DNA of 64,000 bases from Siphonodentalium dalli (taxonomy: Eukaryota > Mollusca > Scaphopoda > Gadilida > Siphonodentaliidae). Numbering within the stretch: position 1 is the stretch's first letter; each line of letters opens with the position of its first letter. A program made the position numbers and the translations under genes. Under the pieces are notes generated by a model. It saw nothing but the letters and a program-made list of their open reading frames with translations, was not told where the DNA came from and did not search any database. Shown here piece by piece: positions 1-64,000 of this stretch. The DNA is taken from contig CP136067.1 in NCBI GenBank assembly GCA_032622095.1, forward strand, positions 51,995,899-52,059,898. Direction: 5' to 3'.

Positions 1-170
1 TTGTTCAAATTTGATAGCTCCCATCTAGAGGTGATTCATGGAGACTTTTACCTTTATCTTTCATTCGCTTACCAGGAATGTGGTACTGCTACACCAGCTA
101 ACCCCATTTTACAACAATCTTCACCATATCTTATTTTGGATTATGCCCCTTTCATGTATTTCAAATAGAC

Positions 171-571
171 AAGCCTGCAAATAGTGTGTCTGTCATTTGC
201 AGAATGAGGTCCCCAGATGGTGAATTCAGAGACGCTATCCTGGAAGGTGGGCTAGCATCACAAAATTCACCCTCTGAGAACTCAATCTGCAATGGGACAC
301 CTAGGATCAGATTGAATTTCCCCCAGTTGAAGTTGGTGATGTTCACCCATTAGTCAACTCGATTATGGATTTTATCTTCTGCAAATTAGAGGATACAGAA
401 ACTTCCCAGAAGGGTAAAAGTTACTAAAAACAATCTTAATTTGAGATTATATACTTCCCAGAAGATGAGGCTAGCAGAATGAGGTACACAGAGGGTGAAT
501 TTGGTGATGCTAGTCCACTCTGAAGGATAGCATCACTAAATTCACCCTCTGGGGACCTCATTCTGCATATG
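171..571. mobile_element. two-hairpin element (GCCTGCAAAT family), unit 1
   Basis: Begins with GCCTGCAAATAGTGTGTCTG and carries two imperfect hairpins with ~40-bp arms (198-291 and 474-566), each built on GCAGAATGAGG ... CCTCATTCTGC. Related complete elements at 9675-10012 and 34766-35127 show this start is a terminal inverted repeat. Copies lie at 6512-6912 and ~19163-19564. Confidence 0.7.
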
Positions 572-797
572 ATCTCCTGTGTTATTCATCCGTTTGTACT
601 GAAATTTTGAACAAATTGAGAACATGGTAAATGCGGAACATTGTGGAAGTTAATTACCCCCATGGTTTTCTAACCTTCTTGTGAATGTTGCTTGATTGAA
701 AATATTACCATTTTAAAAAACCACACATTCAACTTTGACGCTCAACAACGTCGCAGGTTGATGGGTTAACTGGGAGATCAGTGTTTGCTAAGTGCCC

Positions 798-939
798 GAT
801 CCACTGCATTCACTCGAAAGGATCTCTGCCCCGTAAGGTGGACCAAGAAAGAAGTACCGCCTTCAATAAATCTATGGTGGTACCTCTTTCTTGGTCCATC
901 ATATGGGGCAGGGATCCTTTCGAGTGAATGCAGTGGATC
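798..939. repeat. 142-bp hairpin H3 (~65-bp arms), unit 1
   Basis: Arms start GATCCACTGCATTCACTCGA and end with its exact complement. The outer 27 bp are perfect and the next ~36 bp have about six mismatches. Copies lie at 7139-7280 and ~19791-19932. Confidence 0.9.
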
Positions 940-1002
940 AGACATGGGAGTGGTTCAAAATCATGCCCCTTTGTTCCAAAGCAGGTGTCTTGAATGATGG
1001 AT

Positions 1003-1124
1003 GTTTCACCAAATGTGATAAGAAAACTCTACCATATTTCAAGAAACAGTACTGGCTATGGGAAAGATCGCTTCACATAGCCAGTTTCTTGAAAATGAGT
1101 TTTCTTATCCCATTCGGTGAACAA
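1003..1124. repeat. ~120-bp hairpin H4, unit 1
   Basis: Left arm TTCACCAAATGTGATAAGA ... CTGGCTATG pairs with CATAGCCAG ... CATTCGGTGAA, about 45 paired bases with small bulges. Copies lie at 7344-7465 and ~19996-20117. A direct repeat of GTGGTTCAAAATNATGCCCC flanks it (951 and 1246). Confidence 0.85.
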
Positions 1125-1359
1125 AGCCATTGTATAAGACTTTCCTTACAGAGGGAGGTGTTTGGCTCCAACAGATCTAAGGCTTGGTTTGCCATACAGG
1201 GCATGATTCCATTATCTAGAGTGAAAACAGAGGACCAGATATGGAGGTGGTTCAAAATAATGCCCCAAAATTCCCACAACGTGACAACTGGTGAATTTGA
1301 AGAAAATCCTAAGCAGTAATGAAGCCAGTGACACTTAACCAACACTGATTAACCAGTTA

Positions 1360-1545
1360 CAGTAATGCCCTAAATAATTGACTCCATAACCACAGAAGAA
1401 TTATGGCTCATTTTTCAGGATTTAGTCGGAAATATGGCTTGAGAGCTTTCCAATGAATGGCAACAAGCCATATTTCCGACTAAATCCTGAGAAATTACTT
1501 ATAATTCTGCTGTGGTTAAGGAGTCGATTAGTTTGGGCATTACTG
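1360..1545. mobile_element. TA-flanked foldback MITE (CAGTAATGCCC family), unit 1
   Basis: Nearly the whole 186 bp is one inverted repeat starting CAGTAATGCCCTAAATAAT and ending with its complement, flanked by TA, which suggests a Tc1/mariner-type MITE. Copies lie at 7701-7886 and 20353-20538. Confidence 0.88.
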
Positions 1546-2642
1546 TAACCAATCAACTCGTGATTCTGTTGAGCATCAAAGTTGATTTTTGAAAATGGCA
1601 AATTTTCCAATCAAACAACATTCAGGATAGAAAACCCTCGGAATAATTAACATCGACAATGTGCTGCATTTATCACGCTCTTAATTCGTTCAAAATATCG
1701 ATACGATCAGGTGAATAACACACGCAGGGTATTACATGAGAGGTGCATAACTCCATCAGAAATGGTTGGACCAGACCCAAGTTCCATCTTCACCTGTATC
1801 TTCGTGTGATTAAAGGTACTCAATCGGAGTCAATCCTATTCGATGGTCCCCATATCATCAGATTCCAACAACAACATTTTTTTAATGCTGCTTCAGTTAT
1901 CAGAATCGATTAATTTCCAAAAAATAATGCTAACCAGTCAACTATAGTATAAAATTGCCCAGAACGTGTTATTTATCAACATTTTGTTTAACGAATTTGG
2001 CTGGATTATCAAATATCTAACACCCAAATCCACTTGATTTTAGAGTTATAAATCCATCTTCATCCGCAATTTGATCCGAGTCCATCGGCTTGACAAATAT
2101 TTGCCAGGCCACCAAAAATTACATATCGGAGAAATAACAAATTTCAAAAATCTATATCTGATCACTCTGAGCTTTGATGGGTGGGTTCCTTGAGTCAAAT
2201 AAAATATTGTTTACCCCCGAAGCCAAAGAAATAGTAATTTGGGAGCATGAATTCGGATTATGCATATTACAAACCAAATATGAAAGTTATTGGATAACTA
2301 TAACTCAAGATATCATCCTGACAACAAAATAATCAGCAAACTCCAAGTCGAAAAGGGTAAGAACACTGTTAGAAATGGTCGGACTGGATCCAAATTTGAT
2401 ATTTACCAAGACTTTCTCATAGGAAGACCATAAACCAATCTTGATGAAATTTTGTCAAATAATTCTAGGTAAAAATGGTTGAACCAGATCTAAATGCGAA
2501 CTTGATCAGTACTTTCTCATATGAAGACCATGTACCATATTTGATAAAATTCTGTAAAATATTACTCAAGTTATTATCCTGACAACAATCTTTTTGGACG
2601 GATGGATGGACACGGCTTGGTGACCATTTCTATAATCTCACT

Positions 2643-3170
2643 TTAAAGATACGGGCGGCGTTGGCTGTGGGTATGCAGTTAAAATATTCACCTCCGTCAA
2701 AAACCGCCATGAACAGAAAGAATAGTAAAATGTAGACAGACCTTGTTCTTATACCAATCAGAAATATGGCATAAACAGTATGTTATTGTCAAATGTTTTT
2801 CCTTTGTTATGTAAACAAAAGCAAAAAACGTTACAGAACCTGGCTTTTTTTTTTAGATCCGGATATGGTAAACATAAAGAGCATTATTTGTTACTGTTTT
2901 CCTGATATGGAAATAATAAAGAGCGTTTATATCATTTGTGTGTGATTAACCGATAGAATTGCACAGTGTTAAGTAAACAGAAGCAAAACTTCTGTAACAC
3001 GAGCAGGCTCTTGTTTACGTACACCATCGTACGTCTTGACAAAAATATACTATTTACGCTCTGATTATGTTTGGCATAGAACAAAACTTTATATATTTTA
3101 ATATTCCTTCTGTTGATGGCGATTTGAACAAATATGAAATTTCTGCAACGAACGCCGCCCGTGCCTTTAA
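2643..3170. mobile_element. TTAAAG-type MITE, chimeric copy (unit 1)
   Basis: Ends TTAAAGATACGGGCGGCGTT and its near complement (AACGCCGCCCGTGCCTTTAA) at 3170, with TTAA at both outer edges. The left part matches the unit 2 copy at 8984 and the right part matches the copy at 15293. The switch falls between about 2742 and 2813. Confidence 0.85.
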
Positions 3171-5150
3171 GAGTTCATGTAAGTTGCAAATAATGCTCAA
3201 TACATATTATATATGGATGTTGTTTTTTCTGTCATAATATCATAAATCAAAATAAAACGTCCCATGCTGGCCTGTTATTTCAAAGCAGCGGTGTCCGAGA
3301 CTCAAATAATATTTTTTATTTGGCTTTAGGCTTCTTTCCATTTTATTCCACACCCATCGATACGAGGCACATGTATTCAACGGAATACGAGCCATTGAAT
3401 ACATATTAGTGTATACCTCTAGTTGAGTACATGCCGGAACTATTCTCGTTGACGTTGTCGCCAAGAAAGATGACGTACATTACGTCAACGATCCTATTCG
3501 GGTGATGCCCTGAAAATTACTGGTTATTCATCAGTTAAATCACAATAAAGGTAGTGCTAGTATCAATGAAGGTGACAGTAATGGATTTAATTTATATGAC
3601 ACAACGGTCAAGAAGAAATACAGAACACGACTTGCATCATAGTCTCGAATCTTTTATCGAACTACCGTACTGACCCGCGTTTAGGCCCAGGGGGGCCTTT
3701 GTTTTATTTGAGCTCAAAAATCCAAGTGGGCTTAAACTCGAATATGACCCTTTGCAAACCAAAAATCCCAAGAAATCGGGAGAGTAAAACTGAAGAAATG
3801 GATCCAAAAAATAAAGTCGATCCAACAGAGATTCGGGGAAATATACACGGCTTATAGATTAAATAAAGTTAAGTATAAGTTACTTTGAGAAAGTATTTTT
3901 TTCATTTTGATGTGTATATTAAAATATTAGCAACCACAACGCGCAGGCGCGTTGTTGCTTTTCAAGTTTAGGCGTGAATGACGTCATTAATTTTTACAAT
4001 ACCATGAAACAGCATTTCGACGCGATGAAAATCCGGACAAGAAACATGGGTTAAAAATCACGTGACTTCCGCTTCGCTTTCGCACAGAATCATGGGAACA
4101 ATAATATCCCAAAAAGAAACGGTGACACAGAATCGGAAGTGGACCAACGGGATTGTTATAAAATTAACAACTTTAGTTTTTCTGAACAATTCCTACGTGA
4201 TTTTGGCCTATAGATTAGTTTCGTTTGACCAATTTCGTTGGTTAGCTGAATAAAATCAGCGAAGACGTCATGACATGGTCCATGACGTCATTTGCGTCAT
4301 TTGGTGTTGTGGGCTAGAATCCAGAAAAAATTGGTCTCCGCAGGAAACACTGATTTCACATCAGTATACTAGACTTGGTTGCATTTATAACCGTTTTCGC
4401 AAAAGATATATGCGAAAATAGCACAAGCAAACGTGCCTGCTTCAGAATCAAATTACCACAGTTGATTAGCCAAGGATGTACCCTTTCCAACAATGTATAG
4501 CACGACATCGTGTGTTGCGCCGATGTTTACTTATGGTGTTTTGTAATAACGATCCCGCCTTAGCTGCGTGTAATTTTCCTCCGTACAAATTGCTTAGCGA
4601 AAAATCCCCCTAATAGGCGGACAACATATTCAATAAGTTCCCGTCTCGCAACGATTTGGCCTCACAGACATATCAGCCGCTTATCAATTCCTTCGAGATA
4701 AATGATTGAACCAATCTACCCTAACAAGGGGGATTTTTTCACGGTTGTATGTCGCGCGAATAGTATTGGCTGGCTGCCAGGTATTCACACTCAACATCGG
4801 AACGCGGCTTATTATTTGAAATCATTTGTGAGCAGTGGTGGCAGCGGGGAAGTCAAATTATATGTCCATCATAACATGGGTCGCCTTCGTTGGAGAAGTA
4901 GGAATTAAGCCTCAACCAAATTTGTTGTCAAGTTGACGTGGGGGGCTTATATGACCTTGACCTTGACCATAAAACGACCTTGACCTCTGTTGAAAGACAT
5001 CTCACTTAAAGGGCCATTTTGCTAGATATGTGTTGCGATGTACGCGCTCATGTCAATATTCAGAGGCCTTTTATAGCTATCCTTTAGAAATATACCGGTA
5101 TCGAGGCTCCTACATACGCGAGTCTGTATGTGACGAACAGAAACATGGGA
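3171..5150. other. block B, first half: no gene recognised
   Basis: Moderately GC-richer sequence with several short ORFs (e.g. 3240-3464, 4062-4253, 4702-4908) that match nothing I know and show no start-context or codon evidence. It contains CRE-like TGACGTCA-type sites (e.g. 3979-3986, 4262-4290) and a run of GACCTTGACC repeats at 4950-4990. Repeated at 15822-17801. Confidence 0.6.
4949..4993. promoter_or_regulatory. array of nuclear-receptor-like half-sites (TCAAGGTCA)
   Basis: The minus strand reads overlapping AAGGTCA half-sites, two in extended TCAAGGTCA form, the consensus for ERR/SF-1 type monomeric nuclear receptors. The same motif is common in dispersed invertebrate repeats, so a regulatory role is only possible. 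Copy at 17600-17644. Confidence 0.3.
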
Positions 5151-5940
5151 GTACGATATCAATTTAAACTTGACCTCCATAAAGAATCTATTATATGTTT
5201 GAGGAAAGTTTTGGTCTGTGCGTGTGGGTGTGTGTGTATGTGTGTGTGTGTGTGTGTTTCCGCGATGGAATCGGAAACGGCTAACCGATTTTGACGAAAC
5301 TTGCTACGGGTATGTAGTTTGACCTGTGGACTAACATGGGTATATCCGTTTGCCCGTGCGGCGTCACCTTGACCTTCAAATGACCTTGAACTCAAGTTCT
5401 CCGCTGAGCCGATTTTCACCAAATTTGGTATGTGTGGGTAGTTTCAGGCGCTGAGCAATTTCGTCACACCCGGATGCCCGTGCGGCGTGAACTTGAGATT
5501 TTAAATGACATTGAACTGTATCTGGGTATCCACTGGGCCGATTTCCACCATTTTTTGGGGGTGTTGGTGTAGATGGGGATGCCAACAAATTTCGTCTCAC
5601 CAACATGCCCGTCAGACAGGTACCCAGCTAAAACCTAATGTATAGTTTGTGACTTTTGTCTGTTAGCTATGGCCGGGAAAACTTCCGGACGGATTTCGAC
5701 GAAACTTGATACCTAAGTGTACGTTTGTCCGGGAAGTGTTTTGGACGGGTCAAAGTGTGATGCTTGATCTTCAAAATGGTCGATTCAAGATCAAATCGGG
5801 TAATAGTGGCGGATTTCGACGATATTCGATAGCTAGGGATACTTTTGTCCGGGCAGTGTTTTGGACGGCTTAACTCGTAACCCCGACCTGACATTGACAT
5901 TCAAAACGGTAAATTCAAGGTCAAATCTGGTCAAATTTCG
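5150..5940. repeat. degenerate ~140-bp tandem repeat with (GT)n tract
   Basis: Five or so divergent units, each with 'CCGATTTTGACGAAACTTG' and 'TGCCCGTGCGGCGT' cores and GACCTTGA motifs. A (GT)n microsatellite lies at 5224-5260. The open frames here are by-products of the repeat. Copy at 17801-18591. Confidence 0.8.
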
Positions 5941-5974
5941 CATAACTAGATCCGACGAAGCACCGCGTGTGGTT

Positions 5975-6341
5975 GCCCCGTTACGTGTCTGGCGGCCATG
6001 TTTTTCAACGAATTTCAGTCAAAATAGGAGGCTCCATCTAGAGGTCATCCTGAAGATCCATATGAAGATTGGTGGTGATCAGATGAGTGACGTGTTCTGT
6101 AGGGTGCACCAAAGGATATAGTCATACCATGAGTAAATTCCAATATGACCACTGGTGGCCACGTTTTTCAACAAATGGCAGTAAAAATAGGAGGCACCAA
6201 TCAAGAGGTCACTCTGAAGATCCATATAATGTTTGGTGATAATCAGATGAGGGATGTGGTCTGTAGGTTGTGCCAAAGGATTTAATCATGCAAAGAGTAA
6301 AATCAAAGATGGCTGCCGGCATCCATGTTTTTCATCGATAA
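5975..6341. repeat. ~165-bp tandem repeat ('GATGGCTGCCGGC' family)
   Basis: Two and a half units with 'GAAGATCCATATGAAG', 'CAAAGGAT.TAGTCATGCA' and 'AAGATGGCTGC' cores, continuing into the start of the next unit (6342 onward). Same family as 31880-32600 and 55315-55545. Copy at 18626-18992. Confidence 0.8.
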
Positions 6342-6511
6342 TTGTTCAAATTTGATAGCTCCCATCTAGAGGTGATTCATGGAGACTTTTACCTTTATCT
6401 TTCATTCGCTTACCAGGAATGTGGTACTGCTACACCAGCTAACCCCATTTTACAACAATCTTCACCATATCTTATTTTGGATTATGCCCCTTTCATGTAT
6501 TTCAAATAGAC

Positions 6512-7886
6512 AAGCCTGCAAATAGTGTGTCTGTCATTTGCAGAATGAGGTCCCCAGATGGTGAATTCAGAGACGCTATCCTGGAAGGTGGGCTAGCATC
6601 ACAAAATTCACCCTCTGAGAACTCAATCTGCAATGGGACACCTAGGATCAGATTGAATTTCCCCCAGTTGAAGTTGGTGATGTTCACCCATTAGTCAACT
6701 CGATTATGGATTTTATCTTCTGCAAATTAGAGGATACAGAAACTTCCCAGAAGGGTAAAAGTTACTAAAAACAATCTTAATTTGAGATTATATACTTCCC
6801 AGAAGATGAGGCTAGCAGAATGAGGTACACAGAGGGTGAATTTGGTGATGCTAGTCCACTCTGAAGGATAGCATCACTAAATTCACCCTCTGGGGACCTC
6901 ATTCTGCATATGATCTCCTGTGTTATTCATCCGTTTGTACTGAAATTTTGAACAAATTGAGAACATGGTAAATGCGGAACATTGTGGAAGTTAATTACCC
7001 CCATGGTTTTCTAACCTTCTTGTGAATGTTGCTTGATTGAAAATATTACCATTTTAAAAAACCACACATTCAACTTTGACGCTCAACAACGTCGCAGGTT
7101 GATGGGTTAACTGGGAGATCAGTGTTTGCTAAGTGCCCGATCCACTGCATTCACTCGAAAGGATCTCTGCCCCGTAAGGTGGACCAAGAAAGAAGTACCG
7201 CCTTCAATAAATCTATGGTGGTACCTCTTTCTTGGTCCATCATATGGGGCAGGGATCCTTTCGAGTGAATGCAGTGGATCAGACATGGGAGTGGTTCAAA
7301 ATCATGCCCCTTTGTTCCAAAGCAGGTGTCTTGAATGATGGATGTTTCACCAAATGTGATAAGAAAACTCTACCATATTTCAAGAAACAGTACTGGCTAT
7401 GGGAAAGATCGCTTCACATAGCCAGTTTCTTGAAAATGAGTTTTCTTATCCCATTCGGTGAACAAAGCCATTGTATAAGACTTTCCTTACAGAGGGAGGT
7501 GTTTGGCTCCAACAGATCTAAGGCTTGGTTTGCCATACAGGGCATGATTCCATTATCTAGAGTGAAAACAGAGGACCAGATATGGAGGTGGTTCAAAATA
7601 ATGCCCCAAAATTCCCACAACGTGACAACTGGTGAATTTGAAGAAAATCCTAAGCAGTAATGAAGCCAGTGACACTTAACCAACACTGATTAACCAGTTA
7701 CAGTAATGCCCTAAATAATTGACTCCATAACCACAGAAGAATTATGGCTCATTTTTCAGGATTTAGTCGGAAATATGGCTTGAGAGCTTTCCAATGAATG
7801 GCAACAAGCCATATTTCCGACTAAATCCTGAGAAATTACTTATAATTCTGCTGTGGTTAAGGAGTCGATTAGTTTGGGCATTACTG
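6512..7886. repeat. hairpin cluster, unit 2 copy
   Basis: Copy of 171-1545 at offset 6341: two GCAGAATGAGG hairpins, H3, H4 and the TA-flanked foldback, in the same order. I noticed no differences from unit 1. Confidence 0.9.
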
Positions 7887-8983
7887 TAACCAATCAACTC
7901 GTGATTCTGTTGAGCATCAAAGTTGATTTTTGAAAATGGCAAATTTTCCAATCAAACAACATTCAGGATAGAAAACCCTCGGAATAATTAACATCGACAA
8001 TGTGCTGCATTTATCACGCTCTTAATTCGTTCAAAATATCGATACGATCAGGTGAATAACACACGCAGGGTATTACATGAGAGGTGCATAACTCCATCAG
8101 AAATGGTTGGACCAGACCCAAGTTCCATCTTCACCTGTATCTTCGTGTGATTAAAGGTACTCAATCGGAGTCAATCCTATTCGATGGTCCCCATATCATC
8201 AGATTCCAACAACAACATTTTTTTAATGCTGCTTCAGTTATCAGAATCGATTAATTTCCAAAAAATAATGCTAACCAGTCAACTATAGTATAAAATTGCC
8301 CAGAACGTGTTATTTATCAACATTTTGTTTAACGAATTTGGCTGGATTATCAAATATCTAACACCCAAATCCACTTGATTTTAGAGTTATAAATCCATCT
8401 TCATCCGCAATTTGATCCGAGTCCATCGGCTTGACAAATATTTGCCAGGCCACCAAAAATTACATATCGGAGAAATAACAAATTTCAAAAATCTATATCT
8501 GATCACTCTGAGCTTTGATGGGTGGGTTCCTTGAGTCAAATAAAATATTGTTTACCCCCGAAGCCAAAGAAATAGTAATTTGGGAGCATGAATTCGGATT
8601 ATGCATATTACAAACCAAATATGAAAGTTATTGGATAACTATAACTCAAGATATCATCCTGACAACAAAATAATCAGCAAACTCCAAGTCGAAAAGGGTA
8701 AGAACACTGTTAGAAATGGTCGGACTGGATCCAAATTTGATATTTACCAAGACTTTCTCATAGGAAGACCATAAACCAATCTTGATGAAATTTTGTCAAA
8801 TAATTCTAGGTAAAAATGGTTGAACCAGATCTAAATGCGAACTTGATCAGTACTTTCTCATATGAAGACCATGTACCATATTTGATAAAATTCTGTAAAA
8901 TATTACTCAAGTTATTATCCTGACAACAATCTTTTTGGACGGATGGATGGACACGGCTTGGTGACCATTTCTATAATCTCACT

Positions 8984-9476
8984 TTAAAGATACGGGCGGC
9001 GTTGGCTGTGGGTATGCAGTTAAAATATTCACCTCCGTCAAAAACCGCCATGAACAGAAAGAATAGTAAAATGTAGACAGACCTTGTTCTTATACCAATC
9101 AGAAATATGGCATAAACAGTATGTTATTGTCAAATGTTTTTCCTTTGTTATGTATACAAAAGCAAAAAACGTTACGGAATCTAGTTTTTGTTTAAATCCG
9201 GATATGGTAAACATAAAGAGCGTTATTTATTACTGTTTATTACTATATGGAAATAATAAAGAGCGTTAATATATCATTTGTGTGTGATTAACCAATAGAA
9301 TTGCGCTGTGTTATGTAAACAGAAGCAAAACTTCTGTAACACAAGCAGGCTCGTGTTTATGTACACATCGTACGTTTATGTACACCATCGTATGTCTTGA
9401 CGACAATATACTATTTAAGCGCTGATTATGTTTGGCATATGAACAAAACTATATATATTTTAATATATGTTAAGTT
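8984..9476. mobile_element. TTAAAG-type MITE, right end missing (unit 2, left copy)
   Basis: Starts TTAAAGATACGGGCGGCG and runs parallel to the complete copy at 15293-15821 with many substitutions, but the right inverted repeat is absent. The unit 3 equivalent is 22062-22554. Confidence 0.8.
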
Positions 9477-9488
9477 AGACTGATAAAT

Positions 9489-9604
9489 AGTATATATGCA
9501 TATATATATATGCAAGGCTCTCAATGGGAGACTCACATATATAAGAGAACGAACTGGCACATGAACTTTAATGCTGTACCAGCGCAGCTCCAGTCATGAA
9601 AGGG
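9489..9604. mobile_element. CCCTTTCATGACTGG MITE, left half deleted (unit 2)
   Basis: Only the second hairpin and the right end (CTCCAGTCATGAAAGGG) remain. The intact version is at 22734-22980 in unit 3. The deletion junction carries a TATATATGCATATATATATA stretch. Confidence 0.8.
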
Positions 9605-9674
9605 ATATACAGGGTTTCCACTATGGGGTCAGGAAGTCTCATTTTGAGTAATTCACCCAAGCCATTTTTCCACC

Positions 9675-10012
9675 AGGCCTGTAATTATGGTGTCGGACAT
9701 TTGCAGAAAGGGGTCCCCAGAGGGTGATTTTAGTGACACTACCCTGAACAGTGGGCTAGCATCACCGAATTCATCATCCGGGGACCTCAATCTGCTATGG
9801 GAGACCTAGACACAGATTTAAGTTCCCAGATGGTGAAGATGGTGCAATGCATTGTGTTGTCTGCCAATTTGGGGATATAGAGAAACTGAACTAAAAAAGA
9901 AATAGAATCAAACTAAAAAAGTAGTTAATTTGGTAATAAAGATCCTTTCCAGAGATAATGAGGCCTGTGGGGGACCTCATTCTGAAAATGTCCGGCACCA
10001 TATTTTCAGGCT
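9675..10012. mobile_element. two-hairpin element (GCCTGTAATTATGG variant), complete
   Basis: Inverted ends AGGCCTGTAATTATGGTGTC and GGCACCATATTTTCAGGCTG, with a GCAGAA.GGGGTCCCC hairpin at the left and a shorter one at the right. A member of the family at 171-571. Copy at 23051-23390. Confidence 0.75.
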
Positions 10013-10034
10013 GCCTGATCATTGTTAACTAATA

Positions 10035-10115
10035 CAGTAATGCCCTAAGTAAAGTAATCAACAATGGGCCATAATTCTGCTGTGGTTAAGGAGTCGATTA
10101 CTTAGGGCATTAGTG
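10035..10115. mobile_element. CAGTAATGCCC foldback MITE, short version
   Basis: 81-bp TA-flanked relative of 1360-1545 with most of the stem deleted. Copy at 23412-23487, where a further 5 bp are missing. Confidence 0.8.
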
Positions 10116-10773
10116 TACATGTATGTAAGTAGAAATTACTTCAAACTAGCCAGCGGATGAAGGTCTCATGTTAGCATGTGATGGTAAATCAAGAATATTT
10201 CATGGGATAGTATCAGGCATCAACATTAATTTAAAATTATAAAATGTTATTCCCGCTTGAAATAGTAACATTTTCAGCATGATTAGTTGGCCCACAATGT
10301 CTGTGCCATACAATTTCAACCTATTTTTCTTCAGATTCACGATGTTCAAAACACAGAATTAGGGCCGGGAATCCTTGTCTTATTATCATATATTTTGGGA
10401 TTTAAACGGATGTGACTCATTTGAACCCCAAAATTAGTATACATAATATGGTAAGAGTTATCTCAAAATATACTTACGCGGGAGATATCTGAACAATTTT
10501 TATTTATAAATTTGAGATTGTTTTGTTTGTGCCAGTCCATTTTTGTTCTATCAGTGGTCACATAAAAATTGCACCTGTAGACCATAGGAAGAAAATCTAG
10601 ACCCGTCGTCCCTCTGAAACATTTATGGTGCTACATAATTTTGGTGATAAAAACAAACAGAATGCAATTGAGTGAAATTTTAAAATAATATCCTGTTATG
10701 GTAACCCAATGAACTTTTGCCGGACAGTCAGTTTCCGAATCCAGAATTTCAATGAATACATTTAATGGCTTAA

Positions 10774-11170
10774 CCCTTTCAGTGCCAGGTCTGATTTTTG
10801 TATCAACCCATATACCCTGTGCCAATGCATTCTCTTATATATGCGAGTCGACCATAGGTCGCCTCGCATATATAAGAGAATGCATTGGCCTAACAATTTT
10901 TCATCATTTGTTATTATTTTTCACAATTTTTTACAATTTTAATAATTTTTTTCTTATATTCTTTAACAGACTTATGTTGTAGGTTTAGTGCCAGGGAATC
11001 TTACGTTTTTCATGGGCATCAAAATTATTACTATGAATACTTGGTGATAGTTTTGAGTTATAACATGCCCCTAAGGTTTTATCCAGTAAAATAATTAAAA
11101 AAAAAAAAAAAAAACGATTTTACAGATCGTAAATTAGGGCCGGTGAGATCGGCCCCTGGCACTGAAAGGG
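10774..11170. mobile_element. TTAA MITE, CCCTTTCAGTGCCAGG family
   Basis: Ends CCCTTTCAGTGCCAGG and CCTGGCACTGAAAGGG, flanked by TTAA on both sides, a piggyBac-like non-autonomous element. It holds one 69-nt hairpin (10821-10889) that is base-for-base the same as the one in a different family at 20830-20898. Copy at 24146-24542. Confidence 0.9.
10821..10889. repeat. 69-nt palindromic hairpin module
   Basis: 27-bp perfectly complementary arms starting GCCAATGCATTCTCTTATAT around a 15-nt loop that is itself partly self-complementary (CGACC/GGTCG). Each arm contains TATATAAG, a consensus TATA box, on one strand. Confidence 0.95.
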
Positions 11171-11173
11171 TTA

Positions 11174-11815
11174 ATTAAATATTTATGTTTGGCTGAAACT
11201 TGGAATATACCACTAGATGTCTAATGACAACTGGCTACATCACAACCCTTAGAGGAAACTCTGGTATATTGTAAATAACAATGGCAATTAGTTACATACT
11301 ATTAATTAAACATTCAAATCGTTTATCACATACAACAACAACATGAACATGTCATCAATCCATCAGCTTTCAAAACCTCAGTTTAACAAAGCTCTCAAAT
11401 CGCTCAAACCTTTACATGATTATCACTATTGTTAACACATTCAGACGACCATGATTCAATCATAAGTGGGGGAGACAGGCCCCTAAAAAATTGTGCATAG
11501 TTTGTTCACACGAGTATGATGTCGTCGCAGATGAAGATATTGTAGGTTCTTTGTAAGCCATGGTTAATCACGTGATTGACAACTCTAAGATCTTTCCATC
11601 TACGATTTTTACGTATACACAACTGCGATTACGTCGCAAGTGGAGGATTTCGCATCTAAAATCAAACAGTACTTGATATTATTTTTTTACTCGCGATCTT
11701 GTCGTGAGCATGCGCAGTCCAACTACCGGTTACTACATACGACAGAAATAATTCAACTTACGATTGAATCAGGGTCATCTGAACGTTCACTTACAAAGGC
11801 CGAGAAGTGAGAGAG
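11174..11815. other. AT-rich stretch, nothing recognised
   Basis: No ORF, repeat signature or RNA gene seen. Copy at 24546-25187. Confidence 0.5.
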
Positions 11816-11818
11816 TAA

Positions 11819-12061
11819 CCCTTTCATGGCGGAGCTTCGATGGTGCAGCATTAAAGATCCTGTGCCAGTGCATTCTTATATATACATAGGGAGCCTCGCA
11901 TATATAAGAGAATGCACTGGCTTAGAAGGCCAAGGTTAATATTGTTAGGCCAATGTATTCACTTATATATGCGAGGCTCCAATGGGAGACTCAAATATAT
12001 AAGAGAATGCATTGGCACAGGGTTATTCTCAAAATTTCAGGAAGCTCCAGTCATGGAATGG
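11819..12061. mobile_element. TTAA-type MITE, CCCTTTCATG family, two hairpins
   Basis: Ends CCCTTTCATGGCGGAGCT and AGCTCCAGTCATGGAATGG, with target edges decayed to GTAA and TTAC. Two hairpins of the GCATTCTCTTATATA type lie at ~11872-11924 and ~11942-12017. Copy at 25191-25433. Confidence 0.82.
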
Positions 12062-12063
12062 TT

Positions 12064-12339
12064 ACCTTTTTCTTTACTACATGGATTCTCTTGGCAATTA
12101 TCAATGTATACATTGGAATGGTCCATTATTCATTTGGAGGGATATTCAGGAAATATAAGCAGACGACAGACAGACAAAATGATAATTATAAGATTTCAGA
12201 AGTATTGCTATTCATTGGAGGGAAATTTTCAAATAAAAAACTCAACAAACGACAAATGGCCTATGGCCGTATGATGAACTTATTTTCTGAACATTTCCTG
12301 AGGGAATTTCTCATCAGTGAGTATTTAGTAGAGAAAGGG
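12064..12339. mobile_element. TTAA MITE, CCTTTACTAAATGGA family, abutting the previous element
   Basis: Right end ends in AAAGGG before TTAA (12340-12343), and the left end TTTCTTTACTACATGGATTC directly abuts the MITE at 11819-12061, so the two share one target site. The same family lies at 14463-14698, 28637-28872 and 40260-40516. Its open frame (to 12378) is accidental. Copy at 25436-25711. Confidence 0.75.
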
Positions 12340-12374
12340 TTAAATCCAGACAGTTATTTTCAACAGGTTCCAAA

Positions 12375-12733
12375 TTAAAGATATATTATGTACTTATTCA
12401 GGTGCGTGAAACTAGTAAGTTGGTATTCAGGCACTATGTCAACTGGAGGAATATAGCATTCTAGTAACATTGCCGAAAATTTCAAACAAATCGACATTAC
12501 CACTCCAAAGAAAACATCGTCTGAACTACGCGCAATTGTAAATATTTACTTCTCAATTCAGGACGCAACTATCTGCGATAAGCTAACAAAAACGATTTCG
12601 CCATCGAGAGTCACTGTATTTAATTAATATATAAGAATGGCAGTGTTTGTTTTCAATTTGGATATAATATTTGTAAAAATTACTACTTTGAGCAAGATTA
12701 TTCTCCCTACCGGAGTGTTTCACACCACTTTAA
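12375..12733. mobile_element. TTAA-bounded dispersed element, minus orientation
   Basis: Bounded by TTAAAG on the left and by the complement of TTAAAG on the right. Diverged inverse copy of 32671-33015, sharing 'GGTGCGTGAAAC' and 'CCGGAGTGTTTCACA' ends. Copy at 25747-26105. Confidence 0.7.
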
Positions 12734-12979
12734 AGATACAAGAATTTCACTTGAAATATTTTTCAAAGGACAAAGTAAACAAATCAACTAACAGTTATTT
12801 TATATGATATTCCGTTGTGGAATGGCACGCTAATTCAAACAAACTCGTAATTAAACAGGTCTGGCACATTCCAAATTCAACTATTATTGTTCAATATGGC
12901 TATTTCTATTTAACATGTTCGATAAAAGAGGCATAACCTAAAATCAGATGATACAAATATACCTGAAGAATAGTGTTAA

Positions 12980-13180
12980 CCCCTTTCATGACTGGAGCTT
13001 ACTGAAATTTTGCGAAAACCCTGTGCCAATGCATTCTCTTATATATGTGAGTCGCCCAAAAATACATTGGCCTAACAATATTTGCCACGACCTAACAAGC
13101 CAGTACATTCTCTTATATATACGAGGCTCCCTATGGGAGACTCACATATATAGGAGAATGCAATGGCGCAGGGTATTTAA
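12980..13180. mobile_element. CCCTTTCATGACTGG MITE, right end lost
   Basis: Starts after TTAA with CCCTTTCATGACTGGAGCTT and carries two hairpins (~13023-13072 and 13092-13168), but no right terminal repeat. Copy at 26352-26552. Confidence 0.8.
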
Positions 13181-13459
13181 TGTTGTGGATTGACACGCTA
13201 ATTCAAACAAACTCTTTGTTTACTTTGTCTATAATCACAGTTGCTACAGTTATGCCGACAGCTATCTCCCATTGGTGAAATACTTATAATATAATTTGAT
13301 GATACTAAATATATAAGGAAGCATAAGCTGCCAAATCAGATTTAACAACATAATCCTAGTGTTATTTCATTTGCTATGTTAAAAAATAATGAGATTCTAG
13401 AAACCCTTTCAACAATGGATATTTTCTATGTCAGCTTTTAATAAGATTGTTAGGGCATG

Positions 13460-13800
13460 GTAAAATACGCATGTGGTAATTTCAACAATGGGCCATAACT
13501 GAGGTGAAAATTGGCGAGCGGAACCAAAATTCAAACTTGACCTGTATTTTGGGCTATTAAACCCACAAATCAAATTTCAGTCCATTCAGTTAAGACTTAC
13601 TAAAGTTATCATCCGGAAAAGAAAAAAAGCGAACAGACGGATGGACGGCTATACAGACCAATAACATAATGCGTTGTTTTTTTCAACACAGGAGTATATA
13701 AATAATCCAAACTGGATTTATTGGTCAAAAGCCCAAAATATTGATGGATGGACAGATTACATAATACAATGTTTATTCCAACGGGCATATAAAGAGGGTT
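13460..13800. repeat. 'gggccataactg' dispersed repeat
   Basis: One unit of the family seen in tandem at 27726-28525 ('ggaacc.aaattc.aacttgacc', 'aaagttatcatccgg'), ending in a GGACGGA-type tract. Copy at 26832-27172. Confidence 0.7.
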
Positions 13801-14462
13801 TTAGCCATTCTCTAAGTCACTCTGAGTCTTTCGTAATCTCATCGACTTGTCATTCGCAAAAGGCATGAGATCTTATCCCAATTTACATCACACTGTCTTA
13901 AGTAAATCATTTAGATTGGACTATTTCATCTTAGTGTAAGTTCTGATTGGCAGTAGTTACATGGAATCCCAGGGGTCGTAAATAGACTCTCCAAGAGAGG
14001 TAATCAGGCCCACTACTGGAATTACCTAACCATAGATGTCAATTTTCCAGATATATAGCAAATCAGATATAATGCTAAATAAATAAATATACTGTGTTCT
14101 CTGGCACCTCTAACCACTGTAAAGAGATTACTCAAAATTGTATTTGCAGTTTTGACCCAAATTTTCAAAAAGTTCAAAACTCTTCAGATTCTATAATTTA
14201 TTCACAATTAGAAATTTAGATAGGTTTCTGACATAATGAGTAAAAGGCGTTGGAGAATAGATTTTATACATTGCTTCGAAATTTGTAGGATTTTTTACTA
14301 AAAAATTACCCATACATCCATTAATTTCTAGAATTCTTGGGGAACAACTATTAAAAATGAAAACAAATTAGCCTCCCTCCCTCATCCAGTTTCCCGTAAT
14401 ACTTGACTAAGAAAACAGGTCTAACATATATGTTTGCATTACCTGATAGTGATAAATATTAA

Positions 14463-14698
14463 TCCTTTCTTTAGTCAATAATAATTGACAAGTAATTCCC
14501 TTGTTCAGATAATAAGTTTAACAAACAGCTGAACTTATTGCAGGAACATTTCCCACCTACTAAAAGAAGTCCTTCTGTATTATCTGTTTCTCTGTCTGTT
14601 GTCTACTTATGTTTCCTGAACACACCTTCAGATGAATAACAGACCATTCCATGTACGATATTATAACTGATGGAAGAGTCCATTTAGTAAAGAAAAGG
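14463..14698. mobile_element. TTAA MITE, CCTTTACTAAATGGA family
   Basis: TTAA-flanked relative of 40260-40516 with ends TCCTTTCTTTAGT and TTTAGTAAAGAAAAGG. Copy at 28637-28872. Confidence 0.75.
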
Positions 14699-14902
14699 TT
14701 AAAGAGTATTCTAACTTAACTTTTAGGCCCAAACAAAATTATTTGAGTCTCAAAAGAAAAATAATTCTGAAGGGATGATTTTATTTTAATTTTTAATGTT
14801 TTTTTGTGCACATCGTAAGCATGGATCATGATAGCTTCCACCATGATATCTAGTAATATTTCAGAAAATGTAGAGGGAACTTTGTTTTGCATACACATTC
14901 AT

Positions 14903-15003
14903 AAGCTTTCCGATGAATGGCAAAAGCCATATTTCCGACTAAATCCTGAAAAGTTACCCATAATTCTGCTGTGTTTAAGGAGTCAATTAGTTAGGACATT
15001 ACT
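14903..15003. mobile_element. CAGTAATGCCC foldback MITE, right half only
   Basis: Right half of the foldback (CCGACTAAATCCTGAAAAGT to CATTACTGTA). Copy at 29078-29179. Confidence 0.8.
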
Positions 15004-15292
15004 GTAACAATTACATTGTGCTACCAGTATACCTGTATGACATAGGGATTACCAATAATGTTCTAACGCCCGTGACTATTCACAATTGTTATTGTTGTCA
15101 ATAAATTGACACCTCTCCATTATAACATGTGATCGTAAATTTCCTCCAGTGCCTTTCAATTGTTTTGGAGTTACAATTTATTTTCCAGACTATGATGATT
15201 GGCTAATCATTTTCTTCAATGAAGTCATCTACTTAATGTTCTATGTCACTATGCATATACATGATAGTCAATCTATCAATCAAAGGGATATG

Positions 15293-15821
15293 TTAAAGAT
15301 ACGGGCGGCGTTGGCGGTGGTTATGCTGTTAAAATATTCAGCTCTGTCAAAAACTGCCATAAACAGAAATAATAGTGAAATATAGACAGACTTTGTTCTT
15401 ATACCAATCAGAAATATGGCATAAACAGTATGTTATTGTCAAATGTTTTTCCTTTGTTATGTAAACAAAAGCAAAAAACGTTACAGAACCTGGCTTTTTT
15501 TTTTAGATCCGGATATGGTAAACATAAAGAGCATTATTTGTTACTGTTTTCCTGATATGGAAATAATAAAGAGCGTTTATATCATTTGTGTGTGATTAAC
15601 CGATAGAATTGCACAGTGTTAAGTAAACAGAAGCAAAACTTCTGTAACACGAGCAGGCTCTTGTTTACGTACACCATCGTACGTCTTGACAAAAATATAC
15701 TATTTACGCGCTGATTATGTTTGGCATAAGAACAAAACTTTATATATTTTAATATTCCTTCTGTTGATGGCGATTTGAACAAATATGAAATTTCTGCAAC
15801 GAACGCCGCCCGTGCCTTTAA
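15293..15821. mobile_element. TTAAAG-type MITE, complete (unit 2, right copy)
   Basis: 529 bp with inverted ends TTAAAGATACGGGCGGCGTT and AACGCCGCCCGTGCCTTTAA, with TTAA at each edge. No coding sequence. It is a direct repeat of the element 6.3 kb to its left, the substrate for the unit 1 deletion. Confidence 0.85.
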
Positions 15822-18800
15822 GAGTTCATGTAAGTTGCAAATAATGCTCAATACATATTATATATGGATGTTGTTTTTTCTGTCATAATATCATAAATCA
15901 AAATAAAACGTCCCATGCTGGCCTGTTATTTCAAAGCAGCGGTGTCCGAGACTCAAATAATATTTTTTATTTGGCTTTAGGCTTCTTTCCATTTTATTCC
16001 ACACCCATCGATACGAGGCACATGTATTCAACGGAATACGAGCCATTGAATACATATTAGTGTATACCTCTAGTTGAGTACATGCCGGAACTATTCTCGT
16101 TGACGTTGTCGCCAAGAAAGATGACGTACATTACGTCAACGATCCTATTCGGGTGATGCCCTGAAAATTACTGGTTATTCATCAGTTAAATCACAATAAA
16201 GGTAGTGCTAGTATCAATGAAGGTGACAGTAATGGATTTAATTTATATGACACAACGGTCTAGAAGAAATACAGAACACGACTTGCATCATAGTCTCGAA
16301 TCTTTTATCGAACTACCGTACTGACCCGCGTTTAGGCCCAGGGGGGCCTTTGTTTTATTTGAGCTCAAAAATCCAAGTGGGCTTAAACTCGAATATGACC
16401 CTTTGCAAACCAAAAATCCCAAGAAATCGGGAGAGTAAAACTGAAGAAATGGATCCAAAAAATAAAGTCGATCCAACAGAGATTCGGGGAAATATACACG
16501 GCTTATAGATTAAATAAAGTTAAGTATAAGTTACTTTGAGAAAGTATTTTTTTCATTTTGATGTGTATATTAAAATATTAGCAACCACAACGCGCAGGCG
16601 CGTTGTTGCTTTTCAAGTTTAGGCGTGAATGACGTCATTAATTTTTACAATACCATGAAACAGCATTTCGACGCGATGAAAATCCGGACAAGAAACATGG
16701 GTTAAAAATCACGTGACTTCCGCTTCGCTTTCGCACAGAATCATGGGAACAATAATATCCCAAAAAGAAACGGTGACACAGAATCGGAAGTGGACCAACG
16801 GGATTGTTATAAAATTAACAACTTTAGTTTTTCTGAACAATTCCTACGTGATTTTGGCCTATAGATTAGTTTCGTTTGACCAATTTCGTTGGTTAGCTGA
16901 ATAAAATCAGCGAAGACGTCATGACATGGTCCATGACGTCATTTGCGTCATTTGGTGTTGTGGGCTAGAATCCAGAAAAAATTGGTCTCCGCAGGAAACA
17001 CTGATTTCACATCAGTATACTAGACTTGGTTGCATTTATAACCGTTTTCGCAAAAGATATATGCGAAAATAGCACAAGCAAACGTGCCTGCTTCAGAATC
17101 AAATTACCACAGTTGATTAGCCAAGGATGTACCCTTTCCAACAATGTATAGCACGACATCGTGTGTTGCGCCGATGTTTACTTATGGTGTTTTGTAATAA
17201 CGATCCCGCCTTAGCTGCGTGTAATTTTCCTCCGTACAAATTGCTTAGCGAAAAATCCCCCTAATAGGCGGACAACATATTCAATAAGTTCCCGTCTCGC
17301 AACGATTTGGCCTCACAGACATATCAGCCGCTTATCAATTCCTTCGAGATAAATGATTGAACCAATCTACCCTAACAAGGGGGATTTTTTCACGGTTGTA
17401 TGTCGCGCGAATAGTATTGGCTGGCTGCCAGGTATTCACACTCAACATCGGAACGCGGCTTATTATTTGAAATCATTTGTGAGCAGTGGTGGCAGCGGGG
17501 AAGTCAAATTATATGTCCATCATAACATGGGTCGCCTTCGTTGGAGAAGTAGGAATTAAGCCTCAACCAAATTTGTTGTCAAGTTGACGTGGGGGGCTTA
17601 TATGACCTTGACCTTGACCATAAAACGACCTTGACCTCTGTTGAAAGACATCTCACTTAAAGGGCCATTTTGCTAGATATGTGTTGCGATGTACGCGCTC
17701 ATGTCAATATTCAGAGGCCTTTTATAGCTATCCTTTAGAAATATACCGGTATCGAGGCTCCTACATACGCGAGTCTGTATGTGACGAACAGAAACATGGG
17801 AGTACGATATCAATTTAAACTTGACCTCCATAAAGAATCTATTATATGTTTGAGGAAAGTTTTGGTCTGTGCGTGTGGGTGTGTGTGTATGTGTGTGTGT
17901 GTGTGTGTTTCCGCGATGGAATCGGAAACGGCTAACCGATTTTGACGAAACTTGCTACGGGTATGTAGTTTGACCTGTGGACTAACATGGGTATATCCGT
18001 TTGCCCGTGCGGCGTCACCTTGACCTTCAAATGACCTTGAACTCAAGTTCTCCGCTGAGCCGATTTTCACCAAATTTGGTATGTGTGGGTAGTTTCAGGC
18101 GCTGAGCAATTTCGTCACACCCGGATGCCCGTGCGGCGTGAACTTGAGATTTTAAATGACATTGAACTGTATCTGGGTATCCACTGGGCCGATTTCCACC
18201 ATTTTTTGGGGGTGTTGGTGTAGATGGGGATGCCAACAAATTTCGTCTCACCAACATGCCCGTCAGACAGGTACCCAGCTAAAACCTAATGTATAGTTTG
18301 TGACTTTTGTCTGTTAGCTATGGCCGGGAAAACTTCCGGACGGATTTCGACGAAACTTGATACCTAAGTGTACGTTTGTCCGGGAAGTGTTTTGGACGGG
18401 TCAAAGTGTGATGCTTGATCTTCAAAATGGTCGATTCAAGATCAAATCGGGTAATAGTGGCGGATTTCGACGATATTCGATAGCTAGGGATACTTTTGTC
18501 CGGGCAGTGTTTTGGACGGCTTAACTCGTAACCCCGACCTGACATTGACATTCAAAACGGTAAATTCAAGGTCAAATCTGGTCAAATTTCGCATAACTAG
18601 ATCCGACGAAGCACCGCGTGTGGTTGCCCCGTTACGTGTCTGGCGGCCATGTTTTTCAACGAATTTCAGTCAAAATAGGAGGCTCCATCTAGAGGTCATC
18701 CTGAAGATCCATATGAAGATTGGTGGTGATCAGATGAGTGACGTGTTCTGTAGGGTGCACCAAAGGATATAGTCATACCATGAGTAAATTCCAATATGAC

Positions 18801-18992
18801 CACTGGTGGCCACGTTTTTCAACAAATGGCAGTAAAAATAGGAGGCACCAATCAAGAGGTCACTCTGAAGATCCATATAATGTTTGGTGATAATCAGATG
18901 AGGGATGTGGTCTGTAGGTTGTGCCAAAGGATTTAATCATGCAAAGAGTAAAATCAAAGATGGCTGCCGGCATCCATGTTTTTCATCGATAA
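15822..18992. repeat. block B, second copy
   Basis: Copy of 3171-6341 at offset 12651 with very few changes (e.g. 'gtctagaag' at 16258 against 'gtcaagaag' at 3607). Contents are as for the first copy: no gene, a GACCTTGACC array, then ~140-bp and ~165-bp tandem repeats. Confidence 0.95.
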
Positions 18993-19162
18993 TTGTTCAA
19001 ATTTGATAGCTCCCATCTAGAGGTGATTCATGGAGACTTTTACCTTTATCTTTCATTCACTTACCAGGAATGTGGTACTGCTACACCAGCTAACCCCATT
19101 TTACAACAATCTTCACCATATCTTATTTTGGATTATGCCCCTTTCATGTATTTCAAATAGAC

Positions 19163-20538
19163 AAGCCTGCAAATAGTGTGTCTGTCATTTGCAGAATGAG
19201 GTCCCCAGATGGTGAATTCAGAGACGCTATCCTGGAAGGTGGGCTAGCATCACAAAATTCACCCTCTGAGAACTCAATCTGCAATGGGACACCTAGGATC
19301 AGATTGAATTTCCCCCAGTTGAAGTTGGTGATGTTCACCCATTAGTCAACTCGATTATGGATTTTATCTTCTGCAAATTAGAGGATACAGAAACTTCCCA
19401 GAAGGGTAAAAGTTACTAAAAAACAATCTTAATTTGAGATTATATACTTCCCAGAAGATGAGGCTAGCAGAATGAGGTACACAGAGGGTGAATTTGGTGA
19501 TGCTAGTCCACTCTGAAGGATAGCATCACTAAATTCACCCTCTGGGGACCTCATTCTGCATATGATCTCCTGTGTTATTCATCCGTTTGTACTGAAATTT
19601 TGAACAAATTGAGAACATGGTAAATGCGGAACATTGTGGAAGTTAATTACCCCCATGGTTTTCTAACCTTCTTGTGAATGTTGCTTGATTGAAAATATTA
19701 CCATTTTTAAAAACCACACATTCAACTTTGACGCTCAACAACGTCGCAGGTTGATGGGTTAACTGGGAGATCAGTGTTTGCTAAGTGCCCGATCCACTGC
19801 ATTCACTCGAAAGGATCTCTGCCCCGTAAGGTGGACCAAGAAAGAAGTACCGCCTTCAATAAATCTATGGTGGTACCTCTTTCTTGGTCCATCATATGGG
19901 GCAGGGATCCTTTCGAGTGAATGCAGTGGATCAGACATGGGAGTGGTTCAAAATCATGCCCCTTTGTTCCAAAGCAGGTGTCTTGAATGATGGATGTTTC
20001 ACCAAATGTGATAAGAAAACTCTACCATATTTCAAGAAACAGTACTGGCTATGGGAAAGATCGCTTCACATAGCCAGTTTCTTGAAAATGAGTTTTCTTA
20101 TCCCATTCGGTGAACAAAGCCATTGTATAAGACTTTCCTTACAGATGGAGGTGTTTGGCTCCAACAGATCTAAGGGTTGGTTTGCCATACAGAGCAAGAT
20201 TCCATTATCTAGAGTGAAAACAGAGGACCAGATATGGAGGTGGTTCAAAATAATGCCCCAAAATTCCCACAACGTGACAACTGGTGAATTTGAAGAAAAT
20301 CCTAAGCAGTAATGAAGCCAGTGACACTTAACCAACACTGATCAACCAGTTACAGTAATGCCCTAAATAATTGACTCCATAACCACAGAAGAATTATGGC
20401 TCATTTTTCAGGATTTAGTCGAACATATGGCTTGAGAGCTTTCCAATGAATGGCAACAAGCCATATTTCCGACTAAATCCTGAGAAATTACTTATAATTC
20501 TGCTGTGGTTAAGGAGTCGATTATTTTGGGCATTACTG
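19163..20538. repeat. hairpin cluster, unit 3 copy
   Basis: Third copy of the hairpin cluster, with several substitutions relative to units 1 and 2 (e.g. near 20145, 20176 and 20425) and one extra A near 19420. All five hairpins remain foldable. Confidence 0.9.
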
Positions 20539-20803
20539 TAACCAATCAACTCGTGATTATGTTGAGCATCAAAGTTGATTTTTGAAAATGGCAAATTTTC
20601 CAATCAAACATTCAGGATAGAAAACCCTCGGAATAATTAACATCGACAATGTGCTGCATTTATCACGCTCTTAATTCGTTCAAAATATCGATACGATCAG
20701 GTGAATAACACACACAGGGTATTACATGAGAGGTGCATAACTCCATCAGAAATGGTTGGACCAGACCCAAGTTCCATCTTCACCTGTATCTTCGTGTGAT
20801 TAA

Positions 20804-21195
20804 CCCTTTACCCAACAGAATGGCCCTGTGCCAATGCATTCTCTTATATATGCGAGTCGACCATAGGTCGCCTCGCATATATAAGAGAATGCATTGGCTT
20901 AACACATTAAAAATTATAAAATTGTTAAAGAATGTAAGAAAAAATGGTAAAAAGTGTTAATAAACGATTTTATTTAGGCCAATGCATTCTCTTATATATG
21001 CGAGGCGACCTATGGTCGACTCGCATATATAAGAGAATGCATTGGCACAGGGCATAACTGTAACTATCACAATGTGGTCAAGGAGCCGGTTCCAATGATA
21101 TCCATATTTGTATGGTTCTATTGAGACAGACCGAAGATATTTTAGGCTGTTGAATCTTTATTTGGCCGGTTTTGGCCGGTTTGTTGGGTAAAGGG
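20804..21195. mobile_element. TTAA MITE, CCCTTTACCCAACA family, present only in unit 3
   Basis: Ends CCCTTTACCCAACA and TGTTGGGTAAAGGG with TTAA on both sides. Two 69-nt hairpins (20830-20898 and 20978-21046) are exact inverses of each other. Units 1 and 2 have a plain TTAA at the same point (1810-1813 and 8151-8154), though the sequence just to the right also differs (39 bp against 7 bp). Confidence 0.92.
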
Positions 21196-22061
21196 TTAAA
21201 ATAAACATGAGCTGCCACACACATACAGCAAACCCATTCAATCGGAGTCAATCCTATTCGATGGTCCCCATATCATCAGATTCCAACAACAACATTTTTT
21301 TAATGCTGCTTCAGTTATCAGAATCGATTAATTTCCAAAAAAATAATGCTAACCAGTCAACTATAGTATAAAATTGCCCAGAACGTGTTATTTATCAACA
21401 TTTTGTTTAACGAATTTGGCTGGATTATCAAATATCTAACACCCAAATCCACTTGATTTTAGAGTTATAAATCCATCTTCATCCGCAATTTGATCCGAGT
21501 CCATCGGCTTGACAAATATTTGCCAGGCCACCAAAAATTACATATCGGAGAAATAACAAATTTCAAAAATCTATATCTGATCACTCTGAGCTTTGATGGG
21601 TGGGTTCCTTGAGTCAAATAAAATATTGTTTACCCCCGAAGTCAAAGAAATAGTAATTTGGGAGCATGAATTCGGATTATGCATATTACAAACAAAATAT
21701 GAAAGTTATTGGATAACTATAACTCAAGATATCATCCTGACAACAAAATAATCAGCAAACTCCAAGTCGAAAAGGGTAAGAACACTGTTAGAAATGGTCG
21801 GACTGGATCCAAATTTGATATTTACCAAGACTTTCTCATAGGAAGACCATAAACCAATCTTGATGAAATTTTGTCAAATAATTCTAGGTAAAAATGGTTG
21901 AACCAGATCTAAATGCGAACTTGATCAGTACTTTCTCATATGAAGACCATGTACCATATTTGATAAAATTCTGTAAAATATTACTCAAGTTATTATCCTG
22001 ACAACAATCTTTTTGGACGGATGGATGGACACGGCTTGGTGACCATTTCTATAATCTCACT

Positions 22062-22554
22062 TTAAAGATACGGGCGGCGTTGGCTGTGGGTATGCAGTTA
22101 AAATATTCACCTCCGTCAAAAACCGCCATAAACAGAAAGAATAGTAAAATGTAGACAGACCTTGTTCTTATACCAATCAGAAATATGGCATAAACAGTAT
22201 GTTATTGTCAAATGTTTTTCCTTTGTTATGTATACAAAAGCAAAAAACGTTACGGAATCTAGTTTTTGTTTAAATCCGGATATGGTAAACATAAAGAGCG
22301 TTATTTATTACTGTTTATTACTATATGGAAATAATAAAGAGCGTTAATATATCATTTGTGTGTGATTAACCAATAGAATTGCGCTGTGTTATGTAAACAG
22401 AAGCAAAACTTCTGTAACACGAGCAGGCTCGTGTTTATGTACACATCGTACGTTTATGTACACCATCGTATGTCTTGACGACAATATACTATTTAAGCGC
22501 TGATTATGTTTGGCATATGAACAAAACTATATATATTTTAATATATGTTAAGTT
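22062..22554. mobile_element. TTAAAG-type MITE, right end missing (unit 3, left copy)
   Basis: Copy of the element at 8984-9476. Unlike unit 2, the sequence after it (22560 onward) keeps about 290 bp that unit 2 has lost. Confidence 0.8.
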
Positions 22555-22733
22555 AGACTGATAAATAGTTTATTAAAATAAACTTTTCACCCCCAATTTC
22601 ATTAACAGGCATATATTGATAACAATTCCTCTTGCTTTACAAAATGTTTAATATGCAGATGACATATTTCAAAATAAATATATCTAAAACAATTGGAATT
22701 CTACACAAAAAGAACATAACACTTAGTATTTAA

Positions 22734-22980
22734 CACTTTCATGACTGGAGCTTTGTGAAAACCCTGTGCCAATGCATTCTCTTATATAGGTATCCCATAG
22801 GGAGGCTCGCACATATATAAGAGAATATATTGGCCTAACAAGATTTACCTTGACCTTGCAAGCCTGTGCATTCTCTCATATATATATGCAAGGCTCTCAA
22901 TGGGAGACTCACATATATAAGAGAACGCACTGGCACATTAACTTTAATGCTGTACCAGCGCAGCTCCAGTCATGAAAGGG
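22734..22980. mobile_element. CCCTTTCATGACTGG MITE, near-complete (unit 3)
   Basis: Left end CACTTTCATGACTGGAGCTT after TTAA, right end GCAGCTCCAGTCATGAAAGGG-type, with two hairpins inside. The left half has been deleted in unit 2 (9489-9604). Confidence 0.85.
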
Positions 22981-23050
22981 ATATACAGGGTTTCCACTAT
23001 GGGGTCAGGAAGTCTCATTTTGAGTAATTCACCCAAGCCAATTTTCCACC

Positions 23051-23390
23051 AGGCCTGTAATTATGGTGTCGGACATTTGCAGAAAGAGGTCCCCAGAGGG
23101 TGATTTTAGTGACACTACCCTGAACAGTGGGCTAGCATCACCGAATTCATCATCCGGGGACCTCAATCTGCTATGGGAGACCTAGACACAGATTTAAGTT
23201 CCCAGATGGTGAAGATGGTGCAATGCATTGTGTTGTCTGCCAATTTGGGGATATAGAGAAACTGAACTAAAAAAGAAATAGAATCAAACTAAAAAAGTAG
23301 TTAATTTGGTAATAAAGATACTTTCCAGAGATAATGAGGCCTGTGGAGGGACCTCATTCTGAAAATGTCCGGCACCATATTTTCAGGCTG
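23051..23390. mobile_element. two-hairpin element, unit 3 copy
   Basis: Copy of 9675-10012. Confidence 0.75.
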
Positions 23391-24145
23391 CCTGATCATT
23401 GTTAACTAATACAGTAATGCCCTAAGTAATCAACAATGGGCCATAATTCTGCTGTGGTTAAGGAGTCGATTACTTAGGGCATTAGTGTACATGTATGTAA
23501 GTAGAAATTACTTCAAACTAGCCAGCGGATGAAGGTCTCATGTTAGCATGTGATGGTAAATCAAGAATATTTCATGGGATAGTATCAGGCATCAACATTA
23601 ATTTAAAATTATAAAATGTTATTCCCGCTTGAAATAGTAACATTTTCAGCATGATTAGTTGGCCCACAATGTCTGTGCCATACAATTTCAACCTATTTTT
23701 CTTCAGATTCACGATGTTCAAAACACAGAATTAGGGCCGGGAATCCTTGTCTTATTATCATATATTTTGGGATTTAAACGGATGTGACTCATTTGAACCC
23801 CAAAATTAGTATACATAATATGGTAAGAGTTATCTCAAAATATACTTACGCGGGAGATATCTGAACAATTTTTATTTATAAATTTGAGATTGTTTTGTTT
23901 GTGCCAGTCCATTTTTGTTCTATCAGTGGTCACATAAAAATTGCACCTGTAGACCATAGGAAGAAAATCTAGACCCGTCGTCCCTCTGAAACATTTATGG
24001 TGCTACATAATTTTGGTGATAAAAACAAACAGAATGCAATTGAGTGAAATTTTAAAATAATATCCTGTTATGGTAACCCAATGAACTTTTGCCGGACAGT
24101 CAGTTTCCGAATCCAGAATTTCAATGAATACATTTAATGGCTTAA

Positions 24146-24542
24146 CCCTTTCAGTGCCAGGTCTGATTTTTGTATCAACCCATATACCCTGTGCCAATGC
24201 ATTCTCTTATATATGCGAGTCGACCATAGGTCGCCTCGCATATATAAGAGAATGCATTGGCCTAACAATTTTTCATCATTTGTTATTATTTTTCACAATT
24301 TTTTACAATTTTAATAATTTTTTTCTTATATTCTTTAACAGACTTATGTTGTAGGTTTAGTGCCAGGGAATCTTACGTTTTTCATGGGCATCAAAATTAT
24401 TACTATGAATACTTGGTGATAGTTTTGAGTTATAACATGCCCCTAAGGTTTTATCCAGTAAAATAATTAAAAAAAAAAAAAAAAAACGATTTTACAGATC
24501 GTAAATTAGGGCCGGTGAGATCGGCCCCTGGCACTGAAAGGG
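24146..24542. mobile_element. TTAA MITE, CCCTTTCAGTGCCAGG family, unit 3 copy
   Basis: Copy of 10774-11170, including the 69-nt hairpin at ~24193-24261. Confidence 0.9.
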
Positions 24543-25190
24543 TTAATTAAATATTTATGTTTGGCTGAAACTTGGAATATACCACTAGATGTCTAATGAC
24601 AACTGGCTACATCACAACCCTTAGAGGAAACTCTGGTATATTGTAAATAACAATGGCAATTAGTTACATACTATTAATTAAACATTCAAATCGTTTATCA
24701 CATACAACAACAACATGAACATGTCATCAATCCATCAGCTTTCAAAACCTCAGTTTAACAAAGCTCTCAAATCGCTCAAACCTTTACATGATTATCACTA
24801 TTGTTAACACATTCAGACGACCATGATTCAATCATAAGTGGGGGAGACAGGCCCCTAAAAAATTGTGCATAGTTTGTTCACACGAGTATGATGTCGTCGC
24901 AGATGAAGATATTGTAGGTTCTTTGTAAGCCATGGTTAATCACGTGATTGACAACTCTAAGATCTTTCCATCTACGATTTTTACGTATACACAACTGCGA
25001 TTACGTCGCAAGTGGAGGATTTCGCATCTAAAATCAAACAGTACTTGATATTATTTTTTTACTCGCGATCTTGTCGTGAGCATGCGCAGTCCAACTACCG
25101 GTTACTACATACGACAGAAATAATTCAACTTACGATTGAATCAGGGTCATCTGAACGTTCACTTACAAAGGCCGAGAAGTGAGAGAGTAA

Positions 25191-26552
25191 CCCTTTCATG
25201 GCGGAGCTTCGATGGTGCAGCATTAAAGATCCTGTGCCAGTGCATTCTTATATATACATAGGGAGCCTCGCATATATAAGAGAATGCACTGGCTTAGAAG
25301 GCCAAGGTTAATATTGTTAGGCCAATGTATTCACTTATATATGCGAGGCTCCAATGGGAGACTCAAATATATAAGAGAATGCATTGGCACAGGGTTATTC
25401 TCAAAATTTCAGGAAGCTCCAGTCATGGAATGGTTACCTTTTTCTTTACTACATGGATTCTCTTGGCAATTATCAATGTATACATTGGAATGGTCCATTG
25501 TTCATTTGGAGGGATATTCAGGAAATATAAGCAGACGACAGACAGACAAAATGATAATTATAAGATTTCAGAAGTATTGCTATTCATTGGAGGGAAATTT
25601 TCAAATAAAAAACTCAACAAACGACAAATGGCCTATGGCCGTATGATGAACTTATTTTCTGAACATTTCCTGAGGGAATTTCTCATCAGTGAGTATTTAG
25701 TAGAGAAAGGGTTAAATCCAGACAGTTATTTTCAACAGGTTCCAAATTAAAGATATATTATGTACTTATTCAGGTGCGTGAAACTAGTAAGTTGGTATTC
25801 AGGCACTATGTCAACTGGAGGAATATAGCATTCTAGTAACATTGCCGAAAATTTCAAACAAATCGACATTACCACTCCAAAGAAAACATCGTCTGAACTA
25901 CGCGCAATTGTAAATATTTACTTCTCAATTCAGGACGCAACTATCTGCGATAAGCTAACAAAAACGATTTCGCCATCGAGAGTCACTGTATTTAATTAAT
26001 ATATAAGAATGGCAGTGTTTGTTTTCAATTTGGATATAATATTTGTAAAAATTACTACTTTGAGCAAGATTATTCTCCCTACCGGAGTGTTTCACACCAC
26101 TTTAAAGATACAAGAATTTCACTTGAAATATTTTTCAAAGGACAAAGTAAACAAATCAACTAACAGTTATTTTATATGATATTCCGTTGTGGAATGGCAC
26201 GCTAATTCAAACAAACTCGTAATTAAACAGGTCTGGCACATTCCAAATTCAACTATTATTGTTCAATATGGCTATTTCTATTTAACATGTTCGATAAAAG
26301 AGGCATAACCTAAAATCAGATGATACAAATATACCTGAAGAATAGTGTTAACCCCTTTCATGACTGGAGCTTACTGAAATTTTGCGAAAACCCTGTGCCA
26401 ATGCATTCTCTTATATATGTGAGTCGCCCAAAAATACATTGGCCTAACAATATTTGCCACGACCTAACAAGCCAGTACATTCTCTTATATATACGAGGCT
26501 CCCTATGGGAGACTCACATATATAGGAGAATGCAATGGCGCAGGGTATTTAA
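25191..26552. repeat. unit 3 copy of four adjacent TTAA-type elements
   Basis: Copies at offset 13372 of 11819-12061, 12064-12339, 12375-12733 and 12980-13180, in the same order with few substitutions. Confidence 0.9.
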
Positions 26553-27725
26553 TGTTGTGGATTGACACGCTAATTCAAACAAACTCTTTGTTTACTTTGT
26601 CTATAATCACAGTTGCTACAGTTATGCCGACAGCTATCTCCCATTGGTGAAATACTTATAATATAATTTGATGATACTAAATATATAAGGAAGCATAAGC
26701 TGCCAAATCAGATTTAACAACATAATCCTAGTGTTATTTCATTTGCTATGTTAAAAAATAATGAGATTCTAGAAACCCTTTCAACAATGGATATTTTCTA
26801 TGTCAGCTTTTAATAAGATTGTTAGGGCATGGTAAAATACGCATGTGGTAATTTCAACAATGGGCCATAACTGAGGTGAAAATTGGCGAGCGGAACCAAA
26901 ATTCAAACTTGACCTGTATTTTGGGCTATTAAACCCACAAATCAAATTTCAGTCCATTCAGTTAAGACTTACTAAAGTTATCATCCGGAAAAGAAAAAAA
27001 GCGAACAGACGGATGGACGGCTATACAGACCAATAACATAATGCGTTGTTTTTTTCAACACAGGAGTATATAAATAATCCAAACTGGATTTATTGGTCAA
27101 AAGCCCAAAATATTGATGGATGGACAGATTACATAATACAATGTTTATTCCAACGGGCATATAAGGAGGGTTTTACCCATTCTCTAAGTCACTCTGAGTC
27201 TTTCGTAATCTCATCGACTTGTCATTCGCAAAAGGCATGAGATCTTATCCCAATTTACATCACACTGTCTTAAGTAAATCATTTAGATTGGACTATTTCA
27301 TCTTAGTGTAAGTTCTGATTGGCAGTAGTTACATGGAATCCCAGGGGTCGTAAATAGACTCTCCAAGAGAGGTAATCAGGCCCACTACTGGAATTACCTA
27401 ACCATAGATGTCAATTTTCCAGATATATAGCAAATCAGATATAATGCTAAATAAATAAATATACTGTGTTCTCTGGCACCTCTCTAACCACTGTAAAGAG
27501 ATTACTCAAAATTGTATTTGCAGTTTTGACCCAAATTTTCAAAAAGTTCAAAACTCTTCAGATTCTATAATTTATTCACAATTAGAAATTTAGATAGGTT
27601 TCTGACATAATGAGTAAAAGGCGTTGGAGAATAGATTTTATACATTGCTTCGAAATTTGTAGCATTTTTTACTAAAAAATTACCCATACATCCATTAATT
27701 TCTAGAATTCTTGGGGAACAACTAT

Positions 27726-28525
27726 TAACAAGAGCTACGCTGGGCGTGCAATATACGCCCTATCTTGGGTCGGCGGAAACTGGTAAAAAAGGGGCATAAC
27801 TCTGATAAAAATTGGCGGACGGAACTCAAATTTGAACTTGACCTGTGTTTTCTCCTAATAAACCCACATACCAAATTTGATTGAAATCGGTTCACTCTAA
27901 CTAAAGTTATCATCCGGACAACAAATTTCAGGGATTTTCTAAGTCAAATTACGTCAAAAAAGGGGCCATAACTCTCGCAAAAATTATCGGATTAAAACGA
28001 AATTCGGACTTGAGCTGTATTTCGATATATGTAATCCACAAAAAAACGGGTTTTGCGTATAAACATTCCAAAATCGAGTTATCATCCGGAAACCAAAAAA
28101 CATAAGAAAAACTGAATTTTCTGAGTCGAAAAAGGGGCATAACTCTGCCAAAAATGGTCGGACAGAACCCAAGTTCGAACTTGACCTGTGTTTTGGTGGG
28201 AGAAAGTAATATACCAAATTTGGATTCATTCCGATAAACTATACTAAAGTTATCATCCGGACAACAAATTTCAAGGATTTTCTAAGTAAAAAAACGTCAA
28301 ATAAGGGGCATAACTCCGGTGAAAATTGGCGGGCGGAACCCAAATTCGAACTTGAACTTACTTTTCGGCTAATAAACCCACATACCAAATTTTACTAATT
28401 TTGGTTCACTCTAACTAAAGTTATCATCCGGACAACAGGTTAACGGACGCCCGCCCGGACGCCCGCCCGGACGGACGGACGGACAGACCAATACTATAAT
28501 ACGGCCTTTTTTTCAAAAGGGCGTA
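27726..28525. mobile_element. 800-bp insertion of tandem 'ggggcataactc' repeats, unit 3 only
   Basis: Absent from the matching site in unit 2 (~14353). It holds about four ~180-bp units ('aaaattggcggacggaac', 'aaagttatcatccggacaac'), then a (GGAC)n tract and an AAGGGCGTATA end. Flanks suggest a TA duplication. Short minus-strand ORFs within follow the repeat and are not credible genes. Confidence 0.8.
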
Positions 28526-29566
28526 TAAAAATGAAAACAAATTAGCCTCCCTCCCTCATCCAGTTTCCCGTAATACTTGACTAAGAAAACAGGTCTAACA
28601 TATATGTTTGCATTACCTGATAGTGATAAATATTAATCCTTTCTTTAGTCAATAATAATTGACAAGTAATTCCCTTGTTCAGATAATAAGTTTAACAAAC
28701 AGCTGAACTTATTGTAGGAACATTTCCCACCTACTAATAGAAGTCCTTCTGTATTATCTGTTTCTCTGTCTGTTGTCTACATATGTTTCCTGAACACACC
28801 TTCAGATGAATAACAGACCATTCCATGTACGATATTATAACAGATGGAAGAGTCCATTTAGTAAAGAAAAGGTTAAAGAGTATTCTAACTTAACTTTTAG
28901 GCCCAAAAAAAAATTTTGAGTCTCAAAAGAAAAAAAATTTCTGAAGGGATGACTTTATTTTAATTTTTTATGTTTTTTTGTGCACATCGTAAGCATGGAT
29001 CATGATAGCTTCCACCATGATATCTAGTAATATTTCAGAAAATGTAGAGGGAACTTTGTTTTGCATACACACTCATAAGCTTTCCGATGAATGGCAACAA
29101 GCCATATTTCCAACTAAATCCTGAAAAGTTACCCATAATTCTGCTGTGTTTAAGGAGTCAATTAGTTAGGACATTACTGTAACAATTACATTGTGCTACC
29201 AGTATACCTGTATGACATAGGGATTATCTATACTGTTCTAACGCCCGTGACTATTCACAATTGTTATTGTTGTCAATAAATTGACACCTCTCCATTATAA
29301 CATGTGATCGTAAATTTCCTCCAGTGCCTTTCAATTGTTTTGGAGTTACAATTTATTTTCCAGACTATGATGATTGGCTAATCATTTTCTTCAATGAAGT
29401 CATCTACTTAATGTTCTATGTCACTATGCATATACATGATAGTCAATCTATCAATCAAAGGGATATGTTAAAGATACGGGCGGCGTTGGCGGTGGTTATG
29501 ACACAACGGTCTAGAAGAAATACAGAACACGACTTGCATCATAGTCTCGAATCTTTTATCGAACTA

Positions 29567-29829
29567 GTTGCAGACGGCGCATAGTTACATTTCGCGAGAG
29601 CGTAATATCCTTGCGCCATCCACAACTCATTCGATAACAGATTCTTGATTAAGATGCGCGTTGTGTTCTGTCTATGTTTAAATTTTAGAGGCCTTCCTGA
29701 TTCCCATGACATCTGTCCATTATGAATAATGATGATTGAAGGTAACTTTGAGTTTTATGTTGCATGGTTAGCAGTAAATTAACTAAGGAAATGTTTTCCT
29801 TTGTGTCAAATCAGATTGGGTGTCTTTAA
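29567..29829. other. single-copy sequence between the array and the RFWD3 3' end
   Basis: No ORF or repeat recognised. Confidence 0.5.
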
Positions 29830-30191
29830 CCCTTTACCCAACAGAAGAGCCTTGTGCCAATGCATTCTCTTATATATGCGAGTCTACCATTGGCTTAACA
29901 CATTAAAAATTATAAAATTGTTAAAGAATGTAAGAAAAAATGGTAAAAAGTGTTAAAAAAAGATTTTTTTTAAGCCAATGCATTCTCTTATATATGCGAG
30001 GCGACCTATGGTCGACTCGCATATATAAGAGAATGCATTGGCACAGGGTATAACTGTAACTATCACAATGTGGTCAAGGAGCCGGTTCCAATGATATCCA
30101 TAGTTGTATGGTTCTATTGAGACAGACCGAATTTATTTTAGGCTGTTGAAGCTTTATTTGGCCGGTTTTGGCCAGTTTGTTGGGTAAAGGG
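29830..30191. mobile_element. TTAA MITE, CCCTTTACCCAACA family, first hairpin damaged
   Basis: TTAA-flanked element with ends CCCTTTACCCAACA and TGTTGGGTAAAGGG. The left hairpin has lost its 3' arm (29862-29895) and the second (~29975-30043) is intact. It lies 65 bp past the RFWD3 stop codon. Confidence 0.92.
30132..30158 (-). other. candidate RFWD3 polyadenylation signals inside a MITE
   Basis: Read on the minus strand, AATAAA occurs at 30158-30153 and at 30137-30132, about 100-125 nt past the RFWD3 stop. Both lie inside the MITE at 29830-30191. I see no AATAAA in the 65 bp between the stop and that element. Use of either signal is inferred. Confidence 0.5.
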
Positions 30192-30256
30192 TTAATAGAG
30201 TACATGTTCAATAATTATGGACAAGTTTGAGACACAGTTTCCCCGTGTTGCAAATA

Positions 30257-30403
30257 TTACCACTTGCAGATTTTTAGCTGTTTTTCTGTCAGAGCTGACA
30301 CATACAGCGCATCATTGTGCTCGAATGAGGTCAGATCCACAACTTTCTCTCCAATACCGAGTGACTGTGTCTGACGACCAGAGGTACTGTCCCATATGCT
30401 TAC
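30257..30403 (-). CDS. rfwd3: RFWD3 terminal exon with stop codon
   Basis: Reads VSIWDSTSGRQTQSL through SALTEKQLKICKW and a TAA stop (complement of 30257-30259). It matches the extreme C-terminus of RFWD3 ('WDAxSG...LTEKMVxIYKW'). Acceptor TTTACAG. The 3' untranslated region is short on local evidence, because a TTAA MITE begins 65 bp after the stop and contains the first AATAAA hexamers. Confidence 0.95.
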   Translation of the reverse strand, partial: VSIWDSTSGRQTQSLGIGEKVVDLTSFEHNDALYVSALTEKQLKICKW

Positions 30404-31176
30404 CTGTAAATAAATGTTGACAAGTTCATTAAAGGTAATCAATCTATTCAGTCCCCATATCATCAAGAAACAACAACAACAACATTTCTTCAAAATACGC
30501 TTTACTGATCAGAATCGATTAATTGCAACAAAATAAGGCTAACCACTGTACTATGGTATCAAATTTCCCAAAATGTGTTATTTATCAACATTACTATCAC
30601 TTGAGTATAAACAAATTTGGCCGTTTTACCACTTGATTTTAGAGTTATCCATCTTCATCCACAATTTTGTCCGAGCCTGTAGGTTTGATAACTGTTTTCT
30701 GGACCACAAATAATTGTACATCTCGAGAAAGAATAAACTTCAAAAATTGGTATATGATCACTCTGAGCTTTGATGGGTGGTGGGTTCCTCGACTCGAATC
30801 AAATATTTTTACCCCCCCCCCCCCTCCAAGCCAATGAAATAGTAATTTTGGAGAATTAATTCGGATAATGCATCTTTATAAATAGTAAATACCAATGTTC
30901 AGAAGAAATTCTATTTGTATGTATCCTTTGTAAACACCATTTTAAAACAAAATCAGTCTATTTATAGTTAACCACTTTAAAAAAAATGTTTTTGGAACAA
31001 TCATTGAATCAAACATTGCTTCCAACTCTCTATGTTGCTAACACACCTAGTTATATTTTATAAGACACCACAATTATAAATTAGTAAATTCAAAGCCTAA
31101 CAAGGACCTTAACTCTGGTAAATTGAACAGACCGCAGACATTTTCAAACTGCATATATATTTGAATAATCCATATA

Positions 31177-31342
31177 CAGTAATGCCCTAAATAATCGACT
31201 CCTTAACCACAGCAGAATTATGGGTAACTTTTCAGGATTTAGTCGGAAATATGGGTTGTTGCCATTCATCGGAAAGCTCTCAGATAACTCTTTACCCATA
31301 ATTCTGCTGTGGTTAAGGAGTCGATTATTTAGAGCATTACTG
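31177..31342. mobile_element. CAGTAATGCCC foldback MITE, near-consensus
   Basis: 166-bp TA-flanked foldback with ~65-bp arms, starting CAGTAATGCCCTAAATAATC. Located in the last RFWD3 intron. Confidence 0.9.
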
Positions 31343-31442
31343 TACCAGATTTGAAAACAATCAGATAACTATAACTAAATTTATCAGTCGAAAACAAAAA
31401 TAATGGGAAAATTCTAAGTCTAACAAGGACAATAACTCCAGT

Positions 31443-31630
31443 AAAATGGGCGGATATATATTTAAAATGGGCGGATATATATTTAAAATGGGCGGATATA
31501 TATTTAAAATGGGCGGATATATATTTAAAATGGGCGGATATATATTTAAAATTGCGGATATATATTTAAAATGGGCAGATATATATTTAAAATGGGCGGA
31601 TATATATTTAAAATGGGCGGATATATATTT
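31443..31630. repeat. 21-bp minisatellite, 9 units
   Basis: Nine head-to-tail copies of AAAATGGGCGGATATATATTT minus its last base in quotation limits (unit 21 bp, core GGGCGGATATATATTT), most identical, one of 20 bp. It is intronic to RFWD3. Because 21 is a multiple of 3, both strands stay open as 7-residue peptide repeats, which is not evidence of coding. Confidence 0.95.
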
Positions 31631-31879
31631 TCCTGTGGGTGATACATGTATAAAATCTGATAACAATCAGATAACTAAAACGAATGTATTCATCCGGAAA
31701 CCAAAATAGTCTGCAAATTCTAAGTTGACATGGACCATGGACGGGGGATAATTTGATGTGTTTACAGTCAATGGAGTGATTAGTAATGCCGAAAGTTTAA
31801 GTAATACTAGATGTCAACATGAAGAGAAAGTAGTATACATGTAAAAAGTTTAAAGGATTCTGCATGTAAGGTGTGACCT

Positions 31880-32600
31880 GTAGGGTTCTGTAGTCATGCA
31901 AAGAGTACAATCCAAGATGGCTGCTGGCAGACATGATTTTCCAAAAATAACGTTCAAATTTGATAGCTCCCATCTATCTAGAAGTGATCCTAAACATTCC
32001 TCTTAATTCTCCAATAAATGCAGGCTGCAGGGTGTGCTGATAAATCCAAATTTGAAATCCAAGATGGCTGCTGATGATCAAGTATTTCCCAACAAATTTC
32101 AGTAAAAATGGAAGGCTCTCATCTGGAAGTCACCTCAAAGATCCATATGAAGTTTGGTGAAGTCGAATAACAGATGTGACCTGTAGGGCCATGTTTTCAA
32201 ATGAAATTAAAATTTTTGTTATAGCTCCCATCTAGTGGTGACCCCCGAAGATCCATATGAACTTTGGTGAGAGGGATGTGATCTGAATGGTGTGCCAAAG
32301 GATTTAGTCATGCAAAGAGTAAAATCCAAGATGGCTGTCGGTGGCCATGTTTTTTAACAAAATTCAGAAATATTCAATGAATCCCATCTAGTGGTCAACC
32401 CCGAAGATCCATATGAAGTTTGGTGACATTTGGATGAGAGATGTGGTCTGTAGTGTGTGTCAAAGGATTTAGTCATGCAAAGAGATAAAATACAAGATGG
32501 TTGCTGGCGGTCATGTGTTTTAATGAATTTCGGAAAAAATTGATGGCTCCCATCCAGTGGTCACCCAGAAGATATGGTGATAGCCTGAATTGTATGGTGC
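31880..32600. repeat. ~165-bp tandem repeat ('AAGATGGCTGC' family), diverged
   Basis: Four to five units with 'CCAAGATGGCTGC', 'GAAGATCCATATGAA' and 'AAAGGATTTAGTCATGCAAAG', the same family as 5975-6341 but more diverged. Intronic to RFWD3. Confidence 0.8.
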
Positions 32601-32670
32601 TTTCAACTTTCAGTCAATTTGGCAAAGCGATGATGGCTATAGATAACCAAATTAAATTTTATTTGGCCAT

Positions 32671-33015
32671 TTAAAGTGATGTGAAACACTCCGGTATGGT
32701 GATCAAATAGAAATGGAGAATAATCTTGTTCAAAGTAGTTATTTTTATGAATATTAATCCAAATTGACAACTCACACCATCATTATGATATCAATTACAT
32801 GCAATGACTCTCGGTGTCGAAATCATTTGTGTTTGTTTATCGCCGTTAGTTGCATTCCGAATCCAGGTGTAAATATTTACAATTGAGCATAGTTCAGATG
32901 ATGTCTTCTATGGAGTTGTATGTTCGATCTCTTTGAAATATTCAGCAATGTTAGTAGAATGCTATATTCCCACTTATCAGTTTCACGCACCCGAACAAGT
33001 CCATAATATCTTTAA
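32671..33015. mobile_element. TTAA-bounded dispersed element
   Basis: Bounded by TTAAAG and its complement and homologous in inverse orientation to 12375-12733. It ends about 80 bp from the RFWD3 exon at 33097. Confidence 0.7.
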
Positions 33016-33096
33016 AATAATTCTGGTGGAAACCAGAAAATATCTGAAGATCCTTTTATTACCGAATTGATTCTCTCTTTTAATATGATTACTCAC

Positions 33097-33282
33097 AGAG
33101 TTAGAATATTCATCCCCCGCTGCAGCCAGGAGGCGCCGCCTATCCAGAGGGTGAGGCATCAGGACTGACCGTGAAAGAACGGCCTGGGCCCGACTTCCCT
33201 GTAGAGTGTGTATCACATTGCAGCTACAAATTTGTTGTGGGTCCGTGTCAGAGTTCACGGTCACAGTCACCATATCACAGAG
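33097..33282 (-). CDS. rfwd3: RFWD3 exon: WD40-like blade with CSCxxxHT and GDE motifs
   Basis: 62 codons in phase 0, with acceptor ATTGCAG and donor GTGAGT. It reads LCDMVTVTVNSDTDPQQ, ICSCNVIHTLQ and LLAAAGDEYSNS. These match the RFWD3 blade with ICSCxPVHT and the C-TGDEAxNS end. The next exon begins VSIWD, giving the expected NS-x-x-WD join. Confidence 0.95.
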
Positions 33283-33449
33283 CTGCAATAAAACACACTT
33301 CAAATGTCAGAGTTAGGTCAATATAAACAAAATAGTTTGTTCCTACAAAAACACCTGCTGTTGACAGGTTCTTCAAGCATATTGATCTGTCATGAATAAG
33401 TAAATTTATAATACTGTCCATCTCTATTCATCCGACAGAACTCTTTTAA

Positions 33450-33842
33450 CCCTTTACCCAACAAACCGGCCAAAACCGGCCAAATAAAGCTTCAACAGCC
33501 TAAAATATCTTCGGTCTGTCTCAATAGAACCATACAAATATGGATATCATTGGAACCGGCTCCTTGACCACATTGTGATAGTTACAGTTATGCCCTGTGC
33601 CAATGCATTCTCTTATATATGCGAGTCGACCATAGGTCGCCTCGCTTATATAAGAGAATGCATTGGCCTAAAAAAAAATCTTTTTTAAACACTTTTTACC
33701 ATTTTTTCTTACATTCTTTAACAATTTTATAATTTTTAATGTGTTAAGCCAATGCATTCTCTTATATATGCGAGGCGACCTATGGTCGACTCGCATATAT
33801 AAGAGAATGCATTGGCACAGGGCCGTTCTGTTGGGTAAAGGG
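33450..33842. mobile_element. TTAA MITE, CCCTTTACCCAACA family
   Basis: 393-bp, TTAA-flanked, both terminal repeats intact, in inverse orientation to 20804-21195. Two hairpins lie at ~33600-33668 and ~33750-33818. Intronic to RFWD3. Confidence 0.93.
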
Positions 33843-33849
33843 TTAAGAC

Positions 33850-34760
33850 AACACACAAGAGTAGTACATTACTAAGATAGTAACTAAGAAAAATATTACC
33901 CGCATTATTATCTCAACTTCATAAGGTTCCCTGTCAAAACTTCAAAAACGTCCAAGGTTATGTAATGGTGGAATATGATCTCTACGGGCGTTAGCCAGAG
34001 TAGAGATTCATGGCATGATCTAATTTATGAACTGCCATAAATAGGTAAATATACAAATACTGCCCAGTGCCCATCCCTAATCTTCAAGACACAAAATGCA
34101 CCAATGCCTTATTTCTTTAAAAATAAATCACCACCCAACATGTTGTTTTATATAGCAATTAATGTATATTGCATATAAACAGCAACCCTGTTGAAGCCGA
34201 GGTTAAATCAAGTTATACATTTCCATGTCTTAATGAGTAATATTGTATCCAAACATCTTTTATTAGATATCTGTGGGTGTGAAATTATGGGAAATTGTGA
34301 AGTTCATTACCGTCATTGGTGATTTAAATGAGCGGGTGATTTACGCTTAAAGTCTGCAGTACAACAAGAAGGCAACATTACTTTGACGTAAACCAGTATT
34401 ATCCCTACCGATTTTCCTAGCTGGTTTACGTCAAAGGACTATATCAATACCTGCCTCCACACAAAAATAATTTGAAATAGATATTAAAATGGAAATATCT
34501 GCCTCCCTCATCGCTTTGGAAAAAATATTCACTGAGAAACAAACTATTTTAGCCTATTTGCTATAACTGCTTTTCATAGGTAAAAGTTTTCATGGTCAAT
34601 TACCAGTCAGAGTACACCGTCAAAGTCAAAATAGAGCTGAACTTGCTTCAAAGCGAACCTTGGTGAGAATATAGCTGCCACATCCTTGATATGGGCCTAA
34701 AGATTATTTAAAGCAAGCCTTGACGAGAATATAGCTGCTGCATCCTTCCAGATTATTTAC
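33850..34760. other. intronic AT-rich sequence, little recognised
   Basis: Only a small inverted repeat stands out (34387-34435, GACGTAAACCAG ... CTGGTTTACGTC). No exon or RNA gene seen. Confidence 0.5.
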
Positions 34761-34765
34761 TGCAA

Positions 34766-35127
34766 AGCCTGCAAATTGCCTGCCATTCGCAGAATGAGGT
34801 CCCCAGAGGGTGAATTTAGGGATGCTATCCCGCACAGCGTGCCAGCATCACCTAATTCACCTCTGGGGACCTCATTCTGCTTTGGCCTCATCTTCTGGAA
34901 AGTATCTATAGTCCCAATTGTTTCTAACTTTACTTTTTCAAAATATATAATCAAGGTGACTAATGGTTGAACAACACCAACTTCAACTGGGGGAATTCAA
35001 TCTGATCCTAGGTCTCCCATAGCAGTTGAGGCCTAAGCAGAAAGGTCCCCAGAGTGTGAATTTGGTGACTAAATTCACCCTATGGGGACCTCATTCTGCA
35101 AATGACAGACACGATATTTGCAGGCTT
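34766..35127. mobile_element. two-hairpin element (GCCTGCAAAT family), complete
   Basis: Inverted ends AGCCTGCAAATTG and ATATTTGCAGGCT, with hairpins at 34790-34881 and 35036-35100 built on GCAGAATGAGGTCCCCAGAG. The best-preserved copy for defining the family's ends. Confidence 0.85.
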
Positions 35128-35171
35128 GTTTAATTTACTGCTTTCATAAATTTGATATGACTGCCATCAAG

Positions 35172-36715
35172 ATCAAGCCTCGAAATAGTGTGTCTGTCAT
35201 TTTCAGAATGAGGTCCCCAGAGGGTGAATTTGGTGATGCTAGCCCGCTGTGCAGGATAGCATCACTAAATTCACCCTCTGGGGACCTCATTCTACAAATG
35301 CAGGGTTTCCGTTAGTATGGCTCAGCGTCTGTAGGACGGCCTCATTCCCCTCGCAGCTGATCTATTTGATTCATACATGTACCAAAAGTCAGTAGAAATA
35401 TGTCATAAAAAATCTGGTTGCAACGGGAGTTCGGAGGTTGAACAGAATACTGGTGGAAAAAGCGGGTCAATTGAGCAGTGTGTTACTGGTAATCAAAGCG
35501 CTAAAACTACAACGTAATATTTGGTGTGCATTGAAATAGCGACGTTATATACAGTGTAATAAATGTCGCGGTAACATCAAAGAATGTCCGACTGCTGAGA
35601 TTGCACAGGATTTCTGTGGTTGAAACTACTCACGCTCGGAGATCCCGTGCTATCGTACAATTACATAATTTGATCGAAGAATGCCGAATTGCTGAGTTAG
35701 GCAGAGTAGGGATCAACATACGCCAACAGGCAGTTCTCCTACCAAAGGAGGTATATACCTCCGAGATCCCGTGCTATCGTACTATTATAATACGGAACCT
35801 GTCCCAAATCAGTCTTTATAGCGGGAATTCATAGTGACAACACCATTCATTTGACCCATATTACATACATGAGGATAAACACAAAAAACATACCACCCTG
35901 CCCCCCCCCCCCCCCCCCCCCCAAAGGGCCCCAATATGGAGATAAAGTCAAAGTACGGTCAAGAATAGTTTTGTTGTCCCGCCTGGGTCCCCAAACACAA
36001 ACAACGGCACACATGTTCCCATTTCCCGACAAAACTCAATTATATTTTATAACATGTTGGCTAAAACTCTATTCTATAGCAGCGGCCATCAGTTGTTGGA
36101 CTAATACAGACTATTGACAAGCTACGCGTTTGAAAGATTTCGCTACCATTCGTATTTCGCTGCTATAAATATATGCTGCAGATAAACCCTGCAGTATGAC
36201 GTCACAGCGCACAAATAGTTTTACGATTGAATACATGGAATATATCAGTTTCATTTTCACAGGAGCTACTTGAAATTCTAGGAAATACTTAATTCAATTC
36301 TCCCAGCTAGGTATTATTGGAAAATGCATAGATGCTTTTTAGTGTTTAGTTTCATTATACCTGTCAGAATCTTATTGTAAGTTATAAATTTTTAAACGCT
36401 GTAACTTGTTCATTTATATAGTCTTCAATCAGATGGCAGTCTTCCGCGCGTAATTATATGATTAATTATCTGGATACCATCAACAGAATTAATGCACCCA
36501 CGGAAAATGATCGACAGTCGACTTGCGTAATATACGTAGCTTGGTATTGCTTTGTGGGACCCTCAGATGCAAGGAAATTGCTACTTTTCAGTGTCAAATA
36601 AATTTGTTTTCGCCCCACGGGACGAACTATGGTCATCCCGTCGCATTATGTGTTTCTCCAATACGGACTCATTATATTCCCCATGGCGGAAACCCTGGCA
36701 AATGACAGGCTCACT
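35172..36715. mobile_element. second GCCTGCAAAT-family element, split by a hAT-like insertion
   Basis: Starts AAGCCTCGAAATAGTGTGTC and carries a hairpin (35203-35296) up to 'tctacaaatg'. The family sequence resumes after 36695 as 'gcaaatgacaggct'. Confidence 0.7.
35301..36695. mobile_element. hAT-like non-autonomous element, 1395 bp
   Basis: Ends CAGGGTTTCCG and CGGAAACCCTG, with a nearly matching 7-bp flank (acaaatg / gcaaatg). It contains a C-homopolymer of over 20 bases (35899-35922). No transposase recognised. Confidence 0.7.
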
Positions 36716-37163
36716 ATATCATGGCTTGATCAAGACAGAACCACACACACATGAGACTATGGTAAACGGTATTACAAGACTATGTTGTGGCCCAATGTTA
36801 CAATGAGATCCATCAGGCTCGATTTGTAACTTGCCTCATAACAAATGAGTGCGAAATGGTTCACATCCTTCACATGCCTTTATGGTTGTGTATTTATTAC
36901 GCACCAACAGTCAATACTTTATGGTATTAAATAAGTGTTTCTGTATGGTTTCCATGCTAGTTAGTAATCTACTCAACGCAATATGATGTTGAATTATTGT
37001 TGTAGTACCAGTTGGGTTTGTATGCAGGATATAATTTACACCACAGAAGCTATTGGGATCTCACAGGTGCATTAAGGTAAAATTACCGCATAGGCTGAAG
37101 TAACGTAATTAAAAGAAAGATAGCTATAAGTGTGTAATAAAAAAGTCCGCTATCGTAGCATAC

Positions 37164-37255
37164 CTGATGACGAACATTCGCATGCTTGGCTGTGGGCCGG
37201 AAGCTCGCCAGGAAATGCCTTGTCAACGGTTCAAAACACAGACTAGTAAGTGTAC
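37164..37255 (-). CDS. rfwd3: RFWD3 exon: RHFLASFRP segment
   Basis: A 92-bp exon reading GTLTSLCFEPL then RHFLASFRPTAKHANVRH. It corresponds to the RFWD3 segment 'RHCLVTYRP' plus a short His/Arg tail. Acceptor TTTCAG, donor GTATGC. Phase 1 in and phase 0 out fill the gap between the neighbouring exons exactly. No open frame longer than 60 codons marks it, so it is easily missed. Confidence 0.92.
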
Positions 37256-37365
37256 CTGAAACAAATCAACTCAGACTGAGTTCAATCAGCAGATTAACCC
37301 TATCATACCGGGAGCTGTGCTGGTGCAGCATTAAAGATCATGTGCCAGTGCATTCTCTTATAAAT

Positions 37366-38965
37366 TAGGGTTTAATCCCGGGACCGGGAATTCCCGGGTT
37401 CCCGGTAGTCGGTCCCGATTCCCGGGAAATTCAATGAGCAGAACCGGTAATCAAAGCCCCTATATAATTAGCGATATACGTTTGATATTAGATGCAATAT
37501 ATGATTTCTTTTTATAGAACAAAACTTGAATATTAATGTCTGCCCTCACGGAAGCAGGGTCAACAATTTAAAGAGTCATGATTGGCATTGACGCATGCTG
37601 CATGCACAGTCGCGTCACTCACGAGTCACTCACTCGTGATAAGTGATGTCCCAGTCGCAGACTCGTTGGTCGCGGGACTCACAGAGTCACAGGATGAACA
37701 TGGTTGTGTAATGCCATAATGTGCATACGTGACTAACGTGAGGCACATTGAGCGATTTGATTGTCTTTTAATAAGAATGACGCATTTCACGTGCCAAAGG
37801 CTGTGAAGTGCATGACGTCAGATTTCTCAGAAATTCAGAATAATTTATTCTGTGCTCACCTGCAAATCGGCTGTGATTATATAACAGACCAAGTTTACCA
37901 CCGAATTTGAATTTGACCGATTGGCGGGTAGGCAAAATCTATCGCCGGTATGGGAGTACTTTGAGAAAGTGCATCCAGACAAAGCATGGTGCAAAAAGTG
38001 CATGAAGCTCCTGAGTGTTACCGGAGGCTCACAGGGGGGCTGTCAAAGCATTTGCGATCGGTCCATGATATTTCCATAGTAAAACGGCCACTGGACCAGA
38101 AGTGAAGACTGAAACGTTGCCGCATCAGAACTGTAGACCAAAATTAGTGAAATGTGGGTTGTGAACTTGTGGGTGTAAACAATTCGGAACACAATTCTTT
38201 TGTTGTGCAGGATTTGGGTGGTGGGTCCCAGAAAATGCCGGATGAAAACAAAGGGATACCTGCTTTTGTCTCAATAAAAGGTAAACCACCACCATTATGC
38301 ATAATTCCGATAGTAATTGCCCTTATTTTGGAACACCGGCAACCGTAAGAAACACACAACTATTTTCCGATTACGACATTAATACTATAAGCTCACAGAC
38401 AAACTGTGCAATATAAGGGGTCTCATCGCTTCAAAATATCAGTGTCATATTATGAAATACTTGCTGACGTTACAAAATTATATACAGCTAACATGTACCG
38501 GTATATACGACGGTCTTAGTGATCGATCGTTGTGCGATCTCCTTTTTCTAAGGAAGTACTTCGGTCGCGAAAACAGTTAACTGACTCAATGTGATTAATA
38601 TCGCGTATTCATCAATTTAGTTATCTATTATGTAACAGCCTAACAGGAAGTCGGAGAATAAAATATTGGACCTTTGTTACAGGTTTTAGTTCGCGAAATT
38701 ACGCGGTCGGAACTTCGGAAGTTAGGAACTTTGGAAGATGGTATGCTTTTATTTGTTTATTTTGATGTATGTACCTGAAAATAAGTCTGACATAAGAATA
38801 TAAAGAATATGATATGTGCCCTACTTGTGTTTCTGTGTCTTTAAACCACGAAATATTCAGTTGTCAGTCATTCATGTTGGTCTGTAAATTACCCGGTTCC
38901 CGGTTCTGATGTCGTTTTCAGTCCCGTTCCCGGTTCCGCTAAATCCGGGAATATATTAAACCCTA
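37366..38965 (+). mobile_element. decayed hAT element, 1600 bp, perfect 8-bp TSD
   Basis: Ends TAGGGTTTAATCCCGGGA and TATTAAACCCTA, flanked by identical TTATAAAT (37358-37365 and 38966-38973). The interior keeps a BED zinc-finger fragment but no full transposase. Subterminal CCCGGGA/TTCCCGG repeats at both ends. Confidence 0.9.
37948..38069 (+). pseudogene. BED zinc-finger fragment of a hAT transposase, frameshifted
   Basis: The plus strand reads VWEYFEKVHPDKAWCKKCMK, then after a one-base frame change GLSKHLRSVHD. Together these give the C-x2-C ... H-x5-H pattern of a BED finger. No catalytic core follows, so this is a remnant. Confidence 0.8.
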
Positions 38966-39643
38966 TTATAAATGCGAGTATCCCATAGAGAATGCACTGA
39001 CGTTCAAGGTAAATATTGTTAGGCTAGTGCGTATATGTCTATGGGAGACTCGCATATATAAAGAATGCATTGGCACAGGTTTTTTGCAAAATTTCAGGAA
39101 GTTCCAGTCATGGAAGGGTTAATGTGTCAAGGTCCCTATCATGGCTTTGTTATTCCCTCCTAATTCTCTGTGCCACTCATTTGCCAAAACTAAATTTTGC
39201 AAATTTTCAATTTCAGCTCTTCTCCTTTAGAATAATAATTTGATAATTAAAAGCAAATTTAGACAATCCGAGATTTATATTTAATTCAAATTAAGTCTAG
39301 AAAGAATATTCTAAACAACATAATAGAACCCTATTTTGAAGGTGCTTCTGATGACAAAACTATTTAGCTCCATGGCCCCACAGATGGAAAAATAATGACC
39401 ATATTCAGACAAATAAAGAAGGATAACTCTAGAATATATGACATGTGAACCACACCATTTGAACCTCTGTTGAAAACTCATTAAAATCCAGTAATATATT
39501 ACTGAGAAATCTTCGCAGATGAAATGTCAGTCATATGGACGGTTGGATGGAGGACCGGATACATATAGCCCACCCAGTATATTCCCATTCTCTAAGTGAA
39601 GCCAGAATCGGTTCTAAACATTTTTCATTTCCGGGTGACTTAC

Positions 39644-39738
39644 CTTCTAGTGGCAGCATATGGATCTTATAATCACCACTGTGCTTCCTTTCAAAGAAGG
39701 TGACTCTATCAAGTTGGCCGACTAATAGACCACCAGGA
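39644..39738 (-). CDS. rfwd3: RFWD3 exon: GGLL..LPLEG segment
   Basis: Reads PGGLLVGQLDRVTFFER and KIHMLPLEG, aligned to the RFWD3 segment with 'GGxLAGTLxxxxFWE' and 'HxLPLE'. Acceptor TTTTTAG, donor GTAAGT, phase 2 in and phase 1 out, 95 bp. The intron side of the acceptor carries three short repeats of 'aaaataaacatggaacatga' type (39745-39900), probably recent slippage. Confidence 0.93.
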
Positions 39739-39744
39739 CTAAAA

Positions 39745-39930
39745 ATAAACATGGAACATGATATTAATTAAAGACAATCGGGACTAAAAATAAACATGGA
39801 ACATGAAATTATTCAAATACCACCAGGGCTTAAAATAAACATGGAACATGATATTAATTAAAGACAATCGGGACTAAAAATAAACATTGAACATTAAATT
39901 AATCAAAGGCCACCAGGAATAAAAATATTG
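39745..39930. repeat. ~66-bp imperfect tandem repeat
   Basis: Three to four copies of a unit with 'accaggactaaaaataaac' and 'atggaacatgatattaatta', next to the RFWD3 acceptor at 39739. Confidence 0.75.
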
Positions 39931-40259
39931 ATAAAAAATTACCTACCTTTTGTTGTCATTCTTACCTCATGACGTCATTTTTTACCTCATTTGAAGAAAA
40001 AAAACCCAGCTTATTTACAAAATTAAATTAAATAATCTGAAAAAATATCTGTAATGAATAAGGGATTTCAGGTTGACATAAAATGTAACCTATGTAAACA
40101 GTCATCGATCATGTAAGCAGATCATCATAATTTTATCTGGGAGAGAAAAAACACTTCCTTGATTGCGGGATAATCTGTGAGCGATTTTCAATAATTTTCC
40201 TACTGCAAATTCAGTATTTGACTGCAGCATAGCCATTATGCTACATGGAGTGACATTAA

Positions 40260-40516
40260 CCCTATCTATACTAAATACTCATTGATGAGTAGTTTCCTTA
40301 GGAAATGTTCAAATAATAGTTCAACAAATGGCCATTTTGTTAAACTTATTATCTGAACATTTCCCACCAATGAATAGGAATACTTCTGCACTTTATATTA
40401 TCTTTTTGTCTGGCTGTCGTCAGCTCAATTTTCCTGAAGATACCTCCAAATAAATAATAGACCATTCCAATGCATACTTATTAACTGAGAGGGAGAATCC
40501 ATTTAGTAAAGGAGGG
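40260..40516. mobile_element. TTAA MITE, CCCT...TACTAAAT family
   Basis: TTAA-flanked, ends CCCTATCTATACTAAAT and ATTTAGTAAAGGAGGG. Same family as 12064-12339 and 14463-14698. It ends 17 bp before the TAATTAC donor region of the RFWD3 exon at 40538. Confidence 0.8.
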
Positions 40517-40537
40517 TTAAAAATATAGCATAATTAC

Positions 40538-40741
40538 GTGAAAGACTGGCTGTTGCTGGGGCACACATATTGCAGTGAAACACATGGAGCTCGGCCCCCT
40601 TCACCATTCAACTGGTTCACATGAGAGTTTGTGTTCCGAATATCATACTCTAGGACCGTTCCATTCTGCATCCCAGCATAGAAACAGTTGCTCTCATCTG
40701 CCCTCCATATACAGCTCCAAACTGGCATGGGTGTGTCATAA
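40538..40741 (-). CDS. rfwd3: RFWD3 exon: WD40-like blade, PVWSC motif
   Basis: Completes a Ser codon, then reads YDTPMPVWSCIWRADESN, YAGMQNGTVLEYDIRNTN and VSLQYVCPS. This matches the RFWD3 blade with PVWSC-W, YAGL-NG and YD-RNT. Acceptor TTACAG, donor GTAATT, phase 2 in and phase 2 out, 204 bp. It joins in frame to the exon at 39644-39738. Confidence 0.96.
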
Positions 40742-40843
40742 CTGTAACACAAACAGGTCCATAATAAACATTTCATTATAATCTAATTCACGACAAGTTA
40801 TTTTATTCATGCCATGGTATAGCACTTTTCTTAAAACTGTTAA

Positions 40844-41294
40844 CCCTTTACCCAACAGAACGGCCCTGTGCCAATGCATTCTCTTATATATGCGAGTCGA
40901 CCATAGGTCGCCTCACATATATAAGAGAATGCATTGGCTTAACACATATTAAAAATGATAAAATTGTCAAAGAATGTAGAAAAATATTATAAAAATTTTA
41001 AAAAAATGTAAGAAAAAATTATAAAACTGTTAAAGAATAAAAGAAAAAATGGTAAAAAGTGTTGATTTTTTTTTAGGCCAATGCATTCTCTTATATATGC
41101 GAGGCGACCTATGGTCGACTCGCATATATAAGAGAATGCATTGGCACAGGGCATAACTGTAACCATCCCAATGTGGTCAATGAACCGGTTCCAATGATAT
41201 CCATATGTGTATGGTGTTATTGAGACAGACCGAAGATATTTTAGGCTGTTGAAGCTTTATTTGGGCGTTTTTGGCCATTTTGTTGGGTAAAGCG
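40844..41294. mobile_element. TTAA MITE, CCCTTTACCCAACA family, long variant
   Basis: TTAA-flanked, with two hairpins (~40870-40938 and ~41082-41150). It is longer than its relatives because the A-rich spacer is partly duplicated (40945-41055). Confidence 0.92.
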
Positions 41295-41299
41295 TTAAT

Positions 41300-42360
41300 T
41301 AATATTTAAAGATGCCTGATCTGATTTAACTCCTATAAATTACTTTTTCTATTACTATAAATATTTTATTTGAGATGAGAAACCCACTCCTCAAAGCTCA
41401 GAGTCATCAGTTTCAAATTTTGAAATCTGTTGATTTTATCCACCTCAAATATTTGTCAGTGAAAGTCCCAGAAGTCACATTTCGCCATGGCGATCGCAAA
41501 TTAGTTTTGGAATATAAGATATAAAAGAATCCCCAGCCTTGCACCAGTAATAAAAATTAAGATATCTTGTGATAGATGGCATGTCGACATACATATACTT
41601 ATTTACTAATTGGAAATAATGTTTTATTCATGCAAATAGACATAGTTATATAACTCCTTGTGTTTACACAGGTAATCTATCATCTATCATATATAATGTC
41701 AAGAAAACAGTTATGGGACTTTAAAAAAATATATAGTATTGCGCTTGGCTATGTCGTGAGTTTTTATTGGTAATATGGATAAATAAATCCACTGTTGTTG
41801 AAATTGCATTGTTGTTTTTGTAACTGAATGATACGGGGACCATCCATGCAGGGTTTACCCCCCTTGATGATTCGGTAAGACCGCTGCTACCGGTGACATT
41901 TTACCCACATTTGGTGGACTTCCGCGATATAAATATATATACTAAGCGAAAAGAGCAACATGTTGGCCTTATTAAGCACAAAAAAATATTGAACAACATT
42001 TCATGTAATTTTGAACCTTAAGTTAGGAAAGTCCCTCTAGAACCAAAGAACTATATTGCGAAATGGTGTGAATTGGTTCTCCGATTATTTTATCAACACA
42101 AAAGTCAAAATGAGCACGGACAACAACATTCATGGCAAGTCAAACACAAGAGTTCTAATCTGCTGTCATTTTGCTAAGGAGTGTGTGAAAATTGTCAACA
42201 AAACTACTGCTCTAATTCTCCATTCTGTCAATAAGCTTTTAGTGTGGGAATTGTTCTCAAAGCACATAGGGGAAATTTGACTTTGGACAATCGCGATCTC
42301 GCAATTTTGACTTGAAAAACCAGGAGTACCCAGCCGGTGACAGAGTCAGAAAGGAAGTAT
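41300..42360. other. intronic AT-rich sequence, nothing recognised
   Basis: Short ORFs only (e.g. 42056-42280, no known motif). Confidence 0.5.
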
Positions 42361-42384
42361 GACCGGTGCGCTCTGGTAGAGATT

Positions 42385-42568
42385 GGCATTCCCTTATATA
42401 TGCGAGACTCATACAAATAAGAGAATCCTTTGGTCCATGGTTTTCGTAAAATGTTAGGAAGCTCCAGTCATGGCAGGATTTTTCATGAGATATAATTAAT
42501 GTATATAAGAGAATGCACTGGCACAGAATCTTTAATGCTGCACCAGCGCAGCTCCTGTCATTAAATCG
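42385..42568. mobile_element. CCCTTTCATG-family MITE fragments, rearranged
   Basis: A broken hairpin (42387-42433) and right-end pieces (GCTCCAGTCATGG, GCACCAGCGCAGCTCC) in scrambled order. A further fragment lies at 43927-43985. Confidence 0.65.
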
Positions 42569-42569
42569 T

Positions 42570-44990
42570 TTGTAGTCCAGATCATATGAAATATAATTTG
42601 TTTGCTGTCACCCGACCCACTGGCCTCACAACACATCGACTCAAATTATGTTTAGTCGAATCAAATTCTTCATTGTAAATTTGTTCAATTGTGTGTGTTT
42701 GCAGAGATACAACCATAAAGTGACATATTAAATTCCAGAATTAATCACCATTACGGTAAATCTCAGAGATGGCCAATGTATCTAAAACAGCCTCCTAAAA
42801 AAACAGGGGTTGCACATCGATGAGGGTTTCTACCTAAAAGAGTGAATCAAATTGGTTGACATTTGTTCAAATTATTGTTCTAACATCTTAAAAGTAAAAC
42901 AATTGGATAGGTCGGTGAAAACACGTGGATAATTGACCTATAGAGTATAATGCAATAGATGCCGTTGACCTAAGAGGAACACTCTTTATTGTTCATATAT
43001 GCCCCTTTAAGTTGTCTGAGATCAACAGCATCTATATCATGACACTCTACGGTTAAATTTATCCACTTGTTTCAATTTTCACTGACCAGATTGCAACAAT
43101 TTTGTGTATATAATTAATTATTTAATTTAATTAATTATTAGTGCCCTTTTATGACATTTGATTCAACGGGACCAATCTAATAAGATACCCCCCGAGTCAA
43201 ATTACTCATATGTGCAAACTTTCAGCTCTGATGGTTCATCCATTTCTGTACAAACAATCAGTAGATAAAAGCCAATTGTGACAGCTTTTCAAGATTGACA
43301 CTTTGTGTCGCTTGTAGTCCCTCCCTTATGTTACGTCACATGAAGGAAGATGAACGATTCAGACTGCATAATCGATAATGTAATATTCAGTCGCATGAAT
43401 CAACATAACTTCAGTTACGGCGGCCTATTACAAAAAACTTTTGGCAACGTGCTCAGTGGATTAGCGGGCATCGATAATGATTGAGAAAAGTTACACTGGT
43501 GTAATCCTTTAAAAATGCTAAAAAGTTGTTAAGGGCCACAATTCAGGTAAAAAAAATGGAACAGACCTGATTTTGGAAGTCAATCGGGATATTGTTGTGA
43601 AAGATCCATATACCCAATAATAAATGGAAACGGTTGACGTTTGTTCAAGTTATTGTGCCAACAGCCATAAAATTGCTACAGATAGAAATAAGGACCATAA
43701 CTCTGATGGGATAGGTCTGATTTATCGGTGTGTATCTGTTGCACATGGTTATAAATTTACATACCAATGAGAGGCCGATCATGATCGGCAGATGTTAACC
43801 CATCCCTTGGCGATAAAAATTTACTATGATCGGAATCATAAATGAGAGTTTTGGTGTTGAATTATAGAGTATACTGTATGTACTATTATAGACAAATGTA
43901 CAAGCCACAAATTATTGGAATTTATGGGTCACTGGCATTTATATAAGAGAATGCACTGGTACAGGATCTGTAATGCTAAACCACCACAGCCTTGGGTTAA
44001 ATGTGAAAGGTGTGACCTGGACATGGAATACTTGGGTTAAGAGAGTCCAATTTAAGTTTACAATAATAATGTGTCAAATTCTACCAACAATATAGTATAC
44101 AGATAAGCCACCTCACTGCTGACCCATTAATATCAATCATACAGCAGAGCTGTGAACAAATCACAGGAATTGTTTATGTTGAACACTGACCTCTCTATTA
44201 AACCAATAACAATTATAATGACCTCAGACCATCTGAAGATATAACTCTGCAGCACAGATGTCCAAGTCTACTGCTAATATCATGTGATGTTTATTGTTGA
44301 ATCTTATTTTAAATTAGATACCATAGCCTTCTTTTTCAAATTATTTGCACATTGGCATAAGAGACATCAGAAAATAATATAGCCTTATCAATAGCTAAGT
44401 AGTCCAAAGGCATGGCATGGAATTGGTGAATTGGATTTAATGTTGCTCCAAACAGATCTACCAGTACATAACACAAGATTTTGGACCGATTTAAACAAAT
44501 TTGGTGTGGTGATTCGGGGTACCCTTGGCAGAGTTATAATGGTGTTAGTTTTTCAAATGTTTTTAACTTAAAAAAAAAATTAAAGGAACACATTGGGAAC
44601 CTTTTTATCAACTTGTATCATAATCATCAATATCTAAATGAAAACAAGTGGTCAATCCGGACATCGACAATATGTGTACCATACTATGGTATAGGTACAC
44701 ATAAAAATCAAAATAAATTAATCAATCAATAGGGGCAAAGAGTGTGTCAAAATAAACCAATATGAAATGAGACATAGTATCAGGAATGTTGAGATGTGTT
44801 AATCTTTAACTACATAAATCCATGCAAGTGAATGAGGAGAAACCTGGAGATATAACAGAAGAATGATTAATTGAAAATTAAAATGAGAACATCCCTACAA
44901 ATGAATAATAGACTATTCCAATTAAAACTTTAGAACTGAATGGGACAGTCCATAGAATCATGAAAGGGTTACAGCTTCACTGCTATGTGG
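42570..44990. other. intronic sequence with scattered 'ggccataactc' repeats
   Basis: Diverged single units near 43530-43770, a CATACTATGGTATAGGT repeat end (44645-44715) and a TTAA-MITE fragment (44890-44970). No gene seen. Confidence 0.55.
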
Positions 44991-45062
44991 TACCCCGCTG
45001 GACAAAACAAGTGTCCACTTAACCGCGGTGTGGTTTGCGTTGCCACCGTGGCCGAACTGCAA

Positions 45063-45235
45063 CTACACCGCGGCTCCACCGGCTTGTACTTGCCGTTCCG
45101 CCACGATGTACATACTTGCCGTTCGGCCGCGGTGTACTTGCCGTTCGGCCGCGGTGTAGTTGCCGTTCAGCTGCGGTGTACTTGGTGTTCGGCCGCGGTG
45201 TACTTGCCGGTCGGCCGCGGTGTACTTGCCGTTCT
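45063..45235. repeat. 22-bp GC-rich minisatellite (left end)
   Basis: Seven to eight degenerate copies of a 22-bp unit with core CGCGGTGTACTTGCCGTTCG. A 22-bp period shifts frame every unit, which explains overlapping open frames on both strands. These are not genes. Confidence 0.88.
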
Positions 45236-47201
45236 TGGAATGATGTTGAAAAACACAAAGAGGGCACCATAAATGAGGCTTGATTGAGGCCATTGTCTAA
45301 ATACCGTCCGCCAGACGATCTATTATATGTTTGAGGGCTAATCTGTCTGGTGACAAAGTGTGATAATCTTTTAAGTAGTCAACATCCCACCAGTAAACTG
45401 TCATAAAATCAAGGTGTCATAATCCACCCTGATTAGAAAAGGCTCCCGCTGTTAATTATTAGGCGTCACGGAAGTGTGATGTTGCCGACAACAGACTCCA
45501 TCTAGATTTGGCAGCACGTGTCTTTTTGAGAAATAAGCATTGGAATGCCGTGCACACGTAGCAGCCTCATCATTAGAGAATTGAATCACTATCCTGTCAT
45601 TTAAGACTGATTATAAAATAAGGATTATGGTTTGTTGTCGCATCCTACTTTGAACTGTTTGTTTGCCCATGTTTAAATATTTGTTATTGTGATGTTGTTT
45701 TCTCTTGTTCAAATATATTTTGTTTACATTAACTTAAACTATTAACTTAGACTACATCCACCCATGTGGACCTCCTTTTGGAATTTACTGCCGTCCATTG
45801 AATGCATAAAAATCTGTGCCAGAATTTTCTTCAGAATGAACAATAAAGAGCGTTTGTGCGTGATAAGGTATTTTTCGCCTGCGAAGGTTTTATGAACCTA
45901 AATATTCAAATCCTTTCAACACCGTAGTTACTTTAAAGACAAGACCGCGACAGCATTCCAGTTGACGTTTGGTAAAACTTGAAAGGGAATATCGAGGAGA
46001 AAGTGACATGTCACAATCATGTTAACTCAAACAGTTACGATTTAGCAAACAGTGACGATTGCTACAGTCCTCGCGCCCAATTTCTGAATAATGCTAACGT
46101 AATTGTAATTCGCGTGCACCTGGCATTTGAGATATACAGATGTGCGCCAAATTTATGGTGATTATCAACCTCCCAATCAAGGGTTTCACTCACTTTTTTG
46201 TGGCAATATACGTAAACAATACTTTATAATGAATATATAACAAAATAAAAATTGAATGATGCATGCATTGAATAAAAGAGACTACGTGGTTCGTTTATGT
46301 GGATTTGCAGGGTTCGTACACTAATTTTAAAGTGAAATTCCAGTATATTTCCAGTATATTCCAGTATTTTTTTCCAGATTTTCCAGTACGAGTTATCGTG
46401 CTTATTATACAGGGTTTCCTCTAGACTATGGTGTCAGGGAATGGTCCCCTTTTAGTGTCAAGGGAATTTATACTCCAGAATTAATTTATATACCAGTATT
46501 GCTTTTAAATTAATATATCCATGCCTTACATTTCCACAAGACAGTCATTTCAACAACTATATTGCACACCATATTCATAATAATAATCTTACAGCCATTA
46601 AAGCTATTAGTTTTAAGGCCACCATATCAGACCACAAACCACTCCTGGTATCTATTAGCAGCAATATAATACATACATGAAGGTAGACTATACTGGCTGT
46701 TCAGTCAGTTGGATGAATGACTACCTTCATGTATGTGAACTTAACCTACCGACCTTGTTTTATTACCAGGAATTACATGCCGTAATGACTGATGTTATTT
46801 ATATTGCCCAAATAGTTTTGTACATTTTAACTGTTTATTAAATCAACTCATAATTGACAACTAATCCTTGGTGTTGATTGATTCTCTCATATTAACTGGC
46901 ATATTTATTATTATAACATGGATATGTCACATTCTTCCACTTATGTGTACTCCTGAAAATATTATAACATATCAACCTATAGATGGGAAAATTAGACTGA
47001 TTTGAACTCACACTCACCTTTGTTTTACATCATTAGTGCAATCATTTATCTGATAAATTTAACTGAACTGAATCATTGGCAACAGACAGGAAATGTCTCT
47101 CCTATATAATATTTGAATGAAAACTAATTGTTGATGAACTTGATTTTGAAAACAGTAACTTATGTCAACACTGAACGTATATACATAGATCTGGAACACA
47201 C

Positions 47202-49637
47202 TTATTGGGTTTTCATTTGATCAAGCAGTTTCTTGATCCGACTGTCAACATTTGTGACTTCAGTTTGCTTCTCGCTGGCTGTTCGCCGCAAACTATTTGA
47301 TTGGGTTATCAAAGTTATTTGACGGGTGGCCTCTGCCTTCTCTGCCGTCGAATCTGCTGATTTGATCAAGCTTACGATATCTTGCTCCAGGCGCTTCTTC
47401 TTCACTTTGAGATCATCTAACTTGTCGACATCAGCTTTCCTTTTCAGCGCATTCGAATCCAGAACTTTTTTCCGCCTTTCATCCTCGAGAAAGTTCATGT
47501 ATCTCTGCCTTGCACTTGCAGCGGATAATAGTAGGGCCATGGACATTTTCACACCTGACACACCTCCAGATGCCGCTACGTGATCACAAATTACTCGTTT
47601 CGCTATGAATGATCGTTCTTGTAAGTTTTCCTCAGCTATTTCTTTATTTACAGAGAAACCTCGCTCTACGCTCGCTTGTCCATGGGATAACATCAGAACC
47701 ATTTTTACAACAAGCCACAGATTTCGATAATTTCGTTTTCTCTCGGGTGTTCCATTCATTTTCTCATAAAGCAGCTCGTCCACTCTGTCCTTTAGTGGGT
47801 CAAAACTGGTGAATACTGATTCTGTCTGAGCAACTTCAGTGTCAATGAAATTTGTGAACTCAAGGCAGACGACATCACACTTTTCTTCCTTGAGCTTCCC
47901 ATACTCTACAAGAGCTGACAGCATTTTCTTCATTAACGTTAAGCTTGCGTCCTTTTTAACAAAAGTTCTTGGGTCCAAACACTTCATACTTCTGACCAGC
48001 GTATACAAGAGAGGGCTTTTCACTTGCAGTTTTGACACAATTTTCATTATTAACTTCCGGCACTCAACCCTTGTGTCCAGACATTGACGGTCACTAACTT
48101 TCTTATTTGAAAGTAACTGTTTCATCTTGTTTTCTGCTGTGAAACCAATGTCAATTTTCCTCATCGGACAGAAGTTTTCTTCTTTAGTTATATCTGGATT
48201 CATCATTTCTGCAATTGTAATATTCTCTGTAACTTCTCGCTTGATAAATCTCTGGAGCAAACCCTTGAGTAATTTCCCGAGATCACTAGACAAGAAGGGG
48301 AGCATAGGCCTGTCAGCTTGGTATAGTGTCAGAAATGAAGAAATCTGTCTAGCAACTGACAGCATTGAATTGATTTTCACAATGATCAAGGGGTCAGCTG
48401 ACATGTCCTTGACAACTTCGTAAGATTTAGTCATCATCACTCTTGTGTCTTTGATTTTTTTCTGCTGTAAAGCTGTTATATATATGTTCACATTGTCCCA
48501 TACCTTCAACACACGCTCTGCGACATGAACGTTCTCAACCCAACGGTGCCGGCAGACTTTGATGGGGAAGAGAGAGCTTCCTGTGAGTTTCATGTAATCC
48601 TCTCGCCTCGCGGGAGTATCTTTGAACAGTCGATACATTGAACTAAATAGATCATCCAAACGCCATCCCGACTCTTGAACACCATCTCTGAATGCTCCAT
48701 GCAACACATGCAAACCACAAGTGCCGATATTTATTGCCGTTTCTCCGGTAAGATTTTTCAGCTGTGTTTGGAAAAGATCGAGGAATTTCAGATTAGCGTT
48801 TGGCCCATCCATTGAAACTTGTAAAACACGATTCAACTGTAGCTGTTTGATGCTCTCAGTTATATGCTGGAGAATGTCCTCACTGTATGCATGGCCCATG
48901 AATTGTGAAGTGAGGTACCTTGTGGAAACTTGGTTAACATTCCAAAATCTTACATGCACATCAAGTTGTTTGTTTTTCGTTTTTTCGTTCATCGATTCAT
49001 CAAAAAGAACGACAAAGTCAGATTCATCATTCACCATACTCACTAACTGTGTTGTTAGGTGAGGTGCAATCCCAAAACATGCTACATATGCTGTTTTCTT
49101 TTCACCGCATGAAAATCGCTGGGCAATATTGCTATCTGGAAACATGCTTTTAAATAGGATGTCAATGTGTTCATTTGATTTATAAGAGTTGTGACACGAT
49201 ACCGTATGAAGTGTCCATAACACTTCTGACTTCAATAAATCTTCTCTGTTGCCTAAGCCTGAGGAATTCCTGGTAGTGGAAGAAGATCTGGTACCAGTGG
49301 CAGTGGCACTGGCAGTAGGCCTAGAACTATCAGGACTAGAGACTGTAGAAGATGCGTTTGTGGTTGGTACTGCACTGCTAGTTGTAGAGGTACTAGGAAC
49401 CGAGAAAAATGTCCTCACATTCACCCCCTCCCTCTTCTTCATGGCATCGATGTGCTTCTTCCCTTTGGCGTGCGATTTGATAGCAAATTCCCCCATATTG
49501 CCGATATCGAAACTTTTGGCACACACATTACACTTCGCTCGCTTGGGGTCACCAGGTACAGATGACAACCAACCTCTATTTTCTAGCCAATTATCGTTAA
49601 ATTTGCATTCTCCTCTCATATTTATATGTTTTGTCAC
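47202..49637 (-). CDS. hAT-superfamily transposase, intact 811-codon ORF
   Basis: Single-exon ORF inside a complete hAT element. The N-terminus carries a BED-like zinc finger (C36, C39, H56, H62 in KCNVC...SHAKGKKH), followed by a Ser/Thr-rich linker (~78-125). The RNase H-like core shows candidate catalytic residues: D213 (LFDES), D277 (SMDGPN), the CGLH insertion-domain motif (307-310), and the RW plus downstream E374 (RHRWVENVHVAER). The hAT dimerisation motif LSHGQASVERGFS is at 650-662. A Lys/Glu-rich coiled coil (~710-811) follows it, which is longer than in many hAT proteins. The start at 49637 is the first ATG, with the TIR-proximal promoter region upstream. It could be an active transposase or a domesticated gene. 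Terminal repeats and a perfect target duplication argue for a young transposon. Confidence 0.9.
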   Translation of the reverse strand: MTKHINMRGECKFNDNWLENRGWLSSVPGDPKRAKCNVCAKSFDIGNMGEFAIKSHAKGKKHIDAMKKREGVNVRTFFSVPSTSTTSSAVPTTNASSTVSSPDSSRPTASATATGTRSSSTTRNSSGLGNREDLLKSEVLWTLHTVSCHNSYKSNEHIDILFKSMFPDSNIAQRFSCGEKKTAYVACFGIAPHLTTQLVSMVNDESDFVVLFDESMNEKTKNKQLDVHVRFWNVNQVSTRYLTSQFMGHAYSEDILQHITESIKQLQLNRVLQVSMDGPNANLKFLDLFQTQLKNLTGETAINIGTCGLHVLHGAFRDGVQESGWRLDDLFSSMYRLFKDTPARREDYMKLTGSSLFPIKVCRHRWVENVHVAERVLKVWDNVNIYITALQQKKIKDTRVMMTKSYEVVKDMSADPLIIVKINSMLSVARQISSFLTLYQADRPMLPFLSSDLGKLLKGLLQRFIKREVTENITIAEMMNPDITKEENFCPMRKIDIGFTAENKMKQLLSNKKVSDRQCLDTRVECRKLIMKIVSKLQVKSPLLYTLVRSMKCLDPRTFVKKDASLTLMKKMLSALVEYGKLKEEKCDVVCLEFTNFIDTEVAQTESVFTSFDPLKDRVDELLYEKMNGTPERKRNYRNLWLVVKMVLMLSHGQASVERGFSVNKEIAEENLQERSFIAKRVICDHVAASGGVSGVKMSMALLLSAASARQRYMNFLEDERRKKVLDSNALKRKADVDKLDDLKVKKKRLEQDIVSLIKSADSTAEKAEATRQITLITQSNSLRRTASEKQTEVTNVDSRIKKLLDQMKTQ

Positions 49638-49663
49638 GATTTTGCCATTTATTTATTGTAATT

Positions 49664-49867
49664 GCGCGGTATCGAAAGTAAAAACAGGAAGTTTAATTAA
49701 TTTACTGCATCATGCGCATGGCAACAATCGCAGGACCGGTGCCCAGGAAAATAAACCGGTGCTATGCGCGGTATCGAAAGTAAAAACAGGAAGTTTAATT
49801 AATTTACTGCATCATGCGCATGGCAACAATCACAGGACCGGTGCCCAGGAAAATCAACCGGTGCTCA
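49664..49867. repeat. 102-bp tandem duplication upstream of the hAT transposase ORF
   Basis: Two adjacent ~102-bp copies (49664-49765 and 49766-49867), each starting GCGCGGTATCGAAAG and differing at only a few bases. They lie between the transposase start codon and the element's right end, in the 5' untranslated or promoter region. Confidence 0.9.
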
Positions 49868-51349
49868 GGAAATAATGACCGGAATTCCAGTATATTCCAG
49901 TATCGATCGGCCGGAGATCGTTTTTCAAGTATATTTCCAGTACTGGAAAGTTGAATTTGCTTTATCCAGTATATTCAAGTTTCCAGTAGGGGCGTGCGAA
50001 CCCTGGATTTGCAATAGATCGGATATGGGAGATCATGGGATGATTAGAACTGTGCTAAATTAATCGGCTTTCCGGGAAACACGGCACCAGAGCGCATCAC
50101 TTCAACGAAACGGGAATATCTGAGAATGTACTTCCGTTGCGAAAACAAAAGTATCGTGGTTCTCAGTTTTTTTTATTGGCGTATACGGTGCCGCTGTGTA
50201 TTCCAATGTTTATTTATTTACGAAACTCTATTTCTCTTTCACCCTTGAATGAAGTAATTACAGTAAGCATGTTTGTTGAGATAATATACTTGTCAATATA
50301 TGTCATAGCTGTCTGTTTTTTTAAATCCAGATTCCTACATAAATTATACCAGTAATAGACGCATGCATGCATGACGTATTGACCGCGTGGTTGTTTGTGC
50401 ATGCAAGGTTTTCCCCGAATTATCTGCATTTTCTGATCAGGGCTAGTGTTTTTCATAACTTGTCAACATGACAATTTTTATTTGAATATGATGACTAAAA
50501 TCTTATCTGTACGAATGTTGGTAGAGGATACAATAAATGGTGTATTTTCAATAGCTTGTTAATGCATAATAAAACGGAAAAATTAAATGAATTGAAAAGC
50601 ATACCGCCCGTCCCTAATTTTGGGGTGTCCGTTCGGGGAAACGTGTGCATTATTCCTTTTGACCTTATACACGTGTCCCATCACAATTCTAAAAAACATT
50701 TCAACACACAGTGTTTGTGTAATCTTTATTCAGTCCATCCTCGGGTGGCAAATACCGTGGAATTATAGAGCAAAGCGTAAAATGTCGCATATTTCCAGTT
50801 TCTGACGCTGGCAGTTAATTTTCACTTGGCAATGGATTTGCCAAATATATGGATTGAGAATATTACACTTTTATTCAATATGCTCATTTGACCATATTTA
50901 AAAAAAAAATAATAGCAACTCTAATAAAAAACATGGGACTAATTTTATTTACTTATTCTCGGTTATGGTGTCAAAGCATACCACATTAGAACAAAATATC
51001 GATAAGCTCCTCCCACAGCCAACCAATTAAAGAAGAGAATAAAATCTAACAAACTAATCCTGGATGATTGACAGGTGTATGTCGACGTGATAGCATGCAC
51101 GGGATCGACGCATGACTTTAATTTTTTTTTATATTTGACAACAAAGTTCCATTAAAATCTTCGTTAGATCGTTGAAACAGTGGGGTTAAATATAAATGTG
51201 ATTCGTCTTAACGACCTTAAAGCCGATATTATGTACGGATTTAAATTTCTTTTAATTCAAAATACTAACCTTCGTATATTTCTACTAATAAAAAACATGT
51301 TTTAAACTCGAGAAAAAAGACGATACAAACCAGAAATCTAACCCCGGTG

Positions 51350-51530
51350 TACATGCCGTTCGGCCGTGGTGTTCTTGCCGTTCGGCCGCGGTGTACTTGC
51401 CGTTCGACCGCGGTGTACTTGCCGTTCGACCGCGGTGTACTTGCCGTTTGACCACGGTGCTCAACTGCGGTTACACAAAGTGAAACCGCAGCCGAACGGC
51501 AAGTACACCGTGGTGGCAGTGGACACTTGT
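51350..51530. repeat. 22-bp GC-rich minisatellite (right end) with small palindrome
   Basis: The same 22-bp unit as at 45063-45235, about four to five copies in the same orientation. A short inverted section (51468-51515) then returns toward the terminal repeat. Confidence 0.85.
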
Positions 51531-51689
51531 TTTGTCCAGCGGGGTATATACAGTGGCTAAAAATAACTAATATTTCAATAAGACATCACTACAGCTAGTC
51601 TCTCAGAACACTCTCTATTGCAGTTAAGCTTGCATTACTGGTAGTTAATTGTAATCTACCTGGGTTATCAAAAACTCAAATCTGTTCAA

Positions 51690-52260
51690 TTCTTAGTTGA
51701 AAAAGGGCCATAACTCTGGTATAACATATCAGATCTAACCCATATTCAAACTCGATCTGTATTTTGAGTTGAGAAACTCACATACAAAATTTGGTTCCAA
51801 TCAGTTGAAAAATTGTTGATTTATCGAAGTATGCATGAATTCTATGTCAAAGGGCCATAACTCCAATTAAAAAATATCGGATCAAACCCATATTCGAACT
51901 CGATATGTATTTTGGGCTGAGCAACTCGCATACCAAATTTGGTTACGGTCAGGTAATTTTTTTTTAGTTATGGCAGCATGCATGAATTCTAAGTTGAAAA
52001 AGGGCCATAACTCCCTAAAAAAAAACTTGGATCAAACCCATATTCGAACTCGATCTGTATTTGGTGCTGAGAAATTCATATACAAAATTTGGTTCCGATC
52101 AGATAGAAAATATTTCAGTTATCGCACCATGTGTAAAGCGTCTACAGACAGACAGACGGACGGACGGACTAACGACGAGTGGTCAATCCGGACAACGACA
52201 CTATGTTTACCATACTATGGTATGGGTAAACATAAAAACAGTAAAAATCCATCAATAAAC
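51690..52260. repeat. ~150-bp tandem repeat ('agggccataactcc'), four units with a defined 3' end
   Basis: Units with 'cccatattcgaactcgat' and 'acaaaatttggttcc', ending in a GGACGGACGGAC tract and a CATACTATGGTATGGGTAAA palindrome. Single ends of the same family lie at 44645-44715 and 54010-54165. Confidence 0.78.
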
Positions 52261-52472
52261 AGCTAAGTTATAGAGGATTAGGGCTGGCCGCCCAGACACC
52301 CAGGAACCTCCAAACCGTACCTCAGAAAATCATAAGTCGAGTTTTTGAATAAAACATGACTAAATACTATGTAATGTTATCTTTGATTTTATATGTTATT
52401 ATAACTGGTCGTCTGGAACCCTGAAAATATCTTTAATTTTTATTTATGATTAGATAATATATCAACATAATA

Positions 52473-53170
52473 CTGTATACACCCGTCAGTAAGCCCGGGG
52501 GGCTCGTGTACATTTTTGCTCCAAAAGTGGGTACTGGGCTTACTCACGAGGACCTCCCCGTGCAAAAATCAAGTTAGCCTTTAGCTTCCAACCTACCATC
52601 ATGTTTTATGCCAACAACATACTAAACACAATAGGGTTGTATGATGAGTTCACAAGTTAATTCAGTTACACTAATGCGTATTAATCAAGCTAATTCTTAT
52701 AAAAACACAACAGTGAGATGCAGTGAACATACATCACACTTCTGCATTATCAAAGGATCCTACAAAAACACCAAGTCATTACTCCACATCCCATTGAAAT
52801 TAATCTGATAGGTGTGAAAAATAAGTGACACATCCTTTTATTTTATTAATTTGATACCTCTTTGACTGACCCAACAACTCAGAATAGAATAGGATAAGAT
52901 GTGTATACTTCAGAACAATATTAAGTGTATACTATTAAACATCTTTATTATTTAATTAAGAAACAACTGGACAAAATAATAAAAGCACAGATGTGCTTGA
53001 GTATCTTCTCCTATTATACAGTATAAAAAAAGACATTATTGTATTCACCTTCGAAAATGCTCAAAAGTGGGGGTGGGCTTATCTATGAGGACCACCCCAT
53101 GTTTTGTTTAGGGTAAAAAACCCAGACTGGGCTTATCTTCGAGGATGGGCTTACTGACGGGTGTATACAG
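52473..53170. mobile_element. TA-flanked MITE with CTGTATACACCCGTC ends
   Basis: 698 bp bounded by CTGTATACACCCGTCAGTAA and its exact complement, flanked by TA. The subterminal parts are also inversely repeated ('ggggtgggcttatct', 'gggcttactcacgagg'). Its right edge is 21 bp from the RFWD3 exon at 53194. Confidence 0.88.
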
Positions 53171-53193
53171 TATGTAGTTGAATTATGGCTCAC

Positions 53194-53357
53194 CTTTGAA
53201 CCACACGGTTTGTCTCAACATTGGTCATCTTTATTGTTTTATCTAGAGAACATGTGAGCATCATGCCTGCATGGAAGACGGGATGGAAGGCAATGCCTCG
53301 GATGTCCTTGGAATGTAGTGTCATATACTGTGATGTCTTAAAATCTACACAGCTGAT
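53194..53357 (-). CDS. rfwd3: RFWD3 exon: WD40-like blade
   Basis: Reads TSQYMTLHSKDIRGIAFHP and LDKTIKMTNVETNRVVQ, close to the RFWD3 blade with SQY, IRG-AF and SLDxTIK motifs. Acceptor CTGCAG, donor GTGAGC at 53193-53188, phase 0 in and phase 2 out. A TA-flanked MITE (52473-53170) lies 21 bp beyond the exon end. The following intron is about 12.5 kb and contains the complete hAT transposon. Confidence 0.95.
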
Positions 53358-53480
53358 CTGCAGATAGAGAAATCAATAAACAAAGATTAAACAAAAAAAC
53401 AATTCAACATGAGACTAGACACATAGTTTCCAGACTTCAGTGACTAGTTACAATTAACCTCTTTCAAGTTACAATCGAAG

Positions 53481-53850
53481 CCTGCAAAATAGAGTGTCTG
53501 TCATTTGCAGAATGAGGTTCCAAGAGGGTGAATTTAGTGACGCTATCCCACATGGTGGGCTAGCCTAGCATCACCAAATTCACCCTCTGGAAACATCATT
53601 CTTCTTAGGCCTCAACTGCTATCGGAGACTAGGATCAGATTGAAGTTCCCCAGTTGAAGTGATGTTCACCCATTTGTCACTTCGATTATGCATTTTATCT
53701 TTCGCATATATAGAAACTTCCTAGAAGAGAAAAAGTAACTAAAAACAATGTTAATTTGAGACTATAGATACTACCCAGAAGATGAGGCCTAAGCAGAATG
53801 AGGTCCCAAGAGGGTGAATTTGGTGATGCCAGCCCACTGTGCAGTTCCGG
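53481..53850. mobile_element. two-hairpin element (GCCTGCAAAT family), right hairpin truncated
   Basis: Starts GCCTGCAAAATAGAG with a full first hairpin (53506-53605). The second breaks off at 'cactgtgcag' (53842), followed by tandem-repeat sequence. Confidence 0.78.
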
Positions 53851-54254
53851 GTCAGACAAAATGTTTTTGAGTTATCGCAGCAGGCGTGAATTCTCAGTTG
53901 AAAGAGGGCCATAAAAAAAAAACCCATATTCGAACATGATCTGTATTTTGGGCTGAGAAACTCATATACAAAATTTGTTTAAAATCAGATGGAAAATGTT
54001 TGAGTTATCGCATCATGCATAAAGTGTATACGGACAGACAGATGACTAGACGGAAAGTCAGACGAACGACAAGTTGTCAATCCAGATGTTGCACTATGTG
54101 TACCATACTATGGTATGCGTATAACATGCACTATGTGTACCATACTATGGTATGGGTATAACAATGGACTACAGTTTCAAAGTGGGATATTGACCATGAG
54201 AAACATTTCAAAATGCCTTCATGACACGATATGCATAAATTAGAAAAAACATAC

Positions 54255-54356
54255 CTTTTTTACTCCAAACCCAGGGAAGAGTAGACTAGACGAGGGTTGA
54301 GAAGCGATCACCATTGGCATTGACGGGCAGTAAGAAGTCACTCGACATTTTCCAGC
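54255..54356 (-). CDS. rfwd3: RFWD3 exon: WD40-like region, GFGVK motif
   Basis: Exactly 34 codons in phase 0, with acceptor TTTCAG and donor GTATGT. It reads AGKCRVTSYCPSM, then SQPSSSLLFPGFGVKK. The SQPS and LPGFGVK-type motifs are hallmarks of RFWD3, and I know no other protein with this combination. Clean 3n exon. Confidence 0.94.
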
Positions 54357-54737
54357 CTGAAAATTGAATTAATCACATAAGAAAAAAAGGTCATTGAAAA
54401 TAAAAAACAAAGAACGCATATCAAAATATTGCTTTGGCAAATATATTAATCATGCACAGATAAAATATAAACCAAATAGTAATATGCAACTATATTTTGC
54501 CACAATGCAAGAAAATTCTAAGATTTGTTGCACAAAAGTCAACATAAGAGTGTTGGCACTACTTCCATGACGTAATTATATATGTAAATTTCTGTTATCA
54601 CATTCTGAATTCAATGAAACTGAGCGCTCTCACCCAATAGATCTAGATCTGAAAAATCCCTCATGAACATGAAAATTTTAATTGACCCCTGTCTGCGCAC
54701 ACCTGTGCTTTCTTGAAGAGTGACTGACACTGATATA

Positions 54738-54995
54738 CCCTTCCATGAATGCAGCTTCCTGAAATTTTGCGAAAACCCTGTTCCAATGCATTCTCTTATA
54801 TATGTAAGTCTCCCATAGGGAGTTTCACATATATTATATGAGAATACATTGGCCTAACAATATTTACCTTGATCTTGTAAGCCAGTGCATTCTCTTATAT
54901 ATGTGAGGCGCCCTATGGGAGACTTGCATATTTAAGAGAATGCACTGGCACATGATCTTTAATGCTGCACAAGGGCAGCTCCCATCATCAAAGGG
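54738..54995. mobile_element. CCCTTTCATG-family MITE with two hairpins, complete
   Basis: Ends CCCTTCCATGAATGCAGCTT and GGCAGCTCCCATCATCAAAGGG-type, TTAA on the right (54996-54999) and TATA on the left. Hairpins at ~54780-54855 and ~54882-54952. Intronic to RFWD3. Confidence 0.85.
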
Positions 54996-55076
54996 TTAAG
55001 GTTATTGAAAAATAACCTTAAATGGCTAATTAAATGGCAACAAAAAATACTGGTATTCTATATAATTTGTACTTAC

Positions 55077-55182
55077 CTCCCAGATTTTGATGGTCCTGTC
55101 TATAGAGAACTGGCCTGGAAGGTGACTTTGGGTTTGAGGCTCTGAGGCAGAATGTGCACTTACACTGGAAGCCGAAGTGGAC
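55077..55182 (-). CDS. rfwd3: RFWD3 exon: Ser-rich linker into the WD40-like region
   Basis: A Ser/Gln-rich linker (STSASSVSAHSASEPQTQ) followed by QFSIDRTIKIWE, the start of the first WD40-like blade. Acceptor TTTTAG, donor GTAAGT. It takes one base to complete a Lys codon from the preceding exon and ends in phase 0. The linker is poorly conserved in the family, so the call rests on splice signals, frame and the IKIWE end. Confidence 0.85.
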
Positions 55183-55314
55183 CTAAAAGTTCATCCAAGA
55201 AATATAACGAGGGTCTAATAAAAGACTTGTGAACATGCTATAAGTGAGATACTGGAGCACCATTACTGAATATCTAATGCTTTCTAATAGTAAATGGTTA
55301 ACCCACCAAGTTAA

Positions 55315-55545
55315 ATGAAAGATTCAATGAACATGCCAGTAAATTTTCAAAACAATTCTCCAATAAATTCAACTGCAGGGTGTGCCGATGGATTCAAATT
55401 TGAAATCCAAGATGGCTGCTGGCACCCATGTTTTTTGACAAATTTCGGAAGAATTGGACAGATTCCAGCTAGAGGTCACACCAAAGAACCATCTGAAGTT
55501 TGGATGAGGGATGTGGCATGCAGTGTGTGCGAAAGGCTGGGGCCC
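55315..55545. repeat. single unit of the 'AAGATGGCTGC' repeat
   Basis: Diverged copy of the family at 5975-6341 and 31880-32600, between two RFWD3 exons. Confidence 0.7.
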
Positions 55546-55584
55546 TTTCCCAATTGGGGTAGAATAATCCCTGGGTTTACTAAC

Positions 55585-55754
55585 TTCATCAAGTTCTCCT
55601 GGTTCTGTACATGAAGCTTGAGTCTGACACACTCGTCCTGTGCAACCTGGTGCTGCATCCTCATCGTAGCCAATTCAAATTCAATCTTCCTCCTCAGTTC
55701 TCGCTCCTTATTGAGGTCTTTGAGGGCCGCATCTCGTTCACTGGTATCCACAGC
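55585..55754 (-). CDS. rfwd3: RFWD3 exon: coiled coil
   Basis: Begins AVDTSERDAALKDL after acceptor TCTCCAG and continues as a charged heptad-like helix (ELRRKIEFELATMR) to NQENLM. This is the coiled coil that follows the RING in RFWD3, with the characteristic 'DTSE' start. Phase consistency picks the donor GTTAGT at 55584-55579, leaving two bases of a Lys codon. A mariner-like MITE half begins only about 18 bp upstream of the acceptor, so the branch point must lie in or near transposon sequence. Confidence 0.93.
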
Positions 55755-55850
55755 CTGGAGAGAATAACAACATACAGTAATGCCTAATTAATCGATTCCA
55801 TAACCACAGCAGAAATATGGGTAATTTTTCAGGATTTAGTCGGAAAATAT

Positions 55851-56201
55851 AATTTTTAAAATTAAAATTAGTTTTTCCTCAAGGAGAAGCCCGAAACTGA
55901 ACTATATGGATTATTATCCTCGGCCTTGTGTTATCAGGAGGGTTAAAATTTATTGTCCGTTTATTTGCCTACTCCGGTCAATCAGCGACTCCGGTCAATC
56001 AGCGCTCGGATTAGCTCACGCATGAATGCGTCCCGTGCAAATCCCGCGCTCTTAACAATTCATCTAGCCAGTTTTATTTCCGACTTTTAATAATAAGATT
56101 TGCGAGTCGCGGGGTTGGGAATGGCACCGCCATGGGAGGGATCTATGATAGTTCAGTTTCGGGGTTCTCTTGAGGAAAAACTAATTTTAATTTTAAAAAT
56201 T
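55851..56201. mobile_element. ~350-bp foldback-ended element at the left edge of the insertion
   Basis: Ends AATTTTTAAAATTAAAATTA and its complement, continuing as ~57-bp inverted repeats. Its interior (55884-56075) is the inverse of 62142-62345. Confidence 0.8.
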
Positions 56202-56327
56202 ATATTTTTCCGCCAAGGAGAAGCCCTTCAACTGAACTATATGGATTAGAATGCAAGCCCAGGAGGAGGCAACGAGCAATAAATTTAATATTCCAGTTTG
56301 ACGGGAATGTACTCTTCCACACAGATT

Positions 56328-57395
56328 TAGAGCTGAAACGGTTAGACGGTTAACCGGTTAGCATCCGGTTAGCGACGTAACCGGTTAGAAACAAATGAAC
56401 CGGATGTAACCGCATCCCGTTGTCAGTTGAATGTGAACGTGAATAATCCTCAAAATATTAGGTTAAATGATGCAAAACTAATACTAAATCCCGTGTCACC
56501 GATAGTAGAGTGCAATGCAAGCATTAATTGGTACACGCGGTAGTATCAGATACTTAGTAGCAATTCTCGAACTGCCTGGAAGTGTCGGCGACCTTCAATC
56601 AATTCCGACCCTTTGAAGTTTTCTTCCGACAAAAGCACGTGTGCAGTCTCTGTGTATCAAGTCTGAATGCACACAAGGAAGTGACAACGTAAAAGTGACG
56701 TTGTGTGGCAATGCGTGCTTTCGTAACTTAATAGTTAATACTGCACGAAGCAACATGGATTCAAATTGGAACCACACCACGACATACTATATATAAAACT
56801 GTTTTACAGTGGGTTTTATAAAAACTATGTAAGTCGACAAAGTTTGAAGATTGAGATCAGCTGCACAATGTCTTCACTCTTCCCGTTCTTCCTCCGTGTT
56901 GTGATTTAATATGATCAATTCAATTGAGTGACTCAAACAGACATCGTAGTTGAAGCAACCCAAAACTTCTTCAATAATCTTCCCTTTTATCAAGGAAATT
57001 GATGCTCCATGCTACTCTGTAACTGCATGGTTGTGCCTGTGGGACTAATTAACACTCAATTTGGCAGTAATTGCTATATGTTAAGTGATTGCATACTGAA
57101 ACCGAAACGTAAATTATATAACCTCCCAAATTTCACTTGCTCATTCCCCATCACGAGAGCCAGCAAATTGAGCAAAAGAACAAGGAATGCGTGTTTTTGA
57201 ATATCGTTAAATGCCGTGAATAAGGTCTTTATTTCAGCTACTACTTCTCACCTAGGTTTGTCCCTGGAGCATGGCATAATGTTGACATAATTAGTGTGAG
57301 AGAAGTCCGCTAGATATTTAGCGGTTAACCGGTTGAAATCCGGTTAACCCCGATGGTTAACCGGTTAGAAGAATGGGTCAACCGTTTCAGCTCTA
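56328..57395. mobile_element. non-autonomous hAT element, 1068 bp, perfect 8-bp TSD
   Basis: Ends TAGAGCTGAAACGGTT and AACCGTTTCAGCTCTA, flanked by CACAGATT at 56320-56327 and 57396-57403. Both subterminal regions are dense in AACCGGTTA repeats. No transposase recognised. Confidence 0.92.
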
Positions 57396-57654
57396 CACAG
57401 ATTTCATGTAAATGTGATTTAGTCATGAATCAGCTTTGATATGTTATGTGAAAGAGCTCATAAATTCAGATTCCAGCATTGCTCAAGCTTGTACCTCCCC
57501 CCTTGTCTTTTGGAATAAACATCCCAGGCAGTGCCATACCATACGTGCCAGCTACTAGTAGAAACCGAGCAGTAGAGACTTCTTCTTCTGCAGCTTTTTT
57601 CTCGTGTCCTGCGATGAGAGTGATGGCGGTATTTACTATTTATATCTTCCCAAA

Positions 57655-59540
57655 TAGAAAGCGCTATTGACGGTGCGTGACAGCGAGTCTTCCTCACACA
57701 GAACAGCCTCCAAAGGCTCGGGTGCTATTGTCCCGGAGGATTGGTTGCCCGAATCTCAGAGAACGGCACTCTGTCTGCCACGGTCTGCTGATGCAGGACC
57801 AGGGGGCGCGAACTGGTACAGCCCGAGGACTGGTACAGTTGTGCAAAGTTTGTGTAATTCATTGTAACAAGATTTGACACATATCCTGTGATGAAGTTTT
57901 TACAAGAGATCGACCCGTGTCGTTTCCGTACGCAAAGCGAGTTCCCTAGGAACGACAGAATCCTTGACCGACAGTGGGAACCACCGTCGGCCCGAGATCC
58001 TTGCTCATCGTCGTCAAAGCCATCAGACGCCAGGAGAATTATAGAAACTAGAAAGCATGTCAGGATCGACGCCAGCAACAGAACAGCCTGCATCAGGTTG
58101 AGGAAAGGTACTAGAGGGAAGCCCACACTGGGAATGGCTCGAACGAGGAACAATTGCGCTCGCAGTTAGATTTTAAGGTGTTATTTCCCACCCCAAGGCC
58201 AAAATGGCGGAAAAAAGGGAAATTGAAAGGATCCATTTGACCAGGGAAAGCCCCCCACCGAATCTCCCAAATGCAGGTGGTCCTGACACGCTGACATAAA
58301 CGTCGATGACATACCACTAGGATCCCCTGACGGCAGAGGAGCAGGCCTGGACGTATCACTTGGTATGACGTTTCCAGGGGGACAAGACCGACCCTCGTAA
58401 TGGAGTGGGCCACGGCGCCGTGGGGAAGCGTCAGAAGGCCAGTTGGCTGGTGCGCTTTGTGCGGCACGGGACAACGAGGCTTCCCCACCCAGAACAGTCG
58501 CCATAGGCGCGGGTGCTTGTGTCCTGGAGGATTGGTTGCCCGAATCTCCGGAGGACGGTACCCTGCCTCCCACGGTCTCCAGAAGACGGGGCTTGCAGCA
58601 TGACCAGGGGGGACCGAATGGTTCCTGCCCGAGTTAAGACTGGTACGTTTGCTCGAAATATAAAACCATGGACCCTCAACCAACTATGACAATATCGCGT
58701 ATATTCATGAGCAACCCGTACGGCCATCAAAGTCGAATCTCGTTCGACTATAAGCAAGACAAGACATTCTGTTAGTTATTAGCAAGCATAATATACAAAA
58801 CATTTGTTAGTTATTGCAAAACAAGGTTAATAAGGTAAATTCCGTTATTTACTATGGCCACGAGATCTTACCTGCTAGAAATTAAACCGCAGGTAAGATA
58901 CTGTCTTTTCTCGGCGAAGAGGACGATGAGATCCGATTTCTCCTGTGCAAGAACATAGCGGTGTCCTTGCTTACGGTGAGGAGAACGTTTTATACACTTA
59001 CGGAAAGTCCGCAGATGGTGGAGCAGGCCTGGAATATCCCGAGGGAGTATGATTCCAGGGGGACAAGACCCACTCTCGTAATGGAGTGGGCCACGGACCG
59101 TGGGGAAGAGTCAGAAGTCTCAGTCCTTCCCAGGAGACAGGAGCAATTGTTCACGCAGCCGTATGCAATTGTAATTTTCTAATTCACGAATATTAAACTG
59201 TGCACTGTTCCCTCTTGACAAAATGTGCATGGTATGGGAATGTGAAAGTGCCATGGAACATGCATGTTTTGAGGTCTATCCCACAATGACATTGAATTTG
59301 AGAAAAACACAACTGATGATTATACAGGCGCAAGTACATCCGTCTTCTGAATTGCGAGAGCAAATGAGAGCTTGAGCTGCGTTTACATCTGGGAAGAACT
59401 GAAGTCTGGTTGGCTGGTGCGCTGTTAGTGGCACATGATGAGTCTTCCCCCACCCTAAGGCTCAGAAGCTGTGGCATTCGCCCTTGAAGATTTGTTTTCC
59501 AAATCAACGATGGTAGCACCCCGCCAGTCACTGGTACTGG
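57655..59540. repeat. three diverged GC-rich direct repeats
   Basis: Copies near 57660-57850, 58335-58650 and 59015-59120 plus 59395-59540 share 'GGAGGATTGGTTGCCCGAAT', 'CAGGGGGACAAGACC' and 'TAATGGAGTGGGCCACGG'. They may be decayed copies of a coding module. No intact frame runs through them. Confidence 0.7.
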
Positions 59541-60270
59541 GCAGTGGTCATGGACAATATAAAGGCTTCTTGGGGAACGGCGCTTTATATGTGTGATGAT
59601 ACAAATGCTTTCATTTGTGTTATTCATTTAGGTTTTCTATTTACCAGATAATCATATGGATATGTAGTAATAGAAGGAGAAGAGCCATGTTTTGGACTCT
59701 TTTGAAATTGGCAGTGGCAGGCCTGCCGAATGCAAAATAAATCGTAAGCCGTAACGTATTTGTCGGTTGTCTGGTTGTGCTTAGGTACCCATAGGTTACA
59801 CAAACTGTTATATTCAGTATCACGAGAGCCACATACAACTTTGACGCGACCTAGATTTCACAACCTCCAGGTGAACCGAACCGTCGTTCGCCACCAATAC
59901 GCAGGCCTGCAGTGGTCGTGCGCAATATAAATAGAAACTCTGTTCATGTAACTGCACTTTATATGTGTGACAATACAAATGCTGTCCTTTCTGTTATTTG
60001 CCCGATAATCAATTGGATATGAGGCAATAGAAGGAAAAGAGCCATGTGTTGGTCTCTGATGGAAATTATAGTGGCAGCGGCCCTGCGCAATATAAATGCA
60101 TTTCCTGTAACTGTGCTTAATACGTGAGTGAAGGCTATTTGACATTTGATCTTTTCTATATGTGGAAATAGAAGGTAGAGAGCCAAGTGATGGACTCTGT
60201 TGGAAAGGCTATTGGCAGTGCATCGGGGGCACATGACAATATAAATGCATAGTAGTTCACCTTGACTATT
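59540..60270. repeat. ~155-bp degenerate tandem repeat
   Basis: Three to four units sharing 'GCGCAATATAAATG', 'AATAGAAGG.A.AGAGCCA' and 'TGGCAGTGG', separated by partly unrelated sequence. Confidence 0.7.
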
Positions 60271-60279
60271 CACGGATTG

Positions 60280-62130
60280 AAAGCGCAGAAGTATGTCGGT
60301 ATCAGTGAAAATTTACGCCATATTGATAGTCAGTTCGTATGTCATTGAGCCTTTGAGGCACTGATACCCTTGTACTAGTATGGAACAATTATGGCTGGCC
60401 ATACATGTTTTTAAGCTCACCATTTTGTATCATTTAAATTCGTAATTTGAATGTATCGACAAACACTAATATCTGAGGATAACAGTTCAGATGTTGTCTA
60501 TTTGTTACAGTGAACACATGGAAATGTCAAACATCAAAATCATCAAAAGTATAAACATTGATTGACTGAAAATTTATTGAGACACTGGCTAGCCAATGAA
60601 TCATTTCAACACTGCGACCATGCTAGGTCACACGGATATGGTGACTTGCCACAAGTAGGCCAGCCAAAGGCTCGCATCCAAAATTTTTCCAAAGAGATCT
60701 GACCACGGACGGAAGTATCCTTGGATATTTAAGCAAACTATAGCTGAAGGTTCAGGCTTCTGCATTTGCATATCTGTGCAGTCATGGAACAGGGAAGCCC
60801 ATTCTGCAAAATACATTGAGTGATTGCAAAGAAACAGACACCGAAATTGTCGCCGAAATAACGTCAGAGTACCGATATGAATTGATGGAGATCGCCATTC
60901 GACAATGGGAACTCAGGCTTCAAGATTCGACGAGAATCACAGAATCGATTCCCGTAATGATTCTCACAAAACATTACAATTTTCAGTGCCTTATGACTGA
61001 CATGATTCAGCATTTGATTCTTGTAAAATGAAATGTATTTTGAGCCCTGGAACTTGAAATGAAAATCCTTGGTGCCCAATCTTGTGTCAGATAATCCTAG
61101 TCCCCAATCAAACCAGTTGCACGATTCGTAGCAAGCGGACACTGTCAGTAATACTGGACAGGCATGTAAAGAAAGAGACTATTCAAGAGACACAGCATTA
61201 TTTGAACACAGGCCATATAATACTATATGTTATAACAAACATAATCTCATTGTTTCTAACGATTGTTCCGATAATACAATGAGGGAAAGGAAATGGAATC
61301 GCAAGAACAGAGTCAGAATTTCAAATAAATATCTTGAAGTCGATGTAACGTTTGCGACGTTCCAAGTATCCAAATACGAGCCCTCATGTTAATAGTAATA
61401 CATTCGGGCTAGCTAAGATTTGCAAATATTAATCGGTAAGCACAATTAATTATAACGACATGTTGTATATGTACAATGATGTTCTGTGATAATCATTTAC
61501 CAAATGTCGGTTAAGTTCCAGTCGCTCAACTTCAACTTACAATTAGTTGAGGCAAAAGAAATTTCATTGGATTACAAGTTCTATCTTGTTTATTAATACA
61601 TGTAAATTATCGCCAAAGGAGACATTTCTGTCCTGGCCAACTTTCTGCGCACTAACAGAGCTGTTGCATATACGATTAGGTAGTGTACATGAAATGAACG
61701 TAGCGAGAAGTCGGCGTCATGAAATATAGTTAGCACGAAATTAGGAGACTTCGCATACCGTACCACATGGACTCAGAAATCGGACGATTCATGCCACCGT
61801 ATATGTTGCACAATAATGCAATATAGGTTCGCTACAAGTAAACGATGTGCGTCTGTAGTCATTGTCAAAATGGCCATCAATGGCGAAGTTCTCAACGTGA
61901 TTTTGTCGATTCCAATCCCAAAATGTTCGAGATAAAATGTGTCGATAAAAAACACGGAATTTTTATAAATTGCGTTGCGCATACTAGGAAACGAAGAGTT
62001 TCTGCGCGTACTTAAAAATATTAAACGACCGGGTAAGCAACGGATAAATTGCAAGTTTGTTATCAACAATAAATATTGAGTTGATAAACTCGCAATAGAG
62101 AAATACTTCCTTTAGTTAAAACCACGTCTG
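60280..62130. other. interior of the large insertion, no gene recognised
   Basis: AT-rich, with short ORFs on both strands that lack recognisable motifs. Confidence 0.5.
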
Positions 62131-62681
62131 ATAGGTCCAAGGAGAGAAATAAAACTGGCTAGATGAATTGTTAAGAGCGCGGGATTTGCACGGGACGCAT
62201 TCATGCGTGAGCTAATCCGAGCGCTGATTGACCGGAGTCGCTGATTGACCGGAGTAGGCAAATAAACGGACAATAAATTTTAACCCTCCTGATAACACAA
62301 GGCCGAGGATAATAATCCATATAGTTCAGTTGAAGGGCTTCTCCTTGGCGGAAAATATGGCTTGTTACCATTCATCGGAAAGCTCTCACTGAATCCTGAA
62401 AAATTACCAATAATTCTGCTGTGGTTATGGAGTCGATTACTTAGGGCATTACTGCACATACAACATGCAGCAGCTAGTTTGAATCCTATAATCTGACATT
62501 TGCAACAAAACATGATCTTTCACCTACTAGTATATCAAATCATTGTACAGTGCTTCACAGGAGTGAATCTATAGTTCGGCATTGTACAGTGCTTCACACT
62601 GTCAAACTCATATCATTGTGCAGAAAGGGGTGATAAGCGGAAGGCTGTAACAACTGATCCATGTACACATAACAGATTTAC

Positions 62682-62787
62682 CTTTATTTTTGCAGCATAT
62701 AGCACCCTTATGTCCTTCCTTGATGCTTTATCATTACACTGAGGGCATCTTCCACCTCCTGGACCTTTCAACCATTTCTGAACACAG
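62682..62787 (-). CDS. rfwd3: RFWD3 exon: second half of RING finger
   Basis: After an acceptor CATAG the exon reads [17 protein letters not shown], supplying the middle Cys and the final CPQC zinc ligands, then [12 protein letters not shown]. It matches the RFWD3 segment that ends in a conserved 'VLYA'. It enters in phase 2 and leaves in phase 0 at donor GTAAAT. The following intron (6.9 kb) holds the large inverted-repeat structure at 55775-62454. Confidence 0.94.
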
Positions 62788-62949
62788 CTATGTAACAATA
62801 AACAATATAAATATTTAGCAGGTGGTAGATCTATGCCGCAAATTATTTTCCTGAATAGTGTTCTATCAATATTGCGCAAATTTAGTTTAATTATATAGCA
62901 CAAATGAAATTTCTAATTATTCTCTCTATAAAATAAGTAAAATATTTAT

Positions 62950-63095
62950 AGGCCAGAAAATGGCTGCAAAGCAACCATTCAACGGAAAGCTCTTTCTGTT
63001 GAGCTTTCCAATGAATGGCAACAAGCCGACTAAATCCTGAAAAAATACCAATAATTCTGCTGTGGTTAAGGTGTTGTTTATTTAGGTCATTACTG
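62950..63095. mobile_element. CAGTAATGCCC foldback MITE, decayed
   Basis: The right arm (CCGACTAAATCCTG to CATTACTG, then TA) is clear and the left arm is degraded. It lies in the first RFWD3 intron of the window. Confidence 0.7.
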
Positions 63096-63099
63096 TATG

Positions 63100-63910
63100 A
63101 TGGAGAGGTGGTACAATTGTATTTAGTCACATGATATTAGTAGACATAGTTGTGATCTTGGTTGCAAACAATATCATAATGGTGGCAGTTTTATTTCATG
63201 TTATGCATAATGAGAAATCTTTGAAGAAATACCGTAAAACAAATTAAACATAAAACAACACAGTTGTGTGAATATGTTAACGTTTTCGCACTTGGTTGTA
63301 GTGCCATGAGGTAAAACTCCAATCTTGGTTCTCGTTTTACCATCGCATCACAACAAACACGTGTAATGTGTAATAACATTAACAAGTTCACACACTTGTG
63401 TCGTTCTATTTGTTTATCGCTAGCTTGATAAAAACAATGTGCGTCATTGTTAATTCGCGAAAGATGAAAATTGCGGGTGCAATGATGAGCAGGAGCGATA
63501 GCTTGCCTCAAAATTGAAAGACTCGTTTCCAAGGGGTGACCATATCTGTCATACACACATTGATACAGTTAAATATTGTAATTGTCTAAATATAGCAACA
63601 CATTATTTCCCATTTCATGGGGAAAACTAGTGAGTCCTATTAACAGAAGCTCCCAGTAACTGGTCTGTGTGATTCAAAATTATTATTGTACAAGTCTACA
63701 ACTGAATCTATGCAAAAAGTTCATGGAGAAGATCTATATACTATCTTTGAATAAATACTTAAATAATCTCAATACTGCACCCTTTACCATTATAGCACAC
63801 TTTCACTCCATTTATGAAAAGAGTGTTCCTATTTTGGTAGATGACGTCAGGAATATATTATTAGCATGTTTTGAAAACAGACTGCTTGTATACGTAACAA
63901 GTTTATTGAA
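63100..63910. other. RFWD3 intron, nothing recognised
   Basis: No repeat family seen elsewhere in the window and no credible exon. Confidence 0.5.
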
Positions 63911-63916
63911 ACAAAC

Positions 63917-64000
63917 CTCTGTCCAAACAGATGACCACATTTCAAGGAAATCACTCTATGAGAACTTGTTGTTGTCCATGGTTCAAAGCATATTGAGCAG
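63917..64000 (-). CDS. rfwd3: RFWD3 exon (partial): first half of RING finger
   Basis: Reads CSICFEPW at its start and LKCGHLFGQ near its end. These are the first zinc-binding pair (C-x2-C), the C-x-H pair and the conserved CGHLFG of the RFWD3 RING. The exon runs off the window at its 5' side. The donor is GTTTGT at 63916-63911. It ends after two bases of a codon (phase 2), and the next exon starts with one base. No zinc ligand is missing in the part visible here. Confidence 0.92.

Follow-up and report, generated by a model that had tools for sequence, protein, structure and literature searches.

The question raised by this locus is how one 69-nt palindrome comes to be carried by MITEs whose ends differ. 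The window, by which we mean the whole 64-kb stretch of DNA that was analyzed (38% G+C), contains three families of TTAA-bounded, piggyBac-type MITEs, designated A (ends CCCTTTCAGTGCCAGG; one locus), B (ends CCCTTTACCCAACA; four loci), and C (ends CCCTTTCATGACTGG; five loci and three fragments). Family A has one hairpin, at distances of 47 bp (left tip) and 281 bp (right tip), family B has two, with tip distances of 26 and 149 bp in each of its four loci, and family C has two, about 37-50 bp from the tip, of types a (CCAATG) and b (CCAGTG). The initial annotation placed the hairpin at 10821-10889 in a TTAA element, and this is borne out by the element at 10770-11174, in which 14 of 14 TIR bases match. 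It is equally correct that the element at 20800-21199 contains the same 69-mer (20830-20898) along with its exact inverse (20978-21046). The features are as follows.

10770..11174, + strand: E1, family A MITE, TTAA to TTAA, single hairpin near the left end (14/14 TIR match, from sequence)
10821..10889, + strand: hairpin of E1, 69 nt (27 bp, T/C mismatch, 5 bp, 3-nt loop)
24142..24546, + strand: copy of E1 by segmental duplication, not an independent insertion (within the 99.65% block)
20800..21199, + strand: E4, family B MITE, two inverted hairpins (26 and 149 bp from the tips)
20830..20898, + strand: left hairpin of E4, identical to the E1 hairpin
20978..21046, - strand: right hairpin of E4, exact inverse of its left hairpin
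29826..30195, + strand: E6, family B, 30-nt deletion in the left hairpin, right hairpin intact
33446..33846, - strand: E7, family B, opposite orientation to E4, two hairpins, single mismatch in one
40840..41298, + strand: E8, family B, longer spacer, two hairpins, single mismatch in one
11819..12066, - strand: E2, family C, two diverged hairpins (duplicate within 22878-27728)
12976..13180, + strand: E3, family C, without right end (duplicate within 22878-27728)
22730..22981, + strand: E5, family C, two hairpins
9502..9605, + strand: E5 paralogue, right part only (left part deleted, breakpoint inside the right hairpin)
54737..54998, + strand: E9, family C, two hairpins
37294..39122, - strand: E10, family C, one hairpin split by an insertion of ~1.6 kb
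42351..42572, no strand assigned: family C fragments, rearranged, two halves adjoining
43911..44000, + strand: family C half, tip altered

The segment at 43911-44000 was considered as a fourth TIR family, which was ruled out, as its sequence aligns to that of family C, the tip being altered. The insertion of ~1.6 kb in the family C hairpin (37361-38970) has ends TAGGGTTTAAT/ATTAAACCCTA and is flanked on both sides by the 8-bp repeat TTATAAAT; hAT elements make 8-bp repeats at both sides of their insertions.

Ends of the elements

The window was scanned for TTAA pairs whose TIRs match at 12 or more of 14 bases, a search for which family C is too degenerate; it gave 12 pairs, compared with a shuffle mean of 0.05. 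C(C/G)CTTT tips are found in 6 of the 12, namely five loci and the E1 duplicate, and the hairpin is present in all 6; the remaining 6 have different tips. TTAA is present at both sides of E1, E4, E6, E7, E8, and E10, and one or both are degenerate or missing in E2, E3, E5, and E9. The TIRs match at 14 of 14 positions in E1, E4, E6, and E7 and at 13 of 14 in E8, which has a mutated tip, and this agrees with the description of piggyBac-superfamily MITEs, in the available text of a study on corals, as having a CC[C/T]T tip and TIRs about 12-19 bp long (PMC2872659). Kolobok elements are described, in the accessible part of another source, as having a TTAA target site and 5'-RR ... YY-3' tips (PMC9587614), and membership in Kolobok is ruled out by the 5'-CC ... 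GG-3' tips of the elements here. No transposase match to Pfam was found in the 18 ORFs that were scanned from the 319 window ORFs of at least 55 aa.

Families A and C have their first eight bases, CCCTTTCA, in common. Beyond the tip, similarity between the ends of A, B, and C does not rise above that of shuffled sequences (12 comparisons with 300 shuffles each, with a 12-bp left subterminal stretch of B left out). The lowest values are 17/300 (A right with C right) and 21/300 (A left with C left), and the rest are higher. Four comparisons of the B right end with two other inverted repeats of the window likewise gave no similarity above shuffles (lowest, 55/300). The suggestion that a module is shared among TTAA elements is thus supported by three families that have one core and ends that are not detectably alike.

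Copy number and segmental duplication

The 27-nt hairpin arm has 35 matches with three or fewer mismatches in the window and none in 100 dinucleotide shuffles. A profile search of the window, counted from its list, gave 28 hairpin units or fragments at E < 0.01, in which 37344 and 38963 are the halves of one split hairpin. Six of these 28 (24193, 25236, 25321, 26397, 26471, and 9505, the last counted as a paralogue of 22862) are the product of segmental duplication, which leaves 22. Identical 69-mers number 7 in the window, 6 of them independent, and two further copies differ by one base.

The block 9502-14354 is 99.65% identical to 22878-27728, and consequently E1 and its copy at 24142-24546 represent one insertion, as do E2 and E3 with their respective duplicates. 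The hairpin copy at 24193 lies inside this segmental duplication and is ruled out as an independent insertion. More generally, the first part of the window (1-29500) contains nested segmental duplications of about 96-99.7% identity (e.g., 2643-8154 with 15293-20803 and 1-3104 with 6342-9466), which are either real tandem duplications or unmerged haplotypes. A separate TTAA-bounded element, in which 12 of 14 TIR bases match and which has 5'-AG tips (Kolobok-like), is found at 2643-3170 and 15293-15821 and begins exactly at a duplicated-block boundary. E4 is present in the segment 20800-21237 and absent from two near-identical duplicates of it (8151-8160 and 1810-1819), which have a single TTAA at its left edge. 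The right flank of these duplicates also differs (35 nt vs 6 nt, with a further indel), so the E4 empty site is not clean.

Conservation of the shared core

The core unit runs from CCCTGTG through a hairpin of ~69 nt and CYTAA into an AT-rich spacer that has diverged; B and C carry a second, inverted hairpin. Families A and B have the same 69-nt hairpin, base for base, as the initial annotation had reported for elements with different ends, but the identity is not confined to the palindrome: from CCCTGTG through CYTAA, 80 to 81 of 81 positions match for intact hairpins. In E7 and in E8, one of the two hairpins has a single further mismatch. Between E1 and E8, the hairpin has 0 differences in 69 positions, whereas the spacer, an AT-rich sequence that is difficult to align, differs at 21 of 74 aligned sites and has 3 gaps; E1 is closest to the longer spacer of E8 (148 bits vs 138-143). 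Orientation is fixed as well. In all 19 hairpins that a pattern search picked up (15 without duplicates), the T/C mismatch next to the 3-nt loop has its T on the side of the nearer element end; damaged hairpins, such as the left one of E5, did not fit the pattern. The core was also considered as a nested transposon, and this was rejected, as reading of the B and C copies gave no target-site duplication around CCCTGTG...CACAGGG.

The inner flank of family A, CCTAACAATTTTT, resembles that of family C, CCTAACAATATTT, so that A, with its B-type hairpin beside a C-like inner flank, looks mosaic or intermediate. One explanation for the shared core, which we consider somewhat unlikely, is that a single old core-bearing element diverged or recombined at its ends, that the hairpin has no role, and that the A and B hairpins owe their identity to recent exchange or to conversion of a short tract. 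The mosaic character of A and the presence of a single A locus in the window are consistent with such a history. The position of a diverged spacer directly adjoining an identical hairpin speaks against it. Gene conversion limited to the hairpin, between A and B, is possible.

It had been proposed that the hairpin is better conserved than the TIRs, and that equal divergence of the two would count against this. The proposal holds between families, where the A and B hairpins match at 69 of 69 positions and the ends are unlike, and fails within B and within C. In the window, divergence of hairpin and TIR is near-equal within families, which is in part the contrary outcome. Within B, the TIRs differ at 0 to 1 of 28 positions and the hairpins at 1 to 2 per 108 to 138. 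Compared with the rest of the element without the TIRs, the hairpin has 1/108 versus 13/226 differences in E4-E6 (P = 0.03), 1/138 versus 6/226 in E4-E7 (P = 0.18), 1/138 versus 19/220 in E4-E8 (P = 0.0006), 2/108 versus 10/226 in E6-E7 (P = 0.20), 1/108 versus 24/220 in E6-E8 (P = 0.0004), and 2/138 versus 17/220 in E7-E8 (P = 0.007); these six pairs are not independent, E8 drives the effect, and three of the six give P > 0.02, two of them > 0.15. Within C, pairwise mismatches are 0.171 for the left tip, 0.086 for the left subterminal part, 0.167 and 0.202 for the hairpins, 0.175 for the spacer, and 0.178 for the right end (with E3 left out). For gap cells, the C values are 0.160 and 0.233 (left parts, partly an effect of uneven trimming), 0.226 and 0.112 (hairpins), 0.089 (spacer), and 0.042 (right end). 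That hairpin and ends decay alike within C is what would be expected if the hairpin has no role. Large deletions lie inside hairpins of E6, E2, E3, E10, and the E5 paralogue, and the A and B hairpins are otherwise intact or nearly so. That hairpins are deletion-prone and yet intact in the young families argues against a hairpin without a role.

An alignment of 10 distinct hairpins has pairing in 93.1% of its cells and a covariation score of 0.128, and neither value was reached by any of 500 shuffles or by any slide. Two-sided change is seen in 9 cells, a number that 14 of 500 shuffles equal or exceed. There is no excess over shuffles in two-sided pairs, of which there are 3, or in pair types, of which there are 13 (424 and 443 of 500 shuffles are at least as high). 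At pairs 30 and 31, both sides differ between the A/B consensus and that of C, and at pair 5 both sides of type b differ from type a and from A/B, while the consensus differences at pairs 8 and 24 are one-sided. In contrast, private changes in single copies are 27 one-sided and 1 two-sided. Fisher's test of 3:2 versus 1:27 gives 0.007 with pair 23, a tie in the a-consensus, omitted, and about 0.012 by hand with pair 23 kept. Based on the paired changes between families and the one-sided private decay, mobile lineages seem to retain palindromy and dead copies to lose it. This difference, too, argues against a purely passive origin of the shared hairpin.

Possible roles of the palindrome

The reading that we favor, tentatively and with a little less than even confidence, is that the palindrome is a subterminal transposase-recognition site, as in piggyBac, which has been joined to different TTAA ends, and that the elements are non-autonomous piggyBac-type (TTAA, 5'-CCCTTT) MITEs. 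In mobile source copies, the palindrome would serve as a subterminal recognition site for a transposase dimer, and copies that lose it would stop spreading. Template switching or unequal exchange at break-prone palindromes, for instance during repair after excision, could have joined the core to new ends. The core common to A, B, and C, the lack of likeness between their ends above shuffles, and the fixed hairpin orientation are consistent with a recognition site. Several points count against it: the length of the palindrome far exceeds 19 bp; the spacing from the tip is not constant (26, 47, and 149 bp, and about 37-50 bp in C); in family A, only one end carries a palindrome; within C, its divergence keeps pace with that of the ends; two-sided pairs and pair types are no more numerous than in shuffles; and three of the six B comparisons give P > 0.02.

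Comparisons with known systems are drawn from the available portions of the sources cited. The left and right ends (LE and RE) of piggyBac have identical 19-bp palindromes, unequally spaced from the tips and bound by two cysteine-rich domains (CRDs) (PMC11707139). As here, the subterminal palindromes of piggyBac and piggyBat lie inside TTAA-bounded ends, and those of piggyBac resemble family B in being identical at both ends at unequal tip distances, although they are 19 bp rather than 69 nt long and the end sequences are unrelated (PMC11707139). Human MER75, MER75B, MER85, and Looper are also short TTAA elements with subterminal inverted repeats, and MER75B, like family A, has them at one end only; the search for them used repeats of 5-15 nt, however, and the available text reports no palindrome common to TIR families (PMC12324416).

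In the literature searched, which lay mostly outside subscription journals, the one close precedent is the CMITE families I-VI of Acropora coral. The TIRs of these TTAA/piggyBac-type MITEs are of the CCCTTT type and differ between families (Wang et al. 2010, PMC2872659), the internal region is more conserved between families than the TIRs, and the authors propose that this region has a role in transposition and cross-mobilization (PMC2872659). The elements here are similar in that the internal core is conserved between families with different TIRs (69 of 69 positions for the A and B hairpins). They differ in that the coral core is about 75 bp and in that long palindromes are paired here, which the available CMITE description does not mention (PMC2872659). 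The 60-bp CMITE consensus has no clear match to the core here (18 and 95 of 500 shuffles are as good) or to the window (best E, 0.10). What is new relative to the coral CMITEs is the presence of paired, apparently maintained long palindromes. Scans for relatives elsewhere gave 0 matches in viral_contigs, genome_contigs, and phages (the viral_contigs and genome_contigs scans used exact patterns), and no sequence strings from the elements were found in the published text searched. This is a second case, after the coral CMITEs, of TTAA MITEs that keep an internal module while their ends differ, with cores that are apparently unrelated. The module here has a recognizable structure, the palindrome pair, which points to a role in transposase binding, and, if true, this is relevant to the survival of MITEs beyond the transposase by which they were first mobilized. 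A further reading, which we think unlikely, is that the palindrome is a portable mobilization handle, a transposase-docking module carried between different piggyBac-type ends, such that several transposases with different TIR specificities could move one core.

It is quite doubtful that the hairpin acts as RNA or as a promoter, either through a transcribed core that yields double-stranded or small RNA or through opposed TATATAAG motifs that drive transcription. TATATAAG is present on both strands of the A/B hairpin, and the predicted RNA fold is very stable (-54.3 kcal/mol; z, -14.3). E4 has 24 Rfam matches below the gathering score, including miRNA precursors (best, MIR841, with 92.6 bits vs a gathering score of 200), but no match in the window attains the gathering score of its Rfam family, the palindrome is not recognized as an Rfam miRNA family, and any long inverted repeat can be expected to give miRNA matches as weak as these. 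A loop of 3 nt would also be unusual in a miRNA precursor and counts against an RNA role. Least probable of all is upkeep by mutation, in which template switching within the hairpin copies arm onto arm so that palindromy persists without selection: two-sided changes between families are also an outcome of arm-to-arm correction, but 7 of the 9 rows with letters at positions 28/42 retain the T/C mismatch, and neither the mismatches of E7 and E8 nor the 27 private changes on one side have been corrected.

Several other features of the window were recorded. ARAGORN found no tRNA genes in it. An RFWD3 WD40-like exon is located at 32986-33306 on the - strand (E, 1.2e-10; 41.7 bits vs a Pfam cut-off of 47) and has no PDB match. 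Together with the MITEs, this weak match indicates that the DNA is probably eukaryotic. An ORF of 816 aa at 47202-49652, also on the - strand, has no Pfam match at E 0.1 and no NCBIfam match. A strong inverted repeat of a different family, with 53-nt arms at 98% identity and a 64-nt gap, is present at 31175-31344.
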